DNA of 64,000 nt, from positions 1-64,000 of the IMG/VR virus record IMGVR_UViG_3300037493_004064; one strand, written 5' to 3'. The position numbers were made by a program, and so were the translations under genes. Within the stretch, counting starts at the first letter, position 1. The number at the start of each line of letters is the position of its first letter. This DNA is from a virus. Below, piece after piece: positions 1 to 64,000 of the stretch. A model generated the notes under the pieces. The model was not told the DNA's origin. It did no database searches and saw only the letters and a list, made by a program, of their open reading frames with translations.

Positions 1-3000
1 CCAGATGTACCACTAAATCCTGAGTATCCGCTGATTCCAGATGTTCCAGACCAACCAGAGATACCTGAGTAGCCACTGATACCAGATGTACCACTAAATC
101 CTGAGTATCCGCTGATACCTGAGTATCCCGATTTGCCTGATGTTCCACTGAATCCTGAGTATCCACTGATTCCAGATGTACCACTAAATCCTGAGTATCC
201 ACTGATTCCAGATGTACCACTAAATCCTGAGTATCCACTGATACCGGATGTTCCGCTAAATCCTGAGTATCCCGATGTACCAGACCAACCAGAGATGCCT
301 GAGTATCCGCTGATGCCGGATGTACCAGACCAACCAGAGATGCCTGAGTAGCCACTGATGCCAGATGTTCCAGACCAACCAGAGATACCTGAGTAGCCAC
401 TGATACCAGATGTACCACTAAATCCTGAGTATCCACTGATACCGGATGTTCCGCTAAATCCTGAGTATCCCGATGTACCAGACCAACCAGAGATGCCTGA
501 ATAGCCACTGATACCAGATGTACCAGACCAACCAGAGATGCCTGAGTATCCGCTGATTCCAGATGTTCCAGACCAACCAGAGATACCTGAGTAGCCACTG
601 ATACCAGATGTACCACTAAATCCTGAGTATCCGCTGATACCTGAGTATCCCGATTTGCCTGATGTTCCACTGAATCCTGAGTATCCACTGATTCCAGATG
701 TACCACTAAATCCTGAGTATCCACTGATACCGGATGTTCCGCTAAATCCTGAGTATCCCGATGTACCAGACCAACCAGAGATGCCTGAATAGCCACTGAT
801 ACCAGATGTACCTGACCATCCACTTATTCCCGATGTTCCAGACCAACCAGACACACCTGATGTTCCACTGAATCCTGAATAGCCACTGATTCCAGATGTT
901 CCTGACCAACCAGAGATTCCTGAATAGCCACTGATTCCAGATGTTCCTGACCAACCAGAGATGCCTGAGTATCCGCTGATTCCAGATGTTCCTGACCAAC
1001 CAGAGATACCTGAGTATCCGCTGATTCCAGATGTTCCTGACCAACCAGAGATACCTGAGTAGCCACTGATTCCAGATGTACCACTAAATCCTGAGTATCC
1101 GCTTACACCTGATGTTCCTGACCAGCCACTTATTCCTGAGTAGCCGGATGCTCCTGACCAACCACTAAATCCTGAGTATCCACTGATGCCTGATGTGCCA
1201 CTAAATCCTGAGTAGCCACTGATGCCCGAGTATCCACTGATGCCAGATGTACCTGACCAACCGCTTACACCGCTTGTGCCCGACCAACCAGACACACCAG
1301 ATGTACCACTGAATCCTGAGTAGCCAGATGTTCCTGACCAACCAGAGATTCCTGAATAGCCACTGATGCCTGATGTTCCTGACCAGCCACTGATACCTGA
1401 GTATCCACTGATGCCAGATATACCGGACCATCCACTGATGCCCGAAGTGCCACTGATACCTGAGTATCCACTGATGCCCGAAGTGCCACTGATACCTGAG
1501 TATCCGCTTACACCCGATGTGCCTGACCATCCACTGATACCTGAGTATCCGCTTACACCCGATGTGCCTGACCAACCGCTTATTCCTGAGTAACCCGATG
1601 TTCCTGACCATCCAGATATACCTGATGTGCCTGACCATCCGCTGATACCTGATGTTCCGCTAAATCCTGAGTATCCACTGATACCGGATGTTCCGCTAAA
1701 TCCTGAGTAGCCCGATGTGCCCGATGTGCCACTCCAGCCACTGATGCCTGAGTACCCACTGATGCCAGATGTACCTGAGTAGCCGCTGATACCAGATGTT
1801 CCACTGTTGCCAGATGTTCCTGACCAACCAGAGACACCAGATGTTCCACTGAATCCCGAGTAGCCAGATGTACCCGATGTGCCCGAGAATCCCGAGTAGC
1901 CAGATGTGCCTGATGTGCCCGAGAATCCCGAGTAGCCAGATGTACCCGATGTGCCCAAGAATCCCGAGTAGCCAGATGTTCCACTTAAGCCCGAGTAACC
2001 AGATGTACCAGATGTTCCACTGAAGCCCGAGTATCCAGAAGTGCCAGATGTACCTGAGAAGCCCGAGTATCCAGAAGTGCCAGATGTACCTGAGAAGCCC
2101 GAGTATCCAGAAGTGCCTGATGTACCAGATGTTCCACTGAAGCCCGAGTAGCCAGATGTACCAGATGTTCCACTGAAGCCCGAGTAGCCAGATGTACCAG
2201 ATGTACCGGAGATGCCTGACCAGCCAGATGTTCCGGAGATACCAGACCAACCAGATGTGCCACTGAGACCAGATGTTCCCGATTGACCTGAGTAACCCGA
2301 GGTGCCATCGATGCCTGAGTAACCACTGACACCTGAGTAGCCCGAGGTGCCTGATTGACCTGAGTAACCCGAGGTGCCTGATTGACCCGAGTAGCCAGAT
2401 GCACCAGATGTTCCACTGAATCCCGAGTATCCACTGACGCCAGATGTTCCACTGAATCCCGAGTAACCAGATGTGCCCGAGAATCCAGAGTAACCAGATG
2501 TGCCTGATGTTCCACTGATTCCCGATGTACCTGACCATCCACTGACGCCCGATGTTCCTGATTCACCGCTTGTACCTGACCAACCAGAAGTTCCTGATGT
2601 ACCGGAGAAGCCCGAGTAGCCACTGAGTCCTGAAGTACCTGACCATCCACTGACGCCTGACTCACCAGATGTGCCACTCCAACCGCTGATACCTGAGTAT
2701 CCACTGATTCCCGAGTAACCACTGACGCCTGACTCACCAGAGGTGCCACTCCAACCGCTGATACCTGAGTATCCACTAATACCGGATGTTCCGCTAAACC
2801 CCGAGTAACCACTGATACCAGATGTACCTGACCAACCAGAGATTCCTGAATAGCCACTGATGCCTGATGTGCCGGACCAACCAGAAGTTCCTGATTCACC
2901 TGAAGTACCTGACCAACCAGAGATTCCTGAATAGCCACTGATGCCTGATGTTCCTGACCAACCTGATTCACCTGAAGTACCTGACCAACCGGATAACCCT

Positions 3001-5603
3001 GAGTATCCGCTGATGCCAGATGTACCACTGAACCCTGAGTAGCCACTGATGCCCGATTCTCCTGAAGTACCCGACCATCCACTGAATCCCGAGTAGCCAC
3101 TGATGCCTGAGTAACCACTGACACCCGAGTAGCCACTGATGCCTGATGTGCCGGACCAACCAGAAGTTCCTGATTCGCCGCTTGTACCCGACCATCCACT
3201 GATGCCCGAGTATCCTGATGTGCTTGCTCCCGAAACACCACTTATTCCCGAGTAACCACTTTCACCTGATGTGCCTGACCATCCACTTATACCGCTTGTA
3301 CCGGACCAGCCGGATATTCCTGACTCTCCTGATGTGCCGGACCAACCGCTTATTCCTGAGTATCCAGATGTACCTTGTATAGGACCAACATCTGTCCAAT
3401 TATTTGCGCCGTCAGATACAGCACCATCACCAGCATCAAATCCGCCGCCGGCGTGTGTTACGACATATAGATCACCTGCTGCTGCGCCGAGAGGCAAGAA
3501 TGAGTAATCGTATACTGCACCCTTAAGAGCAACTGAGTCCCCAGAATGTCCTGATGTACCTGACCAGCCACTGACGCCTGACCAGCCACTGACGCCCGAC
3601 GTTCCACTGAATCCCGAGTAGCCACTGATGCCTGATGTTCCAGACCAACCAGAAGTTCCTGATTCACCAGATGTGCCGGACCAGCCACTGACGCCTGAGT
3701 ATCCACTGATGCCTGAAGTACCTGACCATCCAGAAGTTCCTGATTCACCTGATGTGCCGGACCAACCTGATACACCTGAGTATCCACTGATGCCTGAAGT
3801 ACCTGACCAACCAGAAGTTCCTGATGTGCCTGATGTGCCGGACCAACCAGAAGTTCCTGATTCACCAGATGTGCCGGACCAGCCACTGACGCCTGAGTAG
3901 CCACTGATGCCTGAAGTACCTGACCAACCAGAAGTTCCTGATTCACCAGATGTGCCGGACCATCCACTGATGCCTGAGTATCCACTGATGCCTGAGTATC
4001 CACTGATGCCTGAGGTGCCTGATTCACCAGATGTGCCGGACCAACCAGAAGTACCTGACTCACCTGAAGTACCTGACCAACCAGAGATTCCTGAATATCC
4101 GCTGATACCAGATGTTCCTGACCAGCCACTTATTCCTGATGTGCCTGATGTGCCGGACCAACCAGAAGTTCCTGATTCACCTGAAGTACCTGACCAACCA
4201 GAAGTTCCTGAATAGCCACTGATGCCTGATGTTCCTGACCAACCAGAAGTTCCTGATTCACCAGAAGTACCTGACCATCCACTGACGCCCGAGTAGCCAC
4301 TAATGCCTGAAGTACCTGAGTATCCACTGATGCCTGATGTGCCGGACCAACCAGAATTACCTGACTCACCTGAAGTACCTGACCAACCAGAGATTCCTGA
4401 ATATCCGCTGATACCAGATGTTCCTGACCAGCCACTTATTCCTGATGTGCCTGATGTGCCGGACCAACCAGAAGTTCCTGATTCACCTGAAGTACCTGAC
4501 CAGCCACTGACGCCTGAGTATCCACTTATTCCTGATGTGCCTGATGTTCCTGACCAACCAGAAGTACCTGACTCACCTGAAGTACCTGACCAGCCAGAGA
4601 TTCCTGAGTATCCACTGATGCCTGAATTACCTGAGTAGCCACTGATGCCTGATGTGCCTGATGTGCCGGACCAACCAGAAGTTCCTGATTCACCTGAAGT
4701 ACCTGACCAACCAGAGATTCCTGAATATCCGCTGATGCCTGAAGTACCTGAGTAGCCACTGATGCCTGATGTGCCGGACCAACCAGAAGTTCCTGATTCA
4801 CCAGATGTGCCCGACCAGCCACTGACGCCTGAGTATCCACTAATGCCTGATGTGCCGGACCAACCAGAAGTTCCTGATTCACCAGATGTGCCTGACCAAC
4901 CAGAAGTTCCAGACCATCCACTGACACCCGAGTATCCACTGATGCCTGAATTACCCGAGTAGCCACTGATGCCTGATGTGCCTGATTCACCTGAAGTACC
5001 TGACCATCCACTGATGCCTGATGTGCCGGACCAACCAGAAGTTCCTGATTCACCAGATGTGCCTGACCAACCAGAAGTTCCAGACCATCCACTGATGCCC
5101 GATGTTCCACTGACACCTGAGTATCCACTGATGCCTGATGTGCCTGATTCACCAGATGTGCCGGACCAACCAGAAGTTCCTGATTCGCCGCTTGTCCCAG
5201 ACCATCCACTGATGCCTGATGTACCAGAGAAGCCGGATGTTCCTGACCAACCAGAGATTCCCGAGTAGCCACTGATGCCAGATGTACCTGACCATCCACT
5301 GATGCCAGATGTACCTGACCAACCCGAAGTACCTGATTCGCCCGAAGTACCTGAATAGCCACTGATGCCTGACCAACCTGAAGTACCTGAAGTACCTGAC
5401 CAACCAGAAGTTCCTGATTCACCGCTTGTACCTGACCAACCTGAAGTACCTGAAGTACCTGACCAACCAGAAGTTCCTGATTCACCGCTTGTACCTGACC
5501 AACCAGAAGTTCCTGATTCGCCTGAGTATCCAGATGTTCCTGATTCACCGCTTGTACCCGAGTATCCAGAAGTTCCTGATTCGCCTGAGTATCCAGAAGT
5601 TCC
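1..5603 (-). repeat. Gly-X-Ser collagen-like triplet array (9-nt unit)
   Basis: Within the fibre gene, a 9-nt unit encoding S-G-X is repeated about 600 times, with one interruption at 3375-3539. Higher-order copies are visible. About 195 nt from position 19 recur at 541 without a difference I could see, followed by a 36-nt indel and further matching sequence. A 63-nt unit is tandemly repeated near 5367-5492. Substitutions are concentrated at the X codon and in silent positions. The repeats create long false open frames in other frames and on the plus strand. Confidence 0.9.
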
Positions 5604-6116
5604 TGCTGCGCCCGTCACCCAGGCGAGATTACCTGAGCCATCTGTTCCTAAAACATTAGTCGCGGATCCACCTGCTATATGAATATTTGACAGCGATCCT
5701 AGATTTACGTTAGGTGATGTGTCAAAGTTTACGTTACCTACGATGTTACCAGTAGATAGTGTTGGAACAGCCAATGTTCCTGTGATATTATTATAGGAGA
5801 AACCAACAGAGGCGCCGAATTCACCGGCGTCATTATATTGTACTTGTGTATTGCTTCCACCAGGTGTGCCGTTACCGCCACCACCACCACCAGTTGTCCA
5901 GGCTAAGTTGCCGGCACCATCTGTTTGGAGAACTTGTCCGTTTGTACCACCGGCGATATGGACGTTTGCAATGTTGCCGAGGTTAGCATCTGATGTTACA
6001 GTAAGATTCGCAACATTCGCCGTGTCAGTTATGACATGACCATTGGCATCAACGACTTCAACAGCAGGTATACCAACTGAAAACCCACCGATTGAATTGA
6101 ATGATTCTGCTGCCAT
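1..6116 (-). CDS. Collagen-like phage tail fibre/adhesin, 3' end outside window
   Basis: Open on the minus strand from ATG at 6116 to the window edge: about 2038 codons without a stop at the positions I sampled. Residues 1-171 are a fibre-type N-terminus. They hold two copies of a fibre motif (HIAGG..., then VL.TDG.GNLAW, near residues 53 and 146), a glycine run and a [11 protein letters not shown] segment, all common in phage tail fibres. From residue 172 the chain is almost pure Gly-X-Ser triplets, with X mostly T, Y, I, F, W, E, V, D or K, broken once by a 55-residue island (860-914). The start is supported by AGGG upstream and a late-promoter box GATAAATA. Collagen-like triplets in phages usually form trimeric fibre shafts, so a long host-contact fibre is the likely role. 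The receptor-binding C-terminus is not visible. The gene is transcribed away from the head genes' neighbour at 6211. Confidence 0.85.
3375..3539 (-). other. Non-collagen island domain inside the fibre
   Basis: A 55-residue island (fibre residues 860-914) interrupts the collagen-like triplets. It reads [18 protein letters not shown], then [13 protein letters not shown], then [14 protein letters not shown]. The order 'GDLYVV ... DG.NW..VG.IQG' is the small module often seen between collagen-like segments of phage fibres (typically GDAYIV ... WDGTAWVDVGPIQG). It probably acts as a trimerisation or kink element; that role is inferred. Confidence 0.7.
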
Positions 6117-6134
6117 AATTTATTCCCTATACTT

Positions 6135-6142
6135 TATTTATC
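6135..6142 (-). promoter_or_regulatory. T4-type late promoter for the collagen-like fibre
   Basis: GATAAATA on the minus strand, 18 nt before the fibre ATG at 6116, with an AGGG ribosome-binding sequence between. It matches the gp55-dependent late box NATAAATA. No -35 element is expected for this promoter class. Confidence 0.65.
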
Positions 6143-6198
6143 ATTGTTTTTATTTTCGGTATCTGAAACGCACAGAATAAAACACCCGAGTGTGCTTT

Positions 6199-6206
6199 TA
6201 TAAATA
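6199..6206 (+). promoter_or_regulatory. T4-type late promoter directly before the gene at 6211
   Basis: A perfect TATAAATA box lies only 4 nt before the ATG at 6211. With usual T4 spacing, transcription would begin at or inside the start codon. No Shine-Dalgarno sequence is present. Confidence 0.6.
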
Positions 6207-6210
6207 GTAT

Positions 6211-6537
6211 ATGCTCAGAAAACAACCGACACGGCCGCTATGCATGAACTGTAATCAAGTGCCTGCTAAACCAAATGGCATCAGCAAACTTGGATTCAAA
6301 AAGTGGCACCGATATTGTGTTGATTGTGCGAAGGCGACATACAATCCGCTGTTCGGTTATCTTCTTTCAAAGAAAAACAAATGCGAGAAATGTGGATTTG
6401 AAGCCAAAGACAAATGCCAATTGGACCTGATAAAGAAGGTGACAATGTGCGCTAACTGTAGTAGGCTTCACAGAAAAAACCAAAGAAAAAAGTCAGTGCT
6501 GGATATCACCACTGACTCTGAAGTTGGCATAAGTTAA
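6211..6537 (+). CDS. Small zinc-binding protein, HNH-like without HNH core
   Basis: A basic 108-residue protein with four Cys pairs or near-pairs: CMNC (11-14), CVDC (36-39), CEKC (58-61) and CANC (80-83). The second half resembles small phage HNH nucleases of the form CEKCGF...CQLD-[DHIDG..NN..NL.T]-CANC.RLH. Here the bracketed catalytic segment is missing and replaced by five residues, LIKKV. It therefore probably still folds round zinc and may bind nucleic acid, but should not cut DNA by the HNH mechanism. ATG 6211 has no ribosome-binding site and follows a late promoter by 4 nt. A second in-frame ATG at 6244 would remove the first Cys of the first pair, so 6211 is preferred. It lies alone between divergent and convergent minus-strand genes, a typical spot for a mobile or remnant nuclease gene. 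Confidence 0.7.
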   Translation: MLRKQPTRPLCMNCNQVPAKPNGISKLGFKKWHRYCVDCAKATYNPLFGYLLSKKNKCEKCGFEAKDKCQLDLIKKVTMCANCSRLHRKNQRKKSVLDITTDSEVGIS

Positions 6538-6559
6538 AAAAAAGCAGACCGAAGTCTGC
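6536..6559 (-). terminator. Rho-independent terminator after the gene at 6580-6909
   Basis: On the minus strand: stem GCAGAC, loop TTCG, GTCTGC, followed by eight T. UUCG tetraloops are typical of T4-group terminators. It overlaps the end of the opposing gene at 6537. Confidence 0.85.
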
Positions 6560-6579
6560 CAAACTTCCCATCCCAAGGG

Positions 6580-6909
6580 TTATTTCTTCAGCGGAGCATT
6601 ATCTGCCGCTCTTTGTTCTTTGTTTGTTTCGTTCAATTTACGTAGGTATCTCTGATAAAGTGCCTCATCTTCCGGAGATAACTTACCTTTTTGTGCCTGC
6701 TTCTTCATATCAAGTTTGAATACTTCATCCTCTGTTCGTTCAAGTTTTAAAGAACGAATCTGTGTTTCCATTGAGCGTTGCATCACTTGAACATCCGCTG
6801 CTGATGCGTAGTGAGAGTCGATTGCCCAGAATCCACCAAGAATAGCAACTATTCCAGCGGCAGTTGAACCTAACTTAGCAAAACTGAATCCGGTTTTTTC
6901 TTCTGGCAT
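6580..6909 (-). CDS. Small membrane-anchored coiled-coil protein, unknown function
   Basis: 109 residues. There is a short charged N-terminus, one hydrophobic span at about residues 12-30 (AKLGSTAAGIVAILGGFWAI), then a highly charged, probably coiled-coil tail rich in K, E and R. The topology resembles phage inner-membrane accessory proteins such as i-spanins or holin partners, but I see no diagnostic motif. It has a strong AAAGGAG ribosome-binding site and its own late-type AATAAATA box, and lies between two terminators, so it is a single-gene transcription unit downstream of the capsid gene. A lysis role is possible but unproven. Confidence 0.65.
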   Translation of the reverse strand: MPEEKTGFSFAKLGSTAAGIVAILGGFWAIDSHYASAADVQVMQRSMETQIRSLKLERTEDEVFKLDMKKQAQKGKLSPEDEALYQRYLRKLNETNKEQRAADNAPLKK

Positions 6910-6925
6910 ACGCTCTCCTTTATTC

Positions 6926-6933
6926 TATTTATT
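6926..6933 (-). promoter_or_regulatory. Late-promoter-like box for the gene at 6580-6909
   Basis: AATAAATA on the minus strand, 16 nt before ATG 6909, just after the capsid terminator and followed by AAAGGAG. Confidence 0.5.
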
Positions 6934-6942
6934 CTAGGCATG

Positions 6943-6967
6943 AAAAAAGGGCACCGAAGTGCCCTTT
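6943..6967 (-). terminator. Rho-independent terminator after the capsid gene
   Basis: On the minus strand: stem AAAGGGCAC, loop TTCG, GTGCCCTTT, followed by T's. It lies 17 nt past the stop codon of the major capsid gene and closes the head operon. Confidence 0.9.
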
Positions 6968-6983
6968 GTGGTTACATCCAATT

Positions 6984-8180
6984 TTATTGGAATGTAAGAT
7001 TTGAAACCGCAATTTCCCCAACATAGTCAGCCGCGTTACCGAAGCTGGATGCAGTGTTAGTAAGCTCGATGTAACCGTAACGGGTCATAAATGACACGAC
7101 TGGTTCGAACGTAGCCGGATCCAGCACAACACCACTGCTCATCAACGGAATGTAAGGGCAATAGAATGCCGCTGCATCTGTTTCACTAGAACCCTTATAA
7201 CCAACTAGCACTGGCGTGCTATCTGGTGCATACGAGTCCACGAACACGCGCATTGCGCCGTTTAGTGTACCGACAAACTTGGTGTTTGTAGGTGCTTCGA
7301 ATGTGCCTTCTGTAGTACGAGCAAACGCAGAAGTTGTAGCCGATTGCAACACGGTTAGTGCAGCAGACGAAACAACAGCCCAGTTACCAGCGCCACGACG
7401 AGTGCGTTGAGCAATCAAGTTAGCAACACGGTTAATAAGAACAGCCAAAGCAGCATGTTCGTCACCAACGTATGTAGCGGTACCAGAAACGGTAGCCTGA
7501 TTGTATGTGTACTCAGTTGAAGCAAGAGTACGAAGTGACAGAAGAATTTCTTGGTCAATTTCAGCGGTAATTTCTTGCGCTAATGCTGCCATGATTTCTG
7601 CTTCCACATCGATACCGTGTTGGCTTTGAGCATCTTGCGCTGCTTCAAATGTCCAACGTGCTTGCAACTTACGTGACTTGGCTTCAACAGCCTGACGTAG
7701 AATTTGCACAGAGATTTGCTTACCACCATTGCCTTCAAGGGCAGCAGTATTAGCACCAGTGTACTGATCGGTAGTCGTAGCAGCATTTGGCACACGTGAA
7801 TACGCCTGAGCGATCATGAATGGGCTTAATGCTTCTTGACCAGCAGTAACTGGAGTTGCAGCAGCACTGGTATCACCCAATGACTGAGCATAACGAACAC
7901 GCAGAGTGTGAATCTGACCAACTGGTCCTGTCATTGGCTGAACGCCCACCAATTCGTTAGCAATAACGGTTGGCATGACACGACGAATCACCGGTAGAAT
8001 CACACGGTTTAACGTGGCGATGTTACCAGCAGTAGTTGTACCTACTGTAGATTCAGCAAGTAGCTGTTTCTTGGTGTTTTCTAAAATAACACCCATTGTT
8101 GAACGACGAGTTCCTTTTAAACCTTCTAACAGGGCTTCTTTGGTCTCATTCCAACGGCCTTCTAAGAGTACTTTTGACAT
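6984..8180 (-). CDS. 23: Major capsid protein, T4 gp23 family
   Basis: 398 residues with the conserved gp23 block ATLNRVILPVIRRVMPTVIANE...GVQPMTGPVGQIHTLRVRYA near residues 55-98. It is the main shell subunit of the head. T4 gp23 is about 521 residues, so this is a short version, missing much of the middle of the T4 protein. A prohead-protease site of the (L/I)-X-E type, LAE at 41-43 before STVG, suggests cleavage after Glu43 and a mature chain of about 355 residues (inference from the T4 rule). AGGAG lies before the ATG. It follows gp22 and gp21, as in T4, and has a strong terminator behind it. Confidence 0.95.
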   Translation of the reverse strand: MSKVLLEGRWNETKEALLEGLKGTRRSTMGVILENTKKQLLAESTVGTTTAGNIATLNRVILPVIRRVMPTVIANELVGVQPMTGPVGQIHTLRVRYAQSLGDTSAAATPVTAGQEALSPFMIAQAYSRVPNAATTTDQYTGANTAALEGNGGKQISVQILRQAVEAKSRKLQARWTFEAAQDAQSQHGIDVEAEIMAALAQEITAEIDQEILLSLRTLASTEYTYNQATVSGTATYVGDEHAALAVLINRVANLIAQRTRRGAGNWAVVSSAALTVLQSATTSAFARTTEGTFEAPTNTKFVGTLNGAMRVFVDSYAPDSTPVLVGYKGSSETDAAAFYCPYIPLMSSGVVLDPATFEPVVSFMTRYGYIELTNTASSFGNAADYVGEIAVSNLTFQ

Positions 8181-8204
8181 GTATTTTCTCCTTTTATGTC
8201 TATT

Positions 8205-9305
8205 TTATAGCCCTGCCAAGCGTTTGATATCGATAACGTTATCACGTTGTTCCATATCAATTGGTGCTTGTTTAGCAGCTTTATCCCCGGTCACTTCCTT
8301 AACTGTTTCTCTAAGCGCAGTCTTTCCAGACTTCACAGAACCAGTGTTAAGAACTGATGGTAGATACTTGTCGAAAGATGTTTGTAACTTTACAGTCTGA
8401 ACACTTTCTAGTAAGTCCTTCATTACTACTTGCTTTTCCGCTGTTAGCGTACCTAGCAATTTCGTCATAACTTCCTTGCGGCTGTTAGACTCTTTAATGA
8501 CACGAACTTCACGTTCCTTACTTTCCACAAGAAGTTTTGCCTTCTTGGTTAGTTCGATAGATTCAGCCAGCTTCTTGTCTTTCTGTGCTAACTGGGCAAC
8601 AAGTTTACGAGTTTCCGCTTTCTCATTTAAATGAGTCACAGAAAATTCACTTGCAAACGCCTCGAACAGACGACGACCAAAACTATTTTCTCTTGCAGTC
8701 TTGATGTCCTCTCGTAATTGTCCTAATTCACCCTTGAGTTGGCTAGTTACGGCTTCGTTAATTCTCTTAGCAGATTCGGTCACGAAACGTGCCTTCAGTG
8801 CTTCAAGTTGTTTACGGCCTTCAGCAACTAATTTGACCTTTGCTTCAACAACAGCCTGTTTGTCCTGGGCGAATTCTTTAATTTCGCGGGCAAGAGCATG
8901 AACAATGAATTGCTCAAGTTTTTGCTGACTTTCGTTTTGTTGTTTACGGTCTGAACGAACTTCTTTGATTTCTTCGGATAGTTTAGTAACCATAAAATCA
9001 TTGAAGCGTGTTGCAGTCTCACGCAATTTTTGTTGTGCTTTCACACGGTCTTCGTTCATTGCTTGTCGTTCCACTTGAAATTCTTCAATCTCAGCAGTCA
9101 GACCAGATGTAACCATCTTATCAAGGGACTCTACCAACACACCACGATCATGCTCGTAGCGTTGCGCGAACTCCTCACGAAGTTCAGCACGTACCTGCTC
9201 CTTGGCCTCGACCAACTTAGATTCCCATGCTTCGTTAATAGCTTGGGAGACATCTTCGTTGATTAGTCCGCCGTCAAGTAATGGTTGTAATGCTTTATCA
9301 ATCAT
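8205..9305 (-). CDS. 22: Prohead scaffolding core protein, T4 gp22-like
   Basis: 366 residues, very rich in K, E, Q and R and almost entirely predicted helix or coiled coil, as expected for the internal head scaffold on which gp23 assembles. Several (L/I)-X-E tripeptides, the recognition form of the gp21 protease, occur along it, consistent with its destruction during maturation. The identification rests on composition and on its place between gp21 and gp23. A GGGGAAG ribosome-binding site precedes the ATG. Length is similar to or longer than T4 gp22 (about 269). Confidence 0.88.
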   Translation of the reverse strand: MIDKALQPLLDGGLINEDVSQAINEAWESKLVEAKEQVRAELREEFAQRYEHDRGVLVESLDKMVTSGLTAEIEEFQVERQAMNEDRVKAQQKLRETATRFNDFMVTKLSEEIKEVRSDRKQQNESQQKLEQFIVHALAREIKEFAQDKQAVVEAKVKLVAEGRKQLEALKARFVTESAKRINEAVTSQLKGELGQLREDIKTARENSFGRRLFEAFASEFSVTHLNEKAETRKLVAQLAQKDKKLAESIELTKKAKLLVESKEREVRVIKESNSRKEVMTKLLGTLTAEKQVVMKDLLESVQTVKLQTSFDKYLPSVLNTGSVKSGKTALRETVKEVTGDKAAKQAPIDMEQRDNVIDIKRLAGL

Positions 9306-9316
9306 TAACTTCCCCT

Positions 9317-9949
9317 TTATAGTTTGAGGTCTCTAATCAGACGAACCACTTCGTCCTTTAGATACTTCTGTACTTTTTTGTTGTCTTGAGCCTCTTTAGC
9401 AATCATCAAGGTTTTATGACCATATTTCATGTTCATCATACCTTCATAAATTGCCTTAGGATAAGCGTTTGGTGCGCTTGGCTGGGCAACAACATCAACA
9501 GTGATTATTTCAAAATCACTGACACGGCCATCAGCTTCGTTAACGTTTCCGCTACCTCTGCTTGATACACCTAGTTTGACACCAGACTCTAACATGGTAG
9601 TTACTAACATACCCATTGGAGTTGGTAGAATTTTAAGCTTTCCGAAACCATTCGCGCCGTCCATCCACATTTGAGTAATCATATGGGATACACGATCAAG
9701 ATTGATTTTCAGATCGTCCGGGTGATCGACTTCACCGAGGACAGAATAGCCTGTTGTAATTTGTTCATTAAGAGTTTGGACAGCCGACTCAATCTCAGAA
9801 ACGGGATAGACGCGCTCATTCGCGTTCTTGATCCCGCCCTGGATAAAAATCCCTTTCATATAAAGGGACTTTTTGTCGCCGTCTTCCTTAACAGATTCAA
9901 CCACGATATTAGCGCGGTCGAAAGTTAAGTTTTCCTTAAGGTAAGCCAT
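9317..9949 (-). CDS. 21: Prohead maturation protease, T4 gp21
   Basis: 210 residues. This is the serine protease that cleaves scaffold and capsid proteins inside the prohead. The catalytic histidine is in GEVDHPDD (His76) and the catalytic serine in GVSSRGSG (Ser129 or Ser130). Their spacing of about 54 residues matches that in T4 gp21. The motif KNANERVYP near the N-terminus is also typical of the family. It lies 9 nt after the upstream core gene and 11 nt before gp22, within the head operon. Confidence 0.95.
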   Translation of the reverse strand: MAYLKENLTFDRANIVVESVKEDGDKKSLYMKGIFIQGGIKNANERVYPVSEIESAVQTLNEQITTGYSVLGEVDHPDDLKINLDRVSHMITQMWMDGANGFGKLKILPTPMGMLVTTMLESGVKLGVSSRGSGNVNEADGRVSDFEIITVDVVAQPSAPNAYPKAIYEGMMNMKYGHKTLMIAKEAQDNKKVQKYLKDEVVRLIRDLKL

Positions 9950-9958
9950 TACACTTAA

Positions 9959-10825
9959 TTATTTACGTTTACGGGATTCAACAATGCTCTTGTTGTTTGT
10001 ACCCGATGCTTGACTTGTAGTTGGCTTTGGCGCCGCTTCACCGTCTTGCTTCTTCTGACCCGGGGAGTTCTTGAAAGAACCAGCACCCTTAACAGATGTT
10101 TCACCCTTGGTGTAAGCATTGCTAGGAGCCTTAGGGGCAGTAGGAACTGCTTCTGGAGAACCAGTTACGTTGACTGGCTTAGCACCAGTTGAAACTACTT
10201 TTGGTTTTGTCAGAGCAATGCTCTTTGCGTTTGAACCGTTGTCGCCGCCGATTTTAGAACCGTAAAGTCCCTTGACGTTTTGTAGAGCAACTGCTTCTGC
10301 AAGTGGTTCTTCTTCGTCACCGAATTCGTCAGCACCTTCTTCATCGCCCATGTCCATGTCGTCAGCGCCTTCAATAGAACCGTCACCTTCTTCGTCACCG
10401 AAGTCACCACCGTGTTCTGCTTCGCCTTCTTCGTCTGCCATGAGTTCTTCAAACTCAGCCATTAGTTCGTCTAATTTATCTTCAAGAGAAACTACACGAT
10501 CTTCCAATCCTTCTTCGCCCTCAATTCCGCCTTCGTCACCGAAGTCTTCGTCGCCGTCAAGTGAAATTTCACCTTCGTCACCGAAATCTTCTTCTCCACC
10601 GAAATCGTCCAGGTCTTCATCTTCTTCAGAGATACCTTCTTCTTCAACATTGATTTCGTCTAACAGATCACCGACTTGACCACCCATTTGACCCTCGTCG
10701 TCCATCATGCCTTCATAAATTTCGCGTGATTTCTCCACGACGATATCATGAAATAATGCACGGGCTTGTTCTTCGTTTTCGTTAGTGATCAGGTTGATCA
10801 ACTGTTCAAATTTCTTATTGTCCAT
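9959..10825 (-). CDS. Highly acidic prohead core protein (gp68 position)
   Basis: 288 residues. Residues 1-45 are a conserved-looking helical head (KKFEQLINLITNENEEQAR...SREIYEGMM). Residues 46-175 are an extreme Asp/Glu/Gly low-complexity stretch, and the C-terminus is basic and Pro/Thr/Lys-rich, ending ESRKRK. It occupies the place of the T4 core genes 67/68 between portal and protease, and (L/I)-X-E-like sites are present, so it is probably an internal core protein digested on maturation. The assignment is by position and composition, not a recognised motif. A perfect late promoter and AAGGAG precede the ATG. Confidence 0.7.
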   Translation of the reverse strand: MDNKKFEQLINLITNENEEQARALFHDIVVEKSREIYEGMMDDEGQMGGQVGDLLDEINVEEEGISEEDEDLDDFGGEEDFGDEGEISLDGDEDFGDEGGIEGEEGLEDRVVSLEDKLDELMAEFEELMADEEGEAEHGGDFGDEEGDGSIEGADDMDMGDEEGADEFGDEEEPLAEAVALQNVKGLYGSKIGGDNGSNAKSIALTKPKVVSTGAKPVNVTGSPEAVPTAPKAPSNAYTKGETSVKGAGSFKNSPGQKKQDGEAAPKPTTSQASGTNNKSIVESRKRK

Positions 10826-10855
10826 TGGAATCTCCTTGTGTTAATGGCTATACTA

Positions 10856-10863
10856 TATTTATA
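10856..10863 (-). promoter_or_regulatory. T4-type late promoter of the prohead core/protease/capsid genes
   Basis: Perfect TATAAATA on the minus strand, 30 nt before ATG 10825, with AAGGAG close to the start. It would drive the core, 21, 22 and 23 genes. Confidence 0.75.
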
Positions 10864-10926
10864 ACATAGTCACCAAACTAACGTATTATGTGCTACTTTT
10901 TAGCACTTTTGAAGGAGATATAGGAA

Positions 10927-11166
10927 TTACATCGCTGGCATTGCGCCTTCAGCACCTGGTTCAACCGGAGTTGAGTACTGAGCATGAACTCTTTTTAGAT
11001 TTTGCTTTGCTTCGTAGTTACGAACATCAAGCATTTTACGCAGTTTTCGGATCTGCCTTAGGGTGAGTTTAGTCTTACGGGATTCTTTCCACTTAGGCTT
11101 AGAGTTATCAGATCCAAGGTCCTGATAACCATCAATTGCTGCGTCAAACATTTCCAGTAATTTCAT
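10927..11166 (-). CDS. Small prohead-region protein (gp67/68 position)
   Basis: 79 residues, strongly basic in the middle (KESRKTKLTLRQIRKLRKML), ending in an Ala/Pro/Met-rich tail. It sits between portal gp20 and the acidic core protein, where T4 has the small core genes 67 and 68. I recognise it as a conserved neighbour in T4-like aquatic phages but not by function. The ATG has no Shine-Dalgarno sequence and follows a GATAAATA box by 4 nt. Confidence 0.65.
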   Translation of the reverse strand: MKLLEMFDAAIDGYQDLGSDNSKPKWKESRKTKLTLRQIRKLRKMLDVRNYEAKQNLKRVHAQYSTPVEPGAEGAMPAM

Positions 11167-11170
11167 ATGG

Positions 11171-11178
11171 TATTTATC
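11171..11178 (-). promoter_or_regulatory. Late promoter 4 nt before the gene at 10927-11166
   Basis: Minus strand GATAAATA, then CCAT, then ATG (11166). The same 12-nt arrangement AAATACCATATG occurs before gp25 at 32102. Confidence 0.6.
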
Positions 11179-11180
11179 TT

Positions 11181-12965
11181 TTACATGCCGTTGCCGCCCG
11201 GGGCGCCACCAGCCATTGGTGCTCCTGGCATCGGGGCTGCTACTGAACCGGCAACCTCTGCTCCTGGCATCTCGCCTTCTGGGTTGTCCATGTCATCAGC
11301 AGTTTGTTCATCTGATTCCATGTCACCAACTGAAACACCGATGGAACGCAAATCGGATCCTTGTGGATTAATATCCTCATCCTTATTATTTTCTTCACGC
11401 CATAGTTTCTCGTTCTTGACGATTTCTTCTTCTGTAAGACCAAGGAAACGTTCAAGGGCAAATCGTTTAGAGATATACGGATACGCTTCAACAGTAGAAA
11501 AGGTATTTACCCGTGATGTGTCTAATTCAGACTGACGGTAAGACGCAAAGTTTTGGGGTGCATTGAACTTCAGCACGAATAATCCGCTGTCAATGTTCAG
11601 ACCGCGCCATCTTAGGAATAGTTTGAACTCCTCGTCAAGTTTCTGACTGATGTATTTTTGCAGACGTTCACAGTATTGATTAAAACGGAACTCTTGAATC
11701 ATTGCCGTTCCTACTTTACCGTCACCCATGAGGCGTTCACTGTCGTCAGGGCCTGTAGGCAAATAACTACTTGGAATACGAAGTCCACGTGCCAGACGAT
11801 TATTAAAGTAACGCAGATCGTCAATCTCACCGAGATTTTGACCACCAGGTAATGTAGTTACATCTGAACCACGGCCATCTGCTGTAGTCGGGAAGAAATA
11901 ATCTTCATTCATGCTCATCGGATTATATGTGGCATCAAGAACTGACTGACCACCATGAACAGATGGGATTCGTCGTTGATGGATTTCATTTTTGATGCGT
12001 TCAACAAATGCCATGGCCATGTGACTCGGCATGTTACCAACGTCAATCTTGAACACTCTACGTTCAGGGGCACGTTGTACACGGTAGATAAGAACGGCGT
12101 CTTCCAACAGTTCCTTTTGCTTATATACCTTGAAGATGTTTTCCAGGATTGATTGGCCGAAAGGCCAGAACCGATCAAGACCTTCTGTGAGACTAAGGTG
12201 AACAACGTGTTTCGCATCAATCGCCGATTCTTGAATACCAAGAGTGAAGCGACCGCTTGTAGTGGCTGTATTAGGGACGGTGTATCCGCCACTTACTGAA
12301 CCACCACCTGTTCCACCAGACCCCGTTGCTGGATTAGCAGCGAAGTCAGTATTATTCTTTTGTGCCACAGACAGATTTTGAAGATTTACATTGATGTCTT
12401 TGATGACATACTGTTCGGGTAACTTACCTTCGCTTTCATTCACAATGACCTTGATAACCTTGGTCATGTCCACCCAATATAACTTGAAGTTTTCAGGATC
12501 ACGAATGAAAGCCTGATCGCCGTATTTAATGGTGTTGCGGAAAATCTTGAAGGCACGGGTGTCAAACTCATTAAGTTTGCACCATTGTTGTAATTGCTTC
12601 TTCAGTAACTCAACTTCGTGTGGAGTAGGATCTTCAGAGAACTCCAGATTGAATGGAGTCTTATTATGTTCATTTGACTGTGTACAGAACTCAGCAATGA
12701 TGTCCAGACATGCGTTAATTTCGGCATCAACGTCCATCATTTCATACTGATTATATCGTTCAATGCGATTTGGGTGACCCACATACACTTCAGGAAGTCT
12801 GCTGGCGTAGTTCTTATACCCGAACTGATCGTTGTTCCAACCACCAGTTTCTGATCCATTCTGTCCAGGACTGTTATTCCAGGCACCTTTATTGCTATTG
12901 GCGCCAGAAATCGGGCTCATTGCGCCAGTTGTGTTGACTCCGGCAAATCGTTTCTTGTAGGACAT
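11181..12965 (-). CDS. 20: Portal vertex protein, T4 gp20
   Basis: 594 residues. The dodecameric portal through which DNA is packaged and to which the tail joins. Recognisable gp20 blocks include EVYVGHPNRIERYNQYE, MDVDAEINACLDIIAEFC, the crown and stem region RVQRAPERRVFKIDVGNM, and LPGGQNLGEIDDLRYFNNRL. The last 40 residues are a low-complexity acidic then Pro/Gly/Met-rich tail. The start is at 12965, 4 nt after a CTAAATA box, without a ribosome-binding site. It begins the head operon and lies 14 nt after the tape-measure gene. Confidence 0.95.
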   Translation of the reverse strand: MSYKKRFAGVNTTGAMSPISGANSNKGAWNNSPGQNGSETGGWNNDQFGYKNYASRLPEVYVGHPNRIERYNQYEMMDVDAEINACLDIIAEFCTQSNEHNKTPFNLEFSEDPTPHEVELLKKQLQQWCKLNEFDTRAFKIFRNTIKYGDQAFIRDPENFKLYWVDMTKVIKVIVNESEGKLPEQYVIKDINVNLQNLSVAQKNNTDFAANPATGSGGTGGGSVSGGYTVPNTATTSGRFTLGIQESAIDAKHVVHLSLTEGLDRFWPFGQSILENIFKVYKQKELLEDAVLIYRVQRAPERRVFKIDVGNMPSHMAMAFVERIKNEIHQRRIPSVHGGQSVLDATYNPMSMNEDYFFPTTADGRGSDVTTLPGGQNLGEIDDLRYFNNRLARGLRIPSSYLPTGPDDSERLMGDGKVGTAMIQEFRFNQYCERLQKYISQKLDEEFKLFLRWRGLNIDSGLFVLKFNAPQNFASYRQSELDTSRVNTFSTVEAYPYISKRFALERFLGLTEEEIVKNEKLWREENNKDEDINPQGSDLRSIGVSVGDMESDEQTADDMDNPEGEMPGAEVAGSVAAPMPGAPMAGGAPGGNGM

Positions 12966-12969
12966 ATTG

Positions 12970-12976
12970 TATTTAG
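12970..12976 (-). promoter_or_regulatory. Late-promoter-like box 4 nt before portal gene
   Basis: Minus strand ACTAAATA, then CAAT, then ATG (12965). The CTAAATA variant recurs before gp26 and the genes at 56520 and 20254. Confidence 0.55.
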
Positions 12977-12978
12977 TA

Positions 12979-15900
12979 TTACACGCGAGAATATTTTAAT
13001 AACTCTTCCCTGGTATCGTTACCAGACGCCATGTGATCACTGAGCGTATCCATCTTGTCTGAGAGCATTTTGAATAGTTCCAATAATACACCGGAGTCAG
13101 CATTGGCTGTCGGTGCTGCAGGGGTAGCAGTAGGCAATGGCTCTTTCTGAACAGTAGGCGCTTCGTTGCTTGCAACCAAACTATTAGGGTTTGGCATAGG
13201 TGTCACAGTTTCTCTGCCATGTAGTGTCACAGGGTATCCCGAAAGAGGTCCATTGAATAATCCACCAAACTTGGCATGTGGTGTCTTTTCTTCAACTGAT
13301 GCCACTGGTGAAAAACTGACAGACTTCATAATCCTGGCATTCACTGCTGCCTTGTATCCCTTTGGATCAGCAACAGGATCTGGCAGCGGTTCAGCCTTAG
13401 CAACTGGGCGAGGTGTGACCGCTGGCACTTTAGGTTTTGCAAACCAGTTGTCGCGTCCTGCCTTAGTCTTATCTATTTCCTCTTGGGATGATGGTTTAAA
13501 ATCGGGTTCAATGGAAGTTTGTTCAGTTTTTGCAGCAAGTGTTACAGGTGCCGCAGCAGTTGACACGGGTGTTACAGGTGCCGCAGCAGTTGACACGGGT
13601 GTTACAGGTGCCGCTGCCACTGGAGTAGGTGTTATAGGTGCCGCAGCAGTTGACACGGGTGTTACAGGTGCCGCAGCAGTTGACACGGGTGTTACAGGTG
13701 CCGCTGCCACTGGAGTAGGTGTTACAGGTGCCGCTGCCACTGGAGTAGGTGTTACAGGTGCCGCAGCAGTTGACACGGGTGTTACAGGGGTTACAGGGGT
13801 TACAGGGGTTACAGGGGTTACAGGTGCCGCTGCCACTGGAGTAGGTGTTACAGGGGTTACAGGCGCCGCTGCCACTGGAGTAGGTGTTACAGGTGTCGCA
13901 GCAGTTGACACGGGTGTTACAGGTGTTACAGGTGCCGCTGCGACTACTGGATCAGTAGATTCATTAGAATTTGCTAATCTTTCGTGAGTATTAAACTTTT
14001 CTTTTTGCATGGCAACAAATTGGACCGGGGTCTGTCCAGGTTTCATGCCATTATGCTTCATTGCCTCAATAACCTTCGGTCCTACTGGTTTACCCTTAAT
14101 TGCATCAATGACACCAGGACCAATATTATGCACCATGTATAGGTTTTCACCAGTAACAGGAACACCGGCTACTTCTAATAGTTTAGCATTATTTTTGGCA
14201 AGCAATGCGGTTGCCATCATGTTGATTCGTTGGTCTCTCCTAGGATCCTGTGGTGTTCTGAAATTTTCAGGAGTTACTGGCTTCATCCCAATTTCAATTC
14301 CCTCAAGAGTCTTGGCTAATGAATTCCAAGTTCCGTCAGGGATTGTTTTACCATCTTTGCCTAATTTTCCACCATGCCCAGCCGATGACTCAGTGAATTG
14401 CCCTATTCCTATTGCCCCTGTCGGTGACATTTCACCGGAATAGCCACCCTCCATTTTAGCGAATCCACGCATGGTTTTTTCGTCCATACCGAATTTTTTA
14501 GAGGCATCCCGTATGTTGTCGTCATTTTCTTTACCGAATCCACTAAACTTTCCCTCAGGAGAAAGTTTACTCTTTACGGCAGTTATTTTCTCAGTGCGCT
14601 CTGCTATTCCTGATTTTGTCTCGTTGATTTCTTTATCAACTTCACCAGTGCTTTGGCGACGGCGCTGAAGGAGTTCCTTTTTCTCATAAAGATCACCGAG
14701 TTTACTTTCAGCACTCTTATTTTCTGACTCTAATTCTTGCATCTCACGACGAATCTTATATTGCTTCTCCCTAAGGGCAATATCCTTTGCCACAGATGCA
14801 TTGACCTTCTTTTCATTTGCAGTGATTTCTTCCGTTATGGTGGCAAGGTTGACTTTAGCATTGTTAATCCGTTCATCTATTAGTTTTCTTTCATCGACGG
14901 TTGCACCACTTCTGATTGCTTCTGTGCGTTTTTCTTCGTCGTCAGCAATTGATTTCTCTAACGAGTCCTTACGATTTTTAAGAAGTTTAGCATTGGCGTA
15001 ATTAGTTTGTGTTTCATCTGATACATTAATGTTAGTGGTAGATTTTTCTTGTTTACTTGATTTTTCAACCTTCGGCGTTCCACCAGCAGGAGGCTTAGCC
15101 CCAACTATATTGTTAAATTTATTAACGGCTGCTTCAAACATCTCACTGGCCGCTTGGTTTATTTTTGCTGATTGATCAAAGTGTTTAATCGCACTGTCCT
15201 GCAACATAGCAGCAGCCTGTTGCGTTCTCCCTGCGCTTATATTTGCTGCCAATTGTGCGTCTGGTGTACCTTGCTTTTTCTGTTTTTCTGCCTCTAAATA
15301 TTCACCGGGATCAGAATAACCTGCTGACTTTGCAGCGGCTAACAATTTATCATATCCCTTTATCTTGTCAACACCATTAGCATAAGTCCCAGCTAACACT
15401 CCCCCTACATCTCCGCCTGCTGCCTTCGGAAGTGCCATTGCTCCAAGTGCGCCCTTCCAACCACCCATAGCAAGTGAGAGGATTTTAGTCTGGTCCCGTA
15501 GACCGGTATTCACTGCATCAAGCGCTGGCTTGAACGTCAAATACGCAGCACTTGATTTATCATCAGTTGGCCCGCCTAATGCTGCGCCACGGGCTATTCC
15601 AATGGACCCTTCAATATTTCCCTGATTTCTTATATTTCTTGCAAGAATAGCAAGAGTTTGCAATCTGTCTAACTCTCCTTTATTATTCTCTTGCTCTGCC
15701 TTAAACATAGCCGCCCGGAGTTGGTCTTCGGCTAGAACCGCATCCATCGCTAACTCTTGTTCTTTTCTGGATACACCTGTGATGGCAGCCATCTTATCCA
15801 GTTCTTCCATGTAATTTTTTGCACCAGCCACCTGTTCTAGTTGAGTTTTATTAAGTAATGTCCCCATCCTTGTTTGCTGGGCCATCCACTTCAGGTCATG

Positions 15901-18003
15901 TTCACGCTGTTCGTCTACTGTTATCCCTAATCTTTCTAATTGTTCACCTATCTCAGATTTTTTTAGTTCATTTGCAACGTTGGCAAACGCCTTGGCACCA
16001 TCAGATGCAGTTCCTCCCATCATTGCTAAATCTTTGGCATTTGCCTTTAACAATGGTCCTAGTTTTTCTATCTCTTTGACAGTCAGGCCCAATTTTTGGG
16101 TCATATCAAATAATCCGGTTAACCCTTCGGATGTAGCTAAACCAACTTGAGAAAGGTCGTTGAAGGACTTGAACAGGGCATCGTTTTGCTCGGCGCCCTT
16201 TTTTTGCGCCTCAGTGAATAATTCAAATGCGGCAGTCGCAGCCATCGTAGCAACCCCGAGAATCTTAAGGACTGGACCACCCATAAGAAATAGTGCCCCG
16301 GCTAATCCATACATAAGCGGAGTAACCTTATCTACCGCAGATGCCAATGCGTTAACACCCACTGCTGCTCCGCGCTGACCAGCATAAAGAGATGTTGACA
16401 TTGACATAAAGCCAGCGACGAGTGCTTTCCCGGCGACTGCTATAGATTCAAATGCTATTTGTGCCCCTACCCCACCGCCAGCCATTTTAATTAACCCATC
16501 TTTTCCAGACTCTAATGCACTTGATAATGATGTAATTTTCCCCCTGATGTCTTTAAAGGTATCACCAGGGTTTGCTAACTTTTGAACAGTTTGTGTGAAC
16601 TTCTCCTGTTCTTCTTTTAACCTTCTCTGTGTTTTAGCAGCGTCTACTATTTCTTTCTGTTGATCCTTACTGAGGTCTTTAAACTGAGTTACAACTCCAC
16701 CGTATGCCTGATTACCAGCACTATATAGTGCGATCTGCTCCCTGTAAACTCTATTTCGCTGAGTCTCAGCAAACGACTCCTCACCTATCTGCTTCTTAAT
16801 GCGGTCAACGACCTTCCCTTCAATAAGGTGGCGCTCATCCATTGCTTTACGAATTCCGGCATTGAGTGAATCTTCAACGCCCAGTCGTTTTTTAGTTGTC
16901 TCAGCTAGTTCTTTATTAATCTTAAATTGTTCAGGGTTTGCCAACTTCTGAACTTGTTTGGTATACTTTTCTTGTTCTACTTGTAATTCCTGTCGTAGCC
17001 TTGCTGCCTCTACGACTGCGCCTTGCTCTTGTTTACTGAGGTCATCAAACTTTATATGCGACAAAGATTGTATAGTTTGTGCTAAGTTATCCTGGCCAGT
17101 TCGCAGTTTCTTCTGAACTATGGCTGCATATACAAGTTCGTCCTGTTGCTGTTTACTGAAGTCTTTAAATTGTGTTATGACTCCGCCATACGCCAAAGTA
17201 CCGGATCTAAATTGTGCAATTTGTTCTCTGAAAACTCTGTCATGTTGAATTGCCGAAAAAGCCCGTTCCTTTTCTGCATTGTTGGCGCCCTTCATGGACT
17301 GAATGGCACGTTCAATTACTCTTCCCTCAATGAGGTGGCGCTCATCCATCGCTTTACGAATTCCGACATTCAGAGAATCTTCAATGCCTAACCGTTTCTT
17401 GGTCTCTTCTGCCAAATCTTTGTTTATTTTAAGTTGTTCAGGATTGGCCAGCTTCTGAACCTCTTTAGTGAACTTTTCTCTTTCTTCCTGCAGTTTCTTT
17501 TGTGTCTTGGCAGCATCAACTAGTTGACTTTGTTGTTGCTTATCAAGATCCTTGAACTTTGTTACAACACCACCATATGCCATATTACCGGAACTATACT
17601 GCTGTATTTGTTCTCTGAATAATTTATTTCGTTGGGTTTCATTGAACGCATCGACACCTATTCTATCTTTGGCCCTTTCAACTATTTTTTGTTCAATCTG
17701 TTGTCGTTCGTCAAGTTTTCTACTAATATCGGCATTAGCAGTATCTTCTATACCCAACCGCTTATGAAATGATCTGGCAATTTCAGAATTGTACTCTTGC
17801 TGCCGTGACAGAGAAGTATCCCGGTCTTTTCTTATCTTATCCTCAATTGTCTCCGTTCGCGCAAAGTGTTCTTCAGTGGCCTTAACTTGTTTTTCAGTTT
17901 CGTCAGCTTGGCGCTTAACTTGTTCGCCCATGGATGACATGGCATCAGCCATACTTTGTATGGATGCAAGCAGTTGTTCTTGTACTTCTTCAGGTGTTGA
18001 CAT
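12979..18003 (-). CDS. Tape-measure-like tail protein with lysozyme-like domain
   Basis: 1674 residues. Order: coiled-coil N-terminus; three copies of a charged helical repeat ending in KLANP(E/G) at about residues 75-192, 193-360 and 361-479; a hydrophobic stretch at about 561-598 ([20 protein letters not shown]); a long helical middle; a lysozyme/transglycosylase-like domain at about 1170-1340, with [22 protein letters not shown] (Glu1185 the likely catalytic acid) and [14 protein letters not shown]; a Pro-Val-Thr repeat linker at about 1355-1490; and a conserved short C-terminus. Length, hydrophobic patch and helical content fit a tape measure that sets tail length, with a muralytic domain to open the wall. 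T4 gp29 is only about 590 residues and has no such domain. It lies between the portal and gp26. GAAAGAG precedes the ATG. Confidence 0.8.
13541..13940 (-). repeat. Pro-Val-Thr minisatellite in the tape measure
   Basis: Tandem 30-nt ([10 protein letters not shown]) and 24-27-nt (TPVAAAPVT) units plus a run of 9-nt PVT units, about 130 residues in all. It forms a flexible linker between the lysozyme-like domain and the C-terminus. The plus strand shows a long antisense open frame caused only by these repeats. Confidence 0.85.
16570..17780 (-). repeat. Three diverged copies of a helical domain in the tape measure
   Basis: Each copy follows the pattern KRLG(I/V)ED...(D/M)ER..IE..V..R..., R..(F/Y)REQI..(Y/F).(S/A)G...AYGGV(V/I)T.FKD..K.QQ...V.AA..Q..L, ending KLANP. 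DNA identity is only partial, so the duplication is old. Confidence 0.8.
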
Positions 18004-18020
18004 ATTTGGGCTCTTTCAGG

Positions 18021-18028
18021 TATTTATT
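18021..18028 (-). promoter_or_regulatory. Late-promoter-like box for the tape-measure gene
   Basis: Minus strand AATAAATA, 17 nt before ATG 18003, in the divergent gap shared with gp26. Confidence 0.5.
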
Positions 18029-18066
18029 CATTTTTAATACCATTAAATTTACCCTATTTTTCATAC

Positions 18067-18074
18067 ACTAAATA
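18067..18074 (+). promoter_or_regulatory. Late-promoter-like box for gp26
   Basis: ACTAAATA, 26 nt before ATG 18101, with AAGGAA before the start. Confidence 0.55.
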
Positions 18075-18100
18075 CATCACTGTTTACCCAAGGAACAAAA

Positions 18101-18928
18101 ATGATTGAAAACAACCCGCTAAGACAATATTTTCGCCGCCCATCAATTTACATCAAATTACCAAGCGGGTATAAAAATTACCCCGAAGGAGTCATTGATG
18201 TGCCAGAGGCAGGAGAACTGCCGGTCTTTCCGATGACTGCCATTGACGAAATTACAGTGAACACACCAGATGCATTGTTCAATGGTACTGCCATCGTTGA
18301 AATTATCACAAGTTGTGTTCCAAGCATCAAGGATCCGTGGAGACTATCCAGCGTTGACCTTGATACCGTGCTGTTGGCAATCAAGTCAGCATCCGGTGGT
18401 AACGACATGGAAATTGAAACGACATGCCCGGCTTGCCAAGAAGCATCTACGTATGGTGTGAATCTTGTAGGACTGTTAACCTCAATCAAATCAGGTGATT
18501 ATGACACTGAACTTGCGGTGAACGATCTGCTGATTAAACTACGTCCGCTTACTTACAAAGAAATGACTGAAGTAGGACTTGGTCAGTTTGAACTACAGAA
18601 GATGTTTGCAGCAATTGACACGCTGGAAAATCTCACTGAAAAAACTAATAAGCAGCGCGAGGCTCTGAAAACCATCACTGATATCACCATGACTCTTCTG
18701 GCGAAGACCATTGAATATATCAAAACACCCAGTTCATACGTGGATCAGAAGGATTTCATTCTCGATTTTCTGAAGAACTGCGACAAGGGCATGTTTGAAT
18801 CAATTAGAAACCATAATACCAGTCTGAAAACAAAGTCTGAGGTGAAACCACTTCCGGTGAAATGCATTCACTGCCAGCATGAGTACTCACAACCTTTCTC
18901 AATAAACGCCGCTGATTTTTTCGGGTAA
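18101..18928 (+). CDS. 26: Baseplate hub protein, T4 gp26-like
   Basis: 275 residues. It begins (S)IYIKLPSGYKNYPEG and has the gp26-type middle ('FPMTAIDE.T..TPDAL.NG' and 'CVPSIKDPW.LSSVDLD..LLAIK'). Two Cys pairs, CPAC (about 110) and CIHC (about 259), suggest a zinc site, as in other members of the T4 baseplate family. In T4 gp26 takes part in building the central hub. The zero frame ends DFFG-stop at 18928. The TTT TTC codons just before form a slippery heptamer followed by a hairpin, and the gp51-like frame continues in -1 (see 18916-18964). Confidence 0.85.
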   Translation: MIENNPLRQYFRRPSIYIKLPSGYKNYPEGVIDVPEAGELPVFPMTAIDEITVNTPDALFNGTAIVEIITSCVPSIKDPWRLSSVDLDTVLLAIKSASGGNDMEIETTCPACQEASTYGVNLVGLLTSIKSGDYDTELAVNDLLIKLRPLTYKEMTEVGLGQFELQKMFAAIDTLENLTEKTNKQREALKTITDITMTLLAKTIEYIKTPSSYVDQKDFILDFLKNCDKGMFESIRNHNTSLKTKSEVKPLPVKCIHCQHEYSQPFSINAADFFG

Positions 18929-18964
18929 GGCTTCTACACCTTGACCCCGAAGGTGTACAGAAGC
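18916..18964 (+). promoter_or_regulatory. Putative programmed -1 frameshift signal (gp26 to gp51)
   Basis: Slippery heptamer T TTT TTC at 18916-18922 in the X XXY YYZ register of gp26. Then come a 7-nt spacer (18923-18929) and a hairpin: GCTTCT (18930-18935) with AGAAGC (18959-18964), and ACACCTT (18936-18942) with AAGGTGT (18950-18956), a 7-nt loop and a 2-nt bulge, 13 pairs in all. After slippage the reading frame is open from CGG at 18922 to the stop at 19150-19152 and encodes the gp51-like sequence. All parts are visible in the sequence; use in vivo is inferred. Confidence 0.65.
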
Positions 18965-18975
18965 TATTAGATGAT

Positions 18976-19152
18976 ATGGAAGATGAGTGTACTGCAATTA
19001 AGAAAAATGCTCTTACTTGCTCTTGGTACATGCGGGGTGGAGTATCCTATGAGGATGTGTTGAACATGTCTATGGAGGAACGAAACCAAATAAATCAGAT
19101 CATATCTGATAACCTCAAGACCACGAAAGAAAGCAAACTACCATTCTTTTAG
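18976..19152 (+). CDS. 51: Baseplate hub assembly protein, gp51-like; maybe gp26 fusion C-terminus
   Basis: 58 residues from ATG 18976, with the conserved block CSWYMRGGVSYEDVLNMS and the end TTKESKLPFF, seen in the gp51-position protein of T4-like phages directly after gp26. The same frame is open upstream to 18922 (RVRLLHLDPEGVQKLLDD), and that part also looks like real helical protein. ATG 18976 has only a weak AGAAG upstream, buried in the 3' arm of the frameshift hairpin. Translation may therefore come mainly as a gp26-gp51 fusion by -1 frameshifting. In T4, gp51 helps assemble the hub without being a known structural part. Confidence 0.7.
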   Translation: MEDECTAIKKNALTCSWYMRGGVSYEDVLNMSMEERNQINQIISDNLKTTKESKLPFF

Positions 19153-19174
19153 ACACCACGGTGTCTTTTCTTTT
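19151..19174 (+). terminator. Terminator after gp26/gp51
   Basis: AGACAC, loop CACG, GTGTCT, then TTTCTTTT, directly after the gp51 stop. Confidence 0.75.
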
Positions 19175-19175
19175 G

Positions 19176-19810
19176 GCATTCCATTCCATTATTTGTCATT
19201 TATATTTTGCTCTCTTTAGAGATGTGCTACGCACATCTGATCCCTTCGCTTCGCTCGGTATCACTCTAATTCTTTTTTATTCTACTCTCTATTTGCTTAT
19301 CGGATATCCACTTCACCTTGGAGCCATGGTAGTGCCAATTCAGCACTACCAAATGGAAAGTTTCACCCTATCCCCTCTGTTGTCTCTATCCCAGATAATT
19401 AGGCGTCTACTACTATCTGCTACCGGTTGCTCTGTAAAGTTGTTATGGATCTGTAGTTGAGACAATATGGCTTAAACTTCACCATACCTCCCAGCAACGC
19501 ATGTTCTGTACCATCACGACAAAGTAGGCACAGACTCATTCAGGGTTCACATTTCTACCATGGTGAGAGCCCTGTCGGTATTCCCCTGGTATTATTAGCG
19601 CAATACCAAGGCTATACTCCAGTATCTGACGGCACAGCACAATCTGTACAACCTCAAGGAGAGTCGGGCGTCCCGACTAGACGAATTAGGCTAAGGCTTT
19701 GTGCCAGTGTTTGGTGTCAGGCTAGTGACGGGGAATTTGATTTGACCTGGTGTCTGTTTATTTAGCAAGTATAACACGTTCCGTACGAAAATTATACTGT
19801 ATTTGGGTAA
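19176..19810. ncRNA. Unassigned ~635-nt region rich in inverted repeats, candidate structured RNA
   Basis: No convincing gene lies between the convergent gp51 and GIY-YIG genes. Strong hairpins include AGATGTGC-TAC-GCACATCT (19220-19238), GGTAGTGC-loop-GCACTACC with flanking CCAT/ATGG (19323-19355), a TGGTATT/AATACCA stem (about 19585-19610) and GTCGGG-CGT-CCCGAC (about 19664-19678). The two plus-strand open frames here begin at GTG or TTG, one inside a terminator stem, and look random in composition. A CTAAATA box on the minus strand at 19765 could start a minus-strand RNA. It does not match tRNA, tmRNA or a group I/II intron core that I can recognise. Large phage RNAs such as GOLLD or ROOL are possible comparisons. 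Confidence 0.35.
19759..19765 (-). promoter_or_regulatory. Late-promoter-like box inside the structured intergenic region
   Basis: CTAAATA on the minus strand, with TATACT and TATAAT further upstream (about 19773 and 19796). No gene follows on this strand, so if active it would make a non-coding RNA. Confidence 0.35.
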
Positions 19811-20254
19811 CTATCTTTTCATTTTTGCCTCTTCGGCCGTTTCCTCTGGAGGAAGAAACTTGATGCCTGAGATAAGGCCGTTGTAGCTTTTCCGTGCGCC
19901 GTTAGGTAGTTTTGTTCGTAGAACATCTTCCATAATTTGAAGTTTTACTTCTGCATAGACGAGCGATGCGCGTGTCTTATGCAGGGAAATAATCTCAAAG
20001 CGATAGTTGTCTTTGCCATTGGTGGCAATCGAGGTGTTGAGTCTGACTGAAGAACCCATATAGGTTTTCCAATCAGACTCCTTGATCACCTTCTTCTTAT
20101 TTTTTCTGCCCTTGACTGTTTTTCTTAGATGCTGATGCAGTTGCTTCTTGCCGACGTATTCCATTCCGGTGCTTATCTCTGTAATTCGGTAAAGAAAACC
20201 GAACCAGTCGTCAATCTCAAAAACGTGTGGGAACTCCCAATGACCTGTATCCAT
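19811..20254 (-). CDS. GIY-YIG-like putative endonuclease
   Basis: 147 residues. The N-terminal GFLYRITEISTGMEYVGKKQ corresponds to the GIY...YIG/YVG motif. It continues KESDWKTYMGSS and YRFEIISLHKTRASLVYAE.K, the conserved order of a small phage family annotated as GIY-YIG-like nuclease. The usual catalytic Arg is not obvious at its classical place (HLRK.VKGRK follows), while the Glu in YAEVK may be the family Glu. Its task is unknown: homing, recombination or host-DNA cleavage are possible. It ends the gp55-47-46 minus-strand group, 17 nt after gp46, but has its own CTAAATA box 6 nt before the ATG. Confidence 0.75.
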   Translation of the reverse strand: MDTGHWEFPHVFEIDDWFGFLYRITEISTGMEYVGKKQLHQHLRKTVKGRKNKKKVIKESDWKTYMGSSVRLNTSIATNGKDNYRFEIISLHKTRASLVYAEVKLQIMEDVLRTKLPNGARKSYNGLISGIKFLPPEETAEEAKMKR

Positions 20255-20260
20255 GCGAGA

Positions 20261-20267
20261 TATTTAG
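20261..20267 (-). promoter_or_regulatory. Late-promoter-like box before the GIY-YIG-like gene
   Basis: Minus strand CTAAATA, 6 nt before ATG 20254, in the gap after gp46. No ribosome-binding site follows. Confidence 0.4.
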
Positions 20268-20270
20268 CCA

Positions 20271-22352
20271 TTAGTCCATCTCCGTAGAAGTATTGTACGA
20301 GGTGAATCCACCTTCTTTTACGACCTTCAGGACACTCGGTACTCGCCCTGCAAGTTCTTCTCGGTGAGAGACAAGCCAGATAGATTTCTGACGACGACGG
20401 CTCATATCCTTGAGAATAGCAATGGCGTTTTCTACACCCATCGTGTCAAGTCCGGAGTCAATCAACTCGTCAATGAATAAAGTATTGACTGGCTTGTATA
20501 GGTTTTCCCAAACATCACGGAAAGCAAACGACAAACCAAGAATCAGTCTGTTGCGCTCACCACGGGACAGGTTATCAAAGTCAAGTTCACGCCCCAACTC
20601 AGTAATCTCCACATTCAGATCGTTTTGGAAGACAACCTGATGTGGCAGACCGATCTTGTCAAGGTAGTGTGTCAACCTGGCATTCAAAAATGACAGATTT
20701 TGATCAATGATCTTCTTACGAACAAACGAATCCTTGCTGGTCAATAGTTCCAACAGGAACTTCTGGTGATCCATGGTCTTTGTCAGTGAGTTGATCATGT
20801 CAAAGTTCGTTACCTGTAGAGCCCTCTGCTCCATGTCAACGATTTGTTCCTCATAAGGATCAACCTCTGCGCTCTTGTTTTCCATTTGCGTCAGCAGATT
20901 AGCCATGGTTGAACTATGCGTCACCGCTTCGGCCTCAGTGTCATAAACGGTAACAGGTGGCTTGGATAAAGTTGTTACGCTATTGAGCAGTTCGTTGGCT
21001 TGCTCGGCATATGGGTCAGACTCATTCTCTTTATCTGTGATCTTGTGATTGATGCTTTCCAGTTCGCTGGAGTGTTTGAACGCTTCTTCTTCTGTTTTGT
21101 ATAGAGTTGATGGCATCTTACCAAGAGAAATCTTATTTTCTCCTAGATGGATGAGGAGGTCAAGAGAGGTGTTGTGGCTGCTTATTGCCAGAACCAACGC
21201 CTCTTCTTTCGCATCAAGGACAACGGTGTGTTGCTCATCATGTAACTCCTGCCCACAGGCATAACACTTATGATCATGAAGTTGGGCAATCTCTGCCTCA
21301 AGTTTTTTGATTTCCTTATCATGCCTGACACAATCACCGGTTGCCCGTTTGATATCAGCGTCTTGTGTTGCCTTATCCTTGACACGTTGGTTGTACTCGG
21401 CGACCTGTCGGTGCTTTTGTAGTTCCTTGACGATATCAATGGAGTTCTTTTTGTCGTAAGCCTTCTGAAACTCCGCGACTTCTCGTTTATTCTTATCAAA
21501 CCATGCAGTAGAGCGGGCTGTCAGCGACATATAACTCTGGTTTACTTCTTTGTTCTTGTTGTAGACCACAAGGTCTTTATGCGCCTGTAGTTCTGCCACG
21601 ATATCTATTTTGGACAGGGCATCATACGATTCCACATAGGCAGCAAGGTCAGACTCCTTCTTGGAAACCCATAACCGCTGTCGCCGCTTCAACCCATCAA
21701 TCTGTTCAAGGATACGTTTGTTTGCCTCTTCTACTGCTTTGATACGGAACTCTTCGGTTCGTATGGCATCTTTACTGGTGGTAAGCAGTTCTTTTACCGT
21801 CTCGGCTTTCTCGCTGAGGATTGTGATTCCCAATAACTGCTCAATGATTGCTCGTTGATCACTGTTCTTCAGGGCAAGAAACGGTTCGGAATAGGTATTC
21901 AGTGCCACGATGTGTTTGAACATGTCAGCAGACATGTTGATTACTCGCTCAATGGCTGCTTGAGTTTCTTTGTTCTCGCCTTGGGCATCATCCTGTTGCT
22001 TTTGTAGAGTGTTGTTCACGTAGAACTTCAACAGATTAGGCTTGCGTCCTCGCTCAATCTTGTACTCCACTCCATCAACACTGAAAGTCAGAGTGACCAG
22101 CATGTTCTTGCCGTTGGTGCGATTGACCAGGTTGTCTTTTCGGATGCTATTGATAGGCACACCGAACAAAGCATAAGAAAGACCTTGGATCAACGATGTC
22201 TTGCCGGTACCATTTCGTGCCCCATCACCACCAAGATCAAGATTCTCTCCGAGGATCAGTGTTAAGTCAGTCCGGTCAAAGTTGACTGCTTGGGTGACAG
22301 CACCGATAGATAGGAAGTTGCGAATTGTAATGTCTTTGAGGATGATGGTCAT
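20271..22352 (-). CDS. 46: Recombination endonuclease ATPase subunit, T4 gp46 (Rad50/SbcC-like)
   Basis: 693 residues. N-terminal ABC half with a P-loop ARNGTGKTS (about 45-53), preceded by the phage-type insertion GENLDLGGDG. Then come a coiled coil, a zinc-hook CYAC at about 363-366, a second coiled coil, the signature SRGERNRL (about 592), and Walker B TLFIDELIDSGLD (about 624-636). With gp47 it forms the Mre11/Rad50-type complex that resects DNA ends for recombination-dependent replication and host DNA breakdown. The ATG overlaps the gp47 stop by 4 nt (ATGA), so the two are translationally coupled. Confidence 0.95.
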   Translation of the reverse strand: MTIILKDITIRNFLSIGAVTQAVNFDRTDLTLILGENLDLGGDGARNGTGKTSLIQGLSYALFGVPINSIRKDNLVNRTNGKNMLVTLTFSVDGVEYKIERGRKPNLLKFYVNNTLQKQQDDAQGENKETQAAIERVINMSADMFKHIVALNTYSEPFLALKNSDQRAIIEQLLGITILSEKAETVKELLTTSKDAIRTEEFRIKAVEEANKRILEQIDGLKRRQRLWVSKKESDLAAYVESYDALSKIDIVAELQAHKDLVVYNKNKEVNQSYMSLTARSTAWFDKNKREVAEFQKAYDKKNSIDIVKELQKHRQVAEYNQRVKDKATQDADIKRATGDCVRHDKEIKKLEAEIAQLHDHKCYACGQELHDEQHTVVLDAKEEALVLAISSHNTSLDLLIHLGENKISLGKMPSTLYKTEEEAFKHSSELESINHKITDKENESDPYAEQANELLNSVTTLSKPPVTVYDTEAEAVTHSSTMANLLTQMENKSAEVDPYEEQIVDMEQRALQVTNFDMINSLTKTMDHQKFLLELLTSKDSFVRKKIIDQNLSFLNARLTHYLDKIGLPHQVVFQNDLNVEITELGRELDFDNLSRGERNRLILGLSFAFRDVWENLYKPVNTLFIDELIDSGLDTMGVENAIAILKDMSRRRQKSIWLVSHREELAGRVPSVLKVVKEGGFTSYNTSTEMD

Positions 22353-23365
22353 ATTGCGTGATAGATTTCCAGTAGAACTTTCTTGTCGTATGTCTTGGAT
22401 TCAATGGCGTTGATCTGATCCAGAACAATCTGATCTACCGATTCAAACTTTATCTCTCCGGATTCAGCGCCAGCGGCTTGTTGCTCTACTCGCATAGGAA
22501 TCAGTGCCATCTCTCGCAGAGAGTAGTCAGGGATGAGAGTTTCCCGGATGAAGTTCGCTTCCTCGTAGGAAATGTCAATGTCAAGATGAACACGAACATG
22601 AGAATCAGGCAGCAATAACTCTTTGGTCTTCTCCAGAATGTCGCTCAGTTTATGAACGCGATACTTGGGTTGTCCTGGCCATGAATAGAACTCTGGAGTT
22701 TGTCCCCAGGCTAGTATCATCATACCGCGGGCATCGTCTCCGGCGTCAGCATAGTTATGTGGGAACGCATTGCCGATATACCAGATGTTCTTCTTGGCCT
22801 GTCGTTTGTGAAAATGTCCACTGAATACGGTGCCAGTGGAACCGAAATCGTCAAGACTGATCAGACCGTGATCGGGCATTTCAATCTGGGCATTCATCAG
22901 AAAGTAGGGCAGTTCAAAATGCCCAAAAGTGTACGTGGACTTGATCTTCTTGATCGCGGCATGGTCGTCACCTACCATCCATGGGCAAAGAGTGACGTTG
23001 CCCTCAGTAAACGGATCATTGATAATAGTTACATTGGGTAGGTATCCTGCCCAAGCAACCGAATGAATGTCCCGTTTTTCTCGGTAGTAAAGATCGTGGT
23101 TACCCGTGATGAAGAACACTTGAGAGAAGTTGGCATTAAGCATCTCCAAACATTTCATGGAGTAGTGTAAACTCAGCACGTTGATACTGGCGCGATGATT
23201 GTGCCAGTCTCCACAAACAATAACGGTATCACACTTTTCCTCTTTAGCCTTGGCCACAAACCATGTGACGAAGTTCACGCAATCCTCGTTGTGAACCAAA
23301 CTGTTACTCTTGAGCCCAAGATGTAGATCCGTTAGGACCGCTGCTTTTGTAAATAAATTTGCCAT
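22349..23365 (-). CDS. 47: Recombination endonuclease nuclease subunit, T4 gp47 (Mre11/SbcD-like)
   Basis: 338 residues with all calcineurin-type phosphoesterase motifs: DLHLG (13-17), CGDWHNHR (about 51), TGNHD (about 89) and GHFHKRQ (about 188). It is the metal-dependent nuclease partner of gp46. The start at 23365 has no Shine-Dalgarno sequence, and a sigma70-like promoter lies so close (-10 ends 5 nt before the ATG) that the mRNA would be nearly leaderless. An alternative is read-through from gp55. Confidence 0.95.
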   Translation of the reverse strand: MANLFTKAAVLTDLHLGLKSNSLVHNEDCVNFVTWFVAKAKEEKCDTVIVCGDWHNHRASINVLSLHYSMKCLEMLNANFSQVFFITGNHDLYYREKRDIHSVAWAGYLPNVTIINDPFTEGNVTLCPWMVGDDHAAIKKIKSTYTFGHFELPYFLMNAQIEMPDHGLISLDDFGSTGTVFSGHFHKRQAKKNIWYIGNAFPHNYADAGDDARGMMILAWGQTPEFYSWPGQPKYRVHKLSDILEKTKELLLPDSHVRVHLDIDISYEEANFIRETLIPDYSLREMALIPMRVEQQAAGAESGEIKFESVDQIVLDQINAIESKTYDKKVLLEIYHAI

Positions 23366-23370
23366 ATTGT

Positions 23371-23399
23371 ATGATACACTGACGGCCAGAGACCGTCAA
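23371..23399 (-). promoter_or_regulatory. Sigma70-like promoter with operator-like dyad before gp47
   Basis: Minus strand TTGACG (23399-23394), 17-nt spacer, TATCAT (23376-23371). An inverted repeat TGACGG-7 nt-CCGTCA overlaps the -35 and spacer, which could be a protein-binding site or an RNA hairpin after gp55. There is no T-tract, so it is not a typical terminator. Confidence 0.6.
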
Positions 23400-23413
23400 T
23401 GCCTATGGAGAAA

Positions 23414-24319
23414 TCACTCCTCGTAGTGAGTAGTGCTATTAGATTGCCTGGACCAACTTGGGTTCAACCCGTTTATTTCCAGAATGTCATCACGAATGTT
23501 TTGGTTTCGCTTCTCTGTATTTAGAACGCGACAGAACGAGTTAGTGATGACTGCGGTGTAGAACGCAAATGGGTTTGCTGATTTGGCTTCGTTAAATCGG
23601 AGTCCGACGTAAGTAAGTTGAAGGATTGCGGAGTTACGCATCTCGTCGTTGTAAGTGTACCCGCGCCAGTTGTACTTCATGGCATATTTTTCACACATCA
23701 TAATGTACATGCGGGCCAGCTTGTTAGTGGCTTGCCCGTGGTCTTTATTGAACACCCCACTTTCTAAATCACCCTGCCAGTGAGACTTGCCAACGCAGAA
23801 GAATGTGTTATTTTGGTCAATTTTATAGTGTTGAAACGGTGGGAAGTTTACCTTTACATGAACCATGTCATCTACTTCTGCTTTGGTCACGTTGTCTTCC
23901 AGATCAGCAAACTTCTCATCAGGGTCAGCCTCTTCAAACTCAAATATGTCCTTGGCCGTTTTCTTTTTTACCGTTTTCCTGGGTTGTTTTGGTGCCACTG
24001 GGACATGGGTCCAAGTCATCACCCTAAATACTAAGTCAGTCGTTAGAATATCTGCTGCCTTGACTGAATCTTTGACTCCGGCTTCCTGGCTCAGACGGAT
24101 TGCCCGGTTTTCTTTGGCCAACTGAATACTTTCGGGACGAAACGCATACGCCAAACTTTCATCAAGTGGCGCCTGGGGCATATCCACAATCATATCATAC
24201 CGATGGACTTCCGGGTCCGTGAAGTGACAGTAGGTGTTTTTGCTGGTATGTATTTCTTTCAGAATATCACGATTATTCAGATAATTGACTGGTTTCCTTG
24301 GTGCTGGTAGTAGTGACAT
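23414..24319 (-). CDS. 55: Late-transcription sigma factor, T4 gp55
   Basis: 301 residues. The C-terminal half carries the gp55 core: YIMMCEKYAMKYNWRGYTYNDEM, AILQLTYVGLRFNEAKS-NPFAFYTAVITNSFCRVLNTEKR, then ILEINGLNPSWSRQ. It binds host RNA polymerase core and recognises the TATAAATA boxes found through this window. T4 gp55 is only 185 residues. The N-terminal part here (about residues 1-150; NYLNNRDILKEIHTSKNTYCHFTDPEVHRYD, then a Lys-rich linker) is an extension of unknown role. AAGGA precedes the ATG. It is expressed from a sigma70-type extended -10 promoter, as expected for a regulator needed before late transcription. Confidence 0.93.
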   Translation of the reverse strand: MSLLPAPRKPVNYLNNRDILKEIHTSKNTYCHFTDPEVHRYDMIVDMPQAPLDESLAYAFRPESIQLAKENRAIRLSQEAGVKDSVKAADILTTDLVFRVMTWTHVPVAPKQPRKTVKKKTAKDIFEFEEADPDEKFADLEDNVTKAEVDDMVHVKVNFPPFQHYKIDQNNTFFCVGKSHWQGDLESGVFNKDHGQATNKLARMYIMMCEKYAMKYNWRGYTYNDEMRNSAILQLTYVGLRFNEAKSANPFAFYTAVITNSFCRVLNTEKRNQNIRDDILEINGLNPSWSRQSNSTTHYEE

Positions 24320-24345
24320 AGTTTTCCTTATTATTATGCCATGTT

Positions 24346-24374
24346 ATTATAGCATACTCCAAACCAGAAAGCAA
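24346..24374 (-). promoter_or_regulatory. 55: Sigma70-type extended -10 promoter for gp55
   Basis: Minus strand TTGCTT (24374-24369), 17-nt spacer ending TGC, perfect TATAAT (24351-24346). The extended -10 (TGC-TATAAT) compensates for the weak -35. Confidence 0.75.
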
Positions 24375-24405
24375 GCCTTCAGTAAAAATAGTGGTATTTT
24401 CCGCT

Positions 24406-24413
24406 GATAAATA
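24406..24413 (+). promoter_or_regulatory. T4-type late promoter of the baseplate operon
   Basis: GATAAATA, 18 nt before ATG 24432, with AGGAAA between. It is the first late box of the long plus-strand baseplate run. Confidence 0.65.
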
Positions 24414-24431
24414 CTAATAGGAAACATTATC

Positions 24432-26138
24432 ATGGCAACCGCACCGACAATCCAACTAACATCATTGCCGTTCCCGCAGCAAGTAGTCATAGCTACAAAC
24501 GGCACTTTGACCACGTTCGGAGTAACGCCAACTGCTAAGACTGCATTTATAAATGCCGCTATCGACCGGTTTAACGCAATGATATCTTCATTTTCAGTTC
24601 TCACCGCAGCCGGAATAAGTTTTGATTCCACTATAAACGCTGAAACAGCGGCATCAATCCTCAAGTATCTACCCCCGGGGTATTCGGTTAATACTGCTAC
24701 TTATCGGCAGGTCCTTGAGGTATCACAACAAGTTTTGGTAAACCTACAGCAGTATAAGGCAAATCCGGCATCAATACCCAATCTGGTCACGGTCACTGCT
24801 GTGCCTGCTCCCACTTTCGTGGCAGTATCAGCGCCGGCGCCAGTATCATCTAACAACACTCTGTCAACCGTATTGGGAGTCGGAGCAGCAGCACTCGGCG
24901 CTATAGCATTAGTTAAAGCCTTTACCCCGCAGGCGGCGCCTGCAGAAGTTGCTCCAGCATCTGATCCGGCAGTTAATCAGTATATTCCGGTTGACAATGA
25001 AGATATACCAATAGATCAAGCACAAGCAGAAGATTTCGGCGGAACTGATGAAGCAATAGCGGAACAAGAGCGAATTCAATCTTTTGAACCAGCGCCCACA
25101 GACGAAGAAATACAAGCGGCAGATATAGCGATGGATGAGGCAATTCAGGCCCAACAGGAAGCAGATCAAGATTATGCCTTCAGCACTGGATACGATAACG
25201 TCCAAGATCAAAAAGATGCCGAGAATCAACGGGCCCTTGACCAAATAGAAGCGGAACAGATTGCAGCGGATGAACAGGCTGTTAGAGAAGCCGATTCGGA
25301 ATTGCTCAGAGAAAGTCGTCGTGGCCTAACATCTGAAAAGGCCGAAACTCAGGCAACTGCCAATGCACAAGATGCCACTAACTTCCAAGCAAAAGAAGAC
25401 TGGCGAGTTCGGTTGAGTTTATCACCCGGCGCCAACTATCTTTATAAGGCAAAGGGTGCCGAAGGAATTCTGTTACCGCTTGTTGCCACTGACGGTGTCA
25501 TCTTCCCGTATACTCCTAATATTGTAGTGGTGTACGCCGCCCACTACGAGCCGACTACGCTGACTCACTCCAACTATAAGATATTCCAATATGGTTCAAG
25601 TAGTGTGGATAATGTGACGATCACTGCGGAATTTACTGCTCAAGATACATTTGAGGCAAACTATCTACTGGCAGTCATTCACTTTTTCAGGTCAGTGACT
25701 AAGATGTTCTACGGTAATGATACGGATCCGCTGAATGGCACACCACCTCCGCTTTGTTATCTATCAGGTTTAGGTGAATATCAATTTGATGCCCACCCGT
25801 TGGTCATTACATCTTTCAACTACACCCTGCCGACTGACGTTGATTATGTAAGAGCGGGTGTTGGTAGTGCCGCATCGCCGGCTAAAGTCAACAATATATC
25901 AGCATCAACTACTCGCCTTGGTCCGAACCTAACTCCCGGTGGGCTTTCTGCCCCACCTGCATTTAGTTCATCAACTCCTTATACCAAGCCAACTTATGTC
26001 CCGACTAAAATGCAAATATCTATTTCGGCATACCCAGTCGTAACACGAAGCGACATCAGCAATAACTTTAGCCTGACGAAATATGCCACAGGCGAGTTGC
26101 TACAAGGAACAAAACGTAAAGGTGGAGGTATTTGGTAA
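24432..26138 (+). CDS. Baseplate tail-tube cap/initiator, T4 gp48/gp54-like
   Basis: 568 residues. The C-terminal half (about 330-500) is the recognisable part: DWRVRLSLSPGANYLYK, GVIFPYTPNI, LTHSNYKIFQY, DNVTITAEFTAQDTFEANYLLAVIHFFRSVTKMFYG, and the HPLVITSFNYTLP.DVDYVRA end. This is the fold of the T4 gp48/gp54 pair that caps the hub and starts the tail tube; I cannot decide between the two. Unlike T4 (about 320-364 residues), there is an added N-terminus with a hydrophobic span at about 145-163 and a long acidic, Ala/Gln-rich helical segment (about 185-325). It overlaps the next ATG (TAATG). Confidence 0.8.
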   Translation: MATAPTIQLTSLPFPQQVVIATNGTLTTFGVTPTAKTAFINAAIDRFNAMISSFSVLTAAGISFDSTINAETAASILKYLPPGYSVNTATYRQVLEVSQQVLVNLQQYKANPASIPNLVTVTAVPAPTFVAVSAPAPVSSNNTLSTVLGVGAAALGAIALVKAFTPQAAPAEVAPASDPAVNQYIPVDNEDIPIDQAQAEDFGGTDEAIAEQERIQSFEPAPTDEEIQAADIAMDEAIQAQQEADQDYAFSTGYDNVQDQKDAENQRALDQIEAEQIAADEQAVREADSELLRESRRGLTSEKAETQATANAQDATNFQAKEDWRVRLSLSPGANYLYKAKGAEGILLPLVATDGVIFPYTPNIVVVYAAHYEPTTLTHSNYKIFQYGSSSVDNVTITAEFTAQDTFEANYLLAVIHFFRSVTKMFYGNDTDPLNGTPPPLCYLSGLGEYQFDAHPLVITSFNYTLPTDVDYVRAGVGSAASPAKVNNISASTTRLGPNLTPGGLSAPPAFSSSTPYTKPTYVPTKMQISISAYPVVTRSDISNNFSLTKYATGELLQGTKRKGGGIW

Positions 26139-26437
26139 TGTCATATCCAGCAACAAGCCCGTATTATCTCACTGATGTAACTAATGGCAACTATTTAGAT
26201 GTCATGCAGAATCGTCCGATACCAAGTCAACCAGGAGATGTATACTGGGAGATTACTCCGGTTTATAATTTGCGTCCTGATCTGCTGGCATATGACCTAT
26301 ACACAGATTCCAGACTATGGTGGGTATTTGGAAGCAGAAATCCAAATAGACTTGCCGATCCGTTTTTTGATTTTGTCACTGGAGTTGGCATCTATCTACC
26401 AACCTCTACTACACTCCAGACTGCATTAGGATTCTAA
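26138..26437 (+). CDS. 53: Baseplate wedge protein, T4 gp53-like
   Basis: 99 residues from ATG 26138, whose A is the last base of the previous stop (TAATG), preceded by GGTGGAGG. A TTG six bases upstream is also in frame but less likely. The motif LRPDLLAYDLY-DSRLWWVFGSRNPN--DPFFDFVTGVGIYLP is the LysM-like core of gp53, which clamps the wedge around the hub. T4 gp53 is about 196 residues; this is a minimal version, common in T4-like marine phages. Confidence 0.88.
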   Translation: MSYPATSPYYLTDVTNGNYLDVMQNRPIPSQPGDVYWEITPVYNLRPDLLAYDLYTDSRLWWVFGSRNPNRLADPFFDFVTGVGIYLPTSTTLQTALGF

Positions 26438-26438
26438 A

Positions 26439-28694
26439 ATGCCTGACCAACTTATCGGTGCAGCAGACGGAGATAAAGGTGGAGATAAAGGCGGAAGTGC
26501 ATTTACCACCAATGTAACTCCTGTAACCAGCACAACTACGTTTGCCCCGGTGACTATTGTAGGCAAGCGACTACCTAAACGACCTAATAATCCACTTAGT
26601 AATTTCTCAAGTTCAACGTATCACCTGACTTTATACATGGTGTCACCGGACGCATATAATGCCTTCGTTCAATCCGGCCGAAAGAATATAAATGCCAAGA
26701 CGCCCGGGGCATATATCATTGCCCAGAGCGGTGGCACACCAAAATCAGACCCATCAACTAGAGCATCCGGATTTGAATTAGATTTCTACCTGGACAACCT
26801 AAAAATAACCACAGTGCTTCCTGCAGCAAGCCCGACTACAACCGCTCTATCATTCAGCATCACAGAACCGTATGGGTTCTCGTTCATCACCAAATTAAAT
26901 CAGGCACTGGCCACGATACGAAATGTTTCAACAATACCAGGATACAGCACATCAACTGCCACATTCAATCCGACTCGGCAGTTTTTCATCCTGACAGTTG
27001 GTTTCAGGGGATACAATTCCAATGGTAAGGTAATGACCAATTCAGATATTGCCAGTCAAAACGCATTGACTACTGAATCAGGGGCTGTGTTCGATCACTT
27101 CTATGAGATAATTATTACTTCAATGAAGTTTAAGTTGGACGGCAAAGAGACAAAGTATGATATAACCGCAGCAACTCTGGCGCCTACAACATCGTTTGGT
27201 ATCAACAGGGGAACAGTGGCCGAAGATATCACCGTTGTTGCCGAGTATGTTGCTGATGCCATTGGTGGGAATATAGATTCAGATAATGATCCACCAGGAA
27301 TCCATGGGTTGCTGACACAGATCAATGATGCTCAGAAAAAACTGCTTAATCCACCAGTTGATGTGAAAAACAATAAGTCAGACGCCTCAAAACCTAAACT
27401 AACTTACCCTAATATTTACAAAGTTAAATGGGCCGGTAGCGACACTGATCAGGCAACATTCAAAAAAGCCACACTGAAAAGCCCAGCCGATACATCTAAA
27501 GAAAATTCACCCGGAGTCACAATTAGTAACTCATCGGGGTCAACTGAGAAAGCAGCACAAAAAGCCGCACTGAATGTCAATGTTAAGAACGTCATGATCA
27601 GAAGTGGAACCTCTATTATTGCTGCAATAACGCAGATTATGAAGTTCAGTTCTTGGGTTGAAGATTCGTTAAAGATTATACAAGCAAGCAAGCCGGAACA
27701 AGATTCTGAAACTGAAAATGCCGAAACAATCACTGCAAAAGCAGAGTATAAGTGGTTTAACATAAGTTCCGACGTTGAAATAATCGGATGGAATGATCAG
27801 CAGAATGACTTCGCCTATAAAATAACTTACACCATCGGGCCGTACGCCATTCCAGCAACGGCGACATCATTCTCTAAAGCACCTAAAAAATATTACGGGG
27901 CCTACAAAAGATATGACTATTGGCTCACCGGAAAAAATTCCGAAGTGATAAAAATTGAACAGCAATTTGACAATGCTTATTTTAACACTATGTTTATGGG
28001 CGAGGGTGGCAACGACGGTGTCAGTAATAATCCAAACTTTAAAACTAATGTGGAGCAACAGGGACGAGAGGGAGTCGGAACCGTAAACGTAGATGCCACT
28101 ATAACCAGGCTGAGAGACCCTAATGCCTACACCAAAACAAAGATACAAATTCTTGGCGACCCTGATTATCTGATGCCTGATTCATCCCAGTCCTCTGGTT
28201 ACTATACTGAGGATGGCTACACCCTAAACCCATCGGGTGGTCAGCAGTTCATTGAGATTTCGTATAAAGAGGCGCAAGATTATATGAACAGCACAGGAAC
28301 TTTGAAAGTTAACGGCAATATTGAATTTTTCCCATACTCAAAAGCCGTTCGTGATGAACTCAAAGGAGCAATGAGTTACATGTTAGTGAGTGTTGTAAGC
28401 ACCTTTAGTAAAGGTTCTTTCACGCAGGATCTAACCACCGCAATTAATACATTTCCTAACTACGCTTCTGCTGCCCTTACGACACCTGAACGCGGAGCAA
28501 GTTCTGAGGGGGACACTGGAGGAGAAGCAGCAGCAAAAGCCAACATGACCGGAACCACATTAAATAGTGCATTGACGAGTAATGTGCAAGCAGTAGTTGA
28601 TAAAGTTTCCTCGGTGACAATACCTACACAGACTGGTCAGGTCGCGGACGATGATGCGGCCCCGTCACAGGCAGACAATGCCGGAGCATATTAA
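26439..28694 (+). CDS. Large baseplate structural protein, probable hub component (gp27 position)
   Basis: 751 residues. The N-terminal 25 residues are a GDKGG-rich low-complexity leader. Then comes a conserved-looking block (NPLSNFSSSTYHLTLYMVSPDAY, GFELDFYLDNLKITTV, SITEPYGFSFITKL). A second structural block near residues 440-520 contains IIGWNDQQNDFAYKITYTI, and the tail is Ala/Thr-rich. I recognise the blocks from T4-like phage virion proteins without a firm name. Its place immediately before the gp5 spike suggests the gp27-like hub ring, but T4 gp27 has only 391 residues and no motif settles it. Confidence 0.6.
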   Translation: MPDQLIGAADGDKGGDKGGSAFTTNVTPVTSTTTFAPVTIVGKRLPKRPNNPLSNFSSSTYHLTLYMVSPDAYNAFVQSGRKNINAKTPGAYIIAQSGGTPKSDPSTRASGFELDFYLDNLKITTVLPAASPTTTALSFSITEPYGFSFITKLNQALATIRNVSTIPGYSTSTATFNPTRQFFILTVGFRGYNSNGKVMTNSDIASQNALTTESGAVFDHFYEIIITSMKFKLDGKETKYDITAATLAPTTSFGINRGTVAEDITVVAEYVADAIGGNIDSDNDPPGIHGLLTQINDAQKKLLNPPVDVKNNKSDASKPKLTYPNIYKVKWAGSDTDQATFKKATLKSPADTSKENSPGVTISNSSGSTEKAAQKAALNVNVKNVMIRSGTSIIAAITQIMKFSSWVEDSLKIIQASKPEQDSETENAETITAKAEYKWFNISSDVEIIGWNDQQNDFAYKITYTIGPYAIPATATSFSKAPKKYYGAYKRYDYWLTGKNSEVIKIEQQFDNAYFNTMFMGEGGNDGVSNNPNFKTNVEQQGREGVGTVNVDATITRLRDPNAYTKTKIQILGDPDYLMPDSSQSSGYYTEDGYTLNPSGGQQFIEISYKEAQDYMNSTGTLKVNGNIEFFPYSKAVRDELKGAMSYMLVSVVSTFSKGSFTQDLTTAINTFPNYASAALTTPERGASSEGDTGGEAAAKANMTGTTLNSALTSNVQAVVDKVSSVTIPTQTGQVADDDAAPSQADNAGAY

Positions 28695-30197
28695 ATGGCA
28701 ACTAACATAATTAAACCACAGGGCGTCCCAAAAGCCTTTACACCAGAAGCAGGCGGCGCCAACCCACGCATGGCCCCGTTGATCGGCATTGTAAAGGACA
28801 ACATTGATCCTATACGCGCAGGAAGAATATGGGTTTACCTATCTGAGTTCGGTGGCAAAGATCCAAACGACAGCAGGTCCTGGACTCCAGTAAGTTACAT
28901 GAGTCCCTTCTACGGACTTACGAAGGCTACTGGCCCATCCTCTCCGGAGTCATATGGAGACTACAAAAAGAATCCGGTGTCGTATGGTATGTGGACCAGC
29001 CCACCTGATATCGGAACTCAAGTAATTTGTCTTTTCATCAAGGGCGACCCGAACTATGGCTACTACATTGGGTGTATTCCAGAGGCAGAGGCTCTACACA
29101 TGGTTCCTGCTATTGGTGGCAGCACTAAAGTCACGATGAATCCTGGTGAGGCAAAGAGTTACGGCGGCGCCACTGTGCTACCGGTGACTAATATGAATAC
29201 AAATAACTTGACAAAGTCAAATTCATCTGAGTTCCTCAAGACACCAAAACCCGTTCATAGTTACGTTGCTGCTGCTCTTGCACAACAGGGACTAATAAGA
29301 GACCCTATCCGCGGCGTCATAGGAAGTTCATCTCAGCGAGAATCCCCATCGAGGGTGGGTTGGGGAGTTAGCACTCCTGGCAGACCAATTTATCAAGGTG
29401 GATTCACTGATGAATCAATTCTAAGTTCTGCTGCAACCGCACAGGACACTGATCTTGCAGTCGTTTCTCGTCGGGCAGGACACACCCTGGTCATGGACGA
29501 TGGTGACATTCAAGGAAGAGACCAACTCATCAGAATACGAACCTCACTTGGTCATCAGATATTGATGAGCGATGACGGTCAGTGCCTTTTCATTGCCCAT
29601 GCCAATGGGCAGACATGGATTGAGTTAGGCAAAGAAGGCACCATTGATATGTATGCCAGCAACAGCGTAAACATCAGAACACAGGGTGATTTGAATCTTC
29701 ATGCTGACAACAACATAAACATAAATGCCGCCAAAGGATTAAATGTATCGGCTGAAACAATCAGGGTTGAATCATCCAAAGAAACTACACAAAAAGTAGG
29801 AACAGATTTTAGTTTTTACTCCACTGGTAAATATACCGTAAAGGTAGGAGCCGGAATGAGTATGGCCTCGTCCGGTGAGGCATCATATCTTAGTAACTCA
29901 ACTACTTACATCAATGGCTCCAATGTCAATCTAAATACTGGCGCCGCCGGACTTGTCCCGCAAGATGTAAAACCCATAAAAATACTGGCACATACTGATA
30001 CCCTATATGATGATGCCAAAGGATTTGCTGCGGCTCCTGGTAAACTAAAGAGCATTGTATCTCGGGCACCTGCTCATTCACCATGGGCAAGTGCAGGACA
30101 AGGGGTCGATGTTAAAGTTAACTTCAGTTCCGGTGATTCTCTCCCTGGCGAACCATCTCCGGCGACAGTAGATGCGAATAAGGCGGCAGGACTATGA
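28695..30197 (+). CDS. 5: Baseplate central spike, T4 gp5-like, no lysozyme domain seen
   Basis: 500 residues. An N-terminal OB-fold region (about 25-135; MAPLIGIVKDNIDPIRAGRIWVYL, then PPDIGTQVICLFIKGDPNYGYYIG) is followed by a linker and a VgrG/gp5-type repetitive beta-helix (about 265-420: DGDIQGRDQLIRIRTSLGHQILMSDDGQ, then short repeats such as SVNIRTQGDLNLHADNNINI). This trimeric needle pierces the outer membrane. T4 gp5 carries a lysozyme domain between the two parts; none is recognisable here, and a lysozyme-like domain lies instead in the tape measure. It ends with an ATGA overlap to the next gene. Confidence 0.9.
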   Translation: MATNIIKPQGVPKAFTPEAGGANPRMAPLIGIVKDNIDPIRAGRIWVYLSEFGGKDPNDSRSWTPVSYMSPFYGLTKATGPSSPESYGDYKKNPVSYGMWTSPPDIGTQVICLFIKGDPNYGYYIGCIPEAEALHMVPAIGGSTKVTMNPGEAKSYGGATVLPVTNMNTNNLTKSNSSEFLKTPKPVHSYVAAALAQQGLIRDPIRGVIGSSSQRESPSRVGWGVSTPGRPIYQGGFTDESILSSAATAQDTDLAVVSRRAGHTLVMDDGDIQGRDQLIRIRTSLGHQILMSDDGQCLFIAHANGQTWIELGKEGTIDMYASNSVNIRTQGDLNLHADNNININAAKGLNVSAETIRVESSKETTQKVGTDFSFYSTGKYTVKVGAGMSMASSGEASYLSNSTTYINGSNVNLNTGAAGLVPQDVKPIKILAHTDTLYDDAKGFAAAPGKLKSIVSRAPAHSPWASAGQGVDVKVNFSSGDSLPGEPSPATVDANKAAGL

Positions 30198-30892
30198 CCC
30201 GTGTAACAACTGCTGTAATTGCCACTGCACCATCATTGGAGCCGGTGAGTGACTCCATTGACCGAAATACCACCTCAGCATTAGTGGCGTCTGTATCTAC
30301 TATCATCGGGCAAAATCCGCTCCTTACTACTCAATATCCAAACTGGCAGAATCTTGGATATCAAACTATCTCTCTAAATGGATCGGGCAGTGCCCCATAT
30401 ACCGTAGTTGTTGGTAAGTTCGGACTGAGTCCGGCCCAACTTGAAAATGCCGGTATACTAAAGTTCGGGTCAGCCGCTCTTATTATAAAGTTGGTGAATG
30501 CCGGAAAAGCAGTTGACAAAGTAATGACACCCAACATGTTCACTGGAAAGGGCGGGGTGCATTCCCTTCTGGCTCTGGTAAATAGTATATCAGCACAAAC
30601 TATGGTTATGGTTGCAAACCTTAGACAGTCTCAGTCAGCACTCGCATCTGCTGGAGTATTAACTGGGGGAGAAGACCCGACTCAAATATCCGGTCTGGTA
30701 ATGTCCGGTGCCACAGTTGGTGTTGCTGCCACAGTTGATTTCGTCAAGAACTCCACTAAACCATCTGCTCTTGCAACGATAACGCAGACACTCGGGCAGA
30801 CGATTAATAGAAATCTACTCGCTACTTTTCCGAGCACTGGGCGAGCATTTGGTGGAACATCTTCTACTGGAATAGGGAGTAACTCAGGATAA
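30194..30892 (+). CDS. Virion protein of unknown function, baseplate operon
   Basis: 232 residues, rich in Ala, Ser, Thr, Val and Gly. The most distinctive part is YTVVVGKFGLSPAQLENAGILKFGSAALI (about 68-96), a form seen in proteins encoded beside gp5 in related phages. It overlaps gp5 by 4 nt and the following gene by one base, so it is translationally coupled to the spike. A spike-associated or membrane-interacting role is possible; no enzyme motif is seen. Confidence 0.55.
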   Translation: MTRVTTAVIATAPSLEPVSDSIDRNTTSALVASVSTIIGQNPLLTTQYPNWQNLGYQTISLNGSGSAPYTVVVGKFGLSPAQLENAGILKFGSAALIIKLVNAGKAVDKVMTPNMFTGKGGVHSLLALVNSISAQTMVMVANLRQSQSALASAGVLTGGEDPTQISGLVMSGATVGVAATVDFVKNSTKPSALATITQTLGQTINRNLLATFPSTGRAFGGTSSTGIGSNSG

Positions 30893-32094
30893 TGCCAACT
30901 ATGCCCACACTTAACTCATTAGTCGGTAGCGCAGCCACCGCAATCTCTTCTGGTTCATACGCAGGCGTCACGGCAGCGGTTGTCACAGGTGGAGTTGGTT
31001 CCATTGCCGCAGGCGTTGGTGCCCTTAGTTCTTCGCTGAAAATACCATCACTACCAGGATTACCGTCCATGCCAGGTTTGCCAACGCTGCCAGGATTACC
31101 ATCTTTGCCGAGTATACCCGGCCTGCCATCTATGCCATCTCTTGATCTAAAGCAGGGAGTAACCGGTGCTGCATTTTCATCAATTTTAACTAATTGGGGA
31201 GAGTTTAAACCTGGAGTAGTCCAAGATTTAGAGAAAATTGCAGCCGATAAGACAGCGGCTATGACAAAAGCCGATGGGTCCCTCTCTGGTGCCGCAGGGG
31301 GATTGGTCGGATCAGTTACTGGTGCAGTCAGCGGTGCAGTTAAATCAGTGACAGGCGCCATTAGTGGAATTGCTTCTAAAGTAACAGGTGCCGCAACAGC
31401 ATCTGGTTCGTTTGCGTCAGGTATTGCCAGTGGAATAAATGCTATCCCTGGTGGTCAAAAAGCCATTTCAATCTCGGTAAACAATGCCGTGGGTGCTCTG
31501 AATAACATTCCTGGGACAGCCGGAATAACTGCTGCCATTGGAAATCCTACTGCCACTGCTGACCTGTTGGCAAGTGTTAAGGCAAGCGGCAGCACATTAT
31601 CAGCAGCGGCTCTAACTGGAAAATTTTCTTTACCAACTCTTCCTAACCTATCGCAGGGTCTACCACAGGGCATGTCAGCATCAGCCATGACAGCATTAAC
31701 GGCGTCTTTTGGTAGTTCAGGTTTAATTGGGTTGCCAAAGACTGCATTTGACACCGCCGCAACTAGAGGAGCCATAGCGGCCGCTATGGGAGGTCAGTTA
31801 GGACCGGGCATTCAAGTGCCTAACTACTCTGGCAATCCAGCAACATTCATGAAAATGCCGTCCGATGAGGAAGCCAAGAAGTATAACGAGAACAAAGAAC
31901 TCATTGCCCAGGCAACTGATGAGGCGTTTGCTCAGGCCGTGGTGATGCGTAATGCTCTTGCTGCATACGAAAAGGCAAAGAATGAACTCCCTCAGGGAGA
32001 TGCACAAATTGATGCAGATAAGGCAACTTGGCTTGCGGAAATGGCAAAACTAACTGCCCTTGAGAAGAAGGTTGCTGATTTACGAGCAGCATAA
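30892..32094 (+). CDS. Gly/Ala-rich structural protein with Pro-Gly-Leu repeats
   Basis: 400 residues. Residues about 50-85 are a run of LPSLPG/LPSMPG triplet-like repeats; the middle is Ala/Gly/Ser-rich, with SVTGAVSGAVKSVTGAISG and IASGINAIP-type repeats; and the C-terminal 80 residues are charged and helical (YNENKELIAQATDEAFAQAV). The low-complexity, weakly amphipathic character resembles spike-tip or membrane-contact proteins. I cannot name it. The ATG overlaps the previous stop (TAATG). The gp25 late promoter overlaps its stop codon. Confidence 0.55.
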   Translation: MPTMPTLNSLVGSAATAISSGSYAGVTAAVVTGGVGSIAAGVGALSSSLKIPSLPGLPSMPGLPTLPGLPSLPSIPGLPSMPSLDLKQGVTGAAFSSILTNWGEFKPGVVQDLEKIAADKTAAMTKADGSLSGAAGGLVGSVTGAVSGAVKSVTGAISGIASKVTGAATASGSFASGIASGINAIPGGQKAISISVNNAVGALNNIPGTAGITAAIGNPTATADLLASVKASGSTLSAAALTGKFSLPTLPNLSQGLPQGMSASAMTALTASFGSSGLIGLPKTAFDTAATRGAIAAAMGGQLGPGIQVPNYSGNPATFMKMPSDEEAKKYNENKELIAQATDEAFAQAVVMRNALAAYEKAKNELPQGDAQIDADKATWLAEMAKLTALEKKVADLRAA

Positions 32095-32097
32095 ATA
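32090..32097 (+). promoter_or_regulatory. 25: Late promoter 4 nt before gp25
   Basis: CATAAATA, then CCAT, then ATG 32102. It overlaps the stop codon of the preceding gene. No ribosome-binding site lies between, so a leaderless mRNA is implied. Confidence 0.6.
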
Positions 32098-32101
32098 CCA
32101 T

Positions 32102-32551
32102 ATGCCTACATTCATTGGATTTTCTACTATCAACGCCAACAAACCGCGTTCAACATATCTTCAACCAGGTCCCGCTGGTGGTACTGGTAGTGTTGTGGCG
32201 CCAATAATCTATGGCAAAAAGACCACTCTGGTAGATGAAAAACTAGTCATCCAAGATTTTGTAAATGCGCTAAATATACCTCAGGGACAAAAAGTAGGTA
32301 ATCCTGCGTATGGAACCACTCTTTGGACGTTTGTGTTTGAACCCAATACCGCTGATGTTCAGTTTCAACTTGAGAACGAATTGCGCCGTGTGGCAAACCT
32401 TGACTCTCGGCTCATCTTAAATTCCATAAATGCTTACACTCAGGAAAACGGTATTCTACTTGAAGTAGAACTTGCTGTGGCGCCCTTTAATAATGCTCAG
32501 TCAGTGAGTATTTTCTTCAACAATTTCGACAACACGGCCTCAATTCAATAA
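32102..32551 (+). CDS. 25: Baseplate wedge protein, T4 gp25 (GPW/gp25 family)
   Basis: 149 residues from ATG 32102. An in-frame TTG at 32060 would overlap the previous gene and is unlikely. The gp25 core is clear: VIQDFVNALNIPQGQKVGNPAYGTTLWTFVFEP, then QLENELRRVANLDSRLILNSINAY. It is the lysozyme-fold wedge protein that initiates sheath assembly. It has no Shine-Dalgarno sequence and starts 4 nt after a late-promoter box. Confidence 0.92.
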   Translation: MPTFIGFSTINANKPRSTYLQPGPAGGTGSVVAPIIYGKKTTLVDEKLVIQDFVNALNIPQGQKVGNPAYGTTLWTFVFEPNTADVQFQLENELRRVANLDSRLILNSINAYTQENGILLEVELAVAPFNNAQSVSIFFNNFDNTASIQ

Positions 32552-32570
32552 CCAAACGGGGTTTTTGGTT
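32550..32570 (+). terminator. Hairpin after gp25, weak terminator candidate
   Basis: AACCAAA (32550-32556), 7-nt loop, TTTGGTT (32564-32570), overlapping the gp25 stop codon. Only a short T content follows, so termination would be partial. Confidence 0.4.
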
Positions 32571-32573
32571 TAG

Positions 32574-32581
32574 TATAAATA
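32574..32581 (+). promoter_or_regulatory. T4-type late promoter for gp6
   Basis: Perfect TATAAATA followed by CTC, 133 nt before the gp6 ATG. The leader it would make contains the zinc-finger remnant. Confidence 0.7.
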
Positions 32582-32585
32582 CTCT

Positions 32586-32714
32586 ATTACAAGAGAAAAC
32601 TTCAATATAGGACCACAATCATCCGCTATTTGTCCGTATTGTGAAAAAGAAGGTGGAGTATCAAACATGAAACGATATCATTTCAATAACTGCAAGCAGA
32701 AAGTAGGAGTATAA
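32586..32714 (+). pseudogene. Zinc-finger tail remnant, homing-endonuclease type
   Basis: An open frame (after TAG at 32571) encodes NIGPQSSAICPYCEKEGGVSN and then MKRYHFNNCK..., ending TAA at 32712-32714, which overlaps the gp6 ATG. The C-x2-C-x12-H-x3-C finger with GG and MKR(Y/W)HF.NCK is the C-terminal tail often attached to phage GIY-YIG/NUMOD-type homing endonucleases. No ATG precedes the finger; the only ATG (32667) leaves 15 residues. It is either a decayed endonuclease end or a peptide begun at ATT 32586. The name of the source protein is inferred. Confidence 0.55.
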
Positions 32715-35700
32715 TGGCGACCTCCAGCAGACAATCCTCATTATTCGGTGTAAATGACTGGAAGGCCATTTACCAGACGTTTCGTGAAGCAGATTTTCGT
32801 TCGTATGATTACGAAACGCTGCGTAAGAGTTTCATTGACTATCTTCGCGCTTATTATCCGGAGACATTCAACGACTATATTGAGAGTTCTGAGTTCATTG
32901 CCCTACTTGATGTCATGGCATTCATGGGTCAAGGGCTGGCATTTAGAAACGATCTGAACACCCGTGAAAATTTCATTGATACTGCGGAACGCCGAGATTC
33001 AGTTGTCAAGCTGGCCAATCTTGTAAGTTACACCTCCAAGAGAAATCTAGCCGGTCAAGGCTACCTAAAGGTCACCAGCATAAAGACCACACAGAACATC
33101 AATGACCTCAATGGATTGAACCTGTCAAATCTTCCTATTCTATGGAACGATCCTGCTAACCCTAACTGGCTTGCACAATACAACACAGTTGTTAACGCCG
33201 CGCTGACAAATACTCAGCGTGTTGGTCACCCTGGTAACTCGGCGCAACTTCTTGGAATTAAGACCGATGAGTATGCCATCAGCATCCCGTCAACTACACA
33301 ACCAGTCGTCCCGTTCACATCCTCAATCAACGGCACCACGATGAACTTTGAGTTATGTAGTGTGACCAGTGTAGGAACTGACTATGTGTATGAACTACCA
33401 CCTGGACCAACCAGCCAGTTCAACATGCTCTATCGCAACGACAAGTTAGGATACGGCAGCCCTAACACCGGCTTCTTCTTCTACTTCAAGCAGGGTCAAC
33501 TACAGAACTACACGTTCAATCTGGCCCAACAGATTTCCAACCAGGTTGTTGACATTGACATTCAGGGCATCAACAATACTGATACATGGCTATATCAACT
33601 TAGTTCTTCAAACGGTGCTCCGACTCTATGGAAGCAAGTTGAGAATGTATATGCCGATGCCTATCTCCAGACAGAATCAAGCATCCGGAGGATCTTCTCT
33701 GTAGTTTCCAGATTCAATGATCAGGTAAGTTACACATTTGGTGACGGAGTATTCTCGGTCATCCCAGTTGGCACCTTCCGCGCGTATGTTCGTGCAGGTA
33801 ATGCCCTGACGTACACCATTGACCCTACTGAGATGCAGGGCATCAGCGTCAATATTCCATACACAAGTCGCGTTGGTCGACAAGAAACGTTGACGATGAC
33901 CTTGGCGCTTACGTCACCGGTTTCAAACGCCCTTGCCAGAGAATCTATTGCTGATATCAAGCAACGTGCCCCGACTCGTTACTATACACAGAACCGTATG
34001 GTCAACGGCGAAGATTACAACAACTTCCCGTATACCCTTTATAGTTCCATTATCAAGAGTAAGGCAGTGAACCGCAGTTCAGTTGGTGTCTCCAGGAACT
34101 TTGACTTATTGGATCCTACTGGTAAGTATTCCAGCACCAACTCATTTGCCAATGACGGCGGCATATATCAGAACGGTGCTGACGGAACTGAACTGCTAAG
34201 AGTATCAAACAGTGGTGACATTCGCGCCTTCCTTTCAAATAAACTAACAGTTATCCTCGGTGGTAACAGAGCCACACAATACTATCTACAGAATTTTCCG
34301 AGATATAGCATCAACTCTGCATCCGGTGATGGCACCGTATATTGGCAAGGATGCACTGTGGACGCAAATAGTTTAACTGGATATTTCTATAACATCAATA
34401 TAAGCGGAAACGTTCCAATTGCCACCGGTGTGTTCTCCACTCATAACATCAAGTATCTGACTAAGGGCGCCATGATAAAGTTTGAGGCGCCACCTGGCAA
34501 ATACTTTGACAAGAATAACCGCCTTGTTTCAGGGATTGCCTCCCCGTCAGACACCACGCTTATTTGGATTACCGTGTTAAATGTAATCGGAGATGGATAC
34601 AATAATGGCGACGGGGCATTTACCAATGGCACCGGTCCGATCACTCTTAATGGATACGTGCCCACTGGTGCTGTCCTCACCCAAGTTATACCGTCGTTTG
34701 ACAATACACTGCCGGATTCCTTGATTCAAGAATGTGTGACCAGAATGGAACTTCAACAGAACTTCTCTCTGTTATTCAACAACGCCCTGACCATTGCACA
34801 AGACCGTTGGAGCATAGATACATATGACGCCACTGGATGGTTCGTAAACTTCCAGGCTAAGTCGGGTACCAATGAATACACCATATATTATCACAGCCTG
34901 GCATATTTCTTTGGTAGTGTCGCAGATACTCGATTCTCCTTTGAAACCGGTAAACTTGTGTTTGATCCGGTAAGCGGACGAATTCTTCAGGACTTTGTTA
35001 AGGTGCTTACCTCAAATACACAACCAACTTCTAACTATCCACTGAGTGCTGATATCATGGCAAGTATCATTGGTCAGACTGTTGAGGCCGATGGATATGT
35101 AAATGACTTTCAAGTTGAGATTGCAAGCATCGATGTCAATGACAGAACCGTGGTGACCAATCCGGATTTCTTTAATGTAATCACCGGATATCAAGTTGGT
35201 AATACAAATATTGGTGTGTATGCCTTCTTCATAACAATTGAAGATGCCATTAAACTCACCAGAGAACAACTGATTGCTTCTTCCTCAGTTAGTTATCAAT
35301 ACGCCACATCAAATCAAATAGAAGTGGTGAAATATGATTACCCAGTGGGGCAGTTATTCTATGCCTATTCGGATAATAAGTTTTATGCATCAGTGCAGGA
35401 TCATACCGTGCTTACTCCGTACTATACTTTAGTGGAGCAACCACAATACTCAATGAAGGCAGGTCGACAGGGTCTGGCTTTCCAGTATAGACATAACTCT
35501 AACAACACCACCCGTATTGACCCAGCGACTACGAACATCATTGATTTGTATGTGGTTACACAAGCATACTATACTGCTTATCGTAATTGGATTCAGGATA
35601 CAACAAATACGGTGATCAAACCGAATCGACCAACAATAAACGAGTTGAATCAGGCATATAGCAAAGTGCAGGACTATAAGATGTTGAGTGATTCAGTCAT

Positions 35701-36088
35701 TCTAAATAGTGTGACGTTTAAGCCATTGTTCGGTAATAAAGCGGATCCGGCTCTTCGCGCCACTATCAAAGTTATCAAGGCGCAAAAGACTGACGCCAGC
35801 GACAGCGAAATAAGAAGCGCCACACTGACAGCAATGAATACCTATTTTGACATCAATAACTGGAACTTCGGAGATACTTTTTACTTCTCCGAACTTAGCG
35901 CATACCTACACGATCAGGTGGGTGAACTCGTCAGTTCAGTTGTATTGGTACCAAACGATCCTACAATGTCGTTCGGTGATCTGTACGAAATAAAATCGTC
36001 TCCATATGAAATATTTGTTAACGGAGCCACAGCATCTAATATTGTTGTGATTGCAGCGTTGACACCGGTCGAACTACAAATAAGATGA
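32714..36088 (+). CDS. 6: Baseplate wedge protein, T4 gp6
   Basis: 1124 residues. It begins with the gp6-type opening (W.AI...F..ADF.SYDYETLRKS-IDYLR.YYPE.FNDYIESSEFIALLDV.A-MGQ..AFR.DLN.RENF.DTAERRDSVV.LA.L..Y), which I recognise well. The middle has large beta-rich insertions, and the C-terminus holds a conserved helical and strand block (VILNSVTFKPLFGNKADPALRATIKV...). gp6 forms the iris-like ring of the baseplate wedges. T4 gp6 is 660 residues, so this is much enlarged. AGGAG lies 5 nt before the ATG. Confidence 0.9.
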   Translation: MATSSRQSSLFGVNDWKAIYQTFREADFRSYDYETLRKSFIDYLRAYYPETFNDYIESSEFIALLDVMAFMGQGLAFRNDLNTRENFIDTAERRDSVVKLANLVSYTSKRNLAGQGYLKVTSIKTTQNINDLNGLNLSNLPILWNDPANPNWLAQYNTVVNAALTNTQRVGHPGNSAQLLGIKTDEYAISIPSTTQPVVPFTSSINGTTMNFELCSVTSVGTDYVYELPPGPTSQFNMLYRNDKLGYGSPNTGFFFYFKQGQLQNYTFNLAQQISNQVVDIDIQGINNTDTWLYQLSSSNGAPTLWKQVENVYADAYLQTESSIRRIFSVVSRFNDQVSYTFGDGVFSVIPVGTFRAYVRAGNALTYTIDPTEMQGISVNIPYTSRVGRQETLTMTLALTSPVSNALARESIADIKQRAPTRYYTQNRMVNGEDYNNFPYTLYSSIIKSKAVNRSSVGVSRNFDLLDPTGKYSSTNSFANDGGIYQNGADGTELLRVSNSGDIRAFLSNKLTVILGGNRATQYYLQNFPRYSINSASGDGTVYWQGCTVDANSLTGYFYNINISGNVPIATGVFSTHNIKYLTKGAMIKFEAPPGKYFDKNNRLVSGIASPSDTTLIWITVLNVIGDGYNNGDGAFTNGTGPITLNGYVPTGAVLTQVIPSFDNTLPDSLIQECVTRMELQQNFSLLFNNALTIAQDRWSIDTYDATGWFVNFQAKSGTNEYTIYYHSLAYFFGSVADTRFSFETGKLVFDPVSGRILQDFVKVLTSNTQPTSNYPLSADIMASIIGQTVEADGYVNDFQVEIASIDVNDRTVVTNPDFFNVITGYQVGNTNIGVYAFFITIEDAIKLTREQLIASSSVSYQYATSNQIEVVKYDYPVGQLFYAYSDNKFYASVQDHTVLTPYYTLVEQPQYSMKAGRQGLAFQYRHNSNNTTRIDPATTNIIDLYVVTQAYYTAYRNWIQDTTNTVIKPNRPTINELNQAYSKVQDYKMLSDSVILNSVTFKPLFGNKADPALRATIKVIKAQKTDASDSEIRSATLTAMNTYFDINNWNFGDTFYFSELSAYLHDQVGELVSSVVLVPNDPTMSFGDLYEIKSSPYEIFVNGATASNIVVIAALTPVELQIR

Positions 36089-36095
36089 GATAAAC

Positions 36096-39000
36096 ATGGC
36101 ACCAAGAATCAGGACATTAAACTTTCTTCCGGATATTTTCAGAACACCGACGAACTCGCAATTCCTACGCGCAACATTGGATCAGGTTGTTGACCAACCT
36201 AACATTCAACGAGTTGAAGGATACATAGGTAGCAAGTTGGGATACGGTATTAATGCCAAGGACAAGTATGTAACGGAACCAACTAAGGTTCGCACAGATT
36301 ATCAACTGGCACCTGGCGTCACCTTCCTGAAAAATAACACTAGCACTGCTCAGGACTTCATCAGTTATCCTGGTATCATTGATGCAATCAAAGTGGAAGG
36401 AGGGCTAACCAATGACAACTCACGATTATTCACCGGTGAGTTTTATTCATGGGACTCTTTCACAAATCTTGACAAGATCATAAACTTCAATCAATATTAC
36501 TGGTTGCCAACTGGTCCGCAGGCCGTGATCATTGATGCTGCCACAGTATATTCCGCCACAGACTACATTGTTGACAGTGTGGTAAATGGGTATAACATTT
36601 ATTCCGGTACTGGCTCGCATGGAGCAACAAATCCAACTCTTACCCTGTTGCGCGGTGGCACTTACACTTTTGCTGTAAATCAGAATAGTCAGTTCTGGAT
36701 TCAGGGCGAACCTGGTATTACTGGCTTCTCGCACACACAACCTAATATGCAGACAAGAGATGTATATGGTGTGTCAAACAATGGAGCCGAGACTGGTGTT
36801 GTCACCTTTACTGTCCCGAGTAAAACGGCTCAGGACTACTACAACTTTCCAGGAAATAACCTTGTTGATGTGGTATCTACATTAGGATTTGGGCAGGTCA
36901 ACGGTCGCCGTCTATCTGAGATAGGCGGGAGCATAGACGGCATCACCTCATTGGATGGGCTGACATTGATGTTCTATAATGGTCTGTCAGACGAGATTGC
37001 TAATTTCGGTGCATACGATGTACAGGAATTTGATCAAAACAATATTTGGATGAATGTAAGTTTTGATGATGATGGAATGATTTACCAACCAGTGAGTAGT
37101 TGGTTCTTTCAAATTCACTTCCTGTCGAACCCAGAAAATCCAAGTGATCCAATTATTCAACTTGTTCCTGTGTCGTCTATTCCTACTGACGAAAAGATTA
37201 CTGCAACGTATGGAACTCAATGGGTAAATAGGAACTTCTTCAGAGACACATACGGATACATTGAATTGATCCCTTATATCAGTGCTCCGTTGAACACACT
37301 CTACTACCAAGACGGCACCACCGGCAATAAGGTCGGTGTCATCAAATTGATTGAGAGCAACACCACAAATACTCTTAACATATTGGATATTATAGGTAAA
37401 AAGACCTACACTTCGCCGAGCGGCGTGGTGTTCACCAATGGACTAAAGGTTATGTTCCAAGGTGCCATATACCCGACCAGTTACAAGAACAATGAATACT
37501 ATGTTGAGGGAGTTGGAACTGCCATTGAATTAATACTGGTGAATGACCTTGTGGTCCCGGAATTGTTCTCTGCTGGATCGTATATTCCGTATGATTCAAC
37601 TGCGTATGACATTGGTAACTTTGACAGTCAACTATACGTGCCTGTTGACCAAGACTATATTACAATCTCACGAAACGCCATTAACAAGAATGCATGGTCC
37701 AGAAGCAACAGGTGGTTCCACATTGATGTGATTAATGCCACAGCAGTTTACAACAATGATCCTGCTTTGGCAAATGTTGCCACACACGAAAACAAAGCGA
37801 AACGCCCGATCATCGAGTTCTATCCTAACCTTGCCATGTTTGATGCCGGCACATTTGGAAAGAACCCAATTGATTTCTTTGACTTCAGAACAACGGATGC
37901 TCTCACTTATGTCTCCGGACAACAACAATACTATCCTGACGTTGAAGTATACACGGACTATACTGGTGTAATTGCAGCAGTTACTGGAACATCAACTACT
38001 ATTACGTTGGATAATAGTGCAATTCACGGAACCTTAGTCATTGGGCAATATGTTGCCGATTCAGAATCTGTTCTTCCTGAAAATACGCAGATTTCTTTAG
38101 TCGAAGTGTTAGGCCCAACAACAACAATCACATTGGAATGGGAGACATCAACTACCGTTTTGACAACATCCGGTGTCTCTCTAATTGCGACCACTACCAC
38201 GGTGGATAACTACGCTCTATTCGACGGAGCCCGAGTGGTGTTCGCCGCCGATACAAACTTGACAGTGAGAAATAAGATTTTCGTGGCAAACTTCTCAACT
38301 GTCTCCGGAACTACCCCAGTTATTACTTTGACTGAGGCAGAAGACGGTGCCGTGATCGCCAGTGAACAAACTGTGGCATATCGTGGATACAATTATGCCG
38401 GGGAAACGTTCTTCTTCAATGGCCTCTCTTGGGAATACGGTCAGCAGAAGATAAGCGTCAATCAACCACCATTGTTTGATGTGTTCGATGGGAATGACCT
38501 TAGTTTTTCCGATCAAACAATTTATCTTGGGTCGTCGTTCAAGGGTTCTAAGTTATTTTCTTATAGGCTTGGATCCGGACTCAACGACTCTGTATTGGGC
38601 TTCCCAGTAAGATATAGTTCAGTTGATAACATCGGTGATATAAGTTTTGATGTGAGCATCAATCTTGATTCCTTTTCGTATGTTGCCGGAACCACACCTG
38701 AAACAAAGAAAGTTAATACAGGGTATGTGTTTAACTACTCATCACCATCTGCACATGTTCGCCAGTTAGGTTGGCATACTGCCATTGCACCGAGCGTTCA
38801 ATATCAGGCGTTTGAGTTTGCTTACTCTGCCCAGACACCAACTACCACATACATTTGCGACATACCAATGACAGCACAGACTGCCAACTCGTGGCCGTCG
38901 ATACAAGTATATCTGAACAATGTTTTCCAAGTTGATTCGGCTTACTCGGTCGTGGTGACGGATGTTACCACTGTTACTTTTGTAAACCCTGAACCATTGA

Positions 39001-42000
39001 TTGACAACGTAATCCAGATTCTGCTGCTGAGTGATCAAGTAAGTGCCAATGCCTACTACACTCTTCCTATCAATCTAAGCAACAATCCGCTGAACGCAGA
39101 TGTTACCGTGGTAAACATCGGTGACATTCGTGGTCAATATCAGAGTATCTTCTACAATGCCCCGGGCCTTACTGGCTTAGTATTCGGATCTAACAACTAC
39201 CGAGACTCCGGAGATTTAGTTCCATACGGTTCCTCTATTATTCAGAATAGCGCGTCACTGGTGCTCCCAGGAACGTTCCTTCGTAAGCAGAATCATAATC
39301 TATTCCATGCGTTGATGTTCAACAGCCGAGAGTATATCACTTACAAAACACTATTAGTTGATACCATTAACAATACAGAATATTCTGTGTTCCAATCAGC
39401 GGCCGCGATGCTCGATGACGCATTTGATCAGATCACCGCAGTTAAGTCCGGAACCGATACTTTCTTCTGGAGCGATATGCTTCCGGCGAAGGCATCCTAT
39501 ATATCAAACACTTATCTCTTTGCAAACTCACTTGATGTAAGTATCTACCCTCTGAGCAGGATCTATGACTTTACCAAGGCCAACTACTACGGTGTTCTTG
39601 TCTACCTGAAAAGGACCATCGGCGGGTTCCTACAGACAATTCAGTTAATTAAGGGGACTGATTATTCAGTGTCAACAGATACACCGTCATTAACTATAAC
39701 TCTGGACCTGGCACCAGGTGACGAGATTGTAATCAAAGAATACACACAAACATATGGCAGTTATGTTCCTAATACTCCAACTAAGTTGGGGCTGTATCCT
39801 GCCACTATTCCGACAGTTTATTTGGATACCTCATATACCACGCCGACATACTTCATCGTCGGTCACGACGGATCTTACAATAAGTTATACGGTGACTATG
39901 ACGAAAACACCGGTCGTCTGATTGATTTCAGAGACCAGGTTCTATTGGAGTTTGAGAAGCGCATCTATAACAACCTGAAACTGAGCAATGTCATACCTAT
40001 TCAGGAATATGAGGTCTTGCCTGGATTCTTCCGTGATACCGGATATAGTTACTCGGAAATCCTACAGATTTACTCAGAGAGTTTCCTAAACTGGGTCGGT
40101 CAAAACAGGATCGATTACAAAACTCAGCACTACATGGCCAACGATGAGTTCACGTATAACTACCGTAACTCCGGCAACAAGATAAACAATGCTCCGATTG
40201 AGCAAGGTTTTTGGCGCGGGGCTTATGAGTATTTTTACGACACAAGTTCTCCTGAGTTAACTCCTTGGGAAATGCTCGGCTTCACCAGCCAACCATCATG
40301 GTGGGAAACTCGCTATGGCCCGATGCCATACACCAGCGACAATTTGGTTCTATGGGGCGACCTTGCCCAAGGTATAAACTGGAACAACGGCGACCCAGTA
40401 GTGATTCCTCAGGCAGTGCGTCCTGAGTTACTACAGGTTCTGCCAGTTGACACTGCTGGCAATCTTGTTTCTCCATTTGTCTCATTAGTTGGTAACTACA
40501 CTAACCAGACGTTCATTCACGATTGGGCAGTTGGTGATGTTGGGCCGGCAGAGTTTAGTTATCGCCGTAGTAGTTCATGGCCGTTTGATCTGATGCGTAT
40601 TCTGGCCCTGACAAAACCGGCAGCGTTCTTCAATCTTGCTGTGGACGTTGACAACTACAAATACAATGCAGAATTCGACCAGTATCTGGTCAATGATCGT
40701 AGTCACCTTGTAATCAGTGACGTTGAAATATATGGATCCGGTACACCAAAAACAAGTTATATCAACTGGGTCGTTGATTATGAGAAGCAACTTGGAATAG
40801 ACGCCACTCAACAAATCACTGACCTGTTGAGCAATCTTGATGTCAGGTTGGTCTATCGTGTCGCCGGATTCAGTGATAAGAACATGTTGAAGTTCTATGT
40901 GGAGAAGGGAACACCGAATAGCAACAATAGTTCATTGTTGATCCCTGATGAAAGTTACGCTGTGCTGCTTTACGACAACCAACCGTTCAATCGGGTTGTT
41001 TACAGTAGCGTGGCCATCCAGATTATACCACGCGGTGGATACAAGATTTTTGGTAACTCCCAGACAAACGCATACTTCAGCGTGATCAAACCTAAGATCA
41101 ATGGGAACTACGAACAGGTTCAGATTGACAATCTTAGTGTTCAAGTGGCAAACGACTATTATGACACAGAAATGGTAATACCTTACGGCACAGAGTTTTA
41201 CTCTGTCCAAGAGGTTGCCCAGTTCCTTGCAAGTTATGGACGATATCTCCAATCTCAGGGTATGGTCTTCGACAAGATTGAAAATGGACTGGAGATCACC
41301 TGGGTTCAGATGGTTTCCGAGTTTCTATACTGGGCACAAACTGGTTGGGAAGCCGGCAGCATCATCAACGTCAATCCAGCTGCTAAACTTCTGACCATTA
41401 ATAAGGACAGTAATATTGTTCAGCCGCTTACTCTGCAACAACAGAACTTTGTGTTGAATCAAAATCTGTATCCAATCCAGTCAATTGATCTGGCTGTGGT
41501 GCGAGACGGGACTCTGTTCTCTGCTGAACCATTGAACGAGGGCGATACCATCTCCTATGGCACCTTCAACATCAGCAACATTGAACATGGCATTGTATTT
41601 GATAATGTAACAGTGTTTAATGATGTCATCTATAATCTGACAACTGGACTGCGACAAGACCGAATCATAGTTCGTGGTAGCAAGACCGCCGACTGGACCG
41701 GTGTAATCGACGCCCAAGGCTTCATACTCAATCAGGACAACATCGCTGATTGGAGCAATACAACTAAGTATACTACTGGATCTATTGTAAAATACAAGAA
41801 CAAATACTGGATTGCCATTGAGATTGTTCAGGCACAAGAGAAGTTTGACGAAACGCAATGGAAGCGCACTGACTACAATGAGATTCAGAAGGGCCTGCTG
41901 CCTAACTCCAGCACACGCTCATATGAGAGCACCCTGTATTACAATATCAACGTTGCCAATCTGGAAAAAGATGCCGATTTACTGAGTTTCTCCCTCATTG

Positions 42001-45000
42001 GGTTCCGACCACGTGACTATCTGGCAGTGGCTGATCTAACTGATATTACACAGATCAATGTTTACAGAAACATGATCAAGAACAAGGGCACCAGAAATGC
42101 CGTGAATGCCTTTAAGGGTGCCACGCTGTCACAAGGTGGTATTGACTATAACATCTATGAAAACTGGGCCATTAAATCTGCTGAATACGGCGGCACCCTC
42201 AATAGCAACTTCATTGAACTACGATTGAATGAAGGTGACCTTACTGGTAATCCAAGTATTGTTGGGCTGACCCGTGGCACTCCAACTGTTGGTGTCCAAC
42301 AAGAAGTTCAAACATATTCACTGTTCAACTACGGCAGAGCAATCACCTCCCCTGATGTTCTACCACTGCTTGATAGTAATACACCATCAACACTTTACCC
42401 GGACGCAGGATATGCCAACTTCAATGATGTGAAGATGTCATCTTACTTCTACTCTGGTATGTCAACGGCGGTTGATTCCTCAGGAGTCATTGTTCCTTTG
42501 AACGAACTGTATGTCAGAGATTATGTGTGGATTGCCAATCAGTTAGGCACCTGGCAGACATATACTCCGGTATCACTGGGTCAGATTACGAATGCCGCTA
42601 ACAATCGCAATGGCACAGTAACAATAACCTTCAATCAACTACATGGTTTGACCAAGTATCAGTCCCTGGCTATTACTAACTTCAATGCCGATGTTGACGG
42701 TTACTATATTGCCACAACTATCGTTGACCCGTTCAGAATCACTATCAATCTGATGCTGAATCCTACGATTGCTAATATCAGCGGTATCGGTATCGGGTTC
42801 CGTTTCCAATCTCAGCGGGTAGATCAACCAAGCGACATCATCAACCTGCCACTGCTTGATAGTGAATTCACCAAGAACACTGTATGGGTTGACACTAATA
42901 CCGACGGTGAGTGGGCCGTATATCGCAAAGGCATCAACTACACTCATGCCCCTGAAATCACAAAAGACGGTTCACTGTCCTTTGGATCAGCAGTGGCATA
43001 CACCGACGCATTGGGCTATCTGATTGGTGATGCTGACGCCGGAGTAGCATACAGATACATCTACAATGCTCTCAGTAAGGACTATGTGTTGAATCAGACC
43101 ATCACCAATGGTGTATCGTTCGGCTCCACTATATCTCATGCCGATAACATCTTTGTTGTATCGCAACCAACTGGCACTTTTTACACAGACAGAAAAGTTT
43201 ATGTGTATGAACTGGTCACTACTATTCTTACCAATGAACTTCAATTGATACAAACTATAGTGGCACCAAGTGATGGCATAACATCCTGGGCCAGCGCCAC
43301 TACTATATCAGGTGATAAGAATTGGCTGTATGTATCTGATATTGCCAATAATATAGTTTATGTATATCAGTGGTCTCCTGTAACTTCTCAATATGAATAC
43401 GCCACTATCATAAATGGTTGGGATTACATTGTCACTGGAGCCGACGATCACTTCAGTTACTCTCTGTCAACTGATTACTATGGTGATACGTTGGTTGTCG
43501 GCGCACCTGATCAAAACTATGGTCCGCTTGAGAATTGGGGTTATTCTTATGTATTCGTTCGAGGCACTCAAAACTGGGAAGCAACTTATACCAGCTTATC
43601 TGCACAACAACAGTTGTTCACTTCGGCATGGACTATATCTCCTGGCACATCTACTAACGTTGTGTCAACCTCAGCAATAACAAATTATCTGACAACCTTT
43701 GTGGGTGATGAGCCTTTGGATCCGGGACAAGTCGGAGATCCGGTAATATTCTCCGGTTCATTATTCGGTAACCTTTCTCCAAATGTCGTCTATTATATTC
43801 AGTCGGTAGTTGGCGATCATACTTTTACAATTTCTACTTCTCGTGGCGGAGCAGTAATGCCTCTGCTAACTGGCTCCGGTTCAATGACATGTAACTTCCA
43901 AACTCCATTGTATGTAAGTGTAAACGGAACTCTTGTGGATGACAGCAACTATGCCGCGATCGGCACTTCTTTGGTGTATGTCGGTGGACTATCTGCTGGT
44001 GACATTGTAAACGTCGGATCGTCTGATTTTATTCTGGAACAGACACTAACCACTGAAACAACACCGAGAATCGGCGTGAAGTTTGGTAACTCAAATGACA
44101 CCACAAGATATGCCAGCGAAATTATAGTTGGCGCTCCGTTTGAACTTGACACGCAACAGATTGAAGGTGCCGTGTTCAGATTCACTAATGCCGGATGCAA
44201 ATACGGTATGATCATCGGAACCGAAGACTGCATCATCGCTTCTCCTGTGACTATTCTGCTAAACGGGTATGCTGTCACTCTACCAGTCGGTGATGCCACA
44301 ACAGCAGCGGCTGCAATAAATGGTGCCGGTATTACAAATATTCAGGCAGCAGCAGCCAGCAACAAACTGATCATTCAATTGATCAATCAGTCACTGGCTA
44401 TTCCGAACAATAAACTTACGCTGACTGCAAATGACTCCGGAGTTCTACCTCAAACTGGTATTCAAGTATACACTCAAACTCAGTTGATCATGGCTCCTCA
44501 TACAGAGAAAACATGTCAGTTCGGTTCCACAGTTAAGTTTAATGAATTCGGTTCATTTGTGGCGTCTGCACCGTCTGGAACCCGATATGAAGCAACAACG
44601 TTTGACTTCACTGATGATGAAAACGATAACGATACGGTGTTTGACAACAACACAACTCAGTGGGTTGACACATTTGCCAACGCCGGTGCTGTATACATGT
44701 TTGATTACCTTGGTAACTATGATGAAAGTCTGTCAAATATTGGTAACTTTGTATATGCACAAAGCGTCAATGATACCAATGTTGAGTATGGTGCTCAGCC
44801 AATGTATGGGCATGCTCTTGCCTTTAACAACAATGTAGTCATAGTCGGCACTCCGGGATTCAATCCAGGCTTTGTGAACGGTCAAGTAACTAAATATACC
44901 ACTACTCTCGGAACAGATTGGTCGGTTCATAGACAATCAGGGCCTATAGTTGATGTGGATCGTATACAGGACATTCAGTTGTTCAGTGCGCTTACTAATA

Positions 45001-48000
45001 CCACACTGGACAATCTTGACTTTATGGATCCGCTGCAGGGTAAGTTACTCGGTGCCATCAGAGAAAATATTGATGTCGTTTCAAATGTTGACCCTGCTGG
45101 ATATTCACGTGGTGGATTGGTGTGGGGTTCAGACAAAGTTGGACAACTTTGGTTTGACACCACGAATACTCGCTTTGTGAACTATCACCAAGATGATGTA
45201 GTTTACGACAGTAGATATTGGGGAACATTGTTCCCTGGTAGCAATGTATCCATCTATAGCTGGGTTGTAAGTAATTATCTACCAAGTCAATATCCGGGAC
45301 CTGGTGCGCCGTATGACATCAACTCATACACCACAGAACAGATTCTAAATCCTGCAGGCGTATTAGTGCCGCAATACTTCTATTGGGTGCGTAACACAAA
45401 TGTGGTGTTCACCGCAATTGGAAAAACTCTTTCTGATACCGTGCTTGAGTCATACATTACCTACCCACAGAACACCGGTATAAGTTACTTTGCTCCTGTG
45501 CGTCAGAATGTGTTTGCCATGTATAACTCCAGTGAGAATATAAACGCCAATGATTCGGTACTTCACATTGGGTATCTAACAGGAAGCAATGATGATGTAT
45601 CACATTCATTATTCAACCTGATCAGAACTGATTATGCCGATGACTTCTTGCCAGGACTACCGAATACATCATCTATTGCTATACCAGAATCTTTGTATAA
45701 TAAGATGCTTGATAGCATGTGTGGTGTTGATGATGCAGGCTCAGTAGTTCCTGATCCGTATCTGCCTTTGATGGTTCAAACCGGTATTCAATCGCGTCCT
45801 CGTCAAAGTTTCTTCTTCAACCGATTCGGTGCTTTGAAAAACTATCTGACGTATGCAAATGAAGTACTGGCACAGTATCCTATTGCTGAATCTCGCCCGG
45901 CATTCTTCCTTAAGACAGTCGGAGATGTGAACCCGTCTACTCTTAGCAATCCTGCATGGATTGGCGCTTCAGAGATATTCTTTGATACCATGAAATATTG
46001 GGAGTTCATCAACTGGTGGGCACCTGGGTATGATGACAACACCAAGGCGGCAATCCAGGTTCCTGTGTATGCTGATTTATTTGCTATAAACGCAGCAGTC
46101 GGACTAATCGTATCTGTCCAGACTAATGGTGTTGGCAAGTCCGAGACATATGTGTATACTTCCCTTGGAACATGGGAAAGAATAGGTCTGCAAAGCGGGA
46201 CGATTGCCTTCAAGGCTGCACTTTGGGATTATGAAACATACCGTCTTGGTTTTGGAGATAACTTCTTTGATACTTCGGTGTTTGATCTTTACCCGTCAGA
46301 GGAAACCCGTCAAATTATTCGTGCGCTGAATGAAGAAATATATTCTAATGAATTGCTCATTCACCGTAATAAGAGCCTGGTCCTGTTGTTTGAGTATATT
46401 CAGAGTGAGACCGGTGAAACTCAAAACTATCTTCCATGGTTGAACAAGACATCCTTAATTGATGTTGACCATACGATTCGTGAACTGCTTCCTATATCCG
46501 TTTTCCAATCAGATAATCAAGAATTCCTCACTGGGTATCTCAATGAGACTAAACCATATCACGTGGTAATCAAGGAATTTGTGTTCAAGTACACTGGATC
46601 AGAAGTTTACGGTGGAAACATCTCCGACTTTGATATCCCTGCTCAATGGACACCGTCTTTAAACCAGTTCATCTCTCCTGAATTAGTTTACTCAAACGCC
46701 AGTGGTGAAAGTGAGTATGTTCTCGGCGATCCAATCTGGCAAACGCAACCATATGCTGCCTGGTATCAAAACCGTGGCGTAAGTCTGACTGGTATTGACA
46801 ATTATCAGATAACTTTCACCACTTCATATATTGCATTGAATTCAACCTCATTCGCAGTCAACAATCCATTTGGTTTCCCAGTATCTGGTGTTGTCAGAAT
46901 TGGTACAGAGTTGATTGGCTACTCAAACGTGAACAAGTCACTGAGTACCCTTAATGGTCTGACACGCGGCGCAAACGGTACTGACATTTCTACACATCTT
47001 CCGGATGAGCAGGTATACATTGATCTACCGGCGGTGTTGTTGCTTGATGCTGGAAGAGCGTATGGTAACCCACCAAGAATTACAGCAGTCATAGACACTA
47101 CTCTTTATCCACCGCCTATTCGTGAGGCAGTATTAGTTCCGGTGATGAGCCTTGATACTATTCAGAGTGTCACTGTGGTTGATCCTGGTGAGGGATATAT
47201 GGTTCTGCCTGATATCGTCATTGAACCATCTATTGTAGTTACATTTGCATCAACAAGTGTGAATACTCTGACAAGCACCATTGAACTTTCAATGCCATTG
47301 CTTGTCACTGGTGATCTAATCAAGTTCAACGCAGTAGTTGGCACCACGGTACCAGGTGGAATTGATGATAATCAATACTACTACGTTGGTGTATTACAAA
47401 CAGTGCCAACTTTCATTGTGGCACTATACACAAACTATTCAAACTCTCTCACTGATACCGACAGAGTATCCATTTACTCTACTGGCGCCGGTGATAGTTA
47501 TCTTAATGTTACTGCCCGGGCATCATGTGTTTCTACTGCTTCTCCGATAAGAGAAAATCAGATATCCATCAAGTTTGACCGTACGAGTTATGGGTCAAAG
47601 GTCGTAGACTGGAAAGAGTCAGCATTCTATGGGTCATTCTTCGCAGGCGACTATGGTAGCGGACCGATACTGGCAAGTTCATCCCTGTTACTTGACAGTG
47701 AGTTCCCGGTCATTGATTCGGTATTGGCCAGTGCCACTGGCGCTGCATTTGAGTTAGAATCCTTTCGCGGAACAGACACGCTGACATGGTCAGGCCGAAC
47801 CAGAAACGTAATATCTACCTCCGCTACTGGAAACACAGTAACTATTATCCCATCTGATGGCGGTGCAGAGGTGACGCCATTATTTGGACCAACCCTCGGG
47901 TTCTACGTTGGTATGCCAGTCCGTTTTGACGGGGCAGTTGGAACCTCGGGACTTGTGAACGAAACTATTTACTATGTAGATTCCATTATCAACGACACTG

Positions 48001-51000
48001 ACTTCACTCTTGTAGATGGCAATGGTGTTCCAGTGGTGCTATCTGACTTGACAATAAGCGTGGCTGGATTGCTATGCTATATTGGCCAAGTTGTATACAG
48101 AACGTTCGTGACCATTGATTATCCTGGTATTTCAACGGTAACTAACTCTGCTGCCATCACCAACTATCTTACAATCCCGATGACTCCGAGTGGTAACGCC
48201 GGAACCACTGGGTTCTATCCAGGACTACCGATCTTCTTTGTCGGAACAATGATAGGTGGCATCATTGAAAATGAGCCATACTATATTACAACGGTTGTTG
48301 ATAATCAGACCATCACCGTCTCAAAGAGTGCTGCGCCAACAATACTTAACATTACCTCAGTTAACTCCGGTACAAGTCAGGTTACTGGTGACGGCACATG
48401 GGCACTGACAGTCGGTGATCCAGTCATCTTCAATGATATGGTTTCATTCGGTGTTCCTGCGAATGTGTTCGGGAATATCGTTTCGGGTGTCACCTATTAT
48501 ATTCATTCCATTGATGATTACAATCTTTTCACCTTAATGACCGTTCCTTACGGAGCAGTATTTGACCCGGGTAATGACACAGGATCATGTCACATGACTA
48601 ATCAGAGAGATGTCGTTCAACTCACCACTGACAGTGGAGCCATGACAATTAATGTTGGTCTGCCGATTAGCCCAGGACAAGTCAACGGCCAGTTGGTCTC
48701 ATTCTACCCAACATCAGCACAAAAACCAGGTCTGTCTCCATCATCAATAGGTAATCTGGTGACGAGTATTGTTCGTGCTGCTGTTTACCAGGATACTGAC
48801 GGTAATGATGTAAATCAACTGTCTATCTGGGCTGACAGCAGATGGTTATCAGACACGTATATCAATATGCCGGTGAGTTTATTGGATACTTACGGTGGAT
48901 TGACAGCCGGTGTCACTTATTACGTTTCAGAGATTGGCACTGTAAACACAATAGTTACCGCAACTGGCCCAACTGGCTTCACCTGCAATAGTACCGCTGG
49001 GTTCTATGATGGGATGCCAGTCACCTTTAGCGGATCATCATTGGGTGGCACTCAGTTAAATATTACCTATTACGTTGATACCACCATACCTCTTACTCAG
49101 ACTACGTTCAACGTACTTGGGTTCACCCCGTCCGTTGCATCTGGACTGACAACTATGACGGCCACAGGAGAAGCATACATTAAGGTAACAGATTTAATCG
49201 GCAACCCTGTGCTGACTCTATCGGATGATACGGCGCAGACGACTGTTACGCAAGTTGCTGACCCAGCATCCGCAGCACGATTCGACGTAAGCTGGATTCG
49301 CGGTGGATATCGCACAATGATAACCAATGGTGGAACAGGATTCGCTGTCGGCAATACCCTAACAATACCTGGCACTGACTTAGACGGCGTATCTCCTGAT
49401 AATGATCTGGTGCTCACAGTAAATAACATAAGCGTCATAGTAAATGCTACTGCGTCTACTGCTACTGGAAACATAATAACATGTAACACTACTACTGGGT
49501 TGGCCAATAATGATCCAGTGGTATTCAGCGGAACATCATTCGGTACAATTGTACCAGGACAAATATACTACGTCACCGTAGTAAATGGAGTTTCTATAAC
49601 CATATCAGAAACATATGGCGGGCTAACCCTTCCGTTGACAGATGATACAGGATATATGACTGTGACTGACACCGGTGTTGGTGAGTTGTACATGGCTGCT
49701 GCATCAGGAACACCAGACGAAATCGTCACCCAATACTACTTAAAGGTAGTGGCAGCAACTGAGTGCGAAATTTTCACTGACCCATTGATGACACAACCAG
49801 TGAACGTGGCATCTTTCATATACAAGGGCATTACATCTGCTACGTTAGTTAGCACTACGGCGCCATTTACCTTGTCCTTCACTGATCTTAGTGGATTCAG
49901 CGACAATGATCCGATCTTGTTTACAGGAGATGTATTCGGTGGAATAGAAGTCGGAAAAGTTTATTACATATACAACATAAACCATGGTCTGAACACCCTA
50001 AATATACTTACATCTATCAACACCCCTGGTTCAATAGTTGCGGTATCAGATGATATCGGCTCATGCACCATGGCTAAGGTAGGTGACTACATTGTTCTCC
50101 CTGAACCGTTCTACTTTGATCAGAGCATTGTCAGATATAATCATCAACTTTATCAATGTATCATCAGCAATAATGACCCGACGTTTGTCTTTGGTAAGTG
50201 GGAACTTCTACTGAGTGAGAACATAAAGATCAACGCCTTGGATCGTATATTTGGTTACTATCAGCCAACGGTGAATATGCCAGGGCTTGACTTCACACAA
50301 CTGGTCAACGGTGTCACGTATCCTAACGGCACATACTATGGTAATGCGTTTGATCCTAATGATGAATTTACTCTGGATACGATCCTGCAGGACCAACCGT
50401 TCACCACGTTGGGATCCGCTGAGTATGTTATTCAAGGCGACACGTTCACATCTGGTTATGGACCGGAAGAACTTGTTCCTGGGGTAATCAGTGATAACCT
50501 GTCTATGGTTGTGACTACACGACCAGGAACAAGTTGGTCTGCACAACAATATGCACATGTAGGGTACAACGTTGTATCCAATGAACTGGTTCCGACTACA
50601 GCATTGCAAACTTCATATAGTTTTGTTAATGTTGTTCAGGTTCCTGCTCAGGTTTCGCTTGCCATCATCAATCGTGCCACCGGTCTTGCAACCTCGCTCT
50701 ACTCCATGGATTACTCAGTAGACTGGATCAATAAGATCGTCGTGCTGAACACTCCATTGACGTATGGTGCAGAAAGTCTACGTCTTGATGTGTATGAAGT
50801 GGGCAACGGTGATCAACTTGAAAAGTCAAACACCCAGATTGATCCACTAATGATTAACACTCTAACTGGCTTCAATGAAGTTGTGCTGAACTGTAACTAT
50901 TCTGCACCTATAGCCGCTGGGTCCGGAGTAATCATGCCGGGGTCAGATCCAATTCAAGTGTTGGCAACTGCGACTGATGCAAGCCCGGACAACACCATTA

Positions 51001-53528
51001 CATGTACTGGCATTGAGAAGTTTATTCTAAACGGGCCTGTGACTTTCCAAGGCGCTGTGTTCGGGGGAGTTGCTGAGGATACCACGTATTATGTGAAGAC
51101 CATTAGTTTGGTCACACACAAGATTACGATATCCGCTTCTCAAGTATCGGGCATAGCAGGATCAACATTTGTTCTGACTGCTGACATAGGAAGCATGAGC
51201 GTCATCATCCAAATAGGAGAAGGCACTCCATGGACGACACCTATTGTCCATTGCAACGGAACACCATTGTTATTCGGCTCCTACAGCACAGTTACACAGA
51301 CTAAGGCATCAAACAATGCCGTGACATGTAATACCACCGCGGGTATGGTGGCTGGTTGCTCTGTGGTATTTGATGATAGTATATTCGGTGGTGTGATTGA
51401 CCCACATACTGTTTATGCCGTGCTTAGTATATTTGATGCCAATGAGTTCACTCTTGAGGATCCGCTTAACCCTGGCTTTGAATTGCCATTAACAAATGCA
51501 TGGGGTGGTGCTCTGGTCATTGTGAATGATTACGCCTTCGGCATTGCCGACAATGGAATATCAGCCAAGATAATCTTTGCTGCTCCGTACGATCAAACAG
51601 ATTATCTGACATACACTGTATTCGGTGAAACGACTCCGGCTCAGTATGGGTACACTCTACCAGATACTCAAACTTTCTATGGTGATAACGTGTCATTGGT
51701 ATTCCCGATAAGCGGATACGTTGATGGGGATAACCCAACGAATGCCATAGTTGAAATGAACGGACTCCGATTGGAAAGTGGATATACCATTGATCCTGCA
51801 CTTAATACAATCACGTTCTCGGGGGCACCGGCTGATACCGATCTGATTGCCATAACTACTTACAATCTGACTGATCGCCAGTATCTATATACTGACTATG
51901 GTATCGTTAGTAAGATTGTTGCAGGGCTTACCAATGTCAGCAATACTATTGCGCTGCCGATGGCCAGAACTAATGTAATCTCAACTGCCGTCGGTACCAA
52001 TTTGATAACATGTGATAGCACCGCCGGATTCATTGCTGACCAAACAGTTATCTTCCAGGTGGTTGCTGGTGGACCGACTATAGGTAACATTGATGTCACT
52101 GGGACTGTTTATTACGTGAAGAACGTTGCATCCATTAACACGTTCACCATATCTGACACCTTGGGTGGTGCTGTGTTTGCATTATCAAATAGCGCAACAC
52201 CAATGGTTGCCACAGTCGGCGGAACTCCTGCAGTAAGAATCACCACTGGTATCCCACACGGCTTTGCTGATAACGACAGTGTTATGATAGACGGTACCAT
52301 TGGATCACTTCAACTGAATAACAATGTATTCTATGCCAAGAAAATTACTGATGTGTCGTTTGATCTGTATTCTGACTGGTATTACCCTGAGTTCGGCGCA
52401 ACAAATTACCCGGTAACCGACGTTAACACATGGAGCGGCGGTGGATACACATGGCTCAACGAAACTTTCACCATGATAAACACACTCGTTACTAACACTT
52501 ACTCCAGTGGTCTCATCAAGTGCAACAGTGTTGATGGATTGGTTGTTGACACCCCTATTGTATTCACTGGCAACACCATTGGTACAATAGAAGCCGGAGT
52601 AACTTACTACATTCTAGTGATCAGTACTGGAACATCTGAAATCACAATTTCTGAGACATACCAGGGTGCTGAGTTTGCCCCAACAACAGATTCTGGAAGC
52701 ATGGGTCTTACGCAATGGGAACAGACGAATGTGGATCGTCTATGGGTAACTGTGAATGGATATAGAGTATCGTCGTCCTCGCTCCGTATCAATCCTGCAA
52801 ACAACCTAAGCATATTGACAGAGATTAACCCGTTAGATACAGTGACCATCACCAGAATGATGCCAAGTGCAACACCAAGTGAACTTGTGTATATTCAGAA
52901 TGTCACCAAGTCTGGTGTCGGGTCAGCATTTAGGGCAGGACCCGAGACACGGACCTGGTTAGTTGAACCACTTGCATTCACCAATGAAGTCATTTACGTA
53001 GATGATCTATCTAAGATCACCAACACCATTGTGCAAAATGTCACGGCACCTGCCATTGGTTTAGATGGTAATAGGGCTATTGGTTTACTTGCAGACAAGC
53101 GCATCATTTCCCAGGTCATCGTGTACAATAATACAACCAGTGCAGCACTGGATCCGACAAGTTACTTCGTGGGAACTGTAGATACTGCCCCAGTCGTTAA
53201 TATTACTGCTGAGGTGTCTACCGGCGACTCATTAACCATCACAACGATTGAGGGAAATCTGATTTATGTGTTCGGTGAGCAAATCAGGTTCACCATAGTA
53301 GATTTCGGCGCAAATTCTATCAGCGGACTTCAAAGAGGCACCAATGGCACCGGTGTTCGCACCCTGATTCCTAAGTATACAGAAGTTTACGGTGTGCTTT
53401 CTGAGAATAGAATGGCAACTCCTATATACGACAGTGCATGGAACTTCGTATCCGGTGAGCCGGCGTTACCACTGCAAATCAGCGATACAACCGGAGCCGT
53501 TTTCCTAAGAACGAGTAATAACCAATGA
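36096..53528 (+). CDS. Giant baseplate wedge-type structural protein (gp7 position), 5810 aa
   Basis: One uninterrupted 17.4-kb frame. Residues 1-190 carry the family opening (LNFLPDIFRTPTN--FLRATLDQVVDQPN...GYIGSKLGYG, DFISYPGIIDAIK, FYSWDSFTNLDKIINFNQYYWLP). At about 185-262 is a cupredoxin-like strand pattern (LLRGGTYTFAVN...FWIQGEPG...GVVTFTVP). At about 2290-2925 lies a seven-bladed FG-GAP-type propeller. From about 3740 onwards come some dozen copies of a YYV module, and the end resembles phage wedge or fibre tails (GLQRGTNGTG). It directly follows gp6, the place of T4 gp7 (1032 residues), the elongated wedge arm. The function is inferred from synteny and its opening block. No enzyme motif was seen. 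Confidence 0.75.
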   Translation: MAPRIRTLNFLPDIFRTPTNSQFLRATLDQVVDQPNIQRVEGYIGSKLGYGINAKDKYVTEPTKVRTDYQLAPGVTFLKNNTSTAQDFISYPGIIDAIKVEGGLTNDNSRLFTGEFYSWDSFTNLDKIINFNQYYWLPTGPQAVIIDAATVYSATDYIVDSVVNGYNIYSGTGSHGATNPTLTLLRGGTYTFAVNQNSQFWIQGEPGITGFSHTQPNMQTRDVYGVSNNGAETGVVTFTVPSKTAQDYYNFPGNNLVDVVSTLGFGQVNGRRLSEIGGSIDGITSLDGLTLMFYNGLSDEIANFGAYDVQEFDQNNIWMNVSFDDDGMIYQPVSSWFFQIHFLSNPENPSDPIIQLVPVSSIPTDEKITATYGTQWVNRNFFRDTYGYIELIPYISAPLNTLYYQDGTTGNKVGVIKLIESNTTNTLNILDIIGKKTYTSPSGVVFTNGLKVMFQGAIYPTSYKNNEYYVEGVGTAIELILVNDLVVPELFSAGSYIPYDSTAYDIGNFDSQLYVPVDQDYITISRNAINKNAWSRSNRWFHIDVINATAVYNNDPALANVATHENKAKRPIIEFYPNLAMFDAGTFGKNPIDFFDFRTTDALTYVSGQQQYYPDVEVYTDYTGVIAAVTGTSTTITLDNSAIHGTLVIGQYVADSESVLPENTQISLVEVLGPTTTITLEWETSTTVLTTSGVSLIATTTTVDNYALFDGARVVFAADTNLTVRNKIFVANFSTVSGTTPVITLTEAEDGAVIASEQTVAYRGYNYAGETFFFNGLSWEYGQQKISVNQPPLFDVFDGNDLSFSDQTIYLGSSFKGSKLFSYRLGSGLNDSVLGFPVRYSSVDNIGDISFDVSINLDSFSYVAGTTPETKKVNTGYVFNYSSPSAHVRQLGWHTAIAPSVQYQAFEFAYSAQTPTTTYICDIPMTAQTANSWPSIQVYLNNVFQVDSAYSVVVTDVTTVTFVNPEPLIDNVIQILLLSDQVSANAYYTLPINLSNNPLNADVTVVNIGDIRGQYQSIFYNAPGLTGLVFGSNNYRDSGDLVPYGSSIIQNSASLVLPGTFLRKQNHNLFHALMFNSREYITYKTLLVDTINNTEYSVFQSAAAMLDDAFDQITAVKSGTDTFFWSDMLPAKASYISNTYLFANSLDVSIYPLSRIYDFTKANYYGVLVYLKRTIGGFLQTIQLIKGTDYSVSTDTPSLTITLDLAPGDEIVIKEYTQTYGSYVPNTPTKLGLYPATIPTVYLDTSYTTPTYFIVGHDGSYNKLYGDYDENTGRLIDFRDQVLLEFEKRIYNNLKLSNVIPIQEYEVLPGFFRDTGYSYSEILQIYSESFLNWVGQNRIDYKTQHYMANDEFTYNYRNSGNKINNAPIEQGFWRGAYEYFYDTSSPELTPWEMLGFTSQPSWWETRYGPMPYTSDNLVLWGDLAQGINWNNGDPVVIPQAVRPELLQVLPVDTAGNLVSPFVSLVGNYTNQTFIHDWAVGDVGPAEFSYRRSSSWPFDLMRILALTKPAAFFNLAVDVDNYKYNAEFDQYLVNDRSHLVISDVEIYGSGTPKTSYINWVVDYEKQLGIDATQQITDLLSNLDVRLVYRVAGFSDKNMLKFYVEKGTPNSNNSSLLIPDESYAVLLYDNQPFNRVVYSSVAIQIIPRGGYKIFGNSQTNAYFSVIKPKINGNYEQVQIDNLSVQVANDYYDTEMVIPYGTEFYSVQEVAQFLASYGRYLQSQGMVFDKIENGLEITWVQMVSEFLYWAQTGWEAGSIINVNPAAKLLTINKDSNIVQPLTLQQQNFVLNQNLYPIQSIDLAVVRDGTLFSAEPLNEGDTISYGTFNISNIEHGIVFDNVTVFNDVIYNLTTGLRQDRIIVRGSKTADWTGVIDAQGFILNQDNIADWSNTTKYTTGSIVKYKNKYWIAIEIVQAQEKFDETQWKRTDYNEIQKGLLPNSSTRSYESTLYYNINVANLEKDADLLSFSLIGFRPRDYLAVADLTDITQINVYRNMIKNKGTRNAVNAFKGATLSQGGIDYNIYENWAIKSAEYGGTLNSNFIELRLNEGDLTGNPSIVGLTRGTPTVGVQQEVQTYSLFNYGRAITSPDVLPLLDSNTPSTLYPDAGYANFNDVKMSSYFYSGMSTAVDSSGVIVPLNELYVRDYVWIANQLGTWQTYTPVSLGQITNAANNRNGTVTITFNQLHGLTKYQSLAITNFNADVDGYYIATTIVDPFRITINLMLNPTIANISGIGIGFRFQSQRVDQPSDIINLPLLDSEFTKNTVWVDTNTDGEWAVYRKGINYTHAPEITKDGSLSFGSAVAYTDALGYLIGDADAGVAYRYIYNALSKDYVLNQTITNGVSFGSTISHADNIFVVSQPTGTFYTDRKVYVYELVTTILTNELQLIQTIVAPSDGITSWASATTISGDKNWLYVSDIANNIVYVYQWSPVTSQYEYATIINGWDYIVTGADDHFSYSLSTDYYGDTLVVGAPDQNYGPLENWGYSYVFVRGTQNWEATYTSLSAQQQLFTSAWTISPGTSTNVVSTSAITNYLTTFVGDEPLDPGQVGDPVIFSGSLFGNLSPNVVYYIQSVVGDHTFTISTSRGGAVMPLLTGSGSMTCNFQTPLYVSVNGTLVDDSNYAAIGTSLVYVGGLSAGDIVNVGSSDFILEQTLTTETTPRIGVKFGNSNDTTRYASEIIVGAPFELDTQQIEGAVFRFTNAGCKYGMIIGTEDCIIASPVTILLNGYAVTLPVGDATTAAAAINGAGITNIQAAAASNKLIIQLINQSLAIPNNKLTLTANDSGVLPQTGIQVYTQTQLIMAPHTEKTCQFGSTVKFNEFGSFVASAPSGTRYEATTFDFTDDENDNDTVFDNNTTQWVDTFANAGAVYMFDYLGNYDESLSNIGNFVYAQSVNDTNVEYGAQPMYGHALAFNNNVVIVGTPGFNPGFVNGQVTKYTTTLGTDWSVHRQSGPIVDVDRIQDIQLFSALTNTTLDNLDFMDPLQGKLLGAIRENIDVVSNVDPAGYSRGGLVWGSDKVGQLWFDTTNTRFVNYHQDDVVYDSRYWGTLFPGSNVSIYSWVVSNYLPSQYPGPGAPYDINSYTTEQILNPAGVLVPQYFYWVRNTNVVFTAIGKTLSDTVLESYITYPQNTGISYFAPVRQNVFAMYNSSENINANDSVLHIGYLTGSNDDVSHSLFNLIRTDYADDFLPGLPNTSSIAIPESLYNKMLDSMCGVDDAGSVVPDPYLPLMVQTGIQSRPRQSFFFNRFGALKNYLTYANEVLAQYPIAESRPAFFLKTVGDVNPSTLSNPAWIGASEIFFDTMKYWEFINWWAPGYDDNTKAAIQVPVYADLFAINAAVGLIVSVQTNGVGKSETYVYTSLGTWERIGLQSGTIAFKAALWDYETYRLGFGDNFFDTSVFDLYPSEETRQIIRALNEEIYSNELLIHRNKSLVLLFEYIQSETGETQNYLPWLNKTSLIDVDHTIRELLPISVFQSDNQEFLTGYLNETKPYHVVIKEFVFKYTGSEVYGGNISDFDIPAQWTPSLNQFISPELVYSNASGESEYVLGDPIWQTQPYAAWYQNRGVSLTGIDNYQITFTTSYIALNSTSFAVNNPFGFPVSGVVRIGTELIGYSNVNKSLSTLNGLTRGANGTDISTHLPDEQVYIDLPAVLLLDAGRAYGNPPRITAVIDTTLYPPPIREAVLVPVMSLDTIQSVTVVDPGEGYMVLPDIVIEPSIVVTFASTSVNTLTSTIELSMPLLVTGDLIKFNAVVGTTVPGGIDDNQYYYVGVLQTVPTFIVALYTNYSNSLTDTDRVSIYSTGAGDSYLNVTARASCVSTASPIRENQISIKFDRTSYGSKVVDWKESAFYGSFFAGDYGSGPILASSSLLLDSEFPVIDSVLASATGAAFELESFRGTDTLTWSGRTRNVISTSATGNTVTIIPSDGGAEVTPLFGPTLGFYVGMPVRFDGAVGTSGLVNETIYYVDSIINDTDFTLVDGNGVPVVLSDLTISVAGLLCYIGQVVYRTFVTIDYPGISTVTNSAAITNYLTIPMTPSGNAGTTGFYPGLPIFFVGTMIGGIIENEPYYITTVVDNQTITVSKSAAPTILNITSVNSGTSQVTGDGTWALTVGDPVIFNDMVSFGVPANVFGNIVSGVTYYIHSIDDYNLFTLMTVPYGAVFDPGNDTGSCHMTNQRDVVQLTTDSGAMTINVGLPISPGQVNGQLVSFYPTSAQKPGLSPSSIGNLVTSIVRAAVYQDTDGNDVNQLSIWADSRWLSDTYINMPVSLLDTYGGLTAGVTYYVSEIGTVNTIVTATGPTGFTCNSTAGFYDGMPVTFSGSSLGGTQLNITYYVDTTIPLTQTTFNVLGFTPSVASGLTTMTATGEAYIKVTDLIGNPVLTLSDDTAQTTVTQVADPASAARFDVSWIRGGYRTMITNGGTGFAVGNTLTIPGTDLDGVSPDNDLVLTVNNISVIVNATASTATGNIITCNTTTGLANNDPVVFSGTSFGTIVPGQIYYVTVVNGVSITISETYGGLTLPLTDDTGYMTVTDTGVGELYMAAASGTPDEIVTQYYLKVVAATECEIFTDPLMTQPVNVASFIYKGITSATLVSTTAPFTLSFTDLSGFSDNDPILFTGDVFGGIEVGKVYYIYNINHGLNTLNILTSINTPGSIVAVSDDIGSCTMAKVGDYIVLPEPFYFDQSIVRYNHQLYQCIISNNDPTFVFGKWELLLSENIKINALDRIFGYYQPTVNMPGLDFTQLVNGVTYPNGTYYGNAFDPNDEFTLDTILQDQPFTTLGSAEYVIQGDTFTSGYGPEELVPGVISDNLSMVVTTRPGTSWSAQQYAHVGYNVVSNELVPTTALQTSYSFVNVVQVPAQVSLAIINRATGLATSLYSMDYSVDWINKIVVLNTPLTYGAESLRLDVYEVGNGDQLEKSNTQIDPLMINTLTGFNEVVLNCNYSAPIAAGSGVIMPGSDPIQVLATATDASPDNTITCTGIEKFILNGPVTFQGAVFGGVAEDTTYYVKTISLVTHKITISASQVSGIAGSTFVLTADIGSMSVIIQIGEGTPWTTPIVHCNGTPLLFGSYSTVTQTKASNNAVTCNTTAGMVAGCSVVFDDSIFGGVIDPHTVYAVLSIFDANEFTLEDPLNPGFELPLTNAWGGALVIVNDYAFGIADNGISAKIIFAAPYDQTDYLTYTVFGETTPAQYGYTLPDTQTFYGDNVSLVFPISGYVDGDNPTNAIVEMNGLRLESGYTIDPALNTITFSGAPADTDLIAITTYNLTDRQYLYTDYGIVSKIVAGLTNVSNTIALPMARTNVISTAVGTNLITCDSTAGFIADQTVIFQVVAGGPTIGNIDVTGTVYYVKNVASINTFTISDTLGGAVFALSNSATPMVATVGGTPAVRITTGIPHGFADNDSVMIDGTIGSLQLNNNVFYAKKITDVSFDLYSDWYYPEFGATNYPVTDVNTWSGGGYTWLNETFTMINTLVTNTYSSGLIKCNSVDGLVVDTPIVFTGNTIGTIEAGVTYYILVISTGTSEITISETYQGAEFAPTTDSGSMGLTQWEQTNVDRLWVTVNGYRVSSSSLRINPANNLSILTEINPLDTVTITRMMPSATPSELVYIQNVTKSGVGSAFRAGPETRTWLVEPLAFTNEVIYVDDLSKITNTIVQNVTAPAIGLDGNRAIGLLADKRIISQVIVYNNTTSAALDPTSYFVGTVDTAPVVNITAEVSTGDSLTITTIEGNLIYVFGEQIRFTIVDFGANSISGLQRGTNGTGVRTLIPKYTEVYGVLSENRMATPIYDSAWNFVSGEPALPLQISDTTGAVFLRTSNNQ
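42970..44870 (+). other. Seven-bladed FG-GAP-like propeller inside the giant wedge protein
   Basis: Seven blade-like repeats can be read in order: FGSAVAYTDALGYLIGD (42979), FGSTISHADNIFVVSQP (43123), WASATTISGDKNWLYVSD (43290), FSYSLSTDYYGDTLVVGAP (43452), FGNSNDTTRYASEIIVGAP (44080), FGSTVKFNEFGSFVASAP (44520) and YGHALAFNNNVVIVGTP (44808). The pattern is that of integrin-type FG-GAP blades. Two insertions occur after blades 4 and 5: a YYV module at about 43730-43900, and a small segment at about 44225-44490. Such propellers usually bind partners or glycans. Confidence 0.6.
43730..52710 (+). repeat. Scattered YYV modules (about 13) in the giant wedge protein
   Basis: A module of about 50-65 residues recurs: (T)CN(S/T)TAG...(N/G)DPV.FSG..FG.I..G..YYV..I.....FTIS...GGA...L....G.M. 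Copies begin near 43732, 47310, 47911, 48221, 48414, 48865, 49011, 49507, 49903, 51029, 51353, 52038 and 52549. Spacing is irregular and sequences have diverged, so this is an old internally amplified beta domain rather than a DNA-level tandem repeat. Confidence 0.75.
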
Positions 53529-53671
53529 TAAATAAAGATATGAACACGGATGAGCCTAAAGAGCAGCCAGAAGTGACCCCGGATGAATACGGCGGGTTTT
53601 ACTTTTCGTCTTTTCTGAAGATAACTGATCCTGAAACCAAAGAAATTTTAGTACAAACACGGGGCGATTAA
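53525..53671 (+). CDS. Small overlapping protein, unknown
   Basis: 48 residues. The first ATG (53525) overlaps the giant gene's stop (ATGA); a second in-frame ATG (53540) lies 5 nt after a GATAAATA box (53527-53534). The product is acidic (TDEPKEQPEVTPDEYGGFYFSSFLKITDPETKEILVQTRGD). The stop overlaps the next ATG (TAATG). The 'F.K..DP.T.E.L..TR.D' ending resembles short proteins found at the same place in related phages. No function is assigned. Confidence 0.65.
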   Translation: MINKDMNTDEPKEQPEVTPDEYGGFYFSSFLKITDPETKEILVQTRGD

Positions 53672-54285
53672 TGATAACTTTAACATATTCAATAGAAGGC
53701 TTTATTAAAATATATGACCCCAATACCGGTGAAGTTTTTGAGGAAAAGAAGAATGCCATCAACTACGAAACCATGTCTGAGGCTCTGGCAGATACACTTA
53801 GTAGCCGTGGTTACGGAGAAATCTATCAAATGGCATTCGGTAACGGCGGAGCGTCAGTGGCAGAAACGGGCGTCATTACATATCTGCCCCCGAATACCAC
53901 TGGCCAAAACGCCGCTCTTTACAATCAGACATATGAAAAAATCGTAGACGACACCAGCGTTTTCAACCTGGATCCTACTAGAAACAAAATGACAGTGACA
54001 CACACCACAAGCAAGGTGTACACTGACATTCTGGTTCAATGTCTGTTAGATTATGGTGAACCGTCGGGACAGGCAGCGTTTGATAACAGCACCCAGACCG
54101 ATTCCACGTATGTTTTTGATGAATTGGGGCTTCTGGCGAACTACGGCACAGATTCCAGCGGTAACATCATAACCCGGCTACTCACTCACGTTATTTTTCA
54201 CCCTGTTCAAAAGAGTTTGAATAGACAAATCCAGATAGATTATACTGTGCGTATCCAGGCGTTAACTAATATGGTTACTATCTAG
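53671..54285 (+). CDS. Tail/baseplate-associated structural protein, unknown
   Basis: 204 residues. N-terminal DPNTGEVFEEKKNAINYETMSEALADTLSSRGYGEIYQMAFGNGG, a later DELGLLANYG, and a C-terminal LLTHVIFHPVQKS.NR...IDYTVRI. This layout (payload-free beta protein beginning with 'G.I.I.DP.TGEV...K.NAI..E..S.A.A..L') is conserved in T4-like aquatic phages downstream of the wedge genes. It is probably a baseplate or fibre-attachment protein. It is coupled to the small upstream gene and followed directly by a late promoter. Confidence 0.6.
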   Translation: MITLTYSIEGFIKIYDPNTGEVFEEKKNAINYETMSEALADTLSSRGYGEIYQMAFGNGGASVAETGVITYLPPNTTGQNAALYNQTYEKIVDDTSVFNLDPTRNKMTVTHTTSKVYTDILVQCLLDYGEPSGQAAFDNSTQTDSTYVFDELGLLANYGTDSSGNIITRLLTHVIFHPVQKSLNRQIQIDYTVRIQALTNMVTI

Positions 54286-54292
54286 ATAAATA
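54285..54292 (+). promoter_or_regulatory. T4-type late promoter for the fibre gene at 54312
   Basis: GATAAATA overlapping the preceding stop codon, 19 nt before ATG 54312, with GGAAAGAA between. Confidence 0.65.
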
Positions 54293-54311
54293 CAATATCG
54301 GAAAGAATAAA

Positions 54312-55514
54312 ATGGCATATACAATTGTTAAAAGTGACGGAACAGTACTGACTACTATCGCAGATGGTACTATTAACACCACTAGCACAACTCAGGGACT
54401 TCCGGGTAGAAATTATGCAGGTTACGGGGCTACATTGGACACGAACATTGTCCACCAACTTGAAAATTTTGCCTACACATCACCTCCGGCAAACCCAATT
54501 CGCGGTCAACTATGGTATAACACAAACGCCAATGCGCTATGTGTCTGCCCTGCTGACGGAACAACCAACCCGGCATCATGGTTGACTCTGGCTCAATCTG
54601 GCAGTTCAGGGACAACAACATTCGGTGCAGTTACAGTAACCGGTGATCTTCAGGCAAATAACGTCATTGCCACTAACAACGTATCTGGTGCCAATGGCAC
54701 CTTTACTAATTTATCGGTGACCGCAGTAGCAACTATTGCCACTGCAAATGTCACCACGCTCAACGTAGGAACTGCAAATACACGAATTATTACAACTGGC
54801 GCCGCAGGAACAACTGGGGCCATGACAGGAACATGGACAGTCACAGGAACAGGAAATGCGTTTACTGTTGCCGGTGGTAACCTTAGCACAGTTGGTATCA
54901 GAACTGACAACTATTTCTATGCAAACGGAGACCCTGTGTCGTTCGCCGGAACGTATGATGATGCGAATGTGGGCGCGTATCTACCAACTTATACTGGTAC
55001 AGTCGGTGCTGCATCGGGTGTAGTCATCTTCCGTGGAGGAAACTTAACATCTGGTGGCACAGCCAACGTGGGCGCCATTACTGGTAACTGGACATTAACT
55101 GCAGGCTCAAAATTTAATGCAACTTACGCTGACTTGGCTGAAAGATTTGCCGCTGATGCTGAATATGAAGCAGGAACCGTTGTGGAAATCGGTGGTTCAG
55201 CAGAGATTACCGCAGTGAAGGATGCATTGAGTGAAAATGTGCTCGGTGTCATCAGTACAAATGCTGCATATCTAATGAACGCTGGGGCCGGTGATGACAA
55301 AACTCATCCGGCTGTGGCGATTGGTGGACGGGTGCCAGTTAAGGTATTGGGTCTGGTAAGAAAAGGTGACAGATTAGTAAGTGCCGGAGATGGTGTTGCG
55401 ATGGCAGCCGGGCAAGGCGAGGCATCTGCGTTTAATACAATTGGACGATCACTTGAAGATAAGTATACAACTGATTTAGGCACTGTCGTAGCAATCGTAA
55501 CAATTAAAGGATAA
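54312..55514 (+). CDS. Tail fibre protein with YADLAER C-terminal domain
   Basis: 400 residues. The N-terminal 90 residues (TNTTSTTQGLPGRNYAGYG...LENFAYTSPPANPIRGQLWYN) are a common aquatic-phage fibre head. Residues about 95-260 are Thr/Ala/Gly-rich repetitive shaft. The C-terminus starts FNATYADLAERFAADAEYEAGTVV and contains ENVLGVISTNAAYLMN, GRVPVKVLGLVRKGDRLV and TIGRSLEDK. This YADLAE(R/K) domain is widespread at phage fibre ends and resembles the self-cleaving or chaperone-type end domains; whether it is removed is unknown. It lies in the late operon ahead of the modification cassette. Confidence 0.8.
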   Translation: MAYTIVKSDGTVLTTIADGTINTTSTTQGLPGRNYAGYGATLDTNIVHQLENFAYTSPPANPIRGQLWYNTNANALCVCPADGTTNPASWLTLAQSGSSGTTTFGAVTVTGDLQANNVIATNNVSGANGTFTNLSVTAVATIATANVTTLNVGTANTRIITTGAAGTTGAMTGTWTVTGTGNAFTVAGGNLSTVGIRTDNYFYANGDPVSFAGTYDDANVGAYLPTYTGTVGAASGVVIFRGGNLTSGGTANVGAITGNWTLTAGSKFNATYADLAERFAADAEYEAGTVVEIGGSAEITAVKDALSENVLGVISTNAAYLMNAGAGDDKTHPAVAIGGRVPVKVLGLVRKGDRLVSAGDGVAMAAGQGEASAFNTIGRSLEDKYTTDLGTVVAIVTIKG

Positions 55515-55517
55515 AAA

Positions 55518-56471
55518 ATGACTTGGGCACAATATGGATTAGTACAATCTACCGACTTTAATACAATGGTTGGTGGTAACCCAACAACTACGGCCAACGT
55601 GCTAAACACAGTCTGGGCAACAGGTGGGACAAAGAATGGTTACGGACAAACTGCAATCGCAAACGTGGCTGTTGGTCAATCAGTCGGTGCCACTGAGTGG
55701 AGCAACCTAACTGGTAAAACATCCAACTGTGGCTCACACCAAGGTTCTTCGTTGAGCAGCATTACGACTCCGGTTGTCGGTGGGACAGTTACTTATCAGG
55801 CTAACATTCAGACCAACTTAAATACAATTTATTCCAACAAATTAAACGCCGCCACACAAGGAACTACCTCTTCTAACACCGCAACATACGCAAGTACTTG
55901 GGTAAATGCAATTACTTTCGTTCATACAGCGACATTTGCCAACGGCGATGCTGCTCGGTATTTCTTTAATTCAGGTGGCCAACTCTCACTGACATGTTCA
56001 CACCCAGCTGGTACCGGGATAAACCTGTTACTAAATGGTTTGGCATCTAATATCGGCACACTTACTATGAGCGCACCCACTTCTGAAACTATCACTGTGG
56101 TTGGTGGCTCGTACACAGGCCTAACTAGAGTCGGCGGTGGTGGCACTTCTCCGACAGTGTATGTCACTGGATCCGGATACTTCGCTCAGACAATTACGAA
56201 TGCCAACGTATACTTCCAGACGGCTTCGACTGGCCCTGGAGCATATCTCGGCACGTTCATTAACCTACTGACTAAGTCCAATGGTACCCAAGGTGGTAAC
56301 GGAGATGCCGGAAGTATTATTACCTTCTATACTGTTTGGGATGAAATTCCAAACGGCCTTACTGTGTCAGCCGGCTCAGCGACAACCCTCACAGTGAAAC
56401 CACCGGAACTAACATATCTGGCAAACACCTGGGGTACAATTACCCTAGCTGGTTCAGTTTCGGGTAGTTAA
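55518..56471 (+). CDS. Probable tail fibre/virion surface protein
   Basis: 317 residues, Gly/Thr/Ser/Asn-rich, nearly all predicted beta. The start MTWAQYGLVQSTDFNTMVG...NTVWATGGTKNGYGQTAI and the short segment ATEWSNLTGKTSNCGSHQG are a pattern seen in aquatic-phage structural proteins (WATG....GYGQ, HQG). The C-terminal half has Ig-like repetitive strands ending ITLAGSVSGS. It lies 4 nt after the fibre gene. A distal fibre or decoration role is likely; no catalytic motif is visible. Confidence 0.6.
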   Translation: MTWAQYGLVQSTDFNTMVGGNPTTTANVLNTVWATGGTKNGYGQTAIANVAVGQSVGATEWSNLTGKTSNCGSHQGSSLSSITTPVVGGTVTYQANIQTNLNTIYSNKLNAATQGTTSSNTATYASTWVNAITFVHTATFANGDAARYFFNSGGQLSLTCSHPAGTGINLLLNGLASNIGTLTMSAPTSETITVVGGSYTGLTRVGGGGTSPTVYVTGSGYFAQTITNANVYFQTASTGPGAYLGTFINLLTKSNGTQGGNGDAGSIITFYTVWDEIPNGLTVSAGSATTLTVKPPELTYLANTWGTITLAGSVSGS

Positions 56472-56496
56472 TTAATTTCGCCCCCCTCAAATCCAT

Positions 56497-56503
56497 CTAA
56501 ATA
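56497..56503 (+). promoter_or_regulatory. Late-promoter-like box before the overlapping cassette
   Basis: CTAAATA, then CTCATAGGAG, then ATG 56520. It is the only such box seen before the eight-gene overlapping run. Confidence 0.55.
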
Positions 56504-56519
56504 CTCATAGGAGTGATAG

Positions 56520-56837
56520 ATGGATACCACACAATTAATCGCCGATGTGAAGGCGCGTTTCGCCCACAACTCAGCCAAAGCCTATCTCAAAGACAAATAC
56601 GCCAGCAAACTAATAGTTGCCGAACAGGGTGGTCTTTGGACTGCTGGCCCCGAGTTAATAGCATTTCTTGCCGCCCAGAGTGACTTCACCATAGACGACA
56701 CCGTAATTCTTATTGACAATTTTGATAATCCGGTACAGGTTAATGGCCCATCTCTATTGGCCATTCTTCAGAAAACGTATAACACGGTGATGAACGCCTG
56801 GTACGCCGAGTGGAAAGAACTTGAGAGCAAGAGATGA
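56520..56837 (+). CDS. Small helical protein of unknown function, first gene of cassette
   Basis: 105 residues, with KARFAHNSAKAYLKDKYASKLIVAEQGGLWTAGPELIAFL and IDNFDNPVQVNG. This is a conserved small protein of T4-like aquatic phages found beside fibre genes ('HN.AK.YL..KY..KL..A.QGG.W.A.PELI.FL'). Its function is unknown. A good AGGAG and a CTAAATA box precede it. Its stop overlaps the next start (ATGA). It might be a chaperone for the fibre or a partner of the following enzymes; that is speculation. Confidence 0.6.
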   Translation: MDTTQLIADVKARFAHNSAKAYLKDKYASKLIVAEQGGLWTAGPELIAFLAAQSDFTIDDTVILIDNFDNPVQVNGPSLLAILQKTYNTVMNAWYAEWKELESKR

Positions 56838-57631
56838 GTCGAGGAGTACTGCTTTTTGCGTTTAACAACGAAAAGTTCAACTACTATGACATGGCCGTGG
56901 CAACGGCGAAGCGTGTAAATCACTTTCTTAATCTGCCTGTTACCATAGTAACGGATACAGAGTCATCGCGCCGGTGCATTCCGGTTTTTGATCAGACATT
57001 ATTGGTACCGGCCGACAAGAGTAACCGACGAGACTATTCAACCTGGATTAATAAGGGTCGCTATCGTGCATATGCTCTTAGTCCGTATGATGAAACGATC
57101 CTGTTGGATACTGACTACATGATCAACTCCGATACTCTGTTGAAAACATTTGACTTCTGTGATGATTTCTGTTGCCACGATACCACCAGTTTTTTGATGC
57201 ACCCGGGTGTTCCTCAGGAAGTTCTCAGTGCCTATTCCCTTAACACTCTGTGGGCAACTGTGGTAACCTTTAGGAAAACAAGAAGGGCCGAACAAATATT
57301 TGGTTGTCTGGAAATGGTTCAGAAGAACTACGACCATTACGCAAACATTCATAACTTCGTCGGCGGGGTATTTCGTAATGACTATGCCCTGACTCTGGCC
57401 CTACGGATAGTTAACGGACACTCCGAAAATAAGCAAGATATCATCCCTTGGAATCTTGTTCATGTTGGCAAGAACACTTCAATATTTAGAAATTCCGATG
57501 ATGAACTCAACACTGAATATACTGTTATTTTTGACAGCTGGAAACGAGCCAAGATAAAGAAGGAGTATATCACTCTGAAGGATATGGACTTTCATTGTAT
57601 GAACAAGGCTAACTTTATGGAGTTGATATGA
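56834..57631 (+). CDS. Glycosyltransferase-like protein (GT-A fold, DXD)
   Basis: 265 residues. It starts like nucleotide-diphospho-sugar transferases (GVLLFAFNNEKFNYYDMAVATAKRVNHFLNLPVTIVTD), with the metal-binding motif ETILLDTDYMI (Asp92-Thr-Asp94) at the expected distance. The end has D.DFHCMNK in place of the family's His motif. Predicted to transfer a sugar from a nucleotide donor. The acceptor (virion fibre, host glycan or a product of the neighbouring enzymes) is unknown. It overlaps both neighbours by 4 nt. Confidence 0.75.
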   Translation: MSRGVLLFAFNNEKFNYYDMAVATAKRVNHFLNLPVTIVTDTESSRRCIPVFDQTLLVPADKSNRRDYSTWINKGRYRAYALSPYDETILLDTDYMINSDTLLKTFDFCDDFCCHDTTSFLMHPGVPQEVLSAYSLNTLWATVVTFRKTRRAEQIFGCLEMVQKNYDHYANIHNFVGGVFRNDYALTLALRIVNGHSENKQDIIPWNLVHVGKNTSIFRNSDDELNTEYTVIFDSWKRAKIKKEYITLKDMDFHCMNKANFMELI

Positions 57632-58413
57632 CCCGCGGCTTTGTAATCCTGGCAGTTGATGCCGGCGGCACTGACTATCTGAAGTGCGCCCGAACGTTGG
57701 CCAAGTCAATTAGAACTTGTATGCCGAATGAATCTATTACTCTCATATCTGATCATACTGAACCCGATGAATTGTTTGATACCGTTGTCCAATTACCACA
57801 TGGTGACCTTGCCCCAAAGAGCGCATGGAAACTCATCAACGATTGGCAAGTGTATGAAGCCAGCCCGTATGATTACACCATAAAACTTGAAGCCGACATG
57901 ATTATCCCACGGTCCATTGAATACTGGTGGGACGTTTTATGTGGGCGTGACCTTGTTGTGAGTTCCACCATTAGAAACTTCAAAGGAGAGATATCAGATT
58001 GCAGGGTATACAGACGATTCATTGATGACAATAAGTTACCTGATGCATATAACTCCATAACCTATTTTAAAAAATCAGATGTGGCCAAGAAGTTCTTTGA
58101 AATTGTCCGTGATATATTTGAAAACTGGACGGACTATCGCGCCTTGATGAAATGTTCCTCACAGGAAGAAGCCACTACTGACTGGGTGTATGCCATTGCC
58201 TGCCACATAATGGGCATGGAGAAAACAATGTTACCAACCTTCACAGAAATGAGCATGGTTCATATGAAGCAATATGTTAACGGACTGCCACACGAAGACT
58301 GGACTAAGGTGTTGGTCACTGAGTTTCGCCCTATGCGTGTCAACTCATACATTCAGTTGCACCCGTTCCACTATCATCAGAAGTCATTTTCTGATACAAT
58401 AGATCATGGATGA
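57628..58413 (+). CDS. Second glycosyltransferase-like protein (GT-A-like, EXD)
   Basis: 261 residues. GFVILAVDAGGTDYLKCARTLAKSIR and ESITLISDH match the nucleotide-binding half. The metal motif reads YTIKLEADMIIPRS, Glu88-Ala-Asp90 instead of DXD, which may still bind metal. It is a distant paralogue of the preceding gene, with a similar start (TRGFVILAV versus SRGVLLFAF), and the SWKLINDW segment is of the same family type. The acceptor is unknown. It overlaps the next gene by 8 nt. Confidence 0.7.
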   Translation: MTRGFVILAVDAGGTDYLKCARTLAKSIRTCMPNESITLISDHTEPDELFDTVVQLPHGDLAPKSAWKLINDWQVYEASPYDYTIKLEADMIIPRSIEYWWDVLCGRDLVVSSTIRNFKGEISDCRVYRRFIDDNKLPDAYNSITYFKKSDVAKKFFEIVRDIFENWTDYRALMKCSSQEEATTDWVYAIACHIMGMEKTMLPTFTEMSMVHMKQYVNGLPHEDWTKVLVTEFRPMRVNSYIQLHPFHYHQKSFSDTIDHG

Positions 58414-58744
58414 AAATAACTTTACTATAATCTGGGAAGCACCTAAAATCGTAAAACCCGAGTTTCGTTTATACTACGATGAAGCCGGTAAGGTGATTTG
58501 TTATACATGCGACACCACGTTGCCCGGTAACTTTGTCGTGGTAGATTCCTCAACTTTTGCCCAAAGTCGCCCTGATCTAAGAGTAGTCAATGGTAAACTA
58601 GTAGAGGGCATCTCGGCAGTTGTCGTCTCCAGATTAGTTCCGGGCCCGGGTATTAGGTGTGCCGCAGAAGATTTTAACATCGTCGTTGGTGATGATTACC
58701 AAGGCGAAACAATAACATGGAAATTACAAACGTATGAACTCTGA
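58406..58744 (+). CDS. Small hypothetical protein in the modification cassette
   Basis: 112 residues: NNFTIIWEAPKIVKPEFRLYYDEAGKVICYTCDTTLPGNFVVVDSSTFAQSRPDLRVVNGKLV. The pattern 'PEFRLYYD..G.V..Y......GN.-VVD..T.A..R.D.RV..GKL' is conserved in T4-like aquatic phages. No domain with a function is known to me. It overlaps both neighbours (8 and 11 nt), so it is probably needed in similar amounts to the enzymes around it. Confidence 0.65.
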   Translation: MDENNFTIIWEAPKIVKPEFRLYYDEAGKVICYTCDTTLPGNFVVVDSSTFAQSRPDLRVVNGKLVEGISAVVVSRLVPGPGIRCAAEDFNIVVGDDYQGETITWKLQTYEL

Positions 58745-59687
58745 TATAGTTGATGTTGCTGATTTAGATTGCGTATACCTAAGTTATGACGAGCCGCAGA
58801 AAGAAGAATTCTGGCTGAGAATTAAGAATATGGTGCCGTGGGCAAAGAGAGTTGATAATGTCAAAGGCTCTGATGCAGCACACAAGGCAGCAGGGGAAGC
58901 AAGCGACACAGAACGATTCATCCTGATCGACGGTGACAACATGCCCGACGAGTCCTTCTTCAACATTCAACTGGATTTCACTGGTAAGGATGACACGTTT
59001 AAACTTGGGCAATTCCGTTGGAAAGCCATCAATAGCATCAACGGGCTGCGTTACGGCAACGGGGGCATGTCCTCTTGGACAAAGACGTATGTACGCGAGA
59101 TGAAAACTCACGAACATCAGGATGAGGGTGATGTATCCAGGATTGCTGATTTCTGTCTGGACAGCAAAGACAATCTTTACTGGGCCATGAACGACTGCTA
59201 CTCCACAACATACCCGAACCACACCCCGTTTCAGGCATGGCGTGCCGGCTTCAGAGAAGGTGTCAAGATGTGTCTGGTCAAAGGCGCCCGTCCTACAGTA
59301 GACGAATTTAAGGATAACGTGGCCAGTCGCAACCTGAACAATTTGACTATTTGGCATAACGTCGGTGCAGATGTGGAGAACGGTTACTATGCGATGTACG
59401 GGGCACAGTATGGGACATACATGACTTTGCTCACCAATTGGAATCCGCATGATGTGCAATGGTTTGATAATTACCCCATACTATGGGAAGATTTCCAGAA
59501 AACCAAATACAACGATGAATTTTTGTATCAGATGAGTGAGTCACTGAAAGATAAACTTGGACTGCCCATATGCACTTTGAATCCGGAGCAAAGCAAATTC
59601 TTTAAGCGACACTATAATGCTGATAAGTACAACATGGGTCCTCTGGTCAGAGAGATGGACGTAATAAGAAAGCACGAAGGTTGGTAA
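58734..59687 (+). CDS. Third glycosyltransferase-like protein (DXD)
   Basis: 317 residues. VYLSYDEPQKEEFWLRIKNMVPWAKRV, then VKGSDAAHKAAGEASDTERFILIDGDNM: the GT-A nucleotide-binding half with an Asp66-Gly-Asp68 metal motif. It is not closely similar to the two upstream proteins. The later part is Trp/Tyr-rich (GGMSSWTKTYVREMKTHE, FQAWRAGFREGVKMCL). The family occurs in several marine phages and bacteria; substrate unknown. The stop overlaps the radical SAM start (TAATG). Confidence 0.7.
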   Translation: MNSDIVDVADLDCVYLSYDEPQKEEFWLRIKNMVPWAKRVDNVKGSDAAHKAAGEASDTERFILIDGDNMPDESFFNIQLDFTGKDDTFKLGQFRWKAINSINGLRYGNGGMSSWTKTYVREMKTHEHQDEGDVSRIADFCLDSKDNLYWAMNDCYSTTYPNHTPFQAWRAGFREGVKMCLVKGARPTVDEFKDNVASRNLNNLTIWHNVGADVENGYYAMYGAQYGTYMTLLTNWNPHDVQWFDNYPILWEDFQKTKYNDEFLYQMSESLKDKLGLPICTLNPEQSKFFKRHYNADKYNMGPLVREMDVIRKHEGW

Positions 59688-61270
59688 TGCAAAAACAAGT
59701 AAAAGACATAATTTGGTTAACAGATATCGGGTCAGATAGGATTCAGAATAACCCGGTAAATATTGACAAGGCAAAAGACCTACTGAATAGCACCGGCCCT
59801 GGATTTTGTCTGGCAAAGTTTACACAGGTAACGATGCACCTGGGCACTGGTATGACTCATGCGTGTCACCATCCTAGTCCACATGCTATTCCTCTTGAAG
59901 AAATAGAAAATAACCCTGCGGCTTTGTTTAACACGAAGCATTTGAAACAAGCAAGGAAGGAAATGCTTGCTGGTGGGAAACCGGCAGAGTGTGATTACTG
60001 TTGGCGGATTGAAAATAATAAGAGCCCTAGTGACCGATACTTTAAAAGTCTGGAGCCATGGGCACTGTCAAAGCACGACGAGATTCAAGCCAGTGACCCT
60101 GAATCGGACTTTTTCCCAACGTATCTTGAGGTAGATTTCAGTAATGTATGTAACTTCAAATGTGTGTACTGTGGACCTGAGTATAGCACCAAGTGGGTTG
60201 AGGATCTGAAACAGCATGGTCCAATAAAGTTGTTGGAGAACACACACCATGTTCAATGGGCACAGGGTTACCAAAAAAATCTTGATGATCTTGCATATAA
60301 GAACAGCGAGTTTAATCCTTACCTTGATGCATTCTGGAAATGGTTTCCTGAGGCATATAAACATCTCAAGGTGTATCGTATAACTGGTGGAGAACCGCTG
60401 CTGACTAAAGAAACATTTAGGAGTATGGATTGGTTCATTGAGAACCCTAATAAGGATCTGGAATTCAACATCAATACTAACCTAAGCGCCCCTGATAAAC
60501 TATGGGATGCATTTGTCAGCAAGATAAAGGTGATATCAAGTAACCAATGTGTAAAGAAATTTACTGTTTTCACTAGTGTAGATGGATGGGGGAAGCGCGC
60601 CGAATATGCCAGACCCGGGTTAGATTTTGGGGTGTTGCAGGACCGCGTCGAGCAACTGTTGAAAATCGGTAACATTCGCGTTACCATAATGTGTACGTTT
60701 AACATTTTTAGCATTTCCAGTATTAAGGAATTATTGGAATGGCAAGTAGGACTAAAGAGACAATACAACAACAATGCACAGGGCGCAGATTGGGAAGTGG
60801 AAATGGGATTCAATTTAAATGGCACCGGTGATCCCTTTGCCATACGAAAGATGAAAAATCCTGACCATTACGCAACTGTTGGTATAGACACACCATACTT
60901 ACGTAGCCCGACATGCCTTGATGCCCAGTACATCGACCACAGTATCATACAAAAGTATCTGATACCGGCAATGAATTATGTAGCTGAAAACACAGCAACG
61001 CATACATGGAATAGCCATCAAGGATTTGAAGATTACGAACTGGAAAAGTTCAAACGAATATGCCTACAGATAATGGGACACGATAAAAATAATGTGCAGA
61101 ACGGAGACACCCGGGACACCATAGTAAACCGTGCTAAGTTCTTTGACTTCGTAAACGAGATTGACCGTCGCCACGGCACTGATTTCTTAGTGACTTTTCC
61201 TGAAATGACAGACTTCTATGAGTTGTGTGAACGAATGAACAAAGAAGTCCGGGAAGGAAAACATGTCTGA
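59687..61270 (+). CDS. Radical SAM enzyme with N-terminal twitch/SPASM-like domain (1)
   Basis: 527 residues from ATG 59687 (TAATG overlap; an in-frame TTG at 59681 is less likely). The radical SAM cluster motif is C-NFK-C-VY-C (Cys155, 159, 162), with SAM-binding TGGEPLL near 233. Before the core lies a Cys-rich N-terminal domain: GFCLAKF, ACHHPSPH and RKEMLAGGKPAECDYCW, an arrangement like a SPASM/twitch auxiliary-cluster domain but N-terminal. It resembles the 'twitch domain-containing radical SAM' proteins of aquatic phages. It should perform a radical reaction on a peptide, sugar or other unknown substrate. It overlaps its paralogue downstream by 8 nt. Confidence 0.85.
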   Translation: MQKQVKDIIWLTDIGSDRIQNNPVNIDKAKDLLNSTGPGFCLAKFTQVTMHLGTGMTHACHHPSPHAIPLEEIENNPAALFNTKHLKQARKEMLAGGKPAECDYCWRIENNKSPSDRYFKSLEPWALSKHDEIQASDPESDFFPTYLEVDFSNVCNFKCVYCGPEYSTKWVEDLKQHGPIKLLENTHHVQWAQGYQKNLDDLAYKNSEFNPYLDAFWKWFPEAYKHLKVYRITGGEPLLTKETFRSMDWFIENPNKDLEFNINTNLSAPDKLWDAFVSKIKVISSNQCVKKFTVFTSVDGWGKRAEYARPGLDFGVLQDRVEQLLKIGNIRVTIMCTFNIFSISSIKELLEWQVGLKRQYNNNAQGADWEVEMGFNLNGTGDPFAIRKMKNPDHYATVGIDTPYLRSPTCLDAQYIDHSIIQKYLIPAMNYVAENTATHTWNSHQGFEDYELEKFKRICLQIMGHDKNNVQNGDTRDTIVNRAKFFDFVNEIDRRHGTDFLVTFPEMTDFYELCERMNKEVREGKHV

Positions 61271-62696
61271 ACATCTAATAACCTGGAGAGATGAGCAACT
61301 TAACACCATAAGCAAAAGTTTCTGTCCGGCTAAATGGTATAATGCAAGTATCTACTTGGGTTTTGGATACACTGGCTCATGCCACCATCCCCTGCCACAC
61401 CCAATTAACAAGGAAGAAATTTTAATCAATCCCAAGGCCATTCACAATACTGCACACAAGAAGGAAGTCAGAAAGATGATGCTTGAGGGTATCCGGCCCG
61501 CAGAATGCGCCTATTGCTGGAAAGTAGAAGGCATGGGAAGAAATAACGTCAGTGACCGAGTGTACAAGAGCATAATTTATGATAACAATGATATAAAGGC
61601 CATTAAGGATATGCCATGGGATGCCGACGTTGAACTTAAAACGTTGGAGATTAGTTTTGATCGCCAATGCAACTTTGCATGTAGCTATTGCAATGCCGGC
61701 TATAGTTCAACATGGTCTCAGGACTTACAGACAAATGGAGCATATCAAAACTTCATTGCTCCTGGTGGCGGTGGCGGTGCATATCAAACTGATGGAAGCT
61801 GGGCAGAAGCAAATGGTAGACATCTTGACGATAATCCATACACAGATGCCTTTTTTAAATGGTGGCCTGAGTTGTCAAAGAGTTTAGATGAAATCCGGAT
61901 TACCGGCGGTGAAGCCACTGTCAGTCAAAACTTCTGGCGGTTCGTTGATATTATGCACCAATCCGAGTCACCAAATATGCGCTTTGCTGTCAATTCTAAT
62001 TTAGGGATGAGTGAAAAGGCCCTTGAGAAACTTATTAAAATTACCCACACCTTACCAGTAAAGGAGTTTGACTTATTTACCAGCAATGAATGTTACGGGG
62101 CACATGCTGAATATGTGCGAGATGGTCTTAATTACAAGCAGTGGAGAACCAATATGGTGACCTTCATGGATAATGCCAAATTTAGATCACTGACTATTAT
62201 GATGACTATAAACAATCTTACGCTGTTCAGTTTAACTGATTTCATTGATGATATGATTGAGTTAAAGAAGAAATACGGAGTAGGTAGGCCTCTGATGGAT
62301 TTGAACATTCTGCGATGGCCCAATTATATGAGCGTCCTTGTTCTCCCTGATGACATTAAGAGTGAATGCCATGCACAGATTAAGAATTGGTTTGCCGATG
62401 AGCAAAATACCAAGTACCTGGAGCCGAACGAAAGGGCCAGTATTCAACGATTAATCGATTATATTGAGGTAGTCGATAAGGCACACATAAATACCACTGA
62501 TGACAAGTCTCTGTTATTTCATGATTTTAAAAGTTTTTATACCCAGTATGACACCCGCAGAAGTAAAAATCTAATGGAGACTTTTCCTAGGTTAGCCGAT
62601 TGGTATGAGAAAATAGAACTGAAAAAGATATTTGAAATAAAACCGTTAAACCAGACTGGAATAACACAGTATGAATTAGGAGAGTACAAGGGATGA
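61263..62696 (+). CDS. Radical SAM enzyme with N-terminal twitch/SPASM-like domain (2)
   Basis: 477 residues, paralogue of the preceding gene. Cluster motif C-NFA-C-SY-C (Cys136, 140, 143), SAM-binding ITGGEAT near 213, and the same N-terminal Cys set (SFCPAKW, SCHHPLPH, RKMMLEGIRPAECAYCW). The shared layout (cluster, linker of about 70 residues, DAFFKWWPE before the GGE motif) shows a duplication, but the sequences are now quite different, so the two probably act on different substrates or in sequence. It overlaps the next gene by 4 nt. Confidence 0.85.
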   Translation: MSEHLITWRDEQLNTISKSFCPAKWYNASIYLGFGYTGSCHHPLPHPINKEEILINPKAIHNTAHKKEVRKMMLEGIRPAECAYCWKVEGMGRNNVSDRVYKSIIYDNNDIKAIKDMPWDADVELKTLEISFDRQCNFACSYCNAGYSSTWSQDLQTNGAYQNFIAPGGGGGAYQTDGSWAEANGRHLDDNPYTDAFFKWWPELSKSLDEIRITGGEATVSQNFWRFVDIMHQSESPNMRFAVNSNLGMSEKALEKLIKITHTLPVKEFDLFTSNECYGAHAEYVRDGLNYKQWRTNMVTFMDNAKFRSLTIMMTINNLTLFSLTDFIDDMIELKKKYGVGRPLMDLNILRWPNYMSVLVLPDDIKSECHAQIKNWFADEQNTKYLEPNERASIQRLIDYIEVVDKAHINTTDDKSLLFHDFKSFYTQYDTRRSKNLMETFPRLADWYEKIELKKIFEIKPLNQTGITQYELGEYKG

Positions 62697-63352
62697 TTGA
62701 AAAAGTAGTTGGATATGGGTGCAGTTTTATGCAAGGAGACTCAGTTGCTCCGGAACTGACATGGGCTGCATTACTGGCAAAGAAATTTAAAGTCCCATTG
62801 CGGAATAGAGGCCAAAATGCAGGGTCAAACAAATTGGCCATGATTTACCTATTTGAGGATATATGCAAGGGCGATTACAGCAATACTCTGGTATTGTTTT
62901 CATGGACAGGAATACAACGGTCTACTTTTTGGTGCGAACAAAAAGATTACAAGAAATGGATTCCGGTATTACCGGGGCATGAATCACCTGACAAGATCAT
63001 TGCAAACATGAACTCGGCATACTATGCTGATCTGTATTCGGATTATGAGGCGCTGCACACCTCTTATATGCAAAAGTTGTCAGTTCAGGCTTTGCTGAAG
63101 GCAAAGAACATACCATATATGTTTGTAAATTCATTTACCGAAGATTTTATCCTTTACAATGATGATACCATGAAATCCTTTGCTGAAAACTTAGACACAG
63201 ACAACTTTTTATTTGGGTACGAGGATTCGATTTACCAGCACGTTTGTTTAAATCTGAAGATGGTTGCTGAGGATAATTTCCATCCAAGTATTATGGGCCA
63301 TGAATATGTGGCAGATGCAGCGCATAAGTTCCTACTTAGGAAAAAAAGATGA
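62693..63352 (+). CDS. SGNH/GDSL-hydrolase-like protein
   Basis: 219 residues. Block I VGYGCSFMQGD (Ser11 the candidate nucleophile), block II-like RNRGQNAGSNKLAMI, and block V DNFHPSIMGHEYVAD with the Asp..His pair. This is the skeleton of SGNH esterases or O-acetyl transfer enzymes. In this setting, acetylation or deacetylation of a sugar is a fair guess. An aromatic/charged middle (FSWTGIQRSTFWCEQKDYKKW) is unlike classical esterases. ATGA overlaps on both sides. Confidence 0.7.
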   Translation: MIEKVVGYGCSFMQGDSVAPELTWAALLAKKFKVPLRNRGQNAGSNKLAMIYLFEDICKGDYSNTLVLFSWTGIQRSTFWCEQKDYKKWIPVLPGHESPDKIIANMNSAYYADLYSDYEALHTSYMQKLSVQALLKAKNIPYMFVNSFTEDFILYNDDTMKSFAENLDTDNFLFGYEDSIYQHVCLNLKMVAEDNFHPSIMGHEYVADAAHKFLLRKKR

Positions 63353-64000
63353 AACGATTTTTTGCTTTCGGGTGCAGTCTGACCAGGTATGCTTATGCAA
63401 CTTGGGCAGATTTGGCCGCCGCCAACTTTGACGAGTACTATAATTACGCCAAGGGCGGTGGTTCTAATACATTGATGATGGGCAGGCTGATAGAGGCTGA
63501 TAATTATTTTGATTTTAATAAAGATACTGATACTGTTTACGTGATGCTCTCCGGAATAGGAAGATATAGTTATTACACATACGATAGGGGATGGATTACC
63601 AATGGTGATTTATATTCTTACCTGAGCAAAAACAACAATAAGGATATGGAATTTTTAGTAAAAAATATCTATAACGATAAGGGGGCAATTTACCAATCCT
63701 GGTTAGCGGCACACCTAATGAAGAAGTTGCTTGTCTCAAAAGGTATACCACATAAGATATTATATGGAATTAATAACAGTAACTATTTGGTTCAGAATGA
63801 ATTCAACGATGAAGAATCTATTAGGAAAGTTATGGACATTGAGTCAATAGTAGATATAAAAACACCATTCAATGATTGGTTTAGATGTCCCGAGAACCTA
63901 AGGGCCGGGCCAGTTACTCCTAATTACACCGATGCTAATACTTTTGACGGGCACCCTTCACAGTTATTGCACTATAAGTTTCTGAAGAATTTTCTGCCTG
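63349..64000 (+). CDS. Second SGNH/GDSL-like protein, 3' end outside window
   Basis: 217 codons visible. FAFGCSLTRYAYATWADLAA (Ser candidate in GCS), NYAKGGGSNTLMMGRL and DGHPSQLLHYKFLKNF correspond to SGNH blocks I, III and V. It is a diverged paralogue of the preceding protein. The start overlaps the previous stop by 4 nt, extending the overlapping cassette to the window edge. The stop codon is not seen. Confidence 0.65.
   Translation, partial: MKRFFAFGCSLTRYAYATWADLAAANFDEYYNYAKGGGSNTLMMGRLIEADNYFDFNKDTDTVYVMLSGIGRYSYYTYDRGWITNGDLYSYLSKNNNKDMEFLVKNIYNDKGAIYQSWLAAHLMKKLLVSKGIPHKILYGINNSNYLVQNEFNDEESIRKVMDIESIVDIKTPFNDWFRCPENLRAGPVTPNYTDANTFDGHPSQLLHYKFLKNFLP

Follow-up and report, generated by a model that had tools for sequence, protein, structure and literature searches.

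A conserved U_UUU_UUC slip site at the end of gp26 and a very likely −1 ribosomal frameshift in the putative chaperone genes of T4-like jumbo phages

The gp26 gene of a T4-like jumbo phage ends in a slippery heptamer at which ribosomes very likely shift into the −1 frame. We hold with high confidence that this is a programmed −1 ribosomal frameshift at U_UUU_UUC, by which one gene would yield both the short product (TAC-N) and its fusion to a gp51-like domain (TAC-NC). The initial annotation had proposed such a fusion from the letters of a single virus, and the proposal is now strongly supported by conservation among relatives, which puts the signal far beyond chance. From sequence comparison and analogy we infer the occurrence and rate of slippage, a function in tail assembly, a tape-measure partner and an absence from virions. 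Frameshifting of this type is already known for chaperone genes, and the locus is a well-supported further example.

Layout of the locus

The window, i.e. the whole stretch of DNA analysed here, comprises 64,000 nucleotides and is a portion of an 87.7-kb virus record (IMG/VR IMGVR_UViG_3300037493_004064). Its gp26 ORF scores 58.6 bits against PF12322 (Pfam cut-off 24.5) and thus belongs to the T4-like gp26 family. The 3' end of the ORF reads ...GAT TTT TTC GGG TAA. A heptamer in the correct register, a 7-nt spacer, a 13-bp hairpin with a 2-nt bulge and a −1 frame running open from the slip site to its stop had all been described before, and every one of them is confirmed (Table 1). The −1 frame opens exactly at the first base of the heptamer, ends with a TAG and translates as FFRVRLLHLDPEG... 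Among the 41 long ORFs of the window an in-register T_TTT_TT[CT] occurs a single time, at the end of gp26.

Table 1. Features of the gp26 locus and of its surroundings in the window
Feature	Position	Strand	Support
gp26 / putative TAC-N ORF, 275 aa, 0 frame	18101..18928	+	PF12322 E 9e-16, phrog_150 E 3e-17
Slippery heptamer T_TTT_TTC, 0-frame register	18916..18922	+	174/175 readable IMG/VR loci
7-nt spacer including 0-frame stop TAA (18926-18928)	18923..18929	+	stop position kept in relatives
Stem-loop, 13 bp + 2-nt bulge, probable frameshift stimulator	18930..18964	+	folding, synonymous-recoding test
−1 extension, 78 codons from first F of slip site, stop 19150-19152	18916..19152	+	open, conserved, predicted helical
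First ATG of −1 frame, 12 nt past stem	18976..18978	+	not conserved as start
1674-aa protein between portal and gp26	12979-18003	−	
Non-coding block 3' of −1 ORF	19292-19727		conserved in 49/49 testable jumbo relatives
Small homing-endonuclease-like gene	19811-20254	−	phrog_7363 E 1e-18
ORF of 5810 aa after baseplate wedge-like gene	36096-53528		

The −1 extension would form the C-terminal domain of the putative fusion; this domain is specific to TAC-NC, is named gp51 in cyanophages and is predicted to be small and helical (pLDDT 84). The gp51 label of the initial annotation is accounted for by the Kyanoviridae, which carry an annotated gp26/gp51 pair in the same arrangement. An AlphaFold2 model of gp26 (pLDDT 86) found its significant and best fold matches in other gp26-like phage proteins; a fold search against the PDB gave no significant match.

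Conservation of the heptamer

A tblastn search with gp26 returned 89 phage records at E <= 1e-3, every one of them below 60% identity. The identical heptamer is present in 174 of the 175 readable gp26 loci in IMG/VR (window included; jumbo and cyanophage groups), and in all 174 the contig, as far as it extends, shows an open −1 frame. Of 150 unique relatives, 148 have a 0-frame stop that begins 3 nt past the heptamer. All 11 isolated jumbo phages (Atu_ph07, Paride, Phosso, Munch, BF, 121Q, SCTP-2, XaC1, CBB, Hallingskeid and RaK2) have the heptamer in register at a gp26 identity to the window of only 26-34%, and their −1 frame begins with FFR or FFQ, followed by a short conserved domain. The same heptamer and register recur at the annotated gp26/gp51 pair of the Kyanoviridae P-SSM4 and S-RIM50. 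T_TTT_TTC is also found in the Straboviridae Cronobacter LPCS28 and Aeromonas AP1, in Vibrio K575, in Agrobacterium OLIVR6 and in an uncultured 595-kb phage; Rhizobium N34 carries the variant T_TTT_TTG.

No heptamer was found in Vibrio D531, Salmonella Maynard, Stenotrophomonas IME-SM1 and LR756508, and the lineages of LR756508, Vibrio D531 and Maynard may use other routes. T4 gene 26 is likewise without the heptamer, and gene 25 comes after it. The sole exception among the 175 loci is a cyanophage-type locus (L164, 2200-2230) in which the heptamer is gone (CTTTTTGG) and a single frame runs through gp26 and gp51; this may be a natural fusion or an assembly error.

Selection at the slip codons and in the −1 frame

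Selection was analysed in 57 jumbo phage and 38 cyanophage representatives with mutual nucleotide identities below 80%. All 95 representatives encode the slip Phe pair as TTT TTC, i.e. with zero synonymous variation, while nearby codons for other conserved residues, including other Phe codons (TTT and TTC mixed), vary synonymously. The codon before the slip pair always has T as its third base, though cyanophages encode Ser, Ala, Asn or Asp there. The heptamer is under RNA-level selection. The −1 frame, in turn, is conserved at the protein level from FFR onward, ahead of any shared start codon. Its stretch upstream of the window's first Met had been said to read like real protein, and so it does: FFR..LL is conserved there and third codon positions are the most variable (entropy 0.94/0.65/1.34 by codon position).

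These data bear on the simplest alternative, in which gp51 is a separate small protein with an ATG of its own, reached through re-initiation or translational coupling where gp26 stops, and the heptamer is incidental. The window does have an ATG shortly past the stem, 25 of the 38 cyanophage representatives have one at codon 6, directly past the stop, and in GenBank the small ORF is entered as a gene of its own for most isolates. Vibrio D531 with a TAATG overlap and LR756508 with an overlapping ATG in another frame, both lacking the heptamer, have arrangements that would fit this. Across the 57 jumbo representatives, however, the first ATG of the −1 frame lies anywhere from codon 4 to codon 51; therefore these relatives share no common start, yet the FFR..LL upstream is conserved. 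The cyanophage ATG, moreover, often falls within the predicted stem, and the slip codons are frozen at synonymous sites. We regard a separately initiated gp51 as quite improbable. As to the window's own ATG, the initial annotation was right about its distance of 12 nt from the hairpin and wrong in calling it the only one: further Met codons stand at codons 39 and 51 of the −1 ORF and are shared with most relatives.

The stem-loop and other stimulators

In the window the stem lies 7 nt downstream of the heptamer, a proper distance for a stimulator. The segment 18916-18975 folds with a minimum free energy of −18.8 kcal/mol (z −3.1; 3 of 200 shuffles as good). When the same peptide was recoded synonymously, the stem gave mean z-scores of −2.97 (57 jumbo) and −2.47 (cyanophage) and −3.66 in the window, against −0.3 to −1.1 for control stretches. 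Segments folded from the stem start onward reach mean z-scores of about −2.5 to −2.8 (jumbo) and −2.2 to −2.8 (cyanophage); upstream segments stay at about zero or above, and at an offset of 40 the score is about zero. In cyanophages and in the window's clade, selection thus acts on the stem over and above what the peptide demands.

Base-pair counts back the lower stem, part of which is also fixed by the protein (LL/KKL codons). Covariation is modest in the 57-sequence alignment (0.201 versus 0.176 +/- 0.008 when shuffled). RNAalifold reported no consensus pairs in the alignments of 57 jumbo and 37 cyanophage sequences, which probably reflects a drifting register of the upper stem. Among the RaK2-like isolates, 121Q, Munch, Hallingskeid and RaK2 have a weak stem or none, and so does Phosso. 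The initial annotation had looked to relatives that keep the overlap for conservation of heptamer and stem, and the outcome favours its proposal: the former is kept nearly everywhere in the group, the latter in the window's clade and the cyanophages, though it is weak or absent in several RaK2-like phages. Of the 38 cyanophage representatives, 35 carry a Shine-Dalgarno-like sequence upstream, mostly GAGG/GGAGG at a distance of about 14 nt; none of the 57 jumbo representatives does.

RNA polymerase slippage on the six-T run could in principle produce mixed mRNAs and thereby the fusion without any slipping ribosome. The site does offer a T-run, but polymerase slippage usually requires longer runs than six T, and each of the 174 loci has six T and then a C, while one lineage has TTTTTTG. 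It would also leave unexplained why a stem with RNA-level selection sits at frameshift distance, and we consider it highly unlikely. Least probable by our estimate, and already disfavoured, is a scenario in which constraints on the protein alone hold FF in place and the stem merely follows from the encoded LL and KKL motifs: FF and its flanking motifs are indeed conserved in the protein and the lower stem overlaps LL/KKL codons, but other conserved Phe codons mix TTT and TTC while the slip pair never does, and the stem energy is better than that of synonymous recodings of the same peptide.

Proposed mechanism

Under programmed −1 ribosomal frameshifting, most ribosomes would end gp26 (TAC-N) at the UAA one codon past the slip site. 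A minority, slowed by the downstream stem-loop, would slip: both Phe tRNAs would re-pair on UUU UUU and translation would go on in the −1 frame, giving a gp26-gp51 fusion (TAC-NC) of about 350 aa. If lambda gpG/gpGT is a guide, this fusion would be the less abundant partner and would connect the tail-tube protein with the tape measure in its coat of chaperone; short and long form alike would depart before the tail is completed.

Probable identity as a tail-assembly chaperone pair

The initial annotation had treated gp26 and gp51 as baseplate hub genes and, accordingly, the fusion as a new control of baseplate assembly. Neither point is supported. The 'baseplate hub' label traces to database names only, and the two proteins instead match the T4-like chaperone pair. 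PHROG profiles and the work of Vladimirov, Gautam and Davidson (2022, Virology 566:9-15), as relayed in PMC10885494 and PMC12846349, assign the T4-like gp26 and gp51 to TAC-N and TAC-NC, respectively; some T4-like phages have one short and one long chaperone gene in place of a frameshift (Vladimirov 2022, as relayed in PMC10885494). Poly-T −1 signals are known in TAC-N genes of T4-like phages (PMC12846349). Since gp26 and gp51 match TAC-N and TAC-NC, the signal would therefore be a classic chaperone frameshift under an old label, here in T4-like jumbo phages. Under the names gp26/gp51 our literature search found no frameshift; the prior art is filed under the term tail assembly chaperone.

Profile comparisons point the same way. 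T4 gp26 and T4 gp51 (20% identity to each other) both match phrog_150, and T4 gp51 additionally hits phrog_634, to which the cyanophage −1 domain belongs, which makes T4 gp51 look like the long form. Aligned directly, the −1 domain and T4 gp51 show a weak similarity (E 0.07), and for this reason the link rests on PHROGs 634 and 150. Two isoforms that share their N part, the long one adding a C domain, are predicted here from the sequence. The gp26 model resembles no solved structure, so the chaperone role is argued from the literature and from family membership, which make the window's pair a probable TAC-N/TAC-NC.

In the virion mass spectrometry table of phage CBB, CBB_251 is present and CBB_249 and CBB_250 are missing. 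This would fit an absence of the chaperones from the virion if the numbers match the RefSeq tags, as they probably do; absence from such a list is itself weak evidence.

A tape-measure gene can be named only tentatively. Cyanophages have a long 'endolysin'-class gene after gp51, whose match to a tape-measure profile is weak (E 0.005). In the window, the divergently oriented neighbour of gp26 encodes a 1674-aa protein that, by eye, has PT-rich repeats and a lytic-transglycosylase-like stretch; it has no PHROG match, and in several relatives its place is taken by a virion protein of about 710-750 aa. It is possibly the tape measure.

Comparison with known systems and evolution

Chaperone −1 frameshifting in long-tailed phages is exemplified by lambda gpG/gpGT (Levin 1993; Xu 2004; reviewed in PMC5009743). 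In the lambda model, tube subunits are connected with the tape-measure complex by the longer product, and the virion retains neither of the two (PMC5009743). The window resembles lambda in having a heptamer at the end of the short chaperone gene and a predicted −1 fusion to a short C-terminal domain. It differs in its slip site, which is U_UUU_UUC here and G_GGA_AAG in lambda, in that gp26 has no found similarity in sequence or solved fold to a TAC, and in its tape-measure gene, which here is only a candidate, the portal-side neighbour being divergent in the window and in most jumbo relatives.

With T4 gp26/gp51 the window shares the families phrog_150 and phrog_634, T4 gp51 holding a gp26-like part plus the −1 domain. 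In T4, however, the long form is a separate full-length gene on the other strand, whereas the window has one gene and a putative frameshift. P-SSM4 and S-RIM50 have the identical heptamer, register and FFR start, with gp51 annotated separately downstream; unlike the window, most Kyanoviridae add the upstream Shine-Dalgarno-like GAGG/GGAGG. Pakpunavirus Adele (PMC12846349, 2025) offers a parallel from other phage families: a TAC-N with a poly-T −1 frameshift whose C-domain is annotated as a separate hypothetical gene, the motif being GTTTTT instead of T_TTT_TTC.

On balance we lean towards a scenario in which the U_UUU_UUC frameshift is the ancestral means of setting the chaperone ratio in the T4-like superfamily (here jumbo phages, cyanophages and some Straboviridae), with T4 genes 26 and 51 as a later replacement by gene duplication. 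One superfamily allows comparison of two ways of setting this ratio, frameshift versus gene duplication. It also provides a natural, well-conserved U_UUU_UUC site with clade-specific stimulators, a downstream stem with or without an upstream Shine-Dalgarno-like sequence. For annotation, dozens of jumbo phage and probably hundreds of cyanophage records list gp26 and gp51 (or a hypothetical protein) separately and would need correction.

Neighbouring features

Far downstream in the window, a single ORF of 5810 aa gave no Pfam match in either half. The most unusual side find, a separate matter from the frameshift, is the non-coding block 3' of the −1 ORF. By blastn, many relatives match it at 66-76% nucleotide identity; there was no Rfam match at E <= 1 and no tRNA or tmRNA. 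RNAalifold predicts 45 pairs for the alignment (pairing in 97% of cells, double changes at 28 pairs) at an energy of −46.7, versus −3.0 +/- 2.2 for column shuffles. The reverse strand folds as well (−54.4), so that either strand could carry the structure, and the window sequence alone folds no better than shuffles (z −0.5). The block is a candidate for a new structured RNA or for a DNA element such as an origin. At a comparable location, RaK2-like isolates share among themselves a conserved non-coding region of 650-800 nt, which blastn barely matches to the window. The small homing-endonuclease-like gene adjoins the conserved block.
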